A DNA stretch of 64,000 bases. Origin: Ceratodon purpureus (taxonomy: Eukaryota > Streptophyta > Bryopsida > Pseudoditrichales > Ditrichaceae). This document shows, piece by piece, positions 1 through 64,000 of this stretch. The DNA lies in contig CM026423.1 of NCBI GenBank assembly GCA_014871385.1, positions 14,924,467 to 14,988,466 on the forward strand. Reading direction: 5' to 3'. Within the stretch, counting starts at the first letter, position 1, and every line of letters starts with the position of its first letter. The notes under the pieces are model-generated. The model made no database searches. It was not told the DNA's origin and saw only the letters and a list, made by a program, of their open reading frames with translations. The translations under genes and the position numbers were made by a program.

Positions 1-497
1 GGGGGGGAGAGGGAGGGGGAAAGGAAGGGATAGGAGGGTAGTAGGGGGGAAGGGGATGAGTGGAGGGTGGGATCCGAGAACTGTTTTCCCAACCCCCCTT
101 TTCTCTCCTTTCCGGATATATGGGCCTTAATATTTAACAAATTATTAAGGTTAAAACAAAATAAATTGCAAAAACATTATTTAAATTAAGTCGGAATATT
201 TTAAGGAACTGTAAATGATAAATTTAACTAAATGTTAAAAGGATGAAATGAAATGGACATGCGCATCCGAAGGATCATTCAGAGATCTCAAACTGAACTT
301 GAAACATTCATTATTTCGTACCAATAAAAACTATGAAGATTAATTTAAATCAGACATCCCAAAATAGCAGACATTACAAATTAGCATGTGAAGTAGCACT
401 TTTGATTATAATCAATAAGTGTTCGAAGATGAAAGCATAAGTGTTCATGTGGCAAATATTACAAAATATGCACACAAGTAGTCCAATATCTACAGGT
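1..497. other. Non-coding left part of element A
   Basis: No gene is visible. The first 70 bases are almost pure purine. A single degenerate copy of the element's palindrome core (GGATCCG at 70-76) is present. The remainder is AT-rich. The stretch lies downstream of the last exon of the minus-strand ParB/methyltransferase gene. In element C the matching interval from stop codon to outer end is about 1.1 kb, so the left terminus of A is probably about 0.6 kb outside the window. Confidence 0.6.
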
Positions 498-2769
498 TTA
501 TGCTCGACGGTCATCTTCCACAGTGTCCAGGAATGGAACGTGCTCCTCACTAGCATATATGTCTAAATATCTCTCAACAGCACGAGATTCTAGACATGGT
601 GTCTTCTCTGAAGGGAAGGGAGATGGAGCCAATGCCAAGGTCTGAGCGGCTTGTTCTGCATACGAAGGTAATATGAATGACCTTTCAGGGCTAGAAATCC
701 TCTCCACTGCTCTGCGAAATGAACTCCCCTCTCTGGATGTTTTGTTTCTTATTTCCCATCTACATTGCCAGAAAGGAAATTAGCAAAGAACTCCACCGAA
801 ATTTGAATACTGCAAACTGCTAAAGTATGGAGATATGGACTTACTCACATTTGCGTTTCGGTGCCCTCTTGACCTCTGGTTCCATTATAACTTTAGAAGG
901 GGGATGTCTTGGAGGAGATGGAGGGGTCGGTGGAGGAGAGTCTTCTTCATCGGAGCTCTGATATTGAAGAAGAACTTCCTGGTAAAGATCCTCGTCCGCC
1001 TCCAGTGCCACAATATGACGTTAGAGACCTCTGCAAGCTCGAATGGATGCACCTGATACAACCTTACATTTAGTACTAAGAGCAAAAATCATTATAAGGA
1101 ATTCCATAAAACATCATCATCGGCGCGGAATAGATATGTCACCTGTGGATGCTGAAAGGTCGACAACAATGTCTTCTTCTTCGGTGCAGAGGTCAATTAG
1201 AGCCAGAAGCAAATTGTCTGATTTCTCCCGAGCCCCTCGCCAAGGAATTCCGGAACGCCGTTGTTTCGTAATAGATTCCTCGGATATGCAATTAGTAACC
1301 AGCCCTTTGTTGATAAGATCTACACCTTGATCCAGGAGCTGGCTTTGAGGGTTTGTAACGGAAGTTCGCATCCGGAATAGACTCCTCGCGGTTTTCCTGC
1401 CTAACGAACAGCTTCATAACAAAGTATTCAACATACTTCCCAACAAAATCCGGCTTAGTGAGAGGCATATTGTTCGTCACGATCGACTTCATCTCCACCT
1501 TGAAGTTCGACCATCTCGCCCATGCTGAGATCTCGTTGGTGATATACTCAGAATCCGGGTACATGACAAGGAAACCCCCATCGTCGCTGAGCCACTCATT
1601 TGCAAACTCGAAAGCATGCCTGATCCACTTCGCCTCCTTATTTCCATCCTCATCTCTAGTAATGAGCAGCTGATTCCAGATAGGAACCTCCTTCGCAGGT
1701 GGGAATCCAGGAACAGGCAAGCCCTCCGGCACGTCACAAATAATAAGGTCCACGCACTCGTTTGATTCCCGCCCCTTGTATGTCCGATGCTTACGTCCTT
1801 GATGTTCCTGCACAAAGCTCAGAATCTTCGAATACAGCGGCGGCTTCTTGCCCTCTTCAGCAATCGACTCGACCTCGAACTCGTCGAAGATACTCGTCGC
1901 ACTCTCATTCAGAATGAGGATTTCCGCATTGTCTTCCGCCGAATCTTGGGTCTTGATGGTGTAGACAGATTGCGAAGGCAAGCTAGATGTCCCGTGAATA
2001 CTATCAGAAGGTATGCTACTGCCAGAAGGTGAAATACCTTCATCCTCAGCAACCTTCTTCAAGCCCATTTCCTTTACCTTCTTCGATTGAGTGAGAAATA
2101 TGAGCTTCTCTTCCTTCCGTCTGATCGATTCCGCCCTCTCCTTTTCCTTCTTCTCAGCCTTTGCTTTTGCCCTCTGCTCTTCACGTTCAAGCTTTTTCGA
2201 CATCTTCTTCCTCTGCTGTTCAGTCAAATTCAATAGCGCATCTGCATTCGCAAGGTCCAGGCCTTTAGACTTCATCTCCTCAGTCTCCCTCTTGCAGATG
2301 GCGAATGTCTCCAGCTCATGATCTGGGCAACGATCTCCAGGCTTGAGCTCAATGTACCAAGGGCAACGATGAAGGTGCGGCCTCGTGAAATCGCGTCGCT
2401 GGCTTGGTGTAAAAATGCAGTCCTCGCTTGCCGTGTCCAACCATTTCCTGAAACGAGCTGGAAATTGGTCTTTGGCAATTGCCCCTTTCTTCAACAACTC
2501 CTGCTGAAAGTACCTCACCACAACCCTGCACGCAGCTTCCTTTGTATTCTCCCACTCCAGAAACTCCTTCTGCTTATTAAATTTTGAGGGCTTCCCAACC
2601 AGATCCGGATAGCCTTTCTTCCAGATTATCTGGCTTCCGTCAAGAACGAATTTCCGGATGTCAACAATGGATCCCTCGAATCCCGGGCGCGGAATCTGGA
2701 GATTGTCTTCATCAATGATATTGTTATAAATATTTCCTGCTTCTTCCTCAAGCTGCATCAAACTCCAGA

Positions 2770-3060
2770 AGATTAGTAAAATTTTGGCCCCTCCAAATGG
2801 ACTCTCGGATCCGAAAGTACCCTGGGCAGTGCAAAAATTATTTTCTCTGAATAATAAATGGGTATAGAAATTGACGACCTATGTGTTTTGGGAGATAACC
2901 AGCCTCCTCCGAAAGGACTCTCGGATCCGAAAGTACTCTTGACCCTGCAGGAATTTGATTTATACAACTCTAATGGGTACAGAAATTGACGACCTACAAG
3001 TTTTTGGAGTTAGTAATAGCCCCCTCCAAAAGGACTTTCGGATCCGAAAGTCCCCCTGGA
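2770..3060. repeat. Three-copy 117-bp tandem repeat with CGGATCCG cores (intron)
   Basis: Cores lie at 2806, 2922 and 3039, spaced 116 and 117 bp. The repeat fills most of the intron between exons 3328-3110 and 2752-1143 of the ParB/methyltransferase gene. Each core sits in a short palindrome of the form CTTTCGGATCCGAAAG or a near variant. The spacer is unrelated to that of the neighbouring 96-bp array. Confidence 0.9.
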
Positions 3061-3469
3061 GGTAGAGTTTTTTTTTTTAAATATCAAGAATATGGTACCG
3101 AGAACTTACGCCTGCGTAGAAGGAAGCAGTTTCCACCCATGGTCTCAGTTGAGTAGTAGCGCAAGGTTGCTCTGGAAAGTTGTTGGCCTGTCGTCCATCC
3201 TTGCTCATATTCCACCATTTTAACCATCGTTGCTTGTACTGGGCCGGAACTTTGGCGGTCGCTATCAACTGAAGCTTCTCTGGACTCATCTCCGGCTGAG
3301 ACATATTACAATTGTAATGCGCAATAATCTGTCCAACAACATCAAAATATTCATTAATAAAGTCAATAACATCATAAGCTGACCATTTAATCAAACACAA
3401 CCTGAATTAAATGGTGATGATTTGAACTAGGCTGAAATTTGGGCTGTTTATCGAGAATTAAAGTAAATA

Positions 3470-4570
3470 TCCAGTTCCACAGAACTACTCTCGGATCCGA
3501 AAGTACATTGGGCTGCATCTACTTTCATTTTAAAATTAAGAATTAGCCTACGAAAACAACAACTCTGTCATACTGCAAAACTACTCTCGGATCCGAAAGT
3601 ACATTGGGCTGCATCTACTTTCATTTTAAAATTAAGAATTAGCCTAAGAAAAGAACAACTCTGTCACACTGCAAAACTACTCTCGGATCCGAAAGTACAT
3701 TGGGCTGCATCTACTTTCATTTTAAAATTAAGAATTAGCCTAAGAAAAGAACAACTCTGTCACACTGCAAAACTACTCTCGGATCCGAAAGTACATTGGG
3801 CTGCATCTACTTTCATTTTAAAATTAAGAATTAGCCTAAGAAAAGAACAACTCTGTCACACTGCAAAACTACTCTCGGATCCGAAAGTACATTGGGCTGC
3901 ATCTACTTTCATTTTAAAATTAAGAATTAGCCTAAGAAAAGAACAACTCTGTCACACTGCAAAACTACTCTCGGATCCGAAAGTACATTGGGCTGCATCT
4001 ACTTTCATTTTAAAATTAAGAATTAGCCTAAGAAAAGAACAACTCTGTCACACTGCAAAACTACTCTCGGATCCGAAAGTACATTGGGCTGCATCTACTT
4101 TCATTTTAAAATTAAGAATTAGCCTAAGAAAAGAACAACTCTGTCACACTGCAAAACTACTCTCGGATCCGAAAGTACATTGGGCTGCATCTACTTTCAT
4201 TTTAAAATTAAGAATTAGCCTAAGAAAAGAACAACTCTGTCACACTGCAAAACTACTCTCGGATCCGAAAGTACATTGGGCTGCATCTACTTTCATTTTA
4301 AAATTAAGAATTAGCCTAAGAAAAGAACAACTCTGTCACACTGCAAAACTACTCTCGGATCCGAAAGTACATTCGGCTGCATCTACTTTCATTTTAAAAT
4401 TAAGAATTAGCCTAATAAAACACCAACTCTGTCGCATTGCAAAACTACTTTCGGATCCGAAAGTACATTGGGCTGCATCTACTTTCATTTAAAATTTGAG
4501 AATAAGCCTGAGAAAACAACAACTCTGTTGCACTACAAAACTACTCCCGGATCCGAAAGTACATTAGATA
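3470..4570. repeat. Twelve-copy 96-bp tandem array with CGGATCCG palindromes (intron)
   Basis: Cores occur at 3492, 3588, 3684 and then every 96 bp to 4548, giving 12 copies in exact register. The copies between about 3640 and 4380 are almost identical, which points to recent amplification. The array lies inside the intron between exons 4795-4586 and 3328-3110. The homologous intron of element C also carries CGGATCCG palindromes but in unrelated repeat units. Each unit reads ACTCTCGGATCCGAAAGT at its centre. Confidence 0.97.
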
Positions 4571-5859
4571 AGTATATCGAGATACCTCATCGATGAATCC
4601 CTCGCCATTTGCGGGGTCCGCGATGGCAAGCAAGCGGTCCATATTGGTGTGCAACTTCTTTTTGCAAGCCGCGATAGCTTCTTCGGATTTTTTCTTGACG
4701 TCAATAGATGAGCCTTCCAGGGCTTTCCCCTCGTACTTCAGCAGCGTGTCCTCGTACTGTTGAATCGCAGCGTCCTCCGCCATATTGATTTCCCTCTGTA
4801 GAGTACATAAAGCACATATTAAAATGGCATATAATCAAACGATGAATCATAATATCACGGAGGTAGGTTTGTTCAGTACCCCATACAAGAAGTTGCAAAA
4901 GGCATCTGCTGTCATGTGGTACCACTTCTTCTTCTTCTTCGTCACCTTTTCCCACTCCGCAACACTAGCTGCATAATCCCGTTTGGGAAGAATGGTCTTT
5001 AACGTCTCGAAGGGCATAGTGCCGAACTGTATGATTCGGCGTAATTCATGAGTCCAATGCTGTTCGACATGGTCGACTTCGTTCTTCCTACAACAGTAAA
5101 TCGTTAGCACCACTACTCATTTAATAAAGAAGAATGCAAAAAGCCGTAGTTTAAGACACTCACTTGTTCCAATGAGTCATCGCGTTTAATAGCTGCTGAT
5201 TGTTTTCTTCGGAAACGCGCAGTACGATTGACTTCACTGCCGGATGGAAATCAGGGTCGTCATAATGAAACTGATGAATCTCCTCCATCCAAGCCTTGAA
5301 TCTATGATTCCCATCCCAAATGAAGAACATTTTGTTTGAGAAGATTCTCAATTCCGGAATAGCTTGGCATTGTTCTTCGAATGTCTTCTCAGCATTCTTC
5401 CAAGTGTCTGACCACCCGGCTCTAATCTCGTCTGTTACCTCCTGTGTCTGCAATGCATAACTGTGAAGCGACACATAGAAGCATGGTCCACCTCGCCTGT
5501 AGCCAGTAGCAAATTCCGCCTTCAGCTTCGCAATATCTTTCAACAGAGGACTTCGTACATCTGTCATTGCCACCATCCTACAAAGCGGAATATCCAACTC
5601 CCCAATCGGCTTCTCCACCGATTCATTAAGGACGATGTGTGAGTTTCCAGCACGTTTCTGCCTCAATTTCGCAACCGTATAATGAACTCCACGGTCTTCA
5701 GATGGCTCTTCTTCTTCTCCAGCTCCCTCCACATCCATAGGTACAATCTCAGACTCCTGAAAATCACACCCACGACTACATCAGTTCTCTATATATCCTC
5801 TAAAATATCTGATTGTATTATCTCTCAAGTCTGCGGACAAAGGAAAATAATGTGCACCT

Positions 5860-6600
5860 CAGAAGTACCTTCGGATCCGAAGGTACTTCAGAGGGGCACG
5901 ATATTTTCCTCCACCCTGAACCCTCTCCCCCTTCTCTGCCACCATATCATTCTTCCCTCCTCTCCTCTTCCCCTTTTTCCCTCTTTTATCTCCCTCCCTT
6001 CTCTGAATTTCACTCGCCCGCTCTCCTCTATCTTCCCCTACTCGACCTCCCAATCCCGTTGTGGGGGGAAAAGTGGAGGGCGAGGAAGGGACCTTCGGAT
6101 CCGAAGGTCCCTTCCTCCCCCTCCTCTTTCCCTCCTACTGTCCCTCTCTGCCCCTCTTCACTCCCCTTTCCCCTCTCCCTCACCCTCCTCTGCCTCCTCT
6201 CCCCCATCCGCGGGAGGGAAAGTGGAGGGGGAGGAAGGGACCTTCGGATCCGAAGGTCCCTTCCTCCCCCTCCTCTTTCCCTCCTACTGTCCCTCTCTGC
6301 CCCTCTTCACTCCCCTTTCCCCTCTCCCTCACCCTCCTCTGCCTCCTCTCCCCCATCCGCGAGAGGGAAAGTGGAGGGGGAGGAAGGGACCTTCGGATCC
6401 GAAGGTCCCTTCCTCCCCCTCCTCTTTCCCTCCTACTGTCCCTCTCTGCCCCTCCTCACTCACCTCTCCCCTCTCCCTCACCCTCCTCTGCCCCCTCTCC
6501 CTCATCCGCAGAAGGGAAAGTGGAGGGGGAGGAAGGGACCTTCGGATCCGAAGGCCCCTTCCTCCCCCTCCACTTTCCCCCCCACCGCCCCTCTTTGCTC
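5860..6600. repeat. 149-bp tandem hairpin array with CGGATCCG centre (intron)
   Basis: A single palindrome with arms of about 18 bp is centred at 5872-5879. It is followed by four units of exactly 149 bp with cores at 6096, 6245, 6394 and 6543. Each unit is a long palindrome with arms of about 24 bp: a GGAGG-rich run, then ACCTTCGGATCCGAAGGT, then the complementary CCTCC-rich run. The array lies in the intron between exons 6960-6722 and 5756-5164. Long open frames across this block on both strands are a by-product of the purine/pyrimidine-rich repeat and are not taken as genes. Confidence 0.95.
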
Positions 6601-7732
6601 GTAAAACCGACCTCCCCCCCACCTCCCTCTCCCACGGGACTAGCATCTCCTCTCCTTCCTCCTACTTCGGAGGGAAAAAGCAGTTTAAAATTACAGTTTG
6701 AAAAGACCAAGAAACCCATACCTCTTCCGCGACTTCTTCCTCCATCGCGGACCTTGAAGCTGCAGACGCTGATCCTGGTGTATTCATCTTCTTCGAGGTT
6801 CCTCCTTTCTTCACCTTCTTCGACCCTCCAGAACCCTGCGCCGCGCCAATGCTTAAACCCTTCATCTTTTTTCTGTCCCCCTCGTCACTACTCCCAGACT
6901 CACTTAGCACAATACTAGACTCTGGTTTCTGAACCCTTCCCTTCTTCCTCCCAGTCATAGCTCTTATACCCAGCGAACCAAGGTACCCTCACAGCCCTAA
7001 CCCTAAACACAGCCGTCACAAAAAGCTAACTAAGATTTCACAAAGAACGCAGACAATAGAAAACAACCCAAGATAACCAAGCACAAAAGAAAGCACGCAA
7101 ATGAAGCATCTGAAGTGGGGGTTCATATACCTTGCCTCCGCGGCCCAGAGGAATCCTACAACAGAGAGAAGGGGAAGGGCAAAGAGTAGGGAAGAATGAG
7201 GAGATAAGACAAGTCGCGCAGCAAGAGGGACAGAATGAGTGCAGATGAGCCCTTCTTATACCTCTAAGTCCTCAAGTGGGAAGCTACTCGCGACCTTCCC
7301 GCCCACGCAGCCCAATCCGCGACCAGGGAGAAGTGAGCCGCAAGTCTCTTCCATGCCCCCAAGCTCGAGTATTGCCTCTACTACGCCATCATGCACCTCT
7401 TCGGGAACCGCTGAAGTGACGTCCAGCACCTCAGGTGCAACCGCTGCGATAATTGGTGTCTCCACTTCAATTGAGTGGCACTTGGGCCCCTCCTCTAAAA
7501 TATTTGAGACCCTTCGCAGCGGTCGTTTACTAACTCCCTCGTCAGTACAATCCTCAAACGTTAACGACCTAACTAGAGTGTCCACCTCCTCTAGCAATTT
7601 CTTTTGTTTCTTCCTAGCTATTGCAACCCTCTTGCCTTTAGGTACACCTGAATTATTTTCGTGCCCATCCTTCTTCTCAGGACTACTAATCGATTCTAGA
7701 ACTACTAACTTTCTCCCTTTCCTTTCCCTCAT

Positions 7733-9115
7733 GTGTATGACATAGACTCAACGCACCAATCTAGACACAGAACTTAAGCGCAGATTTAAAGAATAAAATG
7801 TACCTTATCAACCTAAGCTCTTATACTACCTCTGAGTACTGAACTACTTGGCGATTCAAAAACTTTAATTAACCTACCCGTAAATATCACCTTGATTCGA
7901 GATCTAGGATTAGACTGCAATCGGCGGCGATACCATGTCGCCGATACGAGCACTATAAAATCAGAAGTTGAATCACTTCTATCGCTCTCTTTATGTCAGC
8001 TCTCGTTGCTAAACGGCCGTAGAATTCGAATATGACTCATGTAATGCAGATGAAGTTTGCGGACAGTGCAGCAACGAAGGAACCTGCCACAGACGAAATC
8101 GTTTCTCTGGATGATCTTCATGGACCGTTTGATCCACTCATAGATGTTGAAGCCGGGATCACCAACGTCTCCGGAGATGCGGCTACTCTGTTCCAGCCCG
8201 TGGAAGACATTGTAGAAAATGAAGCGATTCATCCATCCGATGACCACGTGGAGGACGGCAATATGAGATTGACGCCTGCTCTAGAAGCGTCGAGGACTCA
8301 CGCCTATTCGAAGGTAGGAGTTATCCCACGTGGAACATACCACAGGACAATGTTTAGTGGGACACATAGGCGTAGAGGTCCTAAACTTAGCACGCCAGGC
8401 TGTAGGTCCTTACCCATACCCGACAATATCAATCGTGGAACTGAGAATTCCGCTGATGCAATAAGTGTAGACCGCAAAGACGGCCCTTGCAAGCGAAATA
8501 AGAGGCTGTAATTCTCTTTCCCTTTTAAGGCTTTAATATTAATACATTTGCCTGCGTATTCGATCAATATGCTCTTAACCTCATTCGTCAGTTTTAATCG
8601 TGGTGGAAAGTCTTTATTCCTAATTAATATTATCAACAGAATGATCGGAAAGTGCATTCATATTCCTGACCATCGCCGTCACAGGCCTCTCTAAGAATAT
8701 CCACGACAGTAATCCAAGTACATAGATTCCGTAAATGGTAAAAGAACTCTGTCCACTTAATGGCTCATTTACGCAGAGTCTTCTGGATAACCGCGCACTA
8801 ATATCGTATCTGGAGGAAAATAGTTTATATGACTCATGTACTCTCGGATCCGAAAGTCGTTTCTCAACCCAGACATTTCGTCTGTAATCTTGAATTAGGA
8901 CACTCATAATTTAGAACTTACAGGATGCCTGTCTGATTTAACCCTCCTAAACTGGACACCTGGCAGAGGGAATCATGTATGTACCTAACATCCTAAGTAT
9001 ATTACAACGACAATTATAATTTAAGCAAGGAGTCATTGTATATGAAGCTCCAAGTCCTTCCCCAATTCATTCCTTCAAGTCATCTACTGTGGCCTCTTCC
9101 TTCTTGTTCTCTGTA
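7733..9115. promoter_or_regulatory. Divergent intergenic region of element A
   Basis: This interval separates the start of the minus-strand ParB/methyltransferase gene from the transposase ATG on the plus strand. It should hold both promoters. One CGGATCCG palindrome occurs at 8845-8852. It also contains an orphan open frame (8032-8511). The matching interval in element C is only about 700 bp. Confidence 0.5.
8032..8511 (+). CDS. Hypothetical 159-aa protein within element A
   Basis: This uninterrupted frame starts at an ATG and lies between the two divergent element genes. The product is acidic over its first half, with many Asp/Glu/Ala residues, and ends in a basic tail (CKRNKRL) that could be a nuclear localisation signal. 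No family is recognised. Element C has no counterpart in its shorter divergent region, so this may be an accessory or captured gene, an upstream exon, or a chance frame. Confidence 0.35.
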   Translation: MTHVMQMKFADSAATKEPATDEIVSLDDLHGPFDPLIDVEAGITNVSGDAATLFQPVEDIVENEAIHPSDDHVEDGNMRLTPALEASRTHAYSKVGVIPRGTYHRTMFSGTHRRRGPKLSTPGCRSLPIPDNINRGTENSADAISVDRKDGPCKRNKRL

Positions 9116-9369
9116 ATGCACGACTGTACAACTCCCATCTTCTTCCAGGCTCTAAGGATGGCGTCTCTACGTGCACATGGTAGAGCGACGCCCTTCACAG
9201 CACCCTTAGGGGAGGACGGCACAGTTACCATTCCGGAGCAATTGCTTAGTCTTAGGTTCAACTTTAGAATTGGGTCAATGTACGTGGAGAGAGAGATTTA
9301 TGATGATAGCGGAGAACTAAGTGAGACCGTTTTGCAGACCAGGTCTAGAGATGAGGAGGGTTATTTCTG

Positions 9370-9379
9370 GACTTTGTCG
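9370..9379. repeat. Left target-site duplication of element B
   Basis: GACTTTGTCG occurs here and again at 21456-21465, directly flanking element B. A 10-bp duplication fits the 8-11 bp range typical of Mutator-like elements. It lies inside the transposase codons of element A. Confidence 0.93.
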
Positions 9380-9433
9380 GAGGGAAGTTACCATGCGTGC
9401 TGCGAGCGGCGAGCGGAGAGCGGCGAGCAGAGA
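9380..9433. repeat. Left terminal inverted repeat of element B
   Basis: The first 40 bases match the reverse complement of 21416-21455 with a few mismatches near the outer end. With a short gap the match continues through a further GCGGCGAGCAG copy. The heptad-like GAGCGGC repetition resembles the GAGCGGT repetition in the ends of element C. Confidence 0.9.
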
Positions 9434-9482
9434 ATGGCGAGCACAAAATTTACCTTTATCAAAATTTTCAATGCTAATAATA

Positions 9483-9497
9483 CCCCTATAACCGTGG
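9483..9497. promoter_or_regulatory. Subterminal motif, left end of element B
   Basis: CCCCTATAACCGTGGGA lies about 100 bases inside the left end. Its reverse complement, CCACGGTTATAGGG, recurs about 190 bases inside the right end of B (21251-21265) and of C (60997-61011). Its role is unknown; a transposase or regulator binding site is plausible. Confidence 0.55.
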
Positions 9498-10130
9498 GAA
9501 AATAGGGAAATCTGGCATTTTTGTAGTTACTTTTTTAAGAAAAAAGTGTGTAATTCCGTGGATTTCTGGGTTAAAATCACTTCAATTTCTTACGTTTCTA
9601 TGAAAAGGTATAAATTAGGGCTGATGTCATGATGACGTCATGCATATATTTTGTTAGATTTGTCATGGGTTTAGGCAAGATACAATGATCAGGCGTTGAG
9701 TTTTAGATCAAAAAAATAATTCTTTCATAGGATTATGTAATTGCACAAAGAAAAAAACAAATTTCACAGAACATGAAGGAGGCAAGGTCTGAAAACTTCC
9801 TGGAATATTTCAAAGCTCGTGTACAATAATTTAATTGTTGAAACCAAGATATACCTTGTCAGAGTCCTTGTCTTCATCGAAGATTACTCAGTCTTCCTAC
9901 GCAGCAAAACTTCTTCATTCGAGTGATACAAGTAAGAGATTCTCATCACGAAACAGCACTTGGGTTCCACAGAAGGAGGCGATTCTTTGTTTCTTGAGCT
10001 TGTTTCTAGGTGGCGTATTAGGATAGTGACACAAGCCCCGGCATTCTGTGGTGTATGCGAAGGTAGCGTACGAGTTTGGGTAAGTAAATCTGCAAGCTTG
10101 CGTGGAACGTTTTAAGACAACAACAATTTA

Positions 10131-10475
10131 GTGTGTTGCGCGATGCAGAAGGTGCGTAATGCGGCGTCAAGGAGGACGAGAGCGGTTGTGGGTTTGGCCA
10201 CCAAGGCACCGGCGAGTTATGAGGAGCTGCGGGCCTGGCTGGTGGAGGTGGAGCGGGCCAGGGAACGAGGCATGGACCTGCCGCCGTTTAGGCACATCGG
10301 GCGCCTTCATGTTGGTGATGGTGAATGGCGGTGGACAGTGCTTTGTACCAATGAGCTTCTCTGTATCATAGACCAGTCCCTTATCCCGTATCCCTTGGCC
10401 TCCACCGCCGTTGAGAATCCAGCTGTTCAGCTGTCCGAAGTGATCATATCGGATGGCGAAAATTGCTGGTTTTGA
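10131..10475 (+). CDS. Hypothetical 114-aa frame in element B
   Basis: This open frame encodes a moderately basic N-terminus (RNAASRRTRAVVG) followed by a sequence rich in Trp, Arg and Glu (YEELRAWLVEVERARERG). It is GC-richer than the surrounding DNA. Its composition is compatible with a fragment of a host gene captured by element B. No family is recognised. It could also be chance. Confidence 0.25.
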   Translation: MCCAMQKVRNAASRRTRAVVGLATKAPASYEELRAWLVEVERARERGMDLPPFRHIGRLHVGDGEWRWTVLCTNELLCIIDQSLIPYPLASTAVENPAVQLSEVIISDGENCWF

Positions 10476-10998
10476 TATCGACAAGAGTTGGACTGTATAT
10501 CCCCCGAAGGATTATTACTCTAACAAATAGGCAGCTAGTGGGGTGTTTGAGTGCGGTAGAGGACTCCAGAGGATTGTAGAGGAAAGAACCAGTCTTTGTG
10601 TGTTTAGCAAGGACAGATATTCTTGCCTGACCTGGTGTCTCGGTTTCTTCGAAGAATAGCACCTGAGCTTGGAATTATAAAAAAAGATTACTCTTTGTTA
10701 ACTAAGTTTTTATAGTTATCGGTCTCTTCAGAGAACAAATGATGTTTGTATTATGAAAACAAAAGATTAACATTTAAAGAAATTTCTAATAGTTATGGGA
10801 GTCTCAGAATAATAGATGAGATTGGTATCTTGGAAGAGGTTATCGACCTTTAAAGATTAATTAAAGTATTCATATTTACAAACTATTACTAAGAGTGTTT
10901 TGAGTATAATTTTAAAATGAGAGGAATCAAAATAATATGAAATGGTCAACGTTTTTCGTTTAATTAATATATTAGAAAAGCCTCTAGCTCATAAAATT

Positions 10999-11671
10999 TC
11001 AAAGTTCCGTATGCTGTAGTTTTGGACGCTTTGCTGCTTGATCTTCATCGTCGGGTTCTCTTGTCCGTTTTCGTATTGGAACCCAGTCAAATCGTTTTTC
11101 CCAAATTGATCCGGTTTGTCCACATCCAACTCGATCCAGCCAAATCCCTTCATTATCTGCTTTCCATGCGCAATCTATACACTCGATAGGCATTGAAACG
11201 TGGTTTAGCAGAGGAGGTGTCCATACTTTAATATCTCTACGATAAGCCATAGTCCCTAGGTCTTTAAAATATCATATCCAAGTCGAACTCAGTAAATGTT
11301 CATCGGTGCGTCGATTTAAGGATATTCAAAAAAAAACGTTCCGATACATGTACTTGAAGGCGTCCAGGAATTTTCACGGTTTTCCTTGTGCCATCCACAA
11401 CTCCATATGTAAGCATTAATTCATCATCCAGATCATTAAAAATAGACACCCTATACTCTACCAGATGTTCGTGGTGGTCCTCGTCCTCCTTCCAATGCCC
11501 AAATAGCTTGAACTGATGTCTACCGCTAAAAGGATGGAACTGAGAAACATACAAACCATCTCGTTCAATATTCCATCGACACAAATATGTATCAGGGCTA
11601 GGACCTTGTTCACAGATAGGGCAGTGCCAAAGGGTGGGGGCCAGTGGTACCCGCATGAGCCTCAGGTTCAT
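10999..11671 (-). CDS. Hypothetical protein or C-terminal module of the element B minus-strand gene
   Basis: Two open blocks (11671-11300 and 11250-10999) follow the last recognisable ParB-gene exon of element B, where A and C carry the methyltransferase domain. The first block has a CPIC motif and another Cys after it (LCRWNIERDGLYVSQFHPF), possibly a zinc ribbon, followed by a beta-rich-looking segment. The second has further Cys residues (CIDCAW) and ends in a bipartite basic stretch (RKRTREPDDEDQAAKRPK) typical of nuclear localisation signals. No methyltransferase motif is present. Whether the blocks are exons of one gene, joined to 12237-11824, or captured sequence cannot be told by eye. 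Confidence 0.4.
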
Positions 11672-11823
11672 GCGGGCGAAGGAGCAGCAGAGACATTCTG
11701 CCCCTCTCTCGCATAAGCCAACCGCTCATACAGCAGAGACATTCTGCCCCTTAGCTCTGCCGTCAATGGCAGTGGTTTTGAGGGGCAATTAATTGAATCT
11801 TGAAAAGAAGTGAAATAACTTAC

Positions 11824-14800
11824 TTGAGCCCACCAAGTGGCCTTATGGAGCCATGGAGGGAATACAACGTCGGCAAAGTTAGGCTTGGGAAACTTATACG
11901 CATCCCGAATTGCTAGAGAAGAGTTCCACCTCTGGAGCCATTTGATCATCATCGGCGTGGGCATCGCCGAAGTTGCCAACATCCAGAGCTTCTCCTCTTG
12001 CATCTCAGGCTTATCAAATTTTTTGTAATGTAGTTTTACCTCCTCCAGAAACGCCGCCGTGTGCTTTGGATCTGCAACCGGCAAATACTTCCTTAGCTCC
12101 CCAATAAGCTTGTCCTCCACTGCTTTAACTGCCTGGGCAACCCACTCGTCGGCAGAGCGCTCGGTCCATTGCTCAGGGTCTGGGTGTTTGATCTGAAATC
12201 TCTCCTGAGCAGCATGTGCGGCTTCTCCTAGCTCTTGCTGAATTCGCACAAAATTGTGAAAGTTATTCAACACGATAATAAAATGGTATTCAATCAAAGG
12301 CATTGCCGCGGCTAAGGAGCGCATACCTGATAAAGCACTGTGCATAAGGCTTCAACCGAGAGTGTGTACCAAGTCCTCTTCTTCTCGGTCTGTTTCTTCT
12401 TAGTTGCTTCCAGAACTGGCTAAGGTATGTGAGCTGACTTTTTTTGAGAAAAGTCCTTTTCAGCAAAAACAGTGTAAATAGGACCAAGTTACCATGTCAA
12501 TTTGACATCCATGTAGATAGTGGCTGTAGAAATCTGGTTGAGAGTCAAATGGACATAGTGTAGAATTCAGGGGACATGACCCTACCTAGAGACACGACTT
12601 GTCAAATTGACTCTACGTACAGGCACACCTTTTAGAAATTAAGGCATAACTAGGAATTAAGGAAGAAGAAAGAATTACTTCACCACACCACACAACACTG
12701 TGTGAGTGATAGTCACATTATGTAAAAAATATAAAAATAGAATTCCATTGTCTAATTGATTGTCAACTTGACTCTGAGTAGCTCACTGTATATTTGATTC
12801 ACAATGCTCTTTGTCAAATTGAACTATAGTTTCGATGCACAGTGTATTAGTCTGCAGAACTGTAGAATCAGAATGGAGAACTGGAGCAAACTGATTACTG
12901 TCTAATTGATTTGCGAATCTTACTGTCAAATTGAAACTGCAGATCTGCTGAACAGTGAAATTATATGTAGTCTAAGGGAGATAGAATGAACAGTTTGATC
13001 CAATGGCTACTGTCTAATTGACAAATTGAATTCATATTGCTTGCTGCATAATGTCTAGTTAACACTGGTCAAATGGACAAGATGGTGGTTCGGTATGCAT
13101 CCATGGGCATGCATACATTGTCAACTTGACTTGCATGGACCATGTCTAATTGACTCAGTGGAGAGTTGGTGGGAGTTACAGTGAATGTGGTGACTCACAC
13201 TGGATACTGTCTAATTGAAATGGATACTGTCTATTTGAAATCAAAGATATTGATGGAGCAAAGTGAAGAGTGGGTGAGATTGTCTATTTGAACTCAGAAC
13301 GAAGGGAGAGTTACTGAGTGAATAGAAAATAGAAATTATGGAGAATAAATACAACAGTTTGTCCAATTGACAATTGCATTGTTGTGAATGGGAATTATGG
13401 AGAATGAGAGTTCCATGTGAGTACTGGAACAGTGAAGTGAGTATTACTTGATAGTCTTTTAAATTAGATTGGCCATCTGAAATAGAAGACTGAGAATGAC
13501 TTAGAATTTATGGAAGCCAGATTGAGTACATTGATGGATAAAAGTGACATTAATTATTAAGGAGTGATCAGCCTTAGTGATTATTAGTTCTCATTATAGT
13601 AAAACTTGAATGTATTCAATTGGAGTATAGTGCAGTCATTGTAATTGAGTAATACAATTGAGAAGTATAGTTGTGATGAATGGTAGAGTTGGAGTATGAT
13701 TGAATGTGAATGAGTAGACAGTGATTACATGTCTATTTGAAATGCGCTGGATGGGAGGAAAAAGATGAAGACAAGCAAGGAGTTGCTTGAGATAAGTTAA
13801 TCTATCATAACATATCCCAAAGCATCATTCATAGGCATAAATAGGTTGAACACTAGATTCTAACCTAGTAATGAATGAACTTGCATATGCATAATAAATG
13901 CATTGTCCAATTGAACTTGGAAGGGAGTGATGGCAATAAACCGAGAGATGGTACTTGTCAATTTGAACTCCCATTACCCTTGAACCAATTAAGAGTTTGG
14001 ATTACTTGGGTTTTATGTGACTTGGGGTAATTAAGACATTAGAGTTATAAAGAGATTCTTTTAAGGAAATACTTTGCATTCTATTATTCTTTACTTATTA
14101 CAGTGACCTTTAGTTACGTTAAAAGCTAAACGAAAAGACCTATTCCCATGACTTACCACTATTTGTAAATTTTACCAATTACAAGGTACTAGACCCTCAA
14201 AGTAAGAGATTGGCTAAGGAGCTATGTTTTGGACGCGGTACAGTTTGTGGACAAGATTAGTCGACACATGCGATTTTTGATTCCTCCTGAACATGTAGAA
14301 AATCCGGTTAATTAGCACTCTCTAAAAAAGAAGACAAATCATATCAAAGATTAAAAATCAAATATCCCTCACCAGATAACTTCGTGTAACGCGGTCAAGG
14401 CAGAGGGTACGTCCTCTCTCGGATCGAGAATTACACTTTCCATCCTGTAATGCCAATTGATATCTCCCGCATGATACTCCTCAATAATCAGCTTCCAGGC
14501 CTGCAACCTATGGTTACCATCCCAGACCATGAACATCTTGTTCGAAAATATCAGTAAGTCCTCATCTTTGCGCAAGCTCTGCTCAAAGTCTTCATTAACC
14601 TCCCTCCATTCCTTGGACCAGGAGGCTTCGATAGCCGGGGTGACTTCTGAAGTATGCCCATGGTTGTCTTCAAGGGCAACATAAAAATATCCATTACCCT
14701 CCATGTAACCATCCCTAACAAAATGGGCAGCAAGGTTGTTCACATCATTCTTCAGGAAAGGGCAAACCACCGGCAGTGACACCATACGACAAAGACGTAT

Positions 14801-15055
14801 GAAGAGTCAACCCTTCGGCTTCGGTTGCCACTTCAATTTCTCCAATCGAGATGCGGTGATCGCTGATTCCTTGTTGACAAGATCATACAACTTATGCTTG
14901 AGTCCTCGGTCCAATAAGCGAACTGCAACACGAGGTCCATTGAGGTAATCAGAACATCGATAAGCCCAATTCATGCACAACCCAATCTCATGCCCGCAAC
15001 ATGCGCAACCCGATTGCAAAACAAATATCATCAGAAAAGGTATAGGTAGGCCCAT
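11824..15055 (-). pseudogene. Element B ParB-like protein gene, decayed and without the methyltransferase domain
   Basis: The ParB-like exon (about 15055-14373) reads through VSLPVVCPFLKNDV to MFMVWDGNHRLQAW, aligning with the ParB exons of A and C. An in-frame TGA near 14808 interrupts it. A short exon (about 12415-12327) matches the end of exon 6 of C (basic stretch, WY, EALCTVLYQ, then GTATGC). Exon 12237-11824 aligns with exons 7 and 8 of C joined without an intron (FLEEVKLHYKKFDKPEMQEE). In A and C that junction carries the largest palindrome-filled intron. The long gap 14372-12416 instead carries another repeat array. No domain IV or I motif of the methyltransferase is found downstream. 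The start of the gene was not located. Confidence 0.7.
12490..13980. repeat. Interspersed TGTCnAnTTGA motif array
   Basis: About 17 copies of an 11-13 bp near-palindrome of the form TGTCAATTTGAC, TGTCTAATTGAC or TGTCTATTTGAA are scattered here. Examples start near 12496, 12599, 12752, 12806, 12900, 12926, 13010, 13118, 13144, 13208, 13226, 13281, 13360, 13733, 13901 and 13957. The intervening DNA shows no common period. The array lies between the ParB-like exon and the next exon of the element B minus-strand gene. Confidence 0.8.
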
Positions 15056-15059
15056 TGCA

Positions 15060-17400
15060 ATATTGAAAGCACTGCAAATGCAGTGCCGTTAACGGCACTG
15101 CTTTTGCAGTGCATTATTCATGACATTAAGTCACCTTCATCACCGAGCTTCTTGACAAGGCTCGGTGAAGAAGGTGTCGCTCAGCCATTTAAAAGCCACA
15201 GCAAAAGCAATGCCGTTAACGACACTGCTTTTGCACTGCCTTCTAGATTGCACACGTACTATTTATACCGCCGAGACTTATGACAAATTCGGCGGTATAG
15301 GTTGGATCTCTCCAATATAGAAAGCACTGCAGAAGCAGTGCCGTTAACGGCACTACCTTTGCAGGGCCATCAGAATGGCACAGAGTCACCTTCGTCACCG
15401 AAGCCTGGTAATGAAGGTGACTCTATGCAATCCAAAAGGCACTCCAAAAGCAGTGCCGTTAACGGCACTGCTTTTGCAGTGCCTTCTAGGTGCCACACAA
15501 CCTACCTTCTTCACCAAGCTTCTTGATGAGGCACTGATGAAGGTGGGCTGTGAGCCATCTAAAAGGCACTCCAAAAGCAGTGCCCTAAACAGCACTGCTT
15601 TTGCTGTGCCTTCCAAATGGCATATAGTCTTCTTCATCACCAATCCTTGTCAAGAAGGTCGGTGACGAAGATGGGCTCCATGCCATTCCAAAGGCACTCA
15701 AAAAGTAGTGCCGTTAACGGCACTCCTTTTTCAGTGCCTTTGGAATGGCATGGAGCCCATCTTCGTCACCGACCTTATCAAGAAGCTCAGAGATGAAGAT
15801 GGGCTTTTGCCATCCGAAAGGCACTCCAAAAGCAATGCCGTTAACGGCACTGCTTTCTCAGTGCTTTTCGAATGGCATAGAGCCCATCTTCGTCACCAAC
15901 CTTCTTGACAAGGATTGGTCATGAAGAAGACAATATGCCATTTGGAAGGCACTCCAAAAGCAGTGCCGTTAACGGCACTGCTTTTACAGTGCCTTCTAGA
16001 TGCCACACAACCTACCTTCTTCACCAAGCTTCTTGATAAGGCACTGATGAAGGTGGGCTATGAGCCATCTAAAAGACACTGCAAAAGCAGTGCCGTTAAC
16101 GGCACTGCTTTAGCAGTGCCTTCCAAATGGCATATAGTCTTCTTCATCACCAATCCTTGTCAAGAAGGTTGGTGACCAAGATGGGCTCCATGCCATTCCA
16201 AAGGCACTGAAAAAGTAGTGCCGTTAACGGCACTGCTTTTTTAGTGCCTCCAGAATGGTCAAAGCCCATCTTCATCTCCGAGCCTCGTCAAGAAGGGAGC
16301 GGTTTTGGGAGGAAAATGATATATCAAGGGAGGGTCAAAAGGGAGTGCCGTCAACGGCACTCCTTTTATGACCTCTCAAGATGTGTACAAAGTGCTCGAA
16401 CTCCTTACCTTCGACGGCCTTGACAACTGAGAACCAACAGCAAAAAAACCATTTCGCAGGACGCAAAAATCAGATAGGGAGCGGTTTTGGGAGGAAAATG
16501 ATATATCAAGGGAGGGTCAAAAGGGAGTGCCGTTAACGGCACTCCTTTTATGACCTCTCAAGATGTGTACAAAGTGCTCGAACTCCTTACCTTCGACGGC
16601 CTTGACAACTGAGAACCAACAGCAAAAAAACCATTTCGCAGGACGCAAAAATCAGATAGGGAGCGGTTTTGGGAGGAAAATGATATATGAGGGGAGGGTC
16701 AAAAGGGAGTGCCGTTAACGGCACTCCTTTTATGACCTCTCAAGATGTGTACAAAGTGCTCGAACTCCTTACATTTGACGGCCTTGACAACAGAGAACCA
16801 TGAGCACTACATTTAAGAGCAGATCTGAGGGGAAACAGTGGTGGCTAAGGACTTGGAAGTTAATCAAATATAGGACAATTTGAGCTTGAAAAATACCCAT
16901 AATGCATCTGAAAAAGAGGTGCCGTTAACTGCAGTATCCCAAAAGTGTCTCCCTGATGCACAAAATACCTACAAATTCCTTGGAATAGCCTTTATGAATC
17001 AATTATGGACTCAAAATTATTTTTTGATGACCTTCAAAGGTAGTGCCGTTCACGGTAGTACTTTTTTACTGCAATTTGAAGTACTTGAAGTATCTAATAT
17101 AAGGTTTTCTTGACAATTTCTTTAGTCTTGATAAAGGCCTAAAAAAGAGTATCGTTAACGGCTGTACTTTTCGAGCCTTCTTTTGGTCATTTAATCTGTT
17201 AAAATGAATCTGCTGTGGAGGTTGTGTTGTCAATGGCACGTCTCAAGAAGTATCCTCCGCTGTTTCAAGGGGGTCGAGTTCAAATACCAATAATGCCCCT
17301 TGGGACCAGTGTTGTCAACGGCAGTAATTTCAAGGGGTCGAAATCAAAATCCGAAAATGCCCTTTTGGACCACTGCCGTTGACGGCAGTGGTTTTAAGAC
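15060..17400. repeat. Tandem hairpin array centred on GCCGTTAACGGC
   Basis: Exact GTTAAC centres occur at about 15088, 15215, 15343, 15458, 15713, 15840, 15968, 16095, 16223, 16532, 16714, 16924 and 17154, with mutated centres near 15584, 16350, 17048, 17310 and 17371. Spacing is about 127 bp, then a 182-bp unit is repeated three times (about 16290-16770). The best copies form a 30-bp perfect palindrome (AAAAGCAGTGCCG, TTAA, CGGCACTGCTTTT). Intervening segments form further hairpins (CATCTTCGTCACC type). The array sits upstream of the ParB-like exon of element B. Confidence 0.95.
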
Positions 17401-18412
17401 GTCAAATTCAACATCCAGATGTTCATGTTTTGACTATTACAATTGCCAGCGAAGGTCTTATTTACAATTTAACAATGTAAGATGAAACCTCATTTCTCTC
17501 AAACACCTCTTATAGGACCAAATAGGAAAATTTTTACTTGAATGTGTTTCCAAATAAAAAATTTAGAGGACGAATATATTAATGAAACAACAATTTGCAT
17601 TGTGCTAATCCAAAATTCAAGGGTTGTCCAAAAAAATTATAAATACGAGATTCATATAAATTACATAAACAAATTTTTAAATATATGAATTCAAATAAAG
17701 TAGAAGAATAGAAGGATTTAGATTCACATAAAAGGAGATTTAAAATTCACATGTCTCCTTTAGTCCCCTACCGGCAACAAGATTGGTCTGAATGGGGTTG
17801 CCTGTTTTTTAGAATAGAATTGTCTTTTGTGCTCACTGTGAAGTGCCTTGAATGCAGCATTAGACCACTGCCGTTAATGGCGGTGCTATGAGCACCAACT
17901 AGAAGACATTTGATGTGCGGTACACGCTTGTGAAATTGGATGCGCCACCATTGTAGTTTGCTGCATCGCATCACCTGGATCATCGCTGGCCTTTGAAGCT
18001 TGCTCCATTGCTGCAACCGCTGGACCTGTGTAAAATTCCCTCCTAGCTTCTATAATCTCTTGTCATCAGTTATAGGATTGCTCTGGATCATTATGTTCTA
18101 GATGATTCTGTGGTGCTGAAATTTGCAATGTATACCAAGGTGATAAATCTCTATTGCTGATTACGATGAAAATCCATCGTGTTGGTGGTGGGGATTATCT
18201 TGTCTAAACATGTGTGAAGGCTGGAGGCGTTGTTGTGGTAGAGTTGGGAGTGTTGGCAATTGGTAGTAATGGCCGCCGTTTAGTCATAAGCTGCTGACGG
18301 TGGGTAGTTCGTTTGCTGAATTGCGAAGGGGGGTCGGAATTTTTGAGCTTGTTGTCTAGGTTGTGAAGAGCGAACTGACTGGTTGGTTGCTGTTGGATTG
18401 TTGAGGATGCAG
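17401..18412. other. Non-coding spacer within element B
   Basis: No gene is supported. One further variant of the palindrome (TGCCGTTAATGGC) occurs near 17880. Duplicated short phrases (CTTGTCTAAA followed by TGTGAAGGCTGGAGG) near 18200 and 18960 show local rearrangement around the captured PDX2 sequence. Confidence 0.5.
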
Positions 18413-19438
18413 GTTTGCGTAAGCTGGGCGTAAACGCCGTGGAGGTGCGCAAGCCAAAGCAATTTGCGTTCTTGTCGGGCCTTATTGTTCCAAGCGGCGA
18501 GAGCACCACCATGGCCAAGCTGGGGGAGAAGAACAAGCTTGTGCGTACACATTCCGCTCCATCTTCACGATTTTATTTCAATCGTCTCATAAAAAAATTG
18601 GTTTTTGGATTCTTCTCTTTGTTTTTCCACACTTGTGACCAAGTTGATGACGATTGTTGCAGTTTCCAGCACTGCGTGAATTTGGACGCTCGGGGAAACC
18701 TATTTGAGGGACGTGCGCTGGGCTCATCTTTTTGGCAAACAAAGCTTCCCGTGAGAGCACAATTCTAGCCCAATCTCTGGCCTTGTATCACTTTAGTAAT
18801 GTCTCTCTTTCATAACTAGAGTTGTAATTGAATGTTGGTGCTGTTCACCTATTTAAAGGTTTAAGGATTGTGTCAATGGTGGGGTTTTAGGGTTCTAAAA
18901 ATCTGTGTGCGTGTTTGATTGGTGTATTATGTATAAGGTGTTGAAGTGAGCTCGATTTTCTTGTCTAAATAGGTGTGAAGGCTGGAGGCCAGGAGCTTTG
19001 GGAGGTCTTCAATGCAGCGTTCACAGCAACTTTTTTGGTAACCAGGTAACCTACTTAGACCACGCCATTTTTCATAATTCTATGGTTTATTATTAGTTTG
19101 AAGTACTCTAAGATATTCTCTATTAATCAGTTTCTTTTTATACTTATTGTAGAAAGCATGATCAAAGTAATTGGAGCAGTCTTTTCTCCGACTGACGGTG
19201 ATAATTTATCTGTTGTGCAGCTGAATAGCTTTGAAGTGGAGCTCCCAGTTCCAACTCTAGCCTCACAAGAAGGAGGTTCGAAGACTTGCCGTCTTGTGTT
19301 CATCCGAGCTCCTTTGGTTTTAGATGTTGGTCGTTCCGTGGATGTGCTGGCGGAATATCTCTTGGCACCCAGGCAGTCAGTCGATGTCCTAGATCACGTG
19401 CTTCTTTTCTTCGCCAATGGAGGGGATTCATGTCTGCG
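18413..19438 (+). pseudogene. PDX2: Captured PDX2 (pyridoxal 5'-phosphate synthase glutaminase subunit) fragment
   Basis: Four exon-like blocks align in order with plant PDX2, the glutamine amidotransferase subunit that feeds ammonia to PDX1 in vitamin B6 synthesis. Block 18413-18540 reads RKLGVNAVEVRKPKQ and GLIVPSGESTTMAKL, then GT. Block 18663-about 18750 reads FPALREF, GRSGKPI, stop, GTCAGLIFLANKA, which includes the amidotransferase nucleophile Cys. Block about 18971-19045 reads KAGGQEL then, one base out of frame, GGLQCSVHSNFFGNQ. Block 19221-19438 reads LNSFEVELPVP, SQEGG, VFIRAPLVLDVG. Introns remain between the blocks, so capture was from genomic DNA and not from mRNA. The premature TGA (a Trp codon in PDX2) and the frameshift make it a pseudogene. 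The N-terminal exon and the C-terminal catalytic His/Glu part are missing. Family assignment is from memory of conserved PDX2 motifs. Confidence 0.88.
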
Positions 19439-19570
19439 GTATGATTTTCCTAAACTGTGCTGCTCCCTTCAATTTTTTTAGATAAATCTAAATGACAAAA
19501 CTTCTATCATTGAATCTAACTCCATCCATTGTCTAAACTCTAGAAATTTACGGAAGAAGAACTCACAAAA

Positions 19571-20601
19571 ATGCCCACTTGTAATCTCGCCAAAACAATT
19601 CATAACAAGTGGCTCCAAGCTTCAGGAAACCACGGCAGTGACCTCTACGTTGCCACGGTGGACGAATTTGTTCAGCGATTTCTACAGGTTGTTAACTACT
19701 ACCAGTTCCTCAAAGATGATGTAAGCGGAACAGGTCCATCGAAGAAGGAACTGAAGCTTAGGATGACGGAACGCAGGGCCCAGAGAGCTGTTACAAAGAA
19801 GAAGTGTATTGAGAGAATTGTCAGGGGCGCAAACTGCACTACTGTACCTACCTACACCGGGGTTTGGACTAACGTACGTAGGAACACATCTGAGAGGACA
19901 TAGTTCTTCTTCTGCCCCGATGACATTGAGAGGTGCGTGAAAGGCACAAGGCGCAAGTGGATAGCTAGATACTCAGTGGACCAAGAAATGCCTTGGATTC
20001 CAGAGGTCTGGCCAATGAAACTAGGTACAAACCCCAAACTCATAGAAATCCTCGCCCTTGAAGCAGCAGGGTTTCAACTTCCGCAGAAGAAGCCGGTCTC
20101 CCAATGACGCCTCTTCTCGTCTGCCCCGCCTCCTGCAAATCTCAGTTGGGTGCCTGTTCCTGCAGATGCAAACCGCTACCTGGGCAAGAGAGACGGCAAG
20201 ATGGTGAAGCGCACTGCCACTCGCCCTAACCCGGCGCAGCGACTCTCCATGGGCTCCTCCAAGTCCCTCAAAGCTCGCCTCCGTTCCGTCACTATGATAC
20301 CTCACCCGGGCCATGGTTGCATCATCGGGCTGGATTCGGGCATTGCTCCTAACATTACACAGTACAAGATCACCATCAGCTCCTACCCCGGCTGCACTTG
20401 CCCTGCATTCACGAAGACGATGACTAAGTTCCAAGGTAGGATTCAATTTACGTACTATAAGCACATCTATCACATCCTTTTGAAGGTCTGCAGCCGTGAT
20501 CCCGAGACGGACCTTTTCATCCATGCGCCTATCTTTAGTTTCAACAAAATCAAGCTAGTCCAAGAGAGTGGAATCTTCATTCACCCCTTGGCCAAAAAAT
20601 A
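19571..20601 (+). pseudogene. Element B transposase remnant (C-terminal half only)
   Basis: It begins with PTCNLAKTIHNKWLQASGN, aligning with the second exon of the A and C transposases (PSCNLAETIHNKWLQ). In-frame stops occur at about 19901-19903 (just before FFFCPDDIERCVKG) and near 20104. About 110 residues in the middle are deleted. The SWIM zinc finger is altered: CTCPAF is kept but the third ligand Cys is Tyr (YYKH instead of YCKH). The upstream exon with the DDE core and the Cys/His cluster is absent; captured PDX2 sequence occupies that side. The piece cannot encode an active transposase. Confidence 0.88.
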
Positions 20602-21394
20602 GGAGGCAGGATACTTTTGACGACAGGCATTCACATAGTGGACGGTGGTTAATGGGGATGCTTAGTCATTGGTGATTGAATTTTTCCTTGTACTGAGTCA
20701 GCAATACAATTTTCGTATTACCTATTTCAATATAAAGGTTTTGTCATTCACATTTACTTCATCAAGTAAGAATAGTATTAACTTTGGACAAAGGGCCTTT
20801 GTACATTGTCTCTCCTAAAAGTTGGACTGTACTAGTGCCATCAATACAAATTAATAGCCATTTTATTCTTTAAATGTAAAAATTGAAATGGAAAAAAAAA
20901 ATACATAGAAAATGAATAAAGAATAATTAAGAAGAAAATGAACAAACTAATCAGAAGATATATTGGCAATACAAATTAGAGGATAGCATGGAGGAATAGA
21001 ATGGATAGACAGGGTAGGAATTGAGAAGATGGTTAGAATGGAAGAAGATAGAAAGGGAAACAAATTCAAATAATTAAAACAATAAGTAATATGATGAATG
21101 CCATGTACATGAGATTGGAAGAGATGTAATAATATGAAGAAAATGACATAAAATTTAGAAATTTAATTTAAGAACCTTACAAAATATAGGATTAGTACAG
21201 AAACGAAGAGGGAAGGTAGTACATTTTTATTATAAAAACTGTAGTTCAGTCCACGGTTATAGGGTAAGAAAAAATTATTGATTCTATAATATTCTCAGAA
21301 TATTCTGAGAATATTCTCAAAATGTTCGAATATTCTAAATTTATATTCGAATTTTAGTCAAAAAGTTACTTTTTAAAAGATTTTGGACCCAATT
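20602..21394. other. Non-coding right arm of element B
   Basis: AT-rich sequence without a gene. It contains the subterminal motif CCACGGTTATAGGG (21251-21265) and a cluster of self-complementary GAATATTC words at about 21285-21355 (GAATATTCTGAGAATATTC). Confidence 0.6.
21251..21265. promoter_or_regulatory. Subterminal motif, right end of element B
   Basis: CCACGGTTATAGGG lies about 190 bases inside the right end, in inverted orientation to the copy at 9483-9497. The same motif is present at the right end of C. Confidence 0.55.
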
Positions 21395-21455
21395 TTCTGC
21401 TCGCCGCTCTTCAAATCTCCGCTCGCCGCTCGCAGCACGCATACAAGTCTCCCTC
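21395..21455. repeat. Right terminal inverted repeat of element B
   Basis: It mirrors 9380-9433 (TCTCCGCTCGCCGCTCGCAG core). It is followed immediately by the second copy of the 10-bp target duplication. Confidence 0.9.
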
Positions 21456-21465
21456 GACTTTGTCG
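21456..21465. repeat. Right target-site duplication of element B
   Basis: GACTTTGTCG is identical to 9370-9379. The transposase frame of element A resumes directly after it (AGC GGC ACG TTT). Confidence 0.93.
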
Positions 21466-24400
21466 AGCGGCACGTTTAAGGTATATGGTTTGTCTGATTC
21501 TGACATGTCGATGTCAACAGTCGTTCTGACTCCTCCGTCCTCCACGTCAACAGTCCAAGTCCCAGCAATAGTGAGAGTGAAAGTCGAGAATCCTGAGGTC
21601 CATGTCATTAGTGATTCTGACGATGACACTTTTCCGGATATCAATATAGCTGATACAAAGGTCAACTCCTTTGTACGACGTACAAGTATTGGCTCCACTC
21701 GGTCTCTACCAATAGGCAGCTTAAGACGATCTCCGTCAGTCTCCTCTGGTCGTCCCCCAGCTCATCCAAACACGAAGAAACGTCGTAGTATCCTCGATGC
21801 CATTAAAGCGACGGCAAAGCGCAAAGGGTCCCGGTCAGAGATTGTGTTGGTTGACTTTGACTCCCTAGAGCATGTGGAGGTTAAGTATCTCCCTCCGACA
21901 TATAACGGTGACAAGATCTTTGAGTTGCCTCCGATTCTTGAAGGCGTTCCGACATCATTTAGCGGTGAACTGGATGGAATGGGAAAACAGTATGACGGAC
22001 ATGCTTGGTGTAAGACCATGACCACCAACATTAGGAATGATTTCGGTCTGAAATTCCGGAAATCTCTTTGTACTGGGCATTTGCAATGTCCGAATCCTGC
22101 TTGTGATTTTGTTGACAGGAATCCCGGGAAGGTGAATTCAACAGAGTGGGCTGGGCTAACTCCTACACAGATTCCAGTAAGCGGGGCGCATCCTCCTTCG
22201 TCGACTCTGGTTTGCAAGCTGTGCCACACACCTCCTATTTGTTTAGCGTCTTGTGATGCTCGAATTTATCATGTGACATCGAGAGAGCCAGATTACACTA
22301 GGGCTGCAATACACTTGGGGGTTCATGACCATCCAGTTTCCGATGGCACTTGCCAGGATACACTAGACCATATATATGAGTGTATCGGCGAGCAGGTCCT
22401 CCGTACTCCGAATGCCAAGAATTCGGCGATTGTGATGGGCGCATCCAAGCTTTTCTTAGCCGACTACCTAATTCGAGCAACTCCAGGACAGAACCATCTC
22501 CGTGGTGTTTCGATGGAGGAGGCTATGGACAAGTTCGAGACGATGTCCGATGCCAATGTCAGGAACTTTGTTGCAGGTACGAAGAAGTTTCTTCGGCAAG
22601 ACAACGGTCTCATCGACAACATTATGCGATTGAAGGAACACAATAACTTCAAGTTTGTGCACGATAGTCGATTTCCAGGCCAGACTAAGGGGAAAGTCTT
22701 CATCTTCAAGATGTCCGTCGATTTGCCGGGCAGTGGAACGGATTTGGTGAAGCGCATGCAACCTGGAGGAGACTTGCAAGATTCATGGATAATGTTCGAC
22801 CACGTGAAGCGCGTGAAGAAGTGGAGCACCATGGCTTGCCACGTGTACGACAGCAAATACTGTAAGGTGATGACCATTGCAAACTGTGACATGCAGTCAG
22901 AGGATGCGACAGCGCAAGAACTCTTCTGGGAGCAGCTGAATGGAGTGATGGTGGAAAACGGACATCCGAAACCAAACTTCAAGGGCTTCATGGCGGACAG
23001 CGCTGGGGCAAATTGGCACGCAGTACGCAAGGTATACGGGAATGGTAATATCGACGACAAAATGGAAGACAGAGAGCGGACGTGTTTGTTTCATTGGACG
23101 AAATGTCTGGAGAGGGTCACCTTAGCTCATATCAAGACAGACTGCCAGGACCAGATGAGAGCTCTTTGTAAACAGTGGAAGGATGCAAAGACTCAAGAGG
23201 AGGCAGAGGACATGTACAACGTCATACGGGGATGGTGGCAATCTGGAGGTTGTGTCCCATCTGAGGGCAGCAAACGAGCGCTAAATGACTGGATGGTATT
23301 CTGGCATTACAGATACAGGCAGTGGGGTGGATCTATGCAACTTGTAAGTGTCTTCCGAACTACTTAGTTGATGAGTACCATGAGAGCTTCTAATTGATAT
23401 CATCTCACATTCACACTTCTACTTGCCTATGCAGAACCTATCTCTGGAAGAGAGAGCGGACATGCCGTCGTGCAACCTAGCAGAGACTATACACAACAAG
23501 TGGCTTCAACAGTTCGGCAACACAGGCGACTGCCTCTACGCTGCGACTGTGGACGACATGATGCGTGCGTTCATGCAGATCACTCAGTACAGAATGTATC
23601 TGAAGGGAGGGAGGGGAGGCAAAGGACCAGACAAGGCAGAGCTCCGCCTCCGTCAAGCACAGCGGAGCTTAGACCCGGAAATGATAGCTGAGGCAATGAA
23701 GGCGTATCCCGGAGCTACAGACGTTTTAACGAAGGAGAAGGGACTCGAGGGAGCTGAAATCTTCGGATCTATGAAGAGAAAGCTTGATCACCCTCCTGGT
23801 TCAGCCCATGACTCTCACCGCTCCGATACGGTCAATTATTCAATTCCTGCGATGGGGACACGGTCAACAAGGGCCCGGATTCAGGAGGCTCTTTCGGATC
23901 CAACGTGTGGTGTACAGCACACCACGTCCGTGCAGGAGTCAGAATGCGATCCATCCAAGTGGCACATTGCCCGCCTTTCAAACCGGTCTAGACGAAAATG
24001 TCAAGCACTTCAGGCACAGACTCGTAAGAAGTGCGACGCTAAGATTTCGAAGGGAGCTCGGGGTACAGCGGCGCCTACATATTCTGGACAGAAGAAGGAC
24101 TTCCACACTAGACGCTTGACTGCAGCGGAGTTTTGGTTCTGCTCTGATGATATCAACCGATGCGTGAAGGGAGGTCCTAAGTCATTTGTTGTGGATTGGC
24201 CGGAAATTCCTGTGGTTTGGCCAGTCAAAATTGGAACCAATCTCACTCGACAGGAGGTACTCTCCCTCGAAGAAGCGGGTTTCCAACTGCAACAGCGTGG
24301 CGCTCTATCACCACGCCGCCAATTTCAAGCAGCTTGTAACTGGCCTCTTCCGAGATCCCATTTCAAGGCACCAGCGGATCCCAATGCACACCCAACGCTT

Positions 24401-25062
24401 CGAGGTGGGCATTCCATTCGCAGGAACTCTGATGCCCCAACTGTGGAGCACCGTAACAAGTGGGAAAGCGCCGCTCTCATGGACCATTGCGGTATTACAG
24501 GGGTAACGACTATTCCGTATCCTGGATATGGTTGTGTTGTTACCCTTAACACGGGAAATGACAAGCTCTACCGCGTCACCATTGGGTGTTTTCCGGAATG
24601 CACTTGTCCAGATTTCATCAAGATGCTATCAGAGACTCTAGGAAAAAACAAGCAATGGAAATACTGCAAACATATGTATTATGTTCTTCGATACATGTGC
24701 AAGATGGACCCTAAAGAACACTCCTTCATGCACGCTCCGAGTTACAGCTTCGACGAGGTTATGGAAATCCTCGAACGAATGGGTGCTTTTTGAAGAACTA
24801 TTCAGTTTATAACGTACAAGTACTCCAGCAGTGGACAGTAGGTAATCTATATCAGCAGTGTTTTGTTCTGGATTGGTTTTGTCTTGATTTGAACTGTGGA
24901 AAATAAAGGTAGTTTCTTTCTATGCCATTATATACAATCAAAAAGGTGAATTCTTTTGCACAGCAAAATAGAAATCCTTCACCCCTATGACAAACAACTC
25001 TATTTTTCTGGTGAGAAAACTCAGGAACCCATCATGAAGTTCCCACAATGTGTATCCACTAG

Positions 25063-25252
25063 AGATGTATCTCGGATCCGAGGGTCCCCTGGAGGCACAG
25101 TGAAAGGGACTCTCGGATCCGAGATACATCTTAAGCATTGCAAAACCACCGTAAAAAAAAAATACAGATTGGATATAGAGGAGGTGACTTTCGGATCCGA
25201 GGGTCTCTTTGTGGCAGAGCCAAGGGGACTCTCGGATCCGAGAGCCACCTCC
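25063..25252. repeat. Two composite hairpins, each built from two CGGATCCG palindromes
   Basis: The pairs of cores are at 25073 and 25114, and at 25192 and 25233. In each pair the two small palindromes are the arms of a larger inverted repeat (GATGTATCTCGGATCCGAG ... its complement; GAGGTG ... CACCTC). They lie about 270-450 bases after the transposase stop in element A. Confidence 0.9.
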
Positions 25253-25570
25253 TGCGCATCCAAAATTTTTTTTTTTTTCAAATTCCGTATTAAAATAATT
25301 CAGGCAATGTCGTAAAAATCTGGAAAAATATCATTGTAAACTGATCCGCATTTCAGTAAATTCAGTGTATATTCGATGAATTTTTTTTTAATTCTATATT
25401 TAACTTTTTCGACAAAAATATCCTCGATTCCACGGAATTCCACGGTGATAGGTCCTTTACTAATTTTAGTAATTTATGTCCAAATTCGGCAAAAATTCCA
25501 AAAATTTTCAAAATTAGGTCAAAAAACGGAGCGTTTTTCAAAAAAAAAAAAAAAAAAAACGTCAAAAACG

Positions 25571-25619
25571 GCTCCACTGCTCTCTGCTCCCGCTCGCTGC
25601 TCACAAGATAGCTTCGCTG
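25571..25619. repeat. Right terminal repeat of element A
   Basis: GCTCTCTGCTCCCGCTCGCTGCTCACAAGATAGC matches in type the ends of element C and is very close to the isolated end at 40343-40396. The outer boundary is set by alignment to C (GCTTCGCTG against GCGTCGCTG). Confidence 0.85.
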
Positions 25620-25858
25620 ATCCTCACTATTCAATGATGAACATCAGATGTTGTTAGAATAGTAGATTTGAAATCCAATCAACAATCTAGATTTCATGTT
25701 CCAATTCCCCCAATAGTACTGAAAATAACGCGTAGTATAAAAAATACTAAACTCAGGTTGAAAATCAGAAAGACAACAAATAGTGCAAGTGATTTTGCAA
25801 CCATCCTTAGGAAGTGGATAGTTGGTTGTGCAATACATATTTAATAAACGATATATTT
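25620..25858. other. AT-rich intergenic DNA
   Basis: No gene or clear repeat is seen. Confidence 0.4.
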
Positions 25859-26312
25859 ACTTCATGTAGCTACAAGGGAGCTTTGTCCCTATCACTTTGG
25901 CTTGCTTTTCAAAATAAGTCCCTACTCTAACTTCCCTGTCTTGTCAATAAAAAGTCTCCTCTCTTTTTGTTGAAACCAATTTTTTTTTAATAAATTACAA
26001 ATTTTAATCCTTAAGAATTCATGGTAGGAAAGAGTTGCCTTAATTCATGGTAGATTTCAAAATACCAATAGTAATAGAAACAATATATTAACTTCATGTA
26101 GCTACAAGCAAGCTTTGTCCCTATCACTTTGGCTTGCTTTTCAAAATAAGTCCCTACTCTAACTTCCCTGTCTTGTCAATAAAAAGTCTCCTCTCTTTTT
26201 GTTGAAACCAATTTTTTTTTAATAAATTACAAATTTTAATCTTTCAGAATTCATGGTAGGAAAGAGTTGCCTTAATTCATGGTAGATTTCAAAATACCAA
26301 TAGTAATAGAAG
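25859..26312. repeat. Direct tandem duplication, 232-bp unit, two copies
   Basis: The segment starting TTCATGTAGCTACAAG at about 25861 recurs at 26093 with very few differences (offset 232) through GTAATAGAA. It is AT-rich and non-coding. Confidence 0.9.
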
Positions 26313-27996
26313 CAAAATGTTCAACGTTGGAATTGGAGAGCCAATCAACTAAGGAGGGGCAAAAGTGACAGGAGCCCATCATTGTTCTCTCAATTTTTTT
26401 AAACCATAAAGATGAGCCTTTGTTGAAACCATGAAGACAAGTCACCAATCACAAAACATGAAGAAACTCATTCCATACGTTTCTCAACTTTAACCCTTAA
26501 ACGCTGGGGCGGGTCACCGTAGAAATCATGAATTCTAATATCGTGAGAATCATCGGTTTGAAAAATTTCAAAAGTACAGTAAGCATTGGAAGTCAAAGTA
26601 CCATAGAAGATCTTGCCATAGGAAGTACCATAGGAAGATGCTCTCTCCATTACACGAGGCCTCTACAAAAAAATCATGAGGAGCCATCTACAAACCCTCG
26701 CCCGCCATCGCCGAACCCCCATTAAGGCCACTGGTCTCGCGTCGGGTTCTCCACATTCTCTCCTCTCTCGCCACTTTGGCCTCGCGCTCCGCAATCCGGC
26801 CGTTCCAGGGAGCCGCTCCTGGAGCTTTGGCGTCGTCTGATCAGTGAGACTGATCAGTGAGTATCAGGTACTGGCATTTTCTGATCGATCGATCGATCTG
26901 AATTGCGGCTTATTCTCATTATTTTCTACTCTGCGCGGCGGTCGTGTCGTCGATCCGTCGGTTAGGGAGCTTGCCGTTGCAGGGAGGCGCGACTGCACGT
27001 TTGCCGTCGTCTGATCACCACCAGGTACTGGCATTTGCGGAGGCTTGTCAATTGCGGTGTTTGGCTGGGAGGTTTGTGGAGTGTCTGCGAGGTTTGTGTT
27101 CGTTATGTTGTGAAGTTGGTGAAGTTGCTGAAGATGACTCAGGTTCGTGTGATGTTTTAGTCGGGGGTTTACAGTTGCGGGAGTGGTTTAGAGGACTGTA
27201 GTGTTGTGAGGGGAATGTTCTTGATTATGATTGGGAGGTGAGATAGTCAGGGGGATGATATTGCTGTAGTGCATGAGGAGTTGTTGAGAGTTCGTCTTTC
27301 TGGAACGTGAGGTGGTTGCGACGTCAGTGTTGGTGTCAAGGAGTGCAGGAAGTTTTGGTGGTGAGTGGAGGTCGTGTTATGGAGGTAAATTGGCGTGCGC
27401 AGGGGTTACAAGAGTGAGGCTCCGTGTTGTTTGTTAGGAGGTCTATGAGGCTTTGCATGCGCGCTTGGTGTCAGTAGCGAGGGCGAGGAGTTTTTTCTTT
27501 GTTTGGCGTTGGTGTTGATATTGCTGATCTGTTTGTTTTTGGTAACTAACTTTCTTGGTTTTGGGAGCTGGTTTCGGACCTGGTTTCTCATGGTTCCGTG
27601 TTTGGATGGAATTTAGACTGGCCACGGGGGGTGTGGGGTATTACTAATGTAGACCGCTTCTATCTTATTGTTTGATGACGTCGATGCGGTCGGTCTGTGT
27701 GTTACCAATTGCGATGCGTGTCGTAGTGTTTGGACTTCTGAGGTTTATAGCTATGATTTCAATACGCTCTGGATCTGCGTTTTGCAACAAGAGTGACTCC
27801 ATTTTGTTTTCCATGAAGAGTGGCTCCATTGGAATTGGTTCCTTCCTCGAGTTTAATAGAGGTCGAAATGTGAGGGTCCTGACAACAATCAAATTTGTTT
27901 GCAACTCCCACAGCTCCGTGCACATGCTGCTGCGGCGCTTGACGGATGTAAATATATCCTGGGAGGACAAGCCCATCAAACCCAAGCAATTCCACC
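26313..27996. other. Intergenic DNA, possible 5' region of the 28-kb gene
   Basis: Composition changes from AT-rich to GC-rich near 26690. A short minus-strand frame at 26468-26650 is not supported by anything else. The phrase CAGGTACTGGCATTT occurs twice (about 26868 and 27023), suggesting a small duplication. A GATCGATCGATC run lies near 26883. No gene is confidently seen. Confidence 0.4.
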
Positions 27997-28422
27997 ATGG
28001 CTGGAATTCCAGGCGGAGGCGTGGTGTCTCGCGGCGACTACCCATACCCTCTTGAGACACCCGACCTGGCGATGGAAACCGAGCCTGGGTACTGGAACTC
28101 CCAGCAGAGAGGCAACATGCCGCCCGGCGAGCTCGACCGCAAAGCCTACACGTACCAGACCGTGGAGATGGCGTACCAGTGCGCGCGGAACAACGGCGTG
28201 TTGCCACTCATTGCTCGCATCGTGATCCACGAAAGCATCCACAACTCTCCGCCAGGGCAGTTCGATGACAACCGAACCCATTGCACGGTCCGATTCTTCA
28301 CGGAAGAGGATCCCTCCAAGTTCTACACTGCGCATGTGCGGTGTGTGGACAGTGACCCGGATAATCGAAAAGGGGGGTTCCATTGGCAAGGCGAAGATGT
28401 CTTCTGGCCTCCGGCACCGTAA
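27997..28422 (+). CDS. Hypothetical 141-aa protein
   Basis: This single uninterrupted frame begins at an ATG in a good context (CACCATGGCTGG) and ends CGGCACCGTAA. The product starts MAGIPGGGVVSRG and is rich in Pro, Asp and Trp (GGFHWQGEDVFWPP at the end). No signal peptide, membrane segment or known domain is seen. The segment is markedly GC-richer than the DNA on either side, which supports a real coding sequence. Function unknown. Confidence 0.5.
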   Translation: MAGIPGGGVVSRGDYPYPLETPDLAMETEPGYWNSQQRGNMPPGELDRKAYTYQTVEMAYQCARNNGVLPLIARIVIHESIHNSPPGQFDDNRTHCTVRFFTEEDPSKFYTAHVRCVDSDPDNRKGGFHWQGEDVFWPPAP

Positions 28423-28854
28423 GCTACACGATCCGTCTCGTGTTTGAACAGGGAGTGCGTGATGGATGGAGAGGGTGGATCGAAGCTGGCTAGCATGGAA
28501 TGGCGTGTGATTGGGTTGTGGCCAGTGGAATATAATGATGTGCGCCGCTAGCTTATATAACAGTTGTGTTATTTGCAGTGTTTTGTTAAAAATTTCTGCT
28601 TCTTCAATTGCAAATTTCTTGTGGAGAATGTACAGTGCTGATGTGGGGTGCACTTCTTACTGTGGGTAGCAAAGCGAGTGAAACAGTTGGTATACCTGAT
28701 TTAGTTTGCGAAGCCTGAAGAAGGAGCGTCGGAGCCTTTCGGCGGACATTTGTTGACCGAATCCTCGTATTTTGTTACAAAACGTATATATTTATGTCCA
28801 AACACATGCAGTATATTTGTGCAATTGTGCAATCTATCCATTACGTGTTTTTTT

Positions 28855-29600
28855 TGGTTGTTTATTTGTTATGTTGAGATCTCCCAGATTGTGCATTCTC
28901 CGGTTGTGTTCTTGGAACAGTTGGAAAGCTCTCGCCAAAGAGGGGTGCAAGGGCTTTGTTTCATGGCATTTGGAACAACAAGGTGAAAGCTACTGAATAT
29001 CAAAGTTTTTATGAATAAAAAAATTTGAACATTACTTTTACTTTTATTTTGACTGTGGTAGTCTTCTATTATCTAGTAAATTAGTTAGTTAGTTAGTTTG
29101 TTTGTTTGTTACGTTGAGATCTCCTAGACCGTGTGTCACCCGGTGGGACGTTTGATACTATTGGAAAGCCCTGGGTGAGGAGGGGTGCACCGTGCACGGG
29201 CTTGGTTTCATGGCGTCCCCCGACCTACGGAGTGAAAGTTATTGAATTTCGAAGTTTTTATGAATCCAAAAATTAGAAAATTACTTTTACTTTGATTTTG
29301 ACTGTGGCAACGGCACAAGGCACACTAGTCCATCCTTTAAATTATGTTGTTTATTTTGTTTTGTTTTGTTTGTTTGTTTGTTTGTTACATTGAGATCTCT
29401 CGGACGATGCGTCCCCTTGTTGCATGCTTGGTACCGTTGGAAAGCCCTTAGCAAGGAGGGGTGCACGGGCTTGGTTTAGTGGCGTTTCAATCTATAGGGT
29501 CAAAGTTATGGATTTTAGAGTTATTTTTGGTTTTAAAGGACTAGAAAATTACTTTTACTTTAATTTTGACTATGGCAACGGCACAGGGGTACACTAGCAT
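28855..29600. repeat. Three diverged direct repeats of about 240-270 bp
   Basis: Units begin near 28873, 29114 and 29387 with TTGAGATCTC and share GGAAAGC, GGGGTGCA, GGGCTT and TGAAAGTTAT phrases and a trailing ATTACTTTTACTTT. They are non-coding. A TTTG-rich run precedes each copy. Confidence 0.8.
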
Positions 29601-29689
29601 CTTTGAAATCTTGGGGGTCTCTCTTTCGATTTTTTTGTAATCACTTTTGTTAATCCCTCACTGCCAAAGGAGACGAATTAAAAGTCCTC

Positions 29690-30180
29690 ATGTCAAATTC
29701 AAAGTGGTGTAACTTTTGCATCTAATGTCCAAATTCAATAAAAACTTGTTGGAAAATTTGTGTTCTCTCTTCTAGTTTGTATGGTAAAATTTTCAGATCA
29801 ATCCAAGATTAGCTGAATTTATGGAAGCCAATCGAAGTAAGTTCACAAGTTCAATTTGAGTTCACCAAACTGCATTTAAGGGGGCTTGTATCTCCAAGCA
29901 ACGTTCTTTTTTTTAATAAAATTTGTTGTATTATGTTTCCCTTGAAGTCTTGTTATTGTGGTAGGATTTTCATGACAATCCAAGTTGTTTTGAATGTCTG
30001 GGAGCAATTCAAAGTTCAAAATCCCAATATTTTTGGATTACAATGAACTTCGGCGGCTTGTTTCTTCTTCATACAATATTTGTTTCCAATCAAAAAATTT
30101 GGAAAATTTGCGCATACCAGTATAGTTTGTGTGCATAAAATTTCATATCAATCCAAGAAGTTATGAGATATTGAGAAGCA
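29690..30180. repeat. Left arm of a large inverted repeat
   Basis: Successive phrases (GTAACTTTTGCATC, AACTTGTTGGAAAATTTG, TTCACAAGTTCAATTTGAGT, TGAACTTCGGCGGCTTG, ATCAATCCAAGAAGTT) recur in the same order on the opposite strand at 37855-38305. Similarity is clear but diverged. Confidence 0.8.
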
Positions 30181-33100
30181 TTTCAATTTTTGATGTGTTT
30201 TTTGCAACTTTTCTTGTTATTTTTTGACATTTCAAAGCCATTTTGCAAACATAATGAGGCAATTGAATGATATTTTTTTCATCTTTGTATGCTAATTTTG
30301 AATCATAGTGTAAAGTTTCTTCATTTGAGTAGATTTAGAAACCAAATTTAGCCTCCAAATGTGTTTTTAGGAAAATTTCAGCATCCTTGTTCAACTCTAA
30401 AACCTTATAATCTTGCAATCTACGAGGTCAAATGACACCAAATTTGATGCACACATGATTTACAACAAGTGCACTACAAGATTGTATGGTTGAGATCTCT
30501 ATATCTACTCCAAAAGGAATGTTGTTTTCGAACCTATTCAAGCCTTAGGTGATGAGGGTTTAAATGAGGGTGTTTTGTGAGGGGTTTTAAGTAACATGAG
30601 TTAAATAAAAATACTCTATAATATAGTTTTTTAGAATTTTAGGAAAAACAACAACCAATCATATTATTTTTGAAGCTCCTATTTTACTTTGAAAGTGTTT
30701 AAATTTTTGCTTCCCAAGTATAAATGGCACCCTATGTTTGGACTAGTCTTGTGTGGGTTCAGTTCTTTTGATACCATCAAGTACTTGTATTGGAAAAAAT
30801 AAAAAAAACTCATGCATGGTGAGTTATGGTCTTGAAAGTGTAGAATAAGTGCTTGAAGCAAGTACCTTCACCAGAATAAGCTTTCACAATGAGCATGTAG
30901 CCCAAATGATGGAGGCTTGTTCCTGTGAAGCCACATCAACTACTTCTAGATGTTACATTGGACGTAAAATTTGACATAAAAACATAGGTTGTTTTATTGG
31001 ACGTCCACAAAAATGTGTCACAAAAAATGATGAAAACATCACATAAAACACGGGTTTCTTATAGTGTTGGTAACCACAATGAAATTTGTGTAATTATCAA
31101 GGTGGGTACCAATGTTAGTATAAGAAAATTTGATACCTCCATGCCTAGATATACTTGTATACATATTCGTACTTGATACTTTTACATGGATTAATCATAC
31201 CCAAACAACATTGGTTTTGACTCACTTAAATTTCAAAGACCTATACTAGTACCTCCACCAAGTTTGAAATATACAGTGGGTAGGTGCCATTGTAGGTACT
31301 TATTCTATAAATTGTTGTAATTCAAATTTTGTAGAGTCTTACTTTAATCTTCTAATGTCCAACTTTGTTTTTAAAAATTTCTACATAGTTTTTCTTTTAT
31401 ATTTATACAAATATATTATTTATCTTAATGTCATCAAATTGGTTATGATAGACAATTGATTTTTGAATATTCAAGTATTGCTTTTAATGAATGAGAAGTT
31501 ATTTGGATGAAAATTTATTCCAAAGTATTTTGTTCATCATGTGGAATATGGACTTTGGTTAACTTAGGGGATAAATGTACTTTGGATAGCCATTTTTTTC
31601 TTTTTACACGTGGTCCTTTTTTGTGAATGCATGTATTCATAATTTTGCATTAGCAATGACTAACTTTGGGTTCTTTTATCGACAACTTTAATGGCACTAT
31701 TTGTTGCTTTTGGGGCATTTTATGTTCTCTCTATGTTGCCCAAAGCATAAAACTAAAACCCATTTTAGTCATGGAGCTCAAGTAAGCTGCTTAGATATCA
31801 ACTATGGAGCTCAAGTAGTCACACCTTTGCCTCGCATTGAGGTTGGCCAATTGAGTGAGGAATTTAGGATTAATTTTTGTTGATTGCTTTTTCTACTTAT
31901 GTAATGATTGCTTTTTCTACTCATGTTAATTGATTTTTCTACTTATGTATTGATTGACTTTTCTACTTATATGTGATTATTTTTTTGTCTCTCACATAGT
32001 GAGAGCAAAGTCAACAAACTTATAATACTATGATATTTTGTGATTCTTTTGGTTTGTTATTGAAATTTTGTAATGAAAATTCAAGTGTTTGTAGAAAATA
32101 TGATCAACAACAACAAAATTTGGAAGTTGGCGTTTTTGACACCAAAAAGTTTTGAAAGGCCAAATTTTCCACAATTAAAAAGTTTTGGACGATGGCATTT
32201 TGACATCCAAAGATTAAAAGATTGTGGAATTCAAAATTTCTAAGGAGGTGTCAATTTTATGCAATGGTATTGCCTTCAATACTAAACTTCAAAAAATTTG
32301 TAACAAATCCATTCTGAGGAAAAATCTAATTTTAATTGAATTAGCCCTCATTCCTACTTGCCTTCATATACGTACGATTCTTCACCTTTTGCAATTTCAT
32401 TTTTCAAATATCTTAAATAGCTAAAGTGACCACTTTGGATGTAACCCCTTTAGCGTCAATAAACCGAAATAATATGTGAATATTTAGCATATAATATCTT
32501 TTAGGGGTTAATGTTAGGGGTGATGTTTGTAATGTGGATGAAGTCCAGAAATAGGACCTCTAAATTTGTTCCTAACACTCTCATTAACAACACTCTTTAA
32601 CATCAAGTGTGAATATACCTTTGGTTGTAACCAGTGTTGGCATGAGTGTCACTGCAATCCGGGTATCATCTTGGTTCTCAATACTGTTATTCCAACCCTA
32701 GATCAGGCAGGTTTCAAAATTTGTAGTTTGATAAGAGTGTGTCCTTGTCAAGATCTTTTTGACAATATAAAATAGATACAAAATTTAGCCTTGCAGTTGG
32801 TAATTTACATCCTTTTAAGGATTTTACTGGTGAAATTTTTCTTCAGTTTATTAAAGGGATGCATTCCAACACTATTCATCCATAAATTTATGAAAAGAAT
32901 GACAACATCAAAGGAATTTAGAGCTTTAAAATTTTAGAAAAGGACTCAAGTCCTGTCCTACAAAAGTAATCCCAATGGTACCTTTGAGCGTGGTTTGACC
33001 CATAACTTTTGTATTTTTGCTCCAAATGACTCAAAATTTAGAAAGAAGGTGTTAATGACTATTATACACATTTTTAAATATGAAAAATAATCTAAAAAAA

Positions 33101-34219
33101 TTTTACTATGCATAAAAAAACCCAAATAATATATCTATTCACAAGACTGAATTTTGGAGTTTTTTTAGAAAAGTAATGCCCAAACTTTCAAAGAAATGAA
33201 TTTAGAGTTGAGATTTGGAGGAAGTAGTCTTTTAATAGACTTACAAGTATCGTTCAAAAGAATCCTAAAAAATAGTTGATTTCATGTGGTGTAGAAGTCC
33301 ACAAAAAGAGCTTCATTTAGTTGGCATTTCAAAATATGTAAAATAATGTTTTTGGAGGTTCTTTTGGTGAATGACTATCTTCATAGAGTTGTTACAAATG
33401 GACAATTTTCATTTTATGTATCGTTTTGTGCTATTTTTAAGCAATTCAAAGGTCAAAATAATTATCAACCTTTTTGGAATTTGACACTTTTCTAGTTCTC
33501 CTACTTAATTAGAGAATTCTCCTATGCTTTTCCTTTGTTGGTTATTGGCATCTTAATTCTCAAAGGTGTGTGCATTAGCCAATTTTCTCTTGGCCTAAAA
33601 CAAAATTTTAATTTCAAAGAACTCAAGGAAAAATCATGAATATTGTTAAAAATTATACCAAATGATACATGTGTTTTTTGCAATCACCGTATGATAGGAT
33701 TTTTTGAGACAACAAAGATTACCATGCTTTTGATGGAAGGCTCATCACACGCTAGTGAACTTTTCAATCAACTAAAACATTCATTTACATGGATAGAGAT
33801 TTCTACACAAATATCCAATAATATTACAAGTCAATATGAAATCATTTCCGAAGAAATCAATAAGTTCAAATTGATAATCTAATTTGTGGCCCCAAAGCTT
33901 TAGCATTAGAGAAGGAATATCAATTCAAAAAAAGTAATGGTGTTTTGGTAACCAATGACCTAATACTCAAGTTTATCCATGATTCAACACTTAAGACACA
34001 AAGATCCCTATGGCTTGACTTCATTTTTTCTAAAGAACCATCTTCACCATTTTTGATCATATGCGAATAAAGCATATTAAATATCATATACATATTTAAC
34101 CGTACATATCCGTGTTAACGTGTATATTGTGTACGGATATACACATCCAGATGATACGGTATACATTATATGGTATATCATTTTTGATCATATATAATTA
34201 TGTGATAAAGAATTACATT

Positions 34220-35422
34220 CACTACAAGAAAACCTGCCAGTGAATCAACTAAGGAACAAGAGAACTCTCTTGGAGGCAACAGCAGTGATTCGCTTTACTT
34301 GGTTCGGAGGGACGATCAACTGAACGGATTTCAGGTTTTCGTGATCAAGAGAACTGTGTTGGCTCGCGTGCTGAAGTGTGGTACCAAAGTCGACGTGGCT
34401 GGCTTCGAGAACGGGCCGGGCGCGGGTGGAACTGCGGGGTTTGTGAGTGACTCTTTTCGCATGTATGGCTGCGTGGATATGGGCGGTGTGACACAGTGTG
34501 AACCCGGCATTTCGAAGGAGGGGGTTTAGGGGATAGGGTTGGGGGAGTTGGTTTGACGTGCTCGACGTCGACCTCGGCGTCCCAGGAGCGAGTTTCGGCA
34601 GCTGCATGGCTGCTTGTGGGGAAATTGGGGTGCAGAGGTGCACTTCGCATGGGGTGAGCGTGAATGCGGTGGGTTCTGTGAGAGGAGTTAGGGCAGCTGC
34701 GAATGCGTCTTCTGAGTTTCAGAGCACCTTCACTGCGAAGGAACTGGAGCGCGTCGCTGCAAAAGAAGCGCTTCTACTTGCGGTCAGTTTGTGAAGACAC
34801 TCTTGCGTCCTCTCTGTCTAGGAACTAGTTTTTAGTCACAGCAGGAACGGCACTTGGGCATTAGCAAGCGTCCTTCTTTTTAAGGGATTGTTCTGGAGGG
34901 AAACGGAAGAATCAATCGATCCTCACTTCCCACGCAGGTCATTAGTTAGCTGTAGATTAGAACTGGGACATTGTGTCTCGAAATGAGGGAACAAGTCTTG
35001 TGTAGTTTAATGTCGGTTTGCATTCTCCCTGGCAGACGTCAAAGCTTCCACACCTGCGTCCGCAATCTGTATACACCAAACCCTAACCTCACTTAGACAA
35101 GCATTTCGAAATGCATTTCCAATTTGTAAACACCAAACCCTAACCTCACCTACACAAGCATTTCGAAATGGATACCAATCCAAAGGAGCCCCGTGCCAGG
35201 ATGCAGACGCCACGTCGATGGTCCACGTCGGACACCCACCTGTCACCCACGTCCGCACGGGGCTCCAACCTGGCCCCCTCCACTGGCACGTCCCCGCAGT
35301 CCGCAAATTGAACCAACTAAACTCTCTTCCTGATGTCCGAAACAAGTCGTCCGAGACGACAGCTTCTACCAACAGATTTCTCTCCCCCCTAAGTTGATTC
35401 ACTGGCACGTTTTCTTGTAGTG
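34220..35422. mobile_element. Non-autonomous CACTA (En/Spm-type) element
   Basis: It starts CACTACAAGAAAAC and ends with the complement (GTTTTCTTGTAGTG). The inverted repeats extend about 33 bp with one or two mismatches. It is flanked by a 3-bp target duplication ATT (34217-34219 and 35423-35425). The terminal CACTACAAGAAAA is the canonical plant CACTA end. At 1,203 bp it encodes no transposase. An internal duplicated segment (CATTTCGAAATG with AAACCCTAACCTCAC, about 35085-35168) forms subterminal repeats. The GC-rich interior may be captured host DNA. Confidence 0.95.
34558..34794 (+). other. Possible captured host-gene fragment inside the CACTA element
   Basis: The frame ends VRAAANASSEFQ, STFTAKELERVAAKEALLLA, then GTCAGT, which looks like an exon with a splice donor. 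The Ala/Val/Ser-rich start followed by a helical charged stretch resembles a plastid-targeted protein N-terminus. The parent gene is not identified. Confidence 0.35.
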
Positions 35423-37854
35423 ATTGGACAAAAAGCCCCCCTATTTTGTGTCGTATTTTTCCCTACTGAAATTTACTCACCTCCCCTAACTTACCTATCA
35501 TGGGGCATTTGATTGCAAATAATTCAAAATTTGCAAAAAACAATATTATATGCAAAAAAATAAAAAATTCTTGTGATTTTACAAGAGTAAATCCACCGTG
35601 CGGGGTCCTCTTTGTGAGATGGATTTAGCGTCATGCATCCTGAATGAACACTAGAATTTGCCTCGTTAGATATTATTCTAATTTTTCACTGCTTTGTAAG
35701 TAAAATGAGTTAAATACCTTTTATCACTTAGAGTACATTAAAAAATACTTTGAATAGTTACATGAAAATTCAATATTATATATTGAACAAAGAAAATAAA
35801 CCACTTCAAAAGCACACTAAGAGACCAAAAAAAAAAGTTAGTTAAACCGGTATTGGTAAATCAAGATGTTTTTGAAAAGGTTAATTTTCTATGTCTAATG
35901 TTTAAATTTGATTTTTCTTATATCTATTTGGCCAATGCGCTTTTCTATAATAAAAATTTGAATTTCTAATCACAGGGCAGTGGAAGAATTGAGTTAAAAT
36001 TGGTAGGGCAAATTTTGAAGAATATTGAGGATGACCTTAACTATAAAGTGTAATGGATGCACTGATGCACTCTTCAAAAAGCTATTATTGGTTGCTGATC
36101 CAAGGTAGGAGGAGGCTTTGTATTCATTTGATAAAATCATTTATTAGATGATTGCAATTTTAAAGAAGCTAAACACTTTAACTATTTTTTTAATTTTAAA
36201 AAAACAAATCAATAGAACTAAAATCTAATTTGAACACTTAGTCCTTTCGGGGTTAAAACTTTGTAACTCAAAAAGCAAGACAATCTTATAGGACAAAGCC
36301 TCTTATAGCATAGCCCAAGGGAGATGCTCCTTGTAGGTATTGTCCAACTTCATGAAGCTTAATGTATAGTGTCATTATTTATATGAGGCATGTATGAATT
36401 GTATAGGTTTTCTAAAAAATACGATGTCTCAATTATGGAAAAAATTGATATGACATTTTACTATATAATTAAACATGAGCTCAAATTTTACAAAAAAGTC
36501 ATTGAATTCTAAACCCAAAAATGTTCCAAGCATACAAAACTTTCTTTCTAAGAGATCAATGTTTTTGCGAAATTACAAATATACAATTCTTAATCAATTT
36601 TAAAAGAAATTTTCAATTTTTATTGTCAACTTCATAAAAAATATTGGTTAAAATAGCAGATTGTCTAATTATATGGGTTGAATCTATACATCACATTCTT
36701 AAAGAGTGATGTTGGTTTGATTTGTACAAGGATTTGTAGAATCTATTTTGGATTTTGAGTTTTTTCACTTTGCGAGACATAAGCAAATTGTAGCAAGTGA
36801 AGTTGAGTTTCTAACCCTAAATCAAGCTGTGATTTTTAAATTTTTTTAATGCAAATCTCAAGTGTAATAAAAAAAAAAACTCAAGTTAAGGCAATTATTG
36901 CAAAAGTTTGGAAATCCCTTATATTAATGGAATGGAATTTGGATTAATGTGATACAATTATTGTCAAATATTTGGATAAAAGCTACATGCAACTAAATAG
37001 CAATGGATGAAAGCAAGTAGAAATGTAATGAAATTTATAAAAATTAAACGAAGGTAGCTCAAAGTGAATGAAATTTGTATGAAAATCACACCATAAAATA
37101 TTTGAGATAGTATAAAAATAGAATGAGCGAGAGTGATTACATGGATTGTACAATTCTACCTAAATTGTCATATTTCTATATCCTGCAGCATCTACAATGC
37201 ATTCTCATAAAACAATCCATGTATCAATTAATAGAAGGGCATTCCACAAGGCGTGCATAGTGACGAGATTTTTCGAGAAAAGATTGACCCATTGCAAAGT
37301 GGTCACTCCAAACTTCAAGTGAACTTTTCAACATTATAAAAAGAAGAAAAGAAAAATATTTTACCTTAAAAGGAGGCTTTCCATGGAAACAAAAAAGGCC
37401 AATTTTATTAGCATCCATACTAATGCTTGAAAAGGTATCATGACAATAATGACTATTCCTCTCGCTATTCCTATAACAAGCCAACTTGCAAGCCCTTCAT
37501 ATTTTGCAAATTTGATTAATATGAGCAAGATGATGACGTCATGACGGGCCTGGGAATAACATGAGAGCTATGTTAATTGCATTGGAGAGTGTTTTTGGTG
37601 TTGCCTCTTTAGGATGTTGAAATTGTCTTGGAAGGTGATTGCATTGTTGATGCTCTTACAATTTTGTCAAATTCTAAGATCAGTGTGAGAGCTCCAATGC
37701 AACAGAATTACATTATTTTAACATATAAGATTTTATATGTTAAAAACATGTACATTCATAGTTTATCATATAAATGTTAAATAGATGTGAATAATCAACT
37801 TAACACGGACTTGAGGTGCAAAAAATACATCCATGGCTGAACCTCCTATTAAAA

Positions 37855-38305
37855 TGCTTCTCAGTCACTCCAAACTTCTTGGATTGATATGAAATTTTAG
37901 CCATACAAATTAGACCGGTATGCACAACTCTTACAACAAAAATTATTGGAAACAGACAGTGTATGAAGAAGATATAAGCCTCCGAAGTTCACTATAATCC
38001 AAAAATCTTTAGATTTTGAACTTTGAATTGCTCCCAAAAATTCAAAACAACTTGGATTGACATGATACTTTTACCTCAATAACTAGAATTCAACGGTAAC
38101 ACAAACCTCCAAAGTTGCAGCCATCAAATGCAGTTTGGTGAACTCAAATTGAACTTGTGAACTTTGATTGGCCAAAACATCTGTACATCTTGGATTGACC
38201 TGAAAAATTTACCACAAAAACTAGAAGAAAGAGCGCAAATTTTCCAACAAGTTTAATTGAATTCGGACATCGGATGCAAAAGTTACAGCACTTTGAATTG
38301 AGATT
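37855..38305. repeat. Right arm of a large inverted repeat
   Basis: It is the reverse-complement counterpart of 29690-30180. Confidence 0.8.
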
Positions 38306-39331
38306 TTAGATTGTGAGGGCGCTTTTAGTCCCCTAGGGCATTTAGAAATTAACCCTAGAAGGACGCAGGGGGCCTCTAGAAATCATCATTTTTGAAACTG
38401 TTGGAACAATTGGTATTAAAAAATTCAAAAGAACTCATTTGAAGTCAAAGGACTATAGAAGATCTCCCCTTTCCACACAAAATTCCAAGGATGAATAGTT
38501 GCACTTCTGTCCCACATGGAAATGTACTCTATCATCCATTGGACACTAAATGTCCGTGGCGTCCTTCCTGGGTTAAAGGATGTTCTAAAATGGCATACGG
38601 AAGCAAATTTCAACGTATTTTGAGGGAAATTATGTTCAACCGCTATTTAGTAACCCTAGATCAAGTCTCTTTGAAGTTGGATTTTTACATGATGACCACT
38701 TGCAAGTTTGCTTCACCATTTTGAAATCAATAGTGATTTTGAGGTAAAAAAGGTGTGGCAAGAAATTTATGACTGCAAATGGATTCTAGATGTTCTACAT
38801 ACAAAGAGTATACTGGATCACATTGGAGAAGAAGGAAAAGAGAACTTCCAATCGATTTCTCCCAAGATTCTCTACACCCTAGCCTTAATTCCAGTTTAAT
38901 TAACACAACATTTTTAACCTTCACTGGGAGGGCCCTTTTGTTGCCTCAAAATATGGACCCCCAGCAACCAATCATGGCATCCCCACTCTGACAACCCAGA
39001 CACTCAAGACTAGACCAACCAATGAAATTTTCAGTATTATGCCTCCACTGGTTAATAATGTTATGCACCACGTGAACACTCAAGGGTGAACTAAAGTGCA
39101 ATGGTTAACTGGCTACTCCCTGGTGGGACGAGTCAGCGGGGACCCTTGCAAGTAGTATGTTTTCTAAATTCTTGACACACATTTTTTTCTATAATGCCTT
39201 CATTCCTTGCGCGGGTTTCAGTAATGACACTTTGTAAATAATTCTTATTTGAAAATCTACATGTCTTTGCTCTAATCTGATTAATTGTTTTCACTTGTAG
39301 ATTCCAGGAGTTTTCTTTTCCACACACCACC

Positions 39332-39832
39332 ATGGTGCTCACGCAGGCTCAGTGACGGAAACTTTCTGAGGTTGGAGTTTCTCTAGACTTGGACCTTCTT
39401 GCTGGAGTTGCAACAAAGAACACTCCCCCAAAGACTCCTTCATCTACACCAGAGAAGGAAGTACCTGCCTCAGAGGTGGCTCCAATCCCTCAGCCTTTCG
39501 GCTATCTTCGTGATGCAGGAGTAGACCTTGGAGGCTGTGACGATGTTCTCATCATCGAAGTGGTTGAAGTGGGGAACACCAACTATTATGTTGAAGTTCC
39601 CCACTCAGACCATGGAAACGTAAAGCCGAAGGATCCCTGGGGTTGGATGTCCATGGCATCCCGGGTGATGACTACTCTCCAGGTGATGACTACGACTCCG
39701 ATGGTTTGGATGAGTTTTTTGGCGGCCAGATCGACTACACGAACTACCCTCCTCCATTATCGGCCCACACCCCCTCAGCATACGATGAAGCCTCCTCAAT
39801 TGATGAAGGAGCCTCGGACTCCACCAACGGTT
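39332..39832 (+). pseudogene. Acidic protein remnant next to an isolated element end
   Basis: From ATG at 39332 the frame reads MVLTQAQ, a stop, then continues open (LDLLAGVATKN, TPEKEVPASEVAP, VIIEVVEVGN-like). Near 39640 the coding signal moves to another frame (DVHGIPGDDYSPGDDYDSDG, LDEFFGGQIDY) and ends at a stop at 39832. The C-terminus is rich in Asp, Tyr and Ser. A polypyrimidine tract and AG just upstream (about 39300) suggest an exon start. No family is recognised. It probably belonged to the element whose right end is at 40396. Confidence 0.4.
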
Positions 39833-40342
39833 AGGGTGATAGTGAGGATATTCCTATTTACATAAGAGATAGTGATACCTTTGATAGAGGGGGTTTTCAT
39901 ATGCATTGAGATCATTTCTAGGCCTGTATTTCAGATTTCGTGTGTTCTTTAGATTTTTTACTTAGATATACCCTGATATCGTAGCGCATACTATATGAGC
40001 ATGTATGTTGGACTGCATTTTATATAGTATTAATCTTAGACCGTATCTATATATGGATAGAGTAGATGGTCATTTATTCACATCATCTATTGTGACCCAT
40101 TTTTGTAAATTAGTGGTGTAATTAAATTTAGTAGCCGTTGCTACAATTTTTTGAATTTGGATTTGTTTTTTCTTTGAATTTAGTTACATTTTGTTTGAGG
40201 TCTTTCTGTCAAAAGAATATTCCTAGAATCTTCATAGATTTTATCCTAAATATTCTCTCAAGATTCTCTAAAGATTCCACCGTAATACACACTGTATTAT
40301 TTTGCGAAGAAAAAAAAATCAAAAAAAAAATCAAAAAAAAAA

Positions 40343-40396
40343 TTCAGTGCTCTCTGCTCAGTGCTCCTGCTCGCTGCTCACAAGATAGCATTCCTG
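40343..40396. repeat. Isolated right terminal repeat of the large element family
   Basis: GTGCTCTCTGCTC ... GCTCGCTGCTCACAAGATAGC is nearly the same as the right end of element A. Its last bases, CAAGATAGCATTCCTG, are the exact complement of the left end of element C. A related CCACCGTAAT version of the subterminal motif lies near 40280. No matching left end was found, so this is a truncated or very diverged copy. Confidence 0.8.
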
Positions 40397-40665
40397 GCTC
40401 GTCATTGTGAGTCGCAGTGGCTGCTCATTTTAAATGTCAGTGGATCCTCATTGTGAATAGCAGTGGCCGGCTCTTCATTTTGAGTGACAGTGGCTCCTGG
40501 CTCTTTATTTTGAGTGACAGTGGCTCCTCATTGTAATTGGCAGTGGCTTCTCATTATGAATGTCGGTGGCTCTTTATTGTAAGTGCTACTAGCTCCTCAA
40601 TTTGAATGCCAGTAACTTCTCATTGTTAGTGTCAATGGCTTTGCATTGACCAACGAGTAGTTGAA
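40397..40665. repeat. Degenerate minisatellite of about 24 bp
   Basis: About eleven imperfect copies of a unit like GCTCCTCATTGTGAATGGCAGTG follow directly after the isolated element end. Several copies carry extra CCGGCTCTT or CTGGCTCTT inserts. Confidence 0.8.
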
Positions 40666-42631
40666 CACTATAATCCTCTTTGTCGTCAGCTGGCAGCAGT
40701 TCTCATGAGCACGTTGTCATTTATTAAAACCGTAGTTTTTGGACTTTTAAAAATTCACCAAAAATTCAATACAACTCCAAAAATTTAAAACTTTTTTTTA
40801 TTCACATTCATTGTATTTACCTAACCTTTGTGTACAGTGTATTTACATCACACCTCCTACATCATTTAACCAGCAAAAAGGGCTCCAATTTTGTGGAAAC
40901 CTTATGTGGAAACCCACCATACCAATGTTCATTGAGGGGTGGGGAAAGAGAAAAGGTCAGGTCAGACCAGCATCAGTCCAGAGGTTGGATTGCCAACCTC
41001 ACAATTCTGTCCCCTCCAAAGCCATAATTCCATATCATTGCTCAGTGATCACTGACCATCAGCAAACTCCAGACTACAAATCTACAACAGCACCATGAAC
41101 AAAGAAGAAGCTTAGAACTAACTTATAGAACAGCCACTTCTGACAAAGCAGCGCAATCAGTCCCTCCGCAGTCCAAAGTACTCCAGTCACCACTTGCATT
41201 GATCATGTGCTTCAAAGCACTCATAAACCCCCAGACGTTGATCTGCCACTCCCATAATACAACATCTCTCATCCTGCAGGCTCATCTGCCCAAACAATAT
41301 TCATTTCTGTGTCATCTGATTCTTATTGCAGGTCCAGAACAACGTACTTATGTAATAACTTATGTGCCACTTGATACTAAGTTAGTACTGAATGAAAAAA
41401 ATCTCATCTTGCAGCACCTGCAGGTGTTGTCCAACCGACCATGATCACCAAAACTGTTGGTTTAAGATGGAAGCTCACTCAATTTAACTTAGTCCATGAA
41501 GAGAGTAATAAGCTTATGGAGAGATGGAGTCTTGCTTCACTGAAGAGTGTTGGAGCTCATCACATGGTGGTGTCAGCTTTTGGAGCTAGCCTTAGTGATC
41601 TGCAGCCATGTGTGATGTCGTGAGAGGGGGAGCTAGATGGGAAGGTAGCCTCGCAGGTGGTATGATAATTTCTGCTGCAAGGTGATGGTTTTGGTTGCTG
41701 TGGATGGATCAAGAGTTGAGTTTGAGAGTGAGTGACGATGGGGTGATTGGTGTGGGTTGGTGGTGCGTCTGCGTTGTTATAATCCATGCTGTAGGTTGTG
41801 TTCTTCGTTGAAGTGGGCAGGGGAGGCTGCGGTATGTATGATTGATTGAACGAGTGGGACATGGCGCTTGTCTCGTGAGGGCTATGTTTTCAGCCGGTGT
41901 GTGCAATCTTTTTGTCGGTGCAGTTGTTGCTGGGAGCTAGAGGAGGATCGTTTGGTGCTAGGAGATTTAGGTTGGAAGCTGTTGGCTCTGGTTCGGATTC
42001 TGGGTTCATGGGCAGTAGTAGTGCTTTGGTTGAATTGGCTGTGTGTTTTGGGAAGTGGGTCTCCTGTTAGTGATGGAGAAAGCTCGGTGTGCTGAAGGGA
42101 CTACTGTGCTAATGTGAGGCTAACCTTTGCACCTTGCCTTAAGCGCTCACTCGATCTTCGCTAGATCTTCACTACAATGCTAGTTGATGAGGGCTATTTC
42201 CGACCAAGAATCTATTTCCCGAGAATGCACATGATCTTCACTGAACGATATTGCTTGGTTTTTGATCTAGCTTAGATATTCTAGTATGTTATCATCAGAT
42301 CCCTGTTACCTGATGATGTTTTTGTAGTGTTTTTGTAGCGTTTCCTAGGACGTAGCTCACAAGGGCTGCAATGTTGCAGAAAAGTGCAGCCACAAGTTAT
42401 TTCTGGCAATCTTCGACGAATTTTAGCAGCTCTTTATCTGGATTAAAGTGGAGCACATAGGAGAGAGCACATATGGTGGTGGGAGGTTTCAGAGGAATCT
42501 GGAGTGGTGGCCATGGCTACAAGAACTGGCTGCAGAATCAAACATGAGAACGAACTTGTTTGAAGATATGCTAATTAAATTTGCACGGTTGGAGGACCAG
42601 GGAAGATGAGAATTCACTCAGAAGTTCAGCG
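40666..42631. other. Intergenic DNA upstream of the DUF266 gene
   Basis: No gene is supported. GC content rises after 41600. The last several hundred bases probably include the promoter and 5' untranslated region of the gene starting at 42632. Confidence 0.4.
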
Positions 42632-45226
42632 ATGAAGAGTAGATCACATGGGTCCACGCATTCGCGTGGGCATTCCCGTTACAAATGGATACTTATCACT
42701 TTTCTAATTGTGGTCCTTGTTTTGGGGATTCTCTTCATACTGCAATCTCTTGTACCGGAGCTGGAGCCTCCAATCAGCTCTACTCCCTTCCCTACAGTTA
42801 GTAGACCCAAAGAACCTGCATCTAAGATTGCGTTTTTGTTCCTCGTGCGCCATCAAATGCCCCTGGACTTTGTATGGGAGCATTTTTTCCAGGTACACCT
42901 GTGGCTAATCTTACCGTGTCTACTGGTGTTGGTTAAGCAGTTAGTTTGATATTTTGATGCAAATGTCTTGTGTTGTGGCTGATAGTTATGTTGGGGATCA
43001 ATCAGGGGGCAGGAGAAGATGAGTACACTGTCTACATTCACGCAAGGCCTAAATTTTTGTACACCGAGAACACCACCAAGTGCTCCGCCTTTATTGACAG
43101 GCAGTTGAAGGAACCCGTTCTGGTACAAATTCCTGTGTTCTATTTTGTGTAATTCTAGTTTTGTACTTGAAAATATGCATGTGAATTGATGTACTAGGGG
43201 AATTATTTTGACGAAACTTTCAGCAGAATTAATACATAATAAATATGGTTGGAGAAAGAAATTAGATGAGGCTGAACAGGGTTAACTGGCAGGTCGAATG
43301 GGGAGAGGCTAGCATGTTGCAAGCCGAGAGGCTGCTACTGAAGGAGGCTTTGCAGGATCCACTTAATCAGCGCTTCATTCTACTATCTGACAGGTTCACA
43401 TTTTTCAATCAGAAGCTATAATGTGTTACTAGAATGACATCATTGCTTCAACATTTATATCACTCTAATGTCGGCTTGATAACTGAATATGGACTTGGGT
43501 TTGCCATTTCAGCTGTGTACCCATATATAATTTTCGCTTCATCTACGACTATGTCATGTTCAGCCAGAAGAGCTTCGTTGACAGGTACCCAGTTCACCTC
43601 AATCGCCAGGACCATGCTATTCATTTGCTGCTGATTGGCATGAGATTGTTCTGAATAATGGAAGCTCGATAGTCTTTGGCTCTTCCCTGCATACCTTGAT
43701 TAAGCTTAGAATTATTAATCGACTTCAATCAACAGTTTCACCGACCCTCGTGATGTTCGATACAACCACAAAATGGCGCCAGCCATTTGGAAGGACAAGT
43801 GGCGGAAAGGCTCTCAGGTGAACATTGTTTGTGCCCTTTAAAGAGTTCATTTGAGATATAAACCACTTTTAATTTAGAGGAGGGTCGATGCTAATCGTGC
43901 TCGAAGTGGATTCTTAAACCATTTGGGATAAGGTAAGGCAATGACAAGATGGTGGGCTGGCAGTGGTTTGTATTGATCCGGAAGCATGCTGTTGAAGTTG
44001 TTAAAGATTCTACCGTATTTCCAGTATTTCAACGTTACTGCAAGGTACGACTTGAATTCCTTCTAACAGCACCGGCGTGTTTGCTTTCATAGCTGTGGTC
44101 CTTAGAATTGCTATTATGTATGCTTAAGTATCACGTACAGTACTGATTAGAAGATTCTGATTGTTGATGTAGAAAATGGCGTTGCCAGAGTTTACCGAAT
44201 CCTCCACAGTAAGTAAAATTCAATCCAATTTTCATTGAAAAGCGTAACCTATGTTTCCTGTAAAATCTGTGCTGCTAAGTTGGGGCATTGTGAGATTCAT
44301 TTGGTGACTTTTGTCTCAGTTGTTTCATCCCATTTATGCAGACTAGTTGGAATCACAACTGTATCCCGGATGAGCATTACTTACCAACGCTTTTGGCTGT
44401 AAGTGTTTGGCATTCCCTTGCCTTCCATTTCATGGTGCTGTTGAGGTTGGTCTGCGTTGATTTGTTGACTTTTGAATTATGTAGACAAAGCGTAATGAAC
44501 CAAACTTTAAATTTCAGTGACTAAGTTGAGATTCTGGTATAAATAATTTTCTCAGATGAGGAACATGGAGACAGAGATTGAGCGTCGATCAGTGACATAC
44601 AGTCAATGGAAAAGCGCTCTCCAGCACACTATGGACCGACGAGGCTGGCACCCCATTACATTTGACGCATCTAAAACCACCCTCAAAGCCATTAAAGACA
44701 TCCAAGTATGTGCCTATCCTGAGTAATCGTCCTTGTTTGTCCCTTTAATATGTGTTCTATTTCTTGTTCTACCTCTAAAAGGAGATGAAAGTAGTTCATT
44801 GACTAATTTGGTGCTCCATGGAGTTAGCTGCTCAATCTTCCTTTCCCTTACGAATTAGTACGTGCTTAACAAATCAGTAATGTCTCAATATCAATCCAAA
44901 TTGAAGCCTGCACTTATCCTTAGCTTGGGGAATTGATTCTTTAATATACAAACAATTTATCTTCATGAGATCAAATTTGCAAATGAGTTAATTCAGACAC
45001 TTTTCAGTAGTCCGAAGTCTGGGACTTGATTGGCGTGAGTGGGTGGGTCTTGTGCGAGCAGGACATCAACGAGATTCATTTCGTGGCAGCGTCACGACGT
45101 GAACGTTGCGGCAGCGGTGGCAAAGCCCTCCCATGCTACTTATTCGCTAGAAAATTCACTCGTGGTGCTGGTGTCCGTCTTCTGGAGCTGGCACCTGACT
45201 ATGAACATCGAGATTTACCCTACTGA
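42632..45226 (+). CDS. DUF266 / core-2/I-branching-like glycosyltransferase (GT14-type), Golgi type II membrane protein
   Basis: Ten exons keep frame throughout: 42632-42892, 43006-43122, 43293-43393, 43513-43584, 43736-43817, 43964-44044, 44173-44208, 44342-44398, 44556-44705 and 45062-45226, giving 373 aa, the usual size for this family. A short basic cytoplasmic tail is followed by one hydrophobic segment (residues about 17-40, WILITFLIVVLVLGILFIL), typical of Golgi type II enzymes. Family landmarks in order are KIAFLFLVRHQMPLDFVWEHFF, YTVYIHARPKF, WGEASMLQAERLLL, FILLSDSCVPIYNF, NHKMAPAIWKDKWRKGSQW, HNCIPDEHYLPTLL, RRGWHPITFD and PCYLFARKFTRGAGVRLL. These are strong matches to the plant DUF266/Branch family, whose members are thought to modify cell-wall or arabinogalactan glycans. 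The substrate is unknown. It is an ordinary host gene and appears intact. The start is the first ATG before the membrane anchor. Confidence 0.93.
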
Positions 45227-46302
45227 TCAATCGCACGGCTTGTTACCTTGGGTGGACATCACATGACTACCGGACAACTATTATGAGACAAGGTGGTACG
45301 TCACATGTTCAGTGAAATGACCGGATGTCTGATGATGAAAGTTGCAAGGAATAGCAATGAGAGCATATATCCTGGGGTTGCCTGATGTGTCCGCGTGTAA
45401 CAATTAGTTGGCGACATCATGTTGGAGAATAGTTCAGTAGTCCTGCTACTATACGTATGTGAAATCAGATTGGAGTCTTCTGAATTTTTTTTTATCTACA
45501 TGGCATAGAATCCAATAGCAAAATGCGAGGGATATCTCTGCCAATGCATGGATTATACCATCGTGTGGTTTTGTGAGACTTAGTTAAATGTAATCAATGA
45601 GTTTTTAAAATTAAGAGCTAGATCTTGGAGCATGTGTTTGAAACCATATCCACTTTGAAATAATATCCATTAGCAACCTGAGTGTTGTGAATGATTAAGA
45701 GATCGACGGCACATTTCGGAGAGTCTTGCAATAAGCGAAGTAGCATATTTATCACCAAATGTGGCTTGGAAATAGTAACCAAAATTTTCCAGCTTACAAG
45801 CAGTACTGAACCATCAAGCATTAAGATTTGAAAGTTCACTGTTGTATATTGACGGTCAAGCGGGAGATTCGGAAGGTCTCGAGGATTTAGAACGACGTCG
45901 TCGTGGATCATTACGAGAGCTGAAACGCTGATTACCACAATCTCATGACATGATACATCTTCGCTACTTCGTCCAGAGGGCGCGCTAGCTAGCTCCCCCA
46001 CCTTTGCCATGCCTCTAGTGACCCCCAGAAGCCTAACACTCAAGCAAACAATCAAAAGTACTCACCCAGAAAGTATTTTCAAGGACTTAAAAACGAACAT
46101 GCCTGTCCTAGTGTGCACAATCGATCCCAAATTCATGATTCCATGTCAAACATGGCAACCATTGAAGCACCGGCAGCTGGGTCCGATCTGAATGTGAGAG
46201 TGAAGTGTAAGCAACCCTAATTGGCAGAGAGAGAGAGAGATCAGCAGACTAAGATCAAAATCACGAGACAAAGTACCGGACAGTGAATCGCAAATCCCAG
46301 GC
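45227..46302. other. Intergenic DNA between the DUF266 and H15 genes
   Basis: A 145-codon open frame on the minus strand (45618-46055) has no recognisable domain and is not called. A GAGAGAGAGAGAGA run at about 46227-46242 lies just upstream of the next gene, probably in its 5' untranslated region. Confidence 0.45.
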
Positions 46303-46950
46303 ATGAAACGGAAAGCGCAACGACGATACCTGCCGCAACGTCCCCGACGCAGGCCCACGGCAACGAGGCCATCGAGAGCCACCATCCGAAAGAAACCCAC
46401 GAAGGGAAGGGCACACGGAGGTCCATCGTCTCGTCCTCCAGCAGCGCCGAAGCCGACGTACTTCTCGTTGCTGAAAGACGTGGAGAACTACCTCAAGGTG
46501 GACCACGTAGAGGGCGCGACCATGCAGAAGCTGAAGCGGGAGATGGAGAAGCGGTACGGGGGGGCGGCCTTCGACGACGCCAGCTGCAAGATGCTTAAGT
46601 CCGCCGTGAAGCGGTTGCAGAACAAGGGGCGCATCAAGAAGAACCCGAACTCGACTCTGTTGAAGTACAAGCCTCCCGTTGTGCCGGCCTACAATGTCTT
46701 CGGCGCCGGCCGGTCGAAGGGGGTGAGAGTTGTGCCGCTGAAGCCTCCGGTGTTAAGGAGGCCGGCAACGCGAGCGCCACCCCATCGGAAACATCATGTG
46801 ATGATTCGGAAGCCGATGGCGAAGGCGCCGCCGATGAGGAAGCACTTGATGACCAGAGCTCCGTCGATCCGGAAGCATGCGTCGGCGAGTGCCAAGCGAT
46901 CGACGAGGTCGCTGCCGAGCTACAGGCCCCCCATTCGGAAAAGACGGTAA
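46303..46950 (+). CDS. H15-domain linker histone H1-like / protamine-like protein
   Basis: Single-exon, 215 aa. The N-terminus is very arginine-rich (RRYLPQRPRRRPTATRP). Residues about 49-120 form an H15 winged-helix globular domain (FSLLKDVENYLKVDHVEGAT, then LKREMEKRYGG, MLKSAVKRLQNKGRI). The C-terminal tail is Arg/His/Pro/Met-rich with repeated RKH units (APPMRKHLMTRAPSIRKH) and ends PPIRKRR. Somatic plant H1 has a lysine/alanine-rich tail; the Arg-rich composition here is closer to sperm H1 or protamine-like proteins, which in liverworts arise by cleavage of germline H1 precursors. The male-germline role is inferred. A related gene lies at 61898 beyond element C. Confidence 0.8.
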   Translation: MKRKAQRRYLPQRPRRRPTATRPSRATIRKKPTKGRAHGGPSSRPPAAPKPTYFSLLKDVENYLKVDHVEGATMQKLKREMEKRYGGAAFDDASCKMLKSAVKRLQNKGRIKKNPNSTLLKYKPPVVPAYNVFGAGRSKGVRVVPLKPPVLRRPATRAPPHRKHHVMIRKPMAKAPPMRKHLMTRAPSIRKHASASAKRSTRSLPSYRPPIRKRR

Positions 46951-47644
46951 CTAAGCAAATCTTGACTCAGAATCATCTCAGCTAATGCTAGATTTGTGGC
47001 GCCGATGTTTAGAATATCAGAAAAATGATCACAGCATTTGGATTCTCAGCTGGTCATATGGATTTGGCGGAGGTGCAGGTACTACTAGAAGAGCAATCGC
47101 ATCCGCAGCAGGAGCTCGGTAGATGAATGATTGAAGAAAATTATGGCGCAGTGATTTAATCATCTAGCAAAGGAATTGTGCATAGACTTAGTGCGTCGAT
47201 GGAACTGCTCTTCATAGCGTTCATTTCATTAGCAACAAGATAAAGTCTTGGAACTGACAGAGTTTGGCACACATTCTGACTCACTTCTAAGATTTAGAGA
47301 TCATTGATGGTGTTTGATCTTGAGTATTTCTCAAATGGTTGAACATCTAGATCGAAGTGCTTTTAGCTACTGCTTAAGTTGTTATTCACGTAATGAGGTC
47401 CTGATCTGTTGTTTCATGTATCTACTTGTCCAGTTTCGCGCGGGTCATGTCTTCTTTAGCTCAGAACTACTGTGGGCCACAATGTAGAACCGTGATTTCC
47501 ATAACGCTAACGACATAATGCAAATGATTTCCTGAAAGGAGCTTCAATCACTTGTTAGCTTCAGGAGCTGTATTTTGATGTGATGAATCTCAGTTTCCTA
47601 CACCATTGCGTCTTACATTCTACCCTTGGCAACAAAAGTCTCGA
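46951..47644. other. Intergenic flank of element C
   Basis: No gene is seen. It holds the 3' region of the H15 gene and the left flank of the insertion. Confidence 0.5.
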
Positions 47645-47655
47645 CTTAGTCCAGC
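47645..47655. repeat. Left target-site duplication of element C
   Basis: CTTAGTCCAGC is repeated at 61190-61200. The terminal bases allow an 8-11 bp reading of the duplication because the outermost GC/GCAG could belong to either the repeat or the element. Confidence 0.88.
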
Positions 47656-47722
47656 AGGAATGCTATCTTGTGAGCGGTGAGCGGTGAGCAGTGAGCGGTG
47701 AGCACTAAATTTTCAATTTTTT
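47656..47722. repeat. Left terminal inverted repeat of element C
   Basis: It consists of a CTATCTTG block, then four GTGAGCGGTGAGCGGTGAGC-like tandem units, then CACTAAATTTTCAATTTTTT. It matches the complement of 61122-61189 almost perfectly apart from the outermost bases (AGGAAT against CAGCGAC). Confidence 0.95.
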
Positions 47723-47773
47723 GACTATTTATTTGATATTTTGAGATGATTTTGAATGACATGGCATATAGAG

Positions 47774-47790
47774 GACCTATGACCGTGGAA
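47774..47790. promoter_or_regulatory. Subterminal motif, left end of element C
   Basis: GACCTATGACCGTGGAA is a variant of the complement of CCACGGTTATAGGG, about 120 bases inside the end and in the same relative orientation as in element B. Confidence 0.45.
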
Positions 47791-48340
47791 AGTGTTTTAG
47801 GGTATATTCCACAAAGAGTGGCTTCTAAATTGATAAATGTAGAAATTCACACCTGATTCATATGAGTATAAATTCGGATTTTTTTTTCATATATCATATG
47901 AATTCCACGCCAAGAAGATCAAGAGGAAAAAAAAAGAAAACAAAAAGAAAAAAAAAATAAACATGGATAAAGAAAAAAGATTAAAAATAAATAATTAAAA
48001 GGATTATCGGAAAAACGAATTTAAGAAATGAAGGAAAATAAGAACAAAAGAAAGAAAAATAAATAAAACAACAGAAGAAGAAAAACATCAAATAAATGAA
48101 ATAAATATAAACAAAATTAAAGATAAAACATAAAAAGGAATTAACAACAAAAGATTAAAAAAAATGAATAAATACATATAGGAGAGAAAAAAGAGATTAA
48201 AAAAATTCAAACAAAAAAAGGTGAAGAAAGGATATACAGAAGTATTCATCCATGTGTTGGATGACTGATTTGAAGGTGCGAAATTAATTAATTGAGAGTT
48301 AGTAATCCTTAAAACCGACTTGGGATTTCTGTTCGTAGGG

Positions 48341-48454
48341 GACCCCAAGTAATTACTAGGGGTGCCCACGTACCCCACGTAATTACTAGGGGTGCCCAAG
48401 TACCCCAAGTAAATACTAGGGGTGCCAAAGTACCCCAAGTAATTACTAGGGGTG
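48341..48454. repeat. 30-bp tandem repeat, three full copies and a part
   Basis: Units at 48361, 48391 and 48421 share TACCCCAAGTAATTACTAGG and GGTGCCCA. It lies downstream of the methyltransferase gene. The regular open frame across it on the minus strand is a product of the 30-bp period. Confidence 0.93.
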
Positions 48455-48740
48455 TTTGCATAATAGGGAAGGGAAAAATACATGAGAAACTTTTTAAGGA
48501 AATAACATTTTATTGTGATGCCTCAAGCTGTAACCAAGGAAAGTTCAAATTCTAAAAAAAATAGTACCATCTTTATGATTCAATCATGTATGAAGTCAAT
48601 TTAAAACATATGGCCTGTAGAGAAATTCACACAGAAGTAGAGTAAAGTGAGGTTAAAGCAATATATAAAATCCAAAGCCAAAGCTATCATATAATATATA
48701 AGTAGGGAAAACATAACAATATAGAGTAAATATGCAATGA

Positions 48741-51700
48741 TCAAGTAGACATCTCATCATCGCTACGAGTACCAATCCAACCATCATAAGAATCGCTATC
48801 ACTATCACTAGATAATACCACTCTGGCAACTTCTGCAGCTATGTCAAGATAAATCTCAGCATCACGACAAATACTATCTCTGTCAGATGAAATAGATGGA
48901 GAAGGAGCAGCTAAATAAGCTTGAGCCTGCATCTCTGCATAATGTGGAAGCTCTAAAGGTCTAACTGGACTCCGTATCTTGCTAAGATGGCGCGAGATAA
49001 TAGAGCCACCAATGTCATTCTTCAACGCTTTCTTCCGACTGCACATGACAATTTCACACTTTAATAAATACTGAACTAAATTTTTTTTTAAAAAAACAAA
49101 TGAAAAATGAATGTGTAGACTTACTTACAGGAACGCTTGGGGGCAGTCTTCCTCTCAGGCTCATCGTCTGACTCCACCGATCGTTTCTTCCTCGGTGAAG
49201 GCACAGGAATTGGAGTAGACTCAACCTCCTCCGTGCTTGGAAGAAGAGGAAACAACACTTGATTGTACAAGGTGGTGTCAGACTCAAAGCCTATGACATG
49301 ACGCCGGAGACTCTTGGATGCTCGAATGGAGGCACCTGCACAGAAAGTAGAGCTCGAAAACATAAGTAAAACTTATAAAATGAAAAACACAATACTTTTA
49401 AACAAAAAAAAAAAACAAATTAATACCTGTAGAAGCTGTGAGATCCATGACAATGTCATTCTCAACCGTGCACAAATCAATTAGAGCCTGCAAGAGGTTA
49501 GAAGTCTTCTCCCGTGCTCCTCTGAATGGCTCACCAGTCTCTGAATTAAATGTGAGAGAATCTGCAGTAATCAAATTAGTGCAATGTCCATCAGAGGAGA
49601 GCTTGATGCCTAGGGCACCAAGCTCAGCCCTATCATGAAACTGGAACTTAGACCTTGGAACTTCCTCATCCACATTCTCCATCTTGATGAAGCACTTGAC
49701 CATGAAAGTCTTGTGCTGGCGTGGATAACGGTCTGGAATAGTCAATGGCAGGCCATTGATTGCAAACCACTTGGCCTCTTCCTGGAAGTTAGCCCACTCT
49801 GCCCAGGAAATAAGCTCATTCGAAATGAACTTTGAATCAGGATAAAAAACAATCAAAGCTCCATCATCCTGCAGAAACTGAGAAGCAAACTCAAAATGGG
49901 CCTTAATCCATGAAGACTCCATTTTTTTCCCTGCTGGAATCTTGGGGTGCTTGTTCCAGGAGGGAATCTCACCATCTTGCCCTAAACCTGGAACTGGTAA
50001 ATCCTCTGGAACATCAAAAATGATGAGGTCCACAGCAGCCTCAGCCTCCTCACCTCCAAAATTCCTAGCCTTGCTGCCGAGATTCCCCTTGATCCAATGC
50101 TTGATCTTGCTCCAAATCTCAGGCTCATCCCCCTCCGATAAAGAAGTAAACAAATCCAAAATGCCCATAGGGCAATCATTGATGATCTCAACACTAGTGT
50201 CTACCTCATCCAACTGCGAGCATGGAATGGTGTAGATAGTCTGAGAAGGCATGGGGGTAGAAAAAAGAGGCACCTGAGGAGCTACAGGAACTATGGCAGT
50301 CTGCATGCTACTGCCTGAAGGAGAAATGCCAACATGAGACATCAACTTCTCTGGCCCTTCCTTGAAAACTAACTTGGCCAATTCTCTGTTCCTTGCTGCC
50401 ACTTCCTTCTTGAGCTTAGCTTCCTGCTCCTTCTCCTTCTTCTTGTCTTCCTTCTCCTTCAACTTTGCCTCTGTCTTTGCCTTCTTCTCAGCCACCTTCT
50501 TCTTCTGTCTCTCAGACAGAGCAGCATCATCACCAACCTGCGAGGTATCCTCCTCCACACCCACCATGTTCTCATCCCCAAGCTGCTTCATCAAGTTCTC
50601 ACAACTTGCCTTAAGACCTCTCTCTTCCCCCGGGCATTGATCATTCTCCTTGAGCTCAAGGTACCAAGGACACTGAAGGAGATGAGGAGCTCCAAAATGC
50701 CTCCTCTGGTAATCTGTAAAAATGCACTCACTGCTAGAGACATCCACCCACTTCTTAAACCGCTGAGGAATATCCTTCCTGTCAATGGCACCCTTTACAA
50801 CCAATTCCCTCCAGAAATACCTCAATATAGCCCGCTTCATAGCATTCTCAGCACCAGCCTGATGGAGAAATGGCTCTTTCTTGGTATAAGTTCCAGCCTT
50901 GGGAAAAAAAGACTTAAAGGCCTTGCCCCACAAAGTAATGGAATGAGCCTCAATCCATGAGCCAATATCATCTACAGGATTAGGTAAATCCTCTGTCCTC
51001 AAAACTATGATATCCTCCTCTACAATCTTGGCATAACGAATGACTGCCTCCTCCTCTAACTGCAAGAATGATCCAATACAAGAGACATATGAATACAAGA
51101 CATTTTTATGGTTGATACAATATATGACATTGAGGAAAGCAACAACTGTAAAACAAATTCATAAAGCTTAACTTATTGAAACATACCCCGGCCCAGAAAG
51201 CAGCTTGATCCACCCAAGGCCTGAGAGCTAAATCTGATGCTGGGTGTGGAGGGAAATTGTACTCCTGCCGACTCTCCTTGCTCATATTCCACCACCTCAA
51301 CCACCTCTCCTTATGCTTGGCACTCACCTTAGCAGAGGCAATGAGCTGCAACTTCTCTGGAGTCATCTCTGGATCTGCATAGAAAATGTCAAAGTGGCGA
51401 ATAATCTGCACAACAAGATTTCATAAATAATTAAGTCAAATAAGTGGATAAGAAAAATATTCAAACCTAAACAACTACAGTTTTAAGAAAATTGACTTAT
51501 TCATTCATATAGAGATTCAACGAATTTACTGAATAGAAAAACAAATGCAAGTCATCCACTGTCAGCTTCAAGCAGGCAGTACACAGTACCGCCAGTCACC
51601 TCTAGGCACTGCAACAGGTGAGCAAAGCACGAGACATAATGCTGAGACAACAACCCAACATGCAATCGACAAACTCATAAGGTAACAAGGTCAATGGAGC

Positions 51701-54700
51701 GAAGCTCAGAGCAACCGGCAGTGAGCAGTAAGCAGGCAGTAAGCAGTAAGCTCAAAGCCTTGCTGACCTCGAGCATAAGGCGCTTGCTCGATTTAAATGC
51801 CTCCATGTCCACTGCCTGCAGCAACGAGGCCCTGAGCAGGCAGCTTGCAACTCCTCTGAGCACGCACACCGAAAGCACAAAAGAGAATTCGAAAAAACAA
51901 TTCCAACAAAGCTCCAGCATTTGCTGGGGCACATGTAGCAAGAAAAGTGAAACCATCAGGCAGTGCCGGGGCACCCCTCGGATCCGAGAGGTGGTCCAGG
52001 GGTGTCCCCGGAAGTCACTTTTTCTCAGAAAATGCATAAACTTTGAAAGCCTCGGTGCGAGGCATCAAAAAATAAATTTAAAAATGAGAATCAAAAAGAG
52101 AATCCTCGGAGATCCTCCTCTCGGATCCGAGACCAGCATATTCCAAAACATTCCATGATCATTCGCAAACCAGGAGCATCCGGCTCGGTGACACACAAAG
52201 CTGATTGTAAACAAACTCTGAAAGTGCCCCACTCAAAGCTCAAAGCCTTGCTGACCTCGAGCATAAGGCGCTTGCTCGATTTAAATGCCTCCATGTCCAC
52301 TGCCTGCAGCAACGAGGCCCTGAGCAGGCAGCTTGCAACTCCTCTGAGCACGCACACCGAAAGCACAAAAGAGAATTCGAAAAAGCAATTCCAACAAAGC
52401 TCCAGCATTTGCTGGGGCACATGTAGCAAGAAAAGTGAAACCATCAGGCAGTGCCGGGGCACCCCTCGGATCCGAGAGGTGGTCCAGGGGTGTCCCCGGA
52501 AGTCACTTTTTCTCAGAAAATGCATAAACTTTGAAAGCCTCGGTGCGAGGCATCAAAAAATAAATTTGAGAATTGAATAAGAAAACAGCAAATAAAAATA
52601 AGTTATTTAAAATGCAGTCAACAAATGCCCCGGCCAAAGCTCAGGGCCAAAGCATAGAGCGCTTGCGAGCATAGAGCACTTGCATCAAGGAGGCCATGCT
52701 CAGCTCGAGCATAGAGCTGAAGCAGCATGAGATCACGGCTCTTTGTCACACAGAATTCGATTTTAATAAACAAATGCGAGTCATCCACTGCATGCTTGAA
52801 TCAAGGCAGCAATCACACTCGGCAGTAGCCGAATCAAGGTAGCAGCTGATATCACACCAAGCCAGAAACAAGGTACATACTGAGCCAAGCTCGTGGCACG
52901 AGGCTTACACAGAAACTTAACAAGCAGAACATAAATTAAAAATTCACCAAGCTCCATCACTTGCTGGAGCACCGATTCAGAAAAAAGTGATTGCAGTGGC
53001 CTCAACCGAGGCAGCCCTCGGATCCGAGAGGTGGTCCATGGGTGTCCCGGGAAGTCACTTTTTTGCAAAACTTATCATAAAATCTGAGCCTCATCGAGAG
53101 GCATGTACATTTAAAAAAACAAAAGCATCAAACAGTGACATACCTCTTTCAAAAAGCCTTCTCCATTGCTCGGGTTCGCTATAGCAATAAATCGATCCAA
53201 CTGCGTGTTTAGTGAAGTCTTCTTCTTATCTACTGCCTTAGCTGCGATCGCCTTTAGTTCAGATGCACTTCCTGGTCTTTCCTCTCCAGTGCCTGTAATG
53301 AGTGTGTCTCTATAGCCTCGAATAGCCTCCTCCTGGGCCGCTGAAATCTCTCTCTTCAATAACAAAAATGACATGTCAGCTTTTTAAAACTGGAGAGCTC
53401 TTAAACAAAATCACTGTTGTATACTAAGAGTAGCTTACCTCGTATAAGAAGTTGATAAATGCATCATTTGTGAGGTGAAACCATTTTCTATTTTTTGTCC
53501 GTGCCCTCTCCAATATGCTGGCTTGTAAATCCTCCTCTTTCACAAGACCCTTGAGTTGGTCAAAATCCAGCAAACCAAGTTGTTGGACGCGCTTCACCTC
53601 GTGTATCCAATGCTGTTCAACGTGGTCCACTTGATTTTTTCTGCAAAAATTGTGCATATGATAACATCAAGTCACAGCAATTTAATTTAAATATCGAAGT
53701 TAACATACATCTTCCTGAACAAATATATGATTTGTTAGAGGTCATAGCAAATAAATCAAAATGGAAAAACAAAAGATATCTCAGATGCAGTGATTGTGCC
53801 TTATTTTTCGAGCTCAATGTTTTTATAAATAAGCTAACAAATAACAGTCGCCATTGAGCTCAAAAGAGAACATGGCACAAACTGAATAAGCAATCAATGC
53901 CCATACTGCAGGCAGCTCCGGACAAGGACCAACAGCTTGTCACAGTAGCCTTCGGTCCGGGTTCACGCTAGAATTCCTGATTTAATTAAAACAGAACCAT
54001 TCACATACAATTAGAATGCCTAGAAAAAACATGAAAACGAGAACTTACTTATTCCAGTCGGTCATGGCGTGCAAAAGCATATTGCAGTTTGCAGGTGTGA
54101 CATTGATAATAACCGATCGAACTGAGACATGAAATGACGAATCATGCTTCCGAATGGTGTTAATAATCTCTGACCAAGCAATGTGGCGATGGTTTCCATC
54201 CCACACGTAGAAGTACTTGTTGGAGTACTTCTGGAAAGCTGGATTTGCTGACAATCTTCTCTCAAATTCTTCATCCTCCTTCTGCCATGTCTCAGACCAG
54301 GATGCTCTGTCTTCTTCAGAAACACTACACTCTTCCATCTTGAAACTCCTGAGAGAAAGATAGAAGCATGCTGACGCCCTCTTGTATCCACGTGAGAACT
54401 CGGCCTTCAGCTTTTGAATGTCGTTCTTCAAAGGCTCCCTGACGTCCTTCATTGGAATCATCCGACATAGGGGAACATCAATCTCCACACCGGGCATGTC
54501 CAGCGCGCTTTGTAAAGCGATATGTGACGTGCCTATCACTGCTCTGCGCAGTTGGTCCTCAACCTCGGCCAAGCCACCATCCTCGCGATCCATGGCTGAA
54601 GATGGACTGTTTACCTCTTGCACAGGTGCTCCAGAGCTCAGGCCCTGGCAAAGTAATTATCAAACATTTCAGTTTCCATTAGGACGAAATGCTTTCCATC

Positions 54701-56291
54701 AAAGGATCGATTTCTACGAAGCTTAGCTAATATTACTTCATTACCACAAACCAGAATGAAACCTTCACTAAATTCTGCATCTACCCAGATAATTTCTATT
54801 GCAGAACAGTAAGGTCTAGGATAATGTATCAACATGAGACATTACCGCAATCAGTCTATCTTCTAACTGCACCAGACTCAGCTAGAATGCATCAAACCGA
54901 ACTCCATTTAGAAATTGCACACAGAAAGAAAAGGGTATGTTAAATTTAAAAAACAAGGTTCAGCAAGCGTACCTCAAAGACCTGGTCCTCAGACGACCCT
55001 GCCCCTCGAACGCGGTCCATGACTCTGGAAATCTGCAGCCAATTTTGTGATTTGGGGGACCCGTATTAATTGACTTATACAGCATGACGAAATTAACGAA
55101 CATGTGTGATGCGTTCACAGCTCTCGTTCTGTTTGCATATCTAGGATGATGACCGAAATTTCCACACGAACGGGAATGAGAGACTGCTGCATTGCCTTCT
55201 TGGCAGCATAAATCGCAATCGTTCGTTCCCTCTAGCACTCTGAGCTTTAAGCACTTTGAGCCATAATCACTCTAAGCCATAAGCTCGATGAAGCCAAGAA
55301 TTACAGCTGAACATCATGCTAGCTATACAAACAGTAGATGCTAGAATGGCTAAGCTCAGACTGTATTGACCGTACCACGGAAGTTCTGACGCAGGGACGA
55401 CTTACCTCTGCAGCTTGAATGCAATCAGTCGCAAAGCTCTCCAAGGGCGCAAATTCTGAAATCAAATTCCTTGCTCCCAATACTTCGAGATCGTGACCCA
55501 CTTCCAGTCTCTCAGACCCTAATTTCTGCACAAACATTTTAGGTTTTAGATACCTGATTCCTTTCAGAATGCGCATTGAAATCAAAGGTGCGGTTCAGCC
55601 CAAACAGTCTGCAGCAAAAAGAGAGCCAAGCAATAATAATGACAAGAGATCGAAGGTACCGAATCTGCAGAGCTTTCAGAAATTGAAGTCGTCACAGGTT
55701 CACTCGGATTGCTGGTGCCGAAGACGAGCTCTGAGAGTTCCCCGGCTTCAAGTGCATCGCCTCCTCCCTCTCCCGACGGTAACCCGACCTGCAAACCCCA
55801 GATAGGAAGTCACGGAAAAGTCAACCCGGTCATAGGGAGAATCTCGACACTCATGAAGTCCGTCCATTCAATAATTAACAATCACCTAGATTGTATGATC
55901 GCGTAATTAATTTTTTGTGAAAGCAGTGTGCAGTGCTCCTCAATGTCCATGACAAGTAGATTAAATAAACTAAGCCGCGGCTGAATCCATTTAGGAAATA
56001 AATAATAAATTTCAACGTACTTACAATTAGTCAATTACACAATGCAAAGTGCATGGTATGGTATACCTGACATATACTGGCCAATGCTTTGATTTTGAGA
56101 TGCTTGGGATCATCTGAACTATAATCCACCTCTGCAATACGAGCGAGATCGACTTTCTCCTTCCGTCTCTTCTGGGCCGCCACCTGCTTCGGATTACTAA
56201 ACCCTGAACCTCGCCTTCTCCCTCTACCTCTAGTTGTACAAGTTCTAGGAGCCCTCGGCACTCTTGGGCTTGGCTCTTCCTCTTCCCTCAT
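48741..56291 (-). CDS. ParB-like domain / amino-methyltransferase-like protein of element C
   Basis: Eleven exons (56291-56067, 55788-55660, 55525-55406, 55032-54973, 54644-54049, 53640-53439, 53353-53144, 51405-51187, 51059-49427, 49335-49125, 49038-48741) join in frame to 1,300 aa with GT-AG introns throughout. In order: a basic N-terminus with RGRGRRRG; a ParB-like domain (about 225-375) with YVWDGNHRHIAW at about 324-335, the GNHR being the ParB/Srx-type signature; a conserved region with CPWYLELK and CP (possible zinc site); a Lys/Glu coiled coil (about 768-820); a methyltransferase-like domain with motif IV as IIFDVPEDLP (about 933-942), then motifs X and I (REKTSNLLQALIDL, DIVMDLTASTG) and an acidic residue (GFESD). 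This IV-then-I order is that of beta-class N6-A/N4-C methyltransferases and MT-A70 proteins. DVPE replaces the usual DPPY/W, so catalysis is uncertain. The tail holds VVLSSDSDSD, a SUMO-interaction-like motif. Expected to act in the nucleus on DNA. Confidence 0.85.
51690..53050. repeat. Intron with CGGATCCG palindromes and a 330-bp direct duplication
   Basis: Cores are at 51979, 52122, 52467 and 53019. A segment of about 330 bp (51749-52080) is repeated at 52237-52568 (offset 488) with almost no differences. This lies in the 1.7-kb intron between exons 53353-53144 and 51405-51187, the same intron that holds the 96-bp array in element A, yet the repeat units are unrelated except for the core. 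Confidence 0.92.
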
Positions 56292-56989
56292 AGGTCTCAG
56301 TAACGCTCTCCCGTAAACATAATTCTAACTAAGACGTATGCTTTGAAATCGACAACTGCTCAGTACCAGTTTTATAGTGGACTCTTAGTACCCTAAACCC
56401 TTCAGACCTATAATACATGCATGAACAATCTGTGATTGCTAATGTTTGTGTCAGTATGTTTGTTATATATAATAGTAATATATATTTAAATTGTTAGGTG
56501 CAGACCATATTAGAATGGCCATCAAATCTATGTAAAGGGAATGACATGATCTTATGTCGAAATTAGTGAACACCAAGTACCAGGTCTATTATGATATCTC
56601 TCCTTAATATATCTCTCTGGAACTCTGCCTCCAAACAAAATAACTGTTTAAATTAAAGTTGCCCTGATCACGCTCACATTGACGGCTAATTGTTATAAAT
56701 GTATAGGTGCACATCTGTGACGGTTCAATTTCACTGCTGATTGATATAATAGTATTAGCTAAACATGATGCGGTTGGCGGTCTCAGCCGCCTAAGCATTT
56801 CAGTTTGTCAGATACATTCGAACTTAAATTAAGCTATACAGGTCATGGTGGATTCGCCAGTACATTCTATTTCATTTTAGAGTAGGTTAGTTGTCCCACC
56901 ACACTAACCACTAACAACTATATGATCTCTACAACCTCGAACAGGCCAAGCACATCTTCTTACACTCTGCTTGCACAAGCTCTCCTCCG
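56292..56989. promoter_or_regulatory. Divergent promoter region of element C
   Basis: This 698-bp AT-rich interval separates the two element genes, which are transcribed away from each other. No open frame or palindrome core is present. Confidence 0.6.
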
Positions 56990-59900
56990 ATGCATGATTG
57001 TACTTCTTCTATCTTCTATAGTACACTTAGAATGGCCTCTCTACGGTCTCATGATGGAGGTATTCCTTTTGTAATGTCTGTAGGTCCAGACAATAAGGTA
57101 GTTGTGGAGGAGCGATTACTTAGCCTCAGGTTTGGGTTTAGAGCTGGGACTATTTACGTGGAAGAAGAGATCTTTGATGATAATGGTGAGATTCTTGAGT
57201 GTGTATTTCAAGTGAAGGATAGTACACCCGATGGTTACGTCTGGACTCTGAGCACTGGAACTTTCAAGGTTTATGGGTTATCACATGCACAGATGTCTGA
57301 GTCTACTGTTCTTCTGACCCCTCCCCCCTCTACGTCAACAGTTCAAGTTCCTGGTCTAGCATCTGTCAAAATTGAACCCAGTGACAACTCAGTACATTTA
57401 TTGAGTGACTCGGATGATGACACTCACAGTGAGATCAAGCTAGGAGACACTAGATCGAATCCATTTCAGAGTCGTGGATCCCAAGACTCAGGTCGTCCAT
57501 CTCGACAGGGTAGTCGTTCTAGTATGTCTGCGTCATTGTCTACAGGGCGTCCACCTATTCACCTTGTTTCAAAAAAAAACAGGAGCATTATGTTTTCTAT
57601 CAGAATGACAGCATCAAGAAGGGGCTCCCGATCAGAATTATCGAAGATTGATTTTGACACTATTGAACATGAACAAGTGAAGTACTTACCGCCAGTTTAC
57701 GATGGAGACAAGATTTTCGAGCTGCCCCCTGTACCAGAAGGAGCTCCAAATCCATTCGGAGGTGGAATGGACGGTATGAGCAAGCAGTATGATGGCCACA
57801 CCTGGTGCAAGACCATGACCACAAACATCAAGAACGAGTATGGCCTCACATATCGTAAGTCATCCTGTACCGGACACTTACAATGTCCCAACATGAGTTG
57901 TGATTACATCTGCAGGAATAATGGGATGGTAAATAGCACTGAATGGTCAGGCGTAGCTTTGGTACCTTTCTGTGTGGGAGGCTCCCCCACAGAGAAATCT
58001 ACTTTAGCATGCAAAGTATGTCAGACACCTCCTACTTGTCTGGCATTGTGCGAGGCTAGGATCTATCATGTGTCGTCTTCAGATAATGATATGACCCGTG
58101 CGGCGATTCATTTAGGACGTCATAGACATCCTGTATCTCAAGGCAGATGTCAAGATTCTATGGATATCATGTTTGACTGCATAGCTAAGGAGGTTCAGAG
58201 GACACCTAATGCCAAAAACTCTGCTATCGTTCTAGCGGCCAGCAAGCAGTACCTTGCCGATGCTCTGATCCGTCCTACTGCAGGAGGCAGTCATCTGCGG
58301 GGAGCATCTATGGATGCTGTAATTGACCAATTTGAGACTCTTTCTTCACCGAATATACGCAATTTTGTTTCTGGATCAAAGAGGTTTTTCCGTCAAGGGA
58401 GAGGAGTCACAGATAGCATCTTGGAGCTGAAGGATTACTCCAACTTCGATTTCATCCACCGTAATCAATTCCCTGGACAGAATGAAGGCAAGGTGTTTCT
58501 GTTCAAGATGTCCACTGATCGTCCAGGAAGCGGTGTGGATCTGGTGAAGCGCATGCAGGCTGGAGGTGATCTTCAAGACTGCTGGATCATGTTCGACCAT
58601 GTTAGGCGTGTAGCTGACTGGACCACTATGGCATGCCACGTTTACGACAATAAGTATTGTAAAGTTATGACAACTGCCCTTTGTGACATGCAATCCGAAG
58701 ATGCTGCTGCTCAAGAGTTATTTTGGCGGCAGCTCAATGAAGTTATGCGCAAGAACGGCCTTGAGAATACAAATTTCAAAGGATTCATGGCTGACAATGC
58801 TGGAGCGAACTGGCACGCTGTTCGGAAGGTGTATGGGAACGGAGACCCCAATGATCCTATGGAAGAACGTGAACGCACTTGTCTTTTCCACTGGACAAAG
58901 TGCCTTCAGAGGGCTACTTCCCGGAATATCTTGCCAAGCTTTCAAGAGCAACACAAAGCTTTGTGCAAAGTATGGAAGGACGCAAAGACCCAGGAGGAAG
59001 CAGAAGCGCAGTACAACGTCATCCGTGGGTGGTGGCTTTCATCAGGCGCTACAACTGAAGAAGGAAGGCGTCATCTAAATGATTGGATGGTTTTCTGGCA
59101 CTACCGGTATAGACAATGGGGAGGCTCGATGCAGCTTGTAAGTTCATTCATCCCTAAACCTTCCATCAAGTAGTAGTACGGCCTTGCTTTTATCTATAAT
59201 CCTGTGAATGACATTATTTATTTTATTGTATTTCCCAGGATCTTACCCTTGACGAGAGAGCCGACATGCCTTCCTGCAACCTTGCGGAAACCGTGCATAA
59301 CAGATGGCTTCAACAATCAGGAAACACAATGACCTGTTTGTACGAGGCAACAGTGGATGATATGATCCGCGCATTCATGCAGATCACAAGTTATCGGTCT
59401 TGGCTGAAGGGAGGAAAGGGCGGTAAAGGTCCGGACAGAGCGGAACTTCGTTTACGCCACGCTCAACGCTCTGGTGACCCCAAGTTGATTGCTGAGGCAG
59501 TTAATTCCTACCCGGGAGCCGAGGATTTACTGACGAAGAAAGGAGGCTTGGAAGGTGCAGAGATTTTTGGATCTACGAAACGGAAGTTAGATTTGCCACC
59601 TGGTTCTAGTCATGACTCGCATCGCTATGATACCGTGAATTATTCCATTCCTCGAGATGGCACGAGATCCACTAGAGCACGCATTGAGGAGGCCCTTTCT
59701 CAACCTGACTCGGGTGTTGAACACACTACTTCAGTGCAGGAGACAGATTGCGACCCGTCTAAGTGGCACATTGCCAGACTGTCCGGTAAGTCTAACCGAA
59801 AATGCCAAGCAATGCAGGCTCATACAAATGAGAAGTGCGATACCCGAGTGCGTCGAGGTACACATGGTACGCCTGCTCCTACCTATGTAGGGCTAAAGAA

Positions 59901-60609
59901 GGAGTTCAGAACCGATCGCCATATCTCTACTGACTTCTGGTTTTGCGCCGATGACATCAATAGATGTGTGAAGGGCACGAAGAAGTCGTTTGTGATCGAT
60001 TGGCCATCTATCCCGCAGACTTGGCCTGTGAAAAGGGGCACGAACTTGACCATCAAAGAGATTTTGGCTCTTGAAGAGGCCGGCTTCCAACTCCAACAAC
60101 GTGGAGTACTATCACCTCGTCGTCAGTTCCAGGTCTCTGCTAATATGCCGCTCCCAAGGAGTCATTTCCCGGTTCCTGTTGATCCGGATACACACCCGAC
60201 GACTCGAAACGGATATGCCATCAGGAGAAGTTCTGACGCTCCTACCTCCGACCACCGCAACAAGTGGAGCAGCGCGAGTCTCATGAACAACTATTGGATT
60301 ACAAATGTCACATCGATTCCATACCCAGGATTTGGCTGCGTCATCTCCTTGAAGAGTCCAAGTGAAACGATATATTGTATCACCATCACGGACTTCCCTG
60401 GATGTACTTGCCCTGACTTCATGAAAATGACTTCGGAAACCCTTGGCAAAAGAGGACAGTGGAAGTACTGCAAGCATGTTTATTATATCTTCCGCTATCT
60501 ATGTGAGATGGATTACAAGGTTGATACTTTTATGCACGCCCCTAGCTTCAGCTTCAACGAAGTTATGCGTGTTCTGGAGATGGCTAAAGTTGCTGAACCG
60601 CTTCAGTAG
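56990..60609 (+). CDS. MULE-like transposase with SWIM zinc finger, element C
   Basis: Two exons (56990-59137 and 59239-60609; GTAAGT ... CCCAG) give 1,172 aa. Order of features: an element-specific N-terminal region shared with A (SLRFGFRAGTIYVEEEIFDD); a VKIE sumoylation-type site at 126-129 and a VHLLSDSDDD SUMO-interaction-type motif at 135-144; a Cys/His cluster (C293, C299, C304, C341, C344, then HRH at 378-380) resembling WRKY/GCM or FLYWCH-type DNA-binding fingers; a MULE-type DDE core (MFDHVRR with D536, ALCDMQSED, FMADNAGANW with D602, CLFHWTKCL); and a SWIM finger near the C-terminus (C1105, C1107, C1127, H1129). The third acidic catalytic residue was not assigned. The start is the ATG of MHDC, conserved in copy A. 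It should bind the element ends and catalyse cut-and-paste movement. Confidence 0.9.
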
Positions 60610-60785
60610 TTTCTTATGGTTAGACTGTGAAATCAAGTGACCAATACAGTACAAGAGTACATTATATGAATAGCGGAATTGATTTGTTTTGGATTTGTGA
60701 TGGATTTGGAATCCGCAGAACATAAATAAAGGTCACTATTTATGTATATATTGTCCACCTCTCGAATGTCGTTGCCGTAAAATGA

Positions 60786-60885
60786 ATACAAGAGAAGAAT
60801 CTTTCCAAAGCATGAAGGAATATTCTCCTCTCGGATCCGAGAGGAGAATATTCCTTCATGCCTTGGAAAGATTCTTCTCTTGTAT
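60786..60885. repeat. 100-bp near-perfect palindrome centred on CGGATCCG
   Basis: Each arm is 50 bp with a single mismatch and no spacer. The centre is 60835/60836. It lies about 180 bases after the transposase stop and about 300 bases from the right end of element C. Its transcript would form a long hairpin. Confidence 0.97.
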
Positions 60886-60996
60886 CCGCGACCACAAAAA
60901 TGCAATAAAAAAAAAAAAATTAAAAATTGGATATACATTCTGTATGTGTCTTGAACAGTAAGCTTTCCTATCCAACCATTCACATTTGATTGATTC

Positions 60997-61011
60997 CACG
61001 GTTATAGGGTC
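60997..61011. promoter_or_regulatory. Subterminal motif, right end of element C
   Basis: CCACGGTTATAGGGT is the same as the right-end motif of element B and a version is seen in element A (CCACGGTGATAGG, about 25440). Confidence 0.55.
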
Positions 61012-61121
61012 TACTTTATTTGCATTCATATATTCCAACGAATTGTCCTAAATTGCTCACCATTGTTTGATTGCTCTCAAAAAAATTCAAAAAAAAAAAA
61101 AAAAAATTCAAATTTTTTTCT

Positions 61122-61189
61122 AAAAAATTGAAAATTTAGTGCTCACCGCTCACTGCTCACCGCTCACCGCTCACAAGATAGCGTCGCTG
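61122..61189. repeat. Right terminal inverted repeat of element C
   Basis: It mirrors 47656-47722. It contains tandem GCTCACCGCTCACTGCTCAC units followed by CAAGATAGC. Confidence 0.95.
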
Positions 61190-61200
61190 CTTAGTCCAGC
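61190..61200. repeat. Right target-site duplication of element C
   Basis: CTTAGTCCAGC matches 47645-47655. Host sequence resumes after it. Confidence 0.88.
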
Positions 61201-61897
61201 CGTCTGCGTTGTATCATGATCATTCACTCGAAATCAACTTCAGTTACCGTGAACTCGATACTGAGTATGCAAATGAGTACCGCAACCTTAGATTCGGAAG
61301 CTTCGTATTCCGTGAGACGATCGAGTCTCCAGCTATTAAATCGGTTCAAAAGTTGGCAATCACAGAAAATCATCCCCTTATACGTGTTCATCATATAGGA
61401 AACGGGATTAAGCAGCTGCCTTTAAGCACATGATTACATCGACCTCATGTCTCTCATTGCAAGCACACCTGGAGGCCATGCATATTGTCTTTCATCAGTT
61501 CAATCCTAATACAGGCTAATGAATACACATGCACACGAGAAGTGGAAACGGTGACATTTAACTCAAGCCATCTGGAACCTCGTGCGAGAGAGGAGCCCCT
61601 GAACTATTGCGATCATCTAGAAATCCAAACGTTTAAAGCTCTTCAATATGAGTCAGAGGAATTTGAGATATGAGAAGCCAGAATGTGAAGAGGCGCACAT
61701 TCGAAGACTCGAAGCGACTAGGTTAGTTTTCTTCCCAAGCTCTTGTGTCGAAACTGCATTGGGAGATGTTGTGAAACAGCTCTAGATCACTACGAATGCG
61801 CCACAATGTCGATAAAAATTTCAGAACTCTTAAAGGAATGCAGAGCGTGATCCCAAATTAGTCAGAAAGACGTTCTTAAACCGCGCGCTCTGAGAAG
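61201..61897. other. Intergenic DNA, right flank of element C
   Basis: No gene is supported. Together with 46951-47644 it makes an original spacer of about 1.4 kb between the two H15 genes before element C inserted. Confidence 0.5.
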
Positions 61898-62638
61898 ATG
61901 AAGACTCGGAGGCGACCAGCGCCGCGGTACAGAAGTCGAAGGGCGCCACTGCGAGCCCGACAGAAAACACCCACGCGGCGGAGGAAGAGGAATAAGGCAC
62001 CAGTGATTCCCCTCACCTCGCGAGGCAAACCGCCCAGCTACTTCGAGCTCCTGCAAGAGGCGGTTCTCACCCTGAAGGAAGCGCGCGCGGGCGCCAGTTT
62101 GCCAGAGATCCGCCGTCAGCTGCAGAACAAGTACAAGGGGCGGTTCGACAAGGCGGGCGACAAGCTGCTCACCACCGCGCTCCAACGACTAGCGGAGCGC
62201 GGCAAGGTGATCTGGAAGAAGGGCTACCGGTACAAGTTTAACGCGCCTAAGGTGTCCAAGGCCAAGCCCAAGCCCAAGCCCAAGTCCACGGATGGGTCGG
62301 CGACGTCAGCGTCGGCGTCGGCGTCGTCGTACTCTGGCACCAGCCGGTCTGGCGCCACGAGCAGGTCCGCTCCGTCGGACGCCACCGACGCCACCACGGA
62401 GAATGATTCGCGTACTAATTCAGAGTCGTCTTCTGCGACGTCAGGAACTAATCGCTCTGGGAAGTCGTCTGCCAAAGATGGGGAAGCGCCGAATGACGGA
62501 GAAGCTCCGAAGGATGAGTTGCCGGGGGGTAATGTTGATGGTCATGAAGTGAAGAGTAGCAGTGGCAACGATTTCTCCAGCTCTGCAGCGTCTCCTTCCT
62601 CCACCGCCTCTCGCCCCGCTTCCTCCAAAAAACGCTGA
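61898..62638 (+). CDS. H15-domain linker histone H1-like protein with Arg-rich N-terminus
   Basis: Single-exon, 246 aa. The first 35 residues are strongly arginine-rich (MKTRRRPAPRYRSRRAPLRA), like a protamine. Residues about 45-112 form the H15 globular domain (SYFELLQEAVLTLKEARAGA, EIRRQLQNKYKG, LLTTALQRLAERGKVIWKKG). The tail starts with a KPKPKPKS stretch and is then Ser/Thr/Ala-rich and acidic rather than the usual Lys-rich H1 tail. An Arg-rich head joined to an H1 domain and a removable-looking acidic tail suits a sperm protamine precursor, but that is inference. It lies in the same orientation as the H15 gene at 46303, so the two are likely tandem paralogues. Confidence 0.8.
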   Translation: MKTRRRPAPRYRSRRAPLRARQKTPTRRRKRNKAPVIPLTSRGKPPSYFELLQEAVLTLKEARAGASLPEIRRQLQNKYKGRFDKAGDKLLTTALQRLAERGKVIWKKGYRYKFNAPKVSKAKPKPKPKSTDGSATSASASASSYSGTSRSGATSRSAPSDATDATTENDSRTNSESSSATSGTNRSGKSSAKDGEAPNDGEAPKDELPGGNVDGHEVKSSSGNDFSSSAASPSSTASRPASSKKR

Positions 62639-64000
62639 GTAATCTCCATTCCCCTCGAAATTTTACATTCACATTTGAGTTGAATCAGAAGAGAAAATTA
62701 TGTCATCAACATTCCTGACGCCCCTAGAAAGTGTGGATTCGCTACGTAAAATATGTGCACATCCGTGAAATAGTTGCACCACGGCAGTTATGCCTTATAC
62801 CGACACTTGCAAGTCTCTCTCTACAACGTGCAAGTCGCTCTTTACAACGTCCAGGTCTCTGTTTAAATAATCATTCAATCTCTGTGTTGTGTACTTGTCT
62901 TTTGATGCACAAGAGTAGTGCCTGTCTTGTACTGTACAACATGCACGTCTCTACAAATTGCAGGTATCTTTCTACATTCTGCAAGCTCTGATCTCTAGAC
63001 TTCAAACATTCTGTCATTTACCGTAGCAGCTCAATCTTTACCGGCCTGCTGTGTTTGCAATGTATTAAATGGTCGGAGTTTCTCATTTTCACCGATTGTG
63101 CAGGTGACCAGTGATAGTGGTTTTCGGAAAACGAGAAGATGGAGGTACCCCTGTTTCTAGGTGTTTCTTCTAGGAAATTTGTTTATTCGTGAGCACTGAG
63201 CAAAATTATGATGCTATTTTCACCGCTAATGCCTTCCTGATCTCGACGCATGGTTTGAATTCCATGTTTGGGAATGAAAGTTCGGGAAAATTGAGTTTAA
63301 GGTTGTGCAGATACAACAGTACCGACTGGCCGAAATGAGGACGCTGGGGATGGTTCGACTAATTCGTGCTTGAAGCTTACGAAGACTCAGTTATAAACTC
63401 CTCCAAGTGATATCTCTGTCTCCGTTAATTTTTGCTCATCCGACTCTGAGTACCGACGTTGATTTTCTTCAGATTATCTTTGATGATAACCATACAAATC
63501 GAAGGTGTTGATAGGTCAGTGAGTCTACTTGACTCAATGTTGCACTCGAGAGATATTGGTCGTAGAGAAGTAGCAACCTGGTTTTAATCAAAGGTGACGA
63601 TTAACATTATAGCTTAAAAATTGATTATTTTTTGCACCGGCAGAAAAGCTTGATGAGTCACTTAAACGTGAAAAAATGGGCTGTTTAGTAGACATCTGTG
63701 AATGGGTATTAACATGTCAAACGAGAATGAAATCTGGACCTTCATTCTTATCCACCCAGTGTCTACGTTGATTTGCACGAAAACATGACGTTGGCATCAG
63801 TCATCAAAGACTCTGTTAGGCTTGCTAAACTAAGCATATTATGCGTAATGTAGAGGGCATAAGTTATTCCGGGGACCACTATTTCGGACCACAAGCGCTA
63901 AAACTTCAGAGCTAGGATGGGATCTGGTGTCATAGCCTTGGTATGACCGCATCACATTAACCCTCGGAGCCCAATTAGTTTAAATCTATCAATTGCCACT
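62639..64000. other. Intergenic DNA at the right edge
   Basis: No gene is supported on either strand. Short repeated phrases (AAGTCTCTCTCTACAACGTGCAAGT and variants such as CAGGTCTCTGTTTA) occur at about 62800-62980. Confidence 0.4.

Follow-up and report, generated by a model that had tools for sequence, protein, structure and literature searches.

A Mutator-like transposon of Ceratodon purpureus with a ParB/methylase-like accessory gene and palindromes of possible self-recognition

The stretch of Ceratodon purpureus DNA analyzed here (64,000 nucleotides, in the following the window) contains three transposons, A, B and C. Each of them holds a transposase gene and a divergent accessory gene, and only C is intact. 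Which function could an accessory protein resembling a ParB protein joined to a DNA methyltransferase have in such an element?

Element C and its relatives in the window

The features of C, and the position of B, are as follows:

47655–61189: element C, complete, with near-perfect terminal inverted repeats, target duplication and two genes
47645–47654: target duplication, left copy, 10 bp, CTTAGTCCAG, exact match to 61190–61199
61190–61199: target duplication, right copy, CTTAGTCCAG, exact match to 47645–47654
47655–47722, + strand: left terminal inverted repeat, starting CAGGAATGCTATCTTG, with tandem GTGAGCG heptamers inside
61122–61189, − strand: right terminal inverted repeat, from the alignment with the left end
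57032–59137 and 59239–60609, + strand: transposase gene, 2 exons, 1158 aa, open frame (stop included; codons to 60606)
48741–56291, − strand: accessory gene, 11 exons, 1300 aa, one open frame, all 10 introns GT-AG
56291–56067, 55788–55660, 55525–55406 and 55032–54973, − strand: accessory exons 1–4
54644–54049, 53640–53439, 53353–53144 and 51405–51187, − strand: accessory exons 5–8
51059–49427, 49335–49125 and 49038–48741, − strand: accessory exons 9–11
9380–21455: element B, inserted into the transposase gene of A, with its own 10-bp target duplication GACTTTGTCG at 9370–9379 and 21456–21465

The left end of C reads CAGGAATGCTATCTTGTGAGCGG... and the right end CAGCGACGCTATCTTGTGAGCGG... (reverse complement). 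Counted on the alignment, the two agree at 65 of their first 68 positions, and a repeat search gave a terminal repeat of 90 nt at 87% identity. Clean ends, a target duplication and two intact divergent genes had been claimed for C in the first-pass annotation, and all of this was borne out: the ends aligned, the duplication was exact and both frames were open on opposite strands. Judged by its sequence, C is a two-gene, autonomous DNA transposon of the Mutator-like type. Neither Rfam nor tRNA scans gave a hit anywhere in the window.

The designation ‘MULE-like’ rests on target duplications, terminal repeats and residue patterns, because no Pfam Mutator or SWIM model reached its cut-off (best PF00872, E = 0.034, in one of 16 transposase members). 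The 10-bp duplications of B and C are exact (9–11 bp are expected for a MULE), and long terminal inverted repeats are present in C and, by alignment, in B. D561, D627, C656 and H659 are invariant in the transposase alignment A4, a pattern that may point to a Mutator-type transposase; a third acidic residue is absent from the invariant columns. By reading, the C transposase has CLFHW in its core and a SWIM-like C-terminal CxC...CxH, the latter also read in A; a Pfam match to SWIM was not obtained for the C transposase. A protein search gave 103 homologous clusters for the transposase. Scanning viral contigs revealed no relative of the transposase or the accessory protein, and plasmid records yielded none of the transposase.

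The same gene pair had been reported for A and, decayed, for B. Both genes were indeed found in all three elements, but A is damaged: it was ruled out as a second complete copy, since it leaves the window at the left edge, B sits inside its transposase gene, and its accessory gene has a frame change in exon 9 and a stop in exon 10. The genes of B are more diverged. Using tblastn, counterparts of accessory exons 5, 7 and 8 were found in B and none of the methylase part, together with transposase pieces from the last two fifths, not in one open frame. The accessory gene is present in three of three elements, and a one-off capture of a host gene was dropped as an explanation. That both genes stem from the host or from separate elements and are linked by accident is very improbable. 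The larger number of transposase clusters (103 against 22 for the accessory gene, obtained with differing queries) would suit such an origin; against it, the divergent pair occurs in all three elements and is enclosed by the terminal repeats in B and C, the only elements with both repeats in view.

The accessory protein

The exon model agrees with the homologue L026, from a metagenomic contig of separate source, which matches the accessory protein of C in blocks (32–64% identity per block) and breaks at the same residues. The 22 homologous protein clusters were obtained using the exon-9 frame alone as query; the whole 1300-aa protein gave no match among 7999 scored candidates, a search in which the length window probably shut out single-exon predictions. 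Between L026 and a further homologue, L027, dN/dS of exon 9 is 0.10. PDB sequence searches gave no credible match, and PHROGs and NCBIfam gave nothing credible. The domains lie in three exons:

54049–54644, − strand: exon 5, ParB-like segment with the box VWDGNHRHIAW (profile comparison with viral ParB proteins, box also masked)
49427–51059, − strand: exon 9, conserved N-terminal part, charged coiled-coil-like stretch and methylase-like domain with motif IV FDVPEDLP and the start of motif I
49125–49335, − strand: exon 10, end of the methylase-like domain with the rest of motif I, HVIGFESD

The spliced exons 9 and 10 matched PF01555 (N6_N4_Mtase) with 36.6 bits (cut-off 26.7, E = 6.1e-9), and the exon-9 frame alone with 15.8 bits. 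Compared with phage methylases, the methylase profile scored 52, and none of 60 column shuffles exceeded 21. For ParB_N (PF02195), no Pfam match was found with exon 5 of C, A or L026, nor with a 409-aa spliced part of C. An unmasked ParB profile match is partly circular, as the targets were picked by their DGNHR box; hence, the comparison was repeated with the box masked and gave a weak similarity beyond DGNHRxxA (score 22.4 over 28 columns; none of 100 shuffles exceeded 16.8). The target set comprised 10 segments picked by eye: six of the 14 pattern loci (L003, L007, L008, L009, L010 and L014); L015, the contig to which pattern locus L011 belongs; L016 and L017, which came up with L011; and L025, from a phage search with L011. 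Seven other pattern loci were left out, which resembled other proteins or had wrong frames. Of the proposed join, the methyltransferase-like part stands by PF01555 and the ParB-like part by the masked profile; a ParB Pfam match and the catalytic DPPY are missing.

Motif IV reads D[VIM]PE in 23 of 23 covering rows of the 24-row alignment (DVPE 16, DIPE 6, DMPE 1), and none meets the catalytic pattern [DNS]PP[YFW] of N6_N4_Mtase. Compared with DPPY, one proline is missing and so is the aromatic residue, which in this enzyme class stacks against the target base. Because of this replacement, the accessory protein is unlikely to be a methylase of the ordinary kind; D[VIM]PE, being conserved, would mean a methylase fold under selection without its usual catalytic motif. 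An active enzyme, which would set N6-methyladenine or N4-methylcytosine as a mark of its own element at the palindromes described below, we consider unlikely in view of motif IV. It would fit the PF01555 score of the spliced domain, although the matched stretch begins after motif IV, and the SAM-side motif I, which is mostly D[LI]TA[SG]TG; A:T-centred palindromes would likewise be fitting targets. Such activity was predicted for the Sola1 protein of Ectocarpus by its authors, according to the available part of their text (PMC12477816).

Palindromes in the non-coding parts

Short palindromes, which the first-pass annotation of this feature leaves unmentioned, occur in all three elements:

51978–51987: TCGGATCCGA in C, accessory intron 7, the surrounding stretch having a duplicate at 52236
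52121–52130: TCGGATCCGA in C, accessory intron 7
52466–52475: TCGGATCCGA in C, accessory intron 7, duplicate of the copy at 51978
53018–53027: TCGGATCCGA in C, accessory intron 7
60786–60885: near-perfect hairpin of C downstream of the transposase, with TCGGATCCGA in its centre (60831), 49 of 50 arm positions
2805–8853: 20 TCGGATCCGA in A, of which intron 7 has 11 (96-bp array), intron 8 has 3, the part upstream of exon 5 has 5 (including 4 in a 149-bp array) and the region between the genes has 1
25072–25241: 4 TCGGATCCGA in A, downstream of the transposase
15085–16722: 10 GCCGTTAACGGC in B, in arrays of ~127 and 182 bp upstream of the exon-5 homologue

The 10-bp palindrome TCGGATCCGA is found 29 times, 24 times in A and five times in C, and is absent from B and from 24.8 kb of other window sequence (0.003–0.01 copies expected in each of the four). 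None of the 29 lies in an identified exon, although coding sequence makes up about half of A and C (exons 1–4 of A are outside the exon model). GCCGTTAACGGC is confined to the 10 copies of B within the window. The palindromes of both lineages have the form CG-N4-CG, with the centres GATC and TTAA. After TCGGATCCGA had been noted in A and C, the contig of L026 came up, which has three copies (0.002 expected) in tandem repeats of ~107 bp upstream of accessory exon 5; one of the four repeats lacks the core, and the array counts as one event. L027 has no copy in its 3.1 kb, which begin at exon 6.

For comparison, k-mers were ranked by the number of distinct contexts, whereby both flanks were compared; in a variant where a single similar flank sufficed for a duplicate, GAGGATTTAC ranked higher than CGGATCCGAG in C. 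At k = 10 and after A-runs, TCGGATCCGA or its extension ranks first in A (9 contexts) and C (4 contexts). In C, the motif is not among the eight listed at k = 8 and stands below AGTAATTAC at k = 9; in B, the GTTAACGGCA k-mer ranks below the terminal-repeat and GTCTAATTGA k-mers. Elsewhere in the window, a simple repeat reaches a P value similar to that of the C motif. Given these ranks and this P value, the case for the palindromes rests on one motif being common to A, C and L026. The sites of C are few (five, two of which are copies within one duplicated stretch). One TCGGATCCGA in 164,294 bases of phage and viral loci, used as control, indicates that it is rare and not absent in unrelated DNA. 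Furthermore, another dense motif is present in B (19 strand hits), and a motif is therefore not necessarily the sign of a single binder.

Two explanations dispense with binding by the accessory protein. The palindromes might be passive, i.e. tandem satellites or fold-back repeats that multiplied through slippage and gene conversion, or else small-RNA hairpins, with no dedicated binder. Many copies in tandem arrays and longer hairpins (with arms reaching 50 for TCGGATCCGA and 61 for the palindrome of B) are in line with this; however, A, C and L026 have the 10-bp core in common despite differing flanks, and A alone has 9 distinct contexts, which makes passive repeats quite doubtful. Alternatively, the transposase could be the binder, with the palindromes as its binding or regulatory sites and another role for the accessory protein. 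Mutator transposases bind terminal and subterminal repeats, and TCGGATCCGA also occurs downstream of the transposase in both A and C. The terminal repeats, however, carry a different motif, the GTGAGCG heptamers, as the expected transposase site; 23 of the 29 sites lie in accessory introns or just upstream of accessory exon 5, and the L026 array adjoins the accessory gene as well. Transposase sites are an improbable explanation.

A possible role in self-recognition

We favor binding of TCGGATCCGA by the accessory protein, probably as a dimer; the association of gene and palindrome is observed, and binding is what it suggests. The protein would be derived from ParB/DNA-methylase fusions of the prokaryotic-virus kind, firmly so for the methylase part and with support for the ParB part. 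As all rows that cover motif IV have D[VIM]PE in place of DPPY, the methylase fold most likely acts as a sequence reader, perhaps still binding SAM, and not as an N6A/N4C methylase. Its targets would be the copies in introns and the 3’ non-coding end of its own lineage, amplified in tandem in A and L026. By analogy with VANC, the bound protein may mark the element as self and counter host silencing, which would keep the element expressed without opening other transposons. Protein and palindrome would co-evolve, which would account for the different palindrome of the diverged lineage B. Whether this reading as a whole is correct, i.e. self-recognition, probably anti-silencing, with predicted binding of the element's own palindromes and a VANC-like working by an unrelated protein, we regard as evenly balanced.

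Viral fusions of ParB_N and N6_N4_Mtase (L017 and L025, similarly L015) have the same domain order as C, with motif IV before motif I. They differ in that DPP of motif IV is invariant in their alignment, and they come from prokaryotic-virus contigs; L025 has 417 aa, L017 at least 502 and L015 at least 532.

The accessory type had been called unfamiliar for this superfamily. As far as the available text goes, the 21.5-kb DNA transposon Sola1-1_Ec32 of Ectocarpus has a gene with ParB-like and methyltransferase parts on the strand opposite the transposase, and green and red algal cases are mentioned alongside (PMC12477816). The class itself is thus already known from Sola1 and algal transposons, but a Mutator-like host, an altered catalytic motif or palindromes were not found in published reports on this class. 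In the same partial text, the Ectocarpus protein (1104 aa) has ParB-like and N4C/N6A-methylase domains and is encoded on the opposite strand, as in C; it differs in belonging to the Sola1 superfamily and a brown alga, the likeness to C being one of description, and motif arrays do not appear in that part of the description (PMC12477816). Second genes in Mutator elements as such are on record, according to the part of the source at hand, as mudrB of maize and mutB of the yeast Mutyl (PMC6446971). The gene pair of C is a further case of a second gene. To our knowledge, mudrB and mutB have no ParB/methylase part.

How a transposon escapes silencing without freeing all others is an open question, and VANC is the only worked-out sequence-specific answer known to us. 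Tentatively, and somewhat short of an even chance, a ParB/methylase-derived, catalytically altered reader with co-evolving parS-like palindromes may shield eukaryotic DNA transposons from silencing, which would be a second, independent VANC-like invention and would explain the ParB/methylase genes of giant algal transposons. If true, a second system built from a bacterial-type fusion would be testable in another lineage with predicted sites in hand, and the algal genes would be given a purpose.

In the accessible part of the VANC report, VANC proteins of the Mutator-like VANDAL elements bind short motifs that recur in tandem within the introns, the intergenic parts and the terminal non-coding parts of their own family, and the motifs differ between families (PMC5735166). 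On the same partial basis, VANC differs from the accessory protein of C in carrying DUF1985, for which accessory exons 5–10 were scanned without a match; the VANC21 motif is not palindromic, unlike TCGGATCCGA, and loss of methylation was shown for VANC and would be a prediction for C. What is shared with the Arabidopsis elements, within that text, is a Mutator-like element with an accessory protein beside its transposase, a short, element-specific non-coding motif that is tandemly amplified and differs between related families or lineages, and an accessory protein less conserved than the transposase (here 34–57% versus 51–70% identity between the A and C pieces).

Element structure and superfamily assignment

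Element C was confirmed as complete, with clean ends and two intact divergent genes, as the first-pass annotation had proposed. Its inverted terminal repeats span ~68 bp with 65 identical positions (counted on the alignment), a repeat search returned end repeats of 90 nt (87%), and tandem GTGAGCG heptamers lie within them. An exact 10-bp direct repeat, CTTAGTCCAG, is present on both flanks. Neither gene contains an internal stop, and all ten introns of the accessory gene, the second gene beside the transposase, are GT-AG.

47655-61189, element C, 13,535 bp
+ strand, transposase gene of element C, 2 exons, 1158 aa
minus strand, accessory gene of element C, 11 exons, 1300 aa
9380-21455, element B, inside the transposase gene of element A, with its own 10-bp duplication GACTTTGTCG

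Residues 200-745 of the C transposase matched 103 protein clusters (E up to 0.01, 40-85% identity) among 4333 candidates, and a precomputed Pfam domain was absent from all 103. Fourteen of these clusters were aligned with the transposases of C and A. In this alignment of 16 members, D561, D627, C656 and H659 are invariant; a third acidic residue was not found among the invariant columns. The transposase also contains a SWIM-like CxC...CxH pattern, which, like the four invariant residues, we take to be a Mutator-type signature. PF00872 (Mutator family) matched one of the 16 members (E=0.034), below its cut-off, so element C is placed in the Mutator superfamily by its 10-bp duplication, its long terminal repeats and these residue patterns. 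The earlier designation as MULE-like is thus partly supported, by sequence features.

Element A ends at 25619 with a terminal sequence nearly that of C, and starts beyond the window edge. Pieces of both genes were found in A and B, with identities to C of 34-57% (A) and 34-38% (B) for the accessory gene and 51-70% (A) and 41-47% (B) for the transposase. The same gene pair can therefore be traced in both, as had been claimed, but the accessory gene of A has a frame change in exon 9 and a stop in exon 10. That of B is indeed decayed: tblastn recovered counterparts of exons 5, 7 and 8 only.

Inverted repeats of 269 and 83 nt (81-83%) enclose the partly AT-rich stretch 29742-38254, perhaps another transposon. 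Linker-histone-like frames flank element C at 46204-46950, judged by eye only, and at 61880-62638, the one frame that matches Pfam Linker_histone (E 2e-9).

Domains and homologs of the accessory protein

A search with exon 9 (frame residues 262-586) gave 22 protein clusters (E up to 1), and for 20 of these E was below 1e-40. At least one of the 22 (P0118) is almost identical to the piece in element A itself. PF01555 (N6_N4_Mtase) scored 15.8 bits on the exon-9 frame alone and 36.6 bits on the spliced exons 9 and 10 (cut-off 26.7), which bears out the methyltransferase-like domain and supports the intron between the two exons. The matched stretch starts downstream of motif IV. Among 24 separate rows, i.e., single-exon pieces, 8 matched PF01555 at E up to 1. 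In a profile comparison, the domain was colinear with 11 phage or viral methylases (52 vs ≤21 in 60 column shuffles). Motif IV, covered by 23 of the 24 rows, reads DVPE (16), DIPE (6) or DMPE (1). We infer that the accessory protein has probably lost methylase activity.

The exon-5 segment carries WDGNHRxxAW, a box known from ParB-like proteins. When the box was masked, the remainder scored 22.4 against viral ParB segments over 28 columns, compared to ≤16.8 in shuffles (n=100). Pfam ParB_N did not detect the segment; the proposed ParB-like domain is supported by the masked alignment, a weak match that still exceeds all shuffles. Two viral fusion proteins (L017, L025) have ParB_N followed by N6_N4_Mtase, the same domain order as in the accessory protein.

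Close homologs are encoded on two metagenomic contigs, L026 and L027, both binned with a desert-crust cyanobacterium; the genome is filed as cyanobacterium AVDCRST_MAG81. Because intron-like stretches interrupt their matching blocks at the residues where C has its introns, both are probably stray eukaryotic DNA contaminating this genome, likely from a species other than that of the window. Between them, exon 9 gave dN 0.030 and dS 0.309 (ratio 0.10, 548 codons), consistent with selection maintaining this exon.

An excerpt of PMC12477816 describes the Ectocarpus DNA transposon Sola1-1_Ec32, in which a 1104-aa protein with ParB-like and methylase parts is encoded opposite to the transposase strand. 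With reference to a review of 2011 and a red-alga paper of 2025, its authors suggest that such proteins bind and modify their own transposon. The class of accessory protein is hence not new, but in the open-access literature, judged by listings, no report was found of a Mutator-type case, nor of any ParB/methylase protein with cognate palindromes.

Palindromes associated with the accessory gene

The window contains 29 copies of the palindrome TCGGATCCGA, 24 in A and five in C; it is absent from B and from the 24.8 kb outside the elements. Order-2 models predict 0.003-0.01 per region. None of the 29 lies in an identified exon (for the accessory gene of A, the modelled exons start at exon 5 and have approximate limits).

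Element A: 3 in intron 8, 11 in intron 7, 5 upstream of exon 5, 1 between the genes, 4 behind the transposase
Element C: 4 in intron 7, 1 behind the transposase

When 10-mers were ranked without bias by distinct contexts (A-runs excluded), TCGGATCCGA came top in A with 9 contexts and CGGATCCGAG in C with 4. For C, the palindrome motif was not first at k=8 and k=9, and a simple repeat outside the elements reached a P value similar to that of the C motif. The strength of the case is that A, C and L026 have one motif in common.

Element B contains GCCGTTAACGGC ten times, upstream of the exon-5 homolog and nowhere else in the window; its k-mers are not top-ranked in B. Both palindromes are of the form CG-N4-CG. 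A second dense motif, GTC[ACT]A[AT]TTGA, has 19 strand hits inside what remains of the accessory gene of B (12496-13966), and the window has no further hit. Longer hairpins are centred on some palindromes (for comparison, the median arm is 5 among the window's 98 other palindromes of 10 bp), and the arrays of B (~127 and 182 bp, 15033-16839) contain inverted repeats centred on GCCGTTAACGGC with arms of ≤61 bp.

Contig L026, retrieved solely through the methylase-like exon, contains TCGGATCCGA at starts 26, 132 and 348 within ~107-bp tandem repeats (0.002 expected); the core is gone from a fourth repeat. These copies form a single array and count as one event. The array lies upstream of exon 5, whose match starts at 648, and arrays in A and B occupy the corresponding place. 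No copy was found in the 3.1 kb of L027, which starts at exon 6. The motif is associated with the element lineage and the accessory gene.

According to excerpts of PMC5735166, the anti-silencing VANC proteins are encoded by Mutator-like elements and cause loss of DNA methylation. Within its own family, VANC21 binds a short motif that lies in introns, in intergenic stretches and in terminal non-coding DNA; the motifs form tandem repeats, and those of VANC6 are unlike those of VANC21. As far as these excerpts go, the elements studied here are alike in where the motif lies, in its tandem growth and in how it differs from lineage to lineage; the protein is different. Based on this VANC-like motif anatomy, we propose that the accessory protein may read the palindrome, presumably binding it as a dimer, and by analogy could guard its own element against silencing.

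Close to the left end of C, 30-bp tandem repeats were observed at 48342-48454, two of which contain the palindrome AGTAATTACT.
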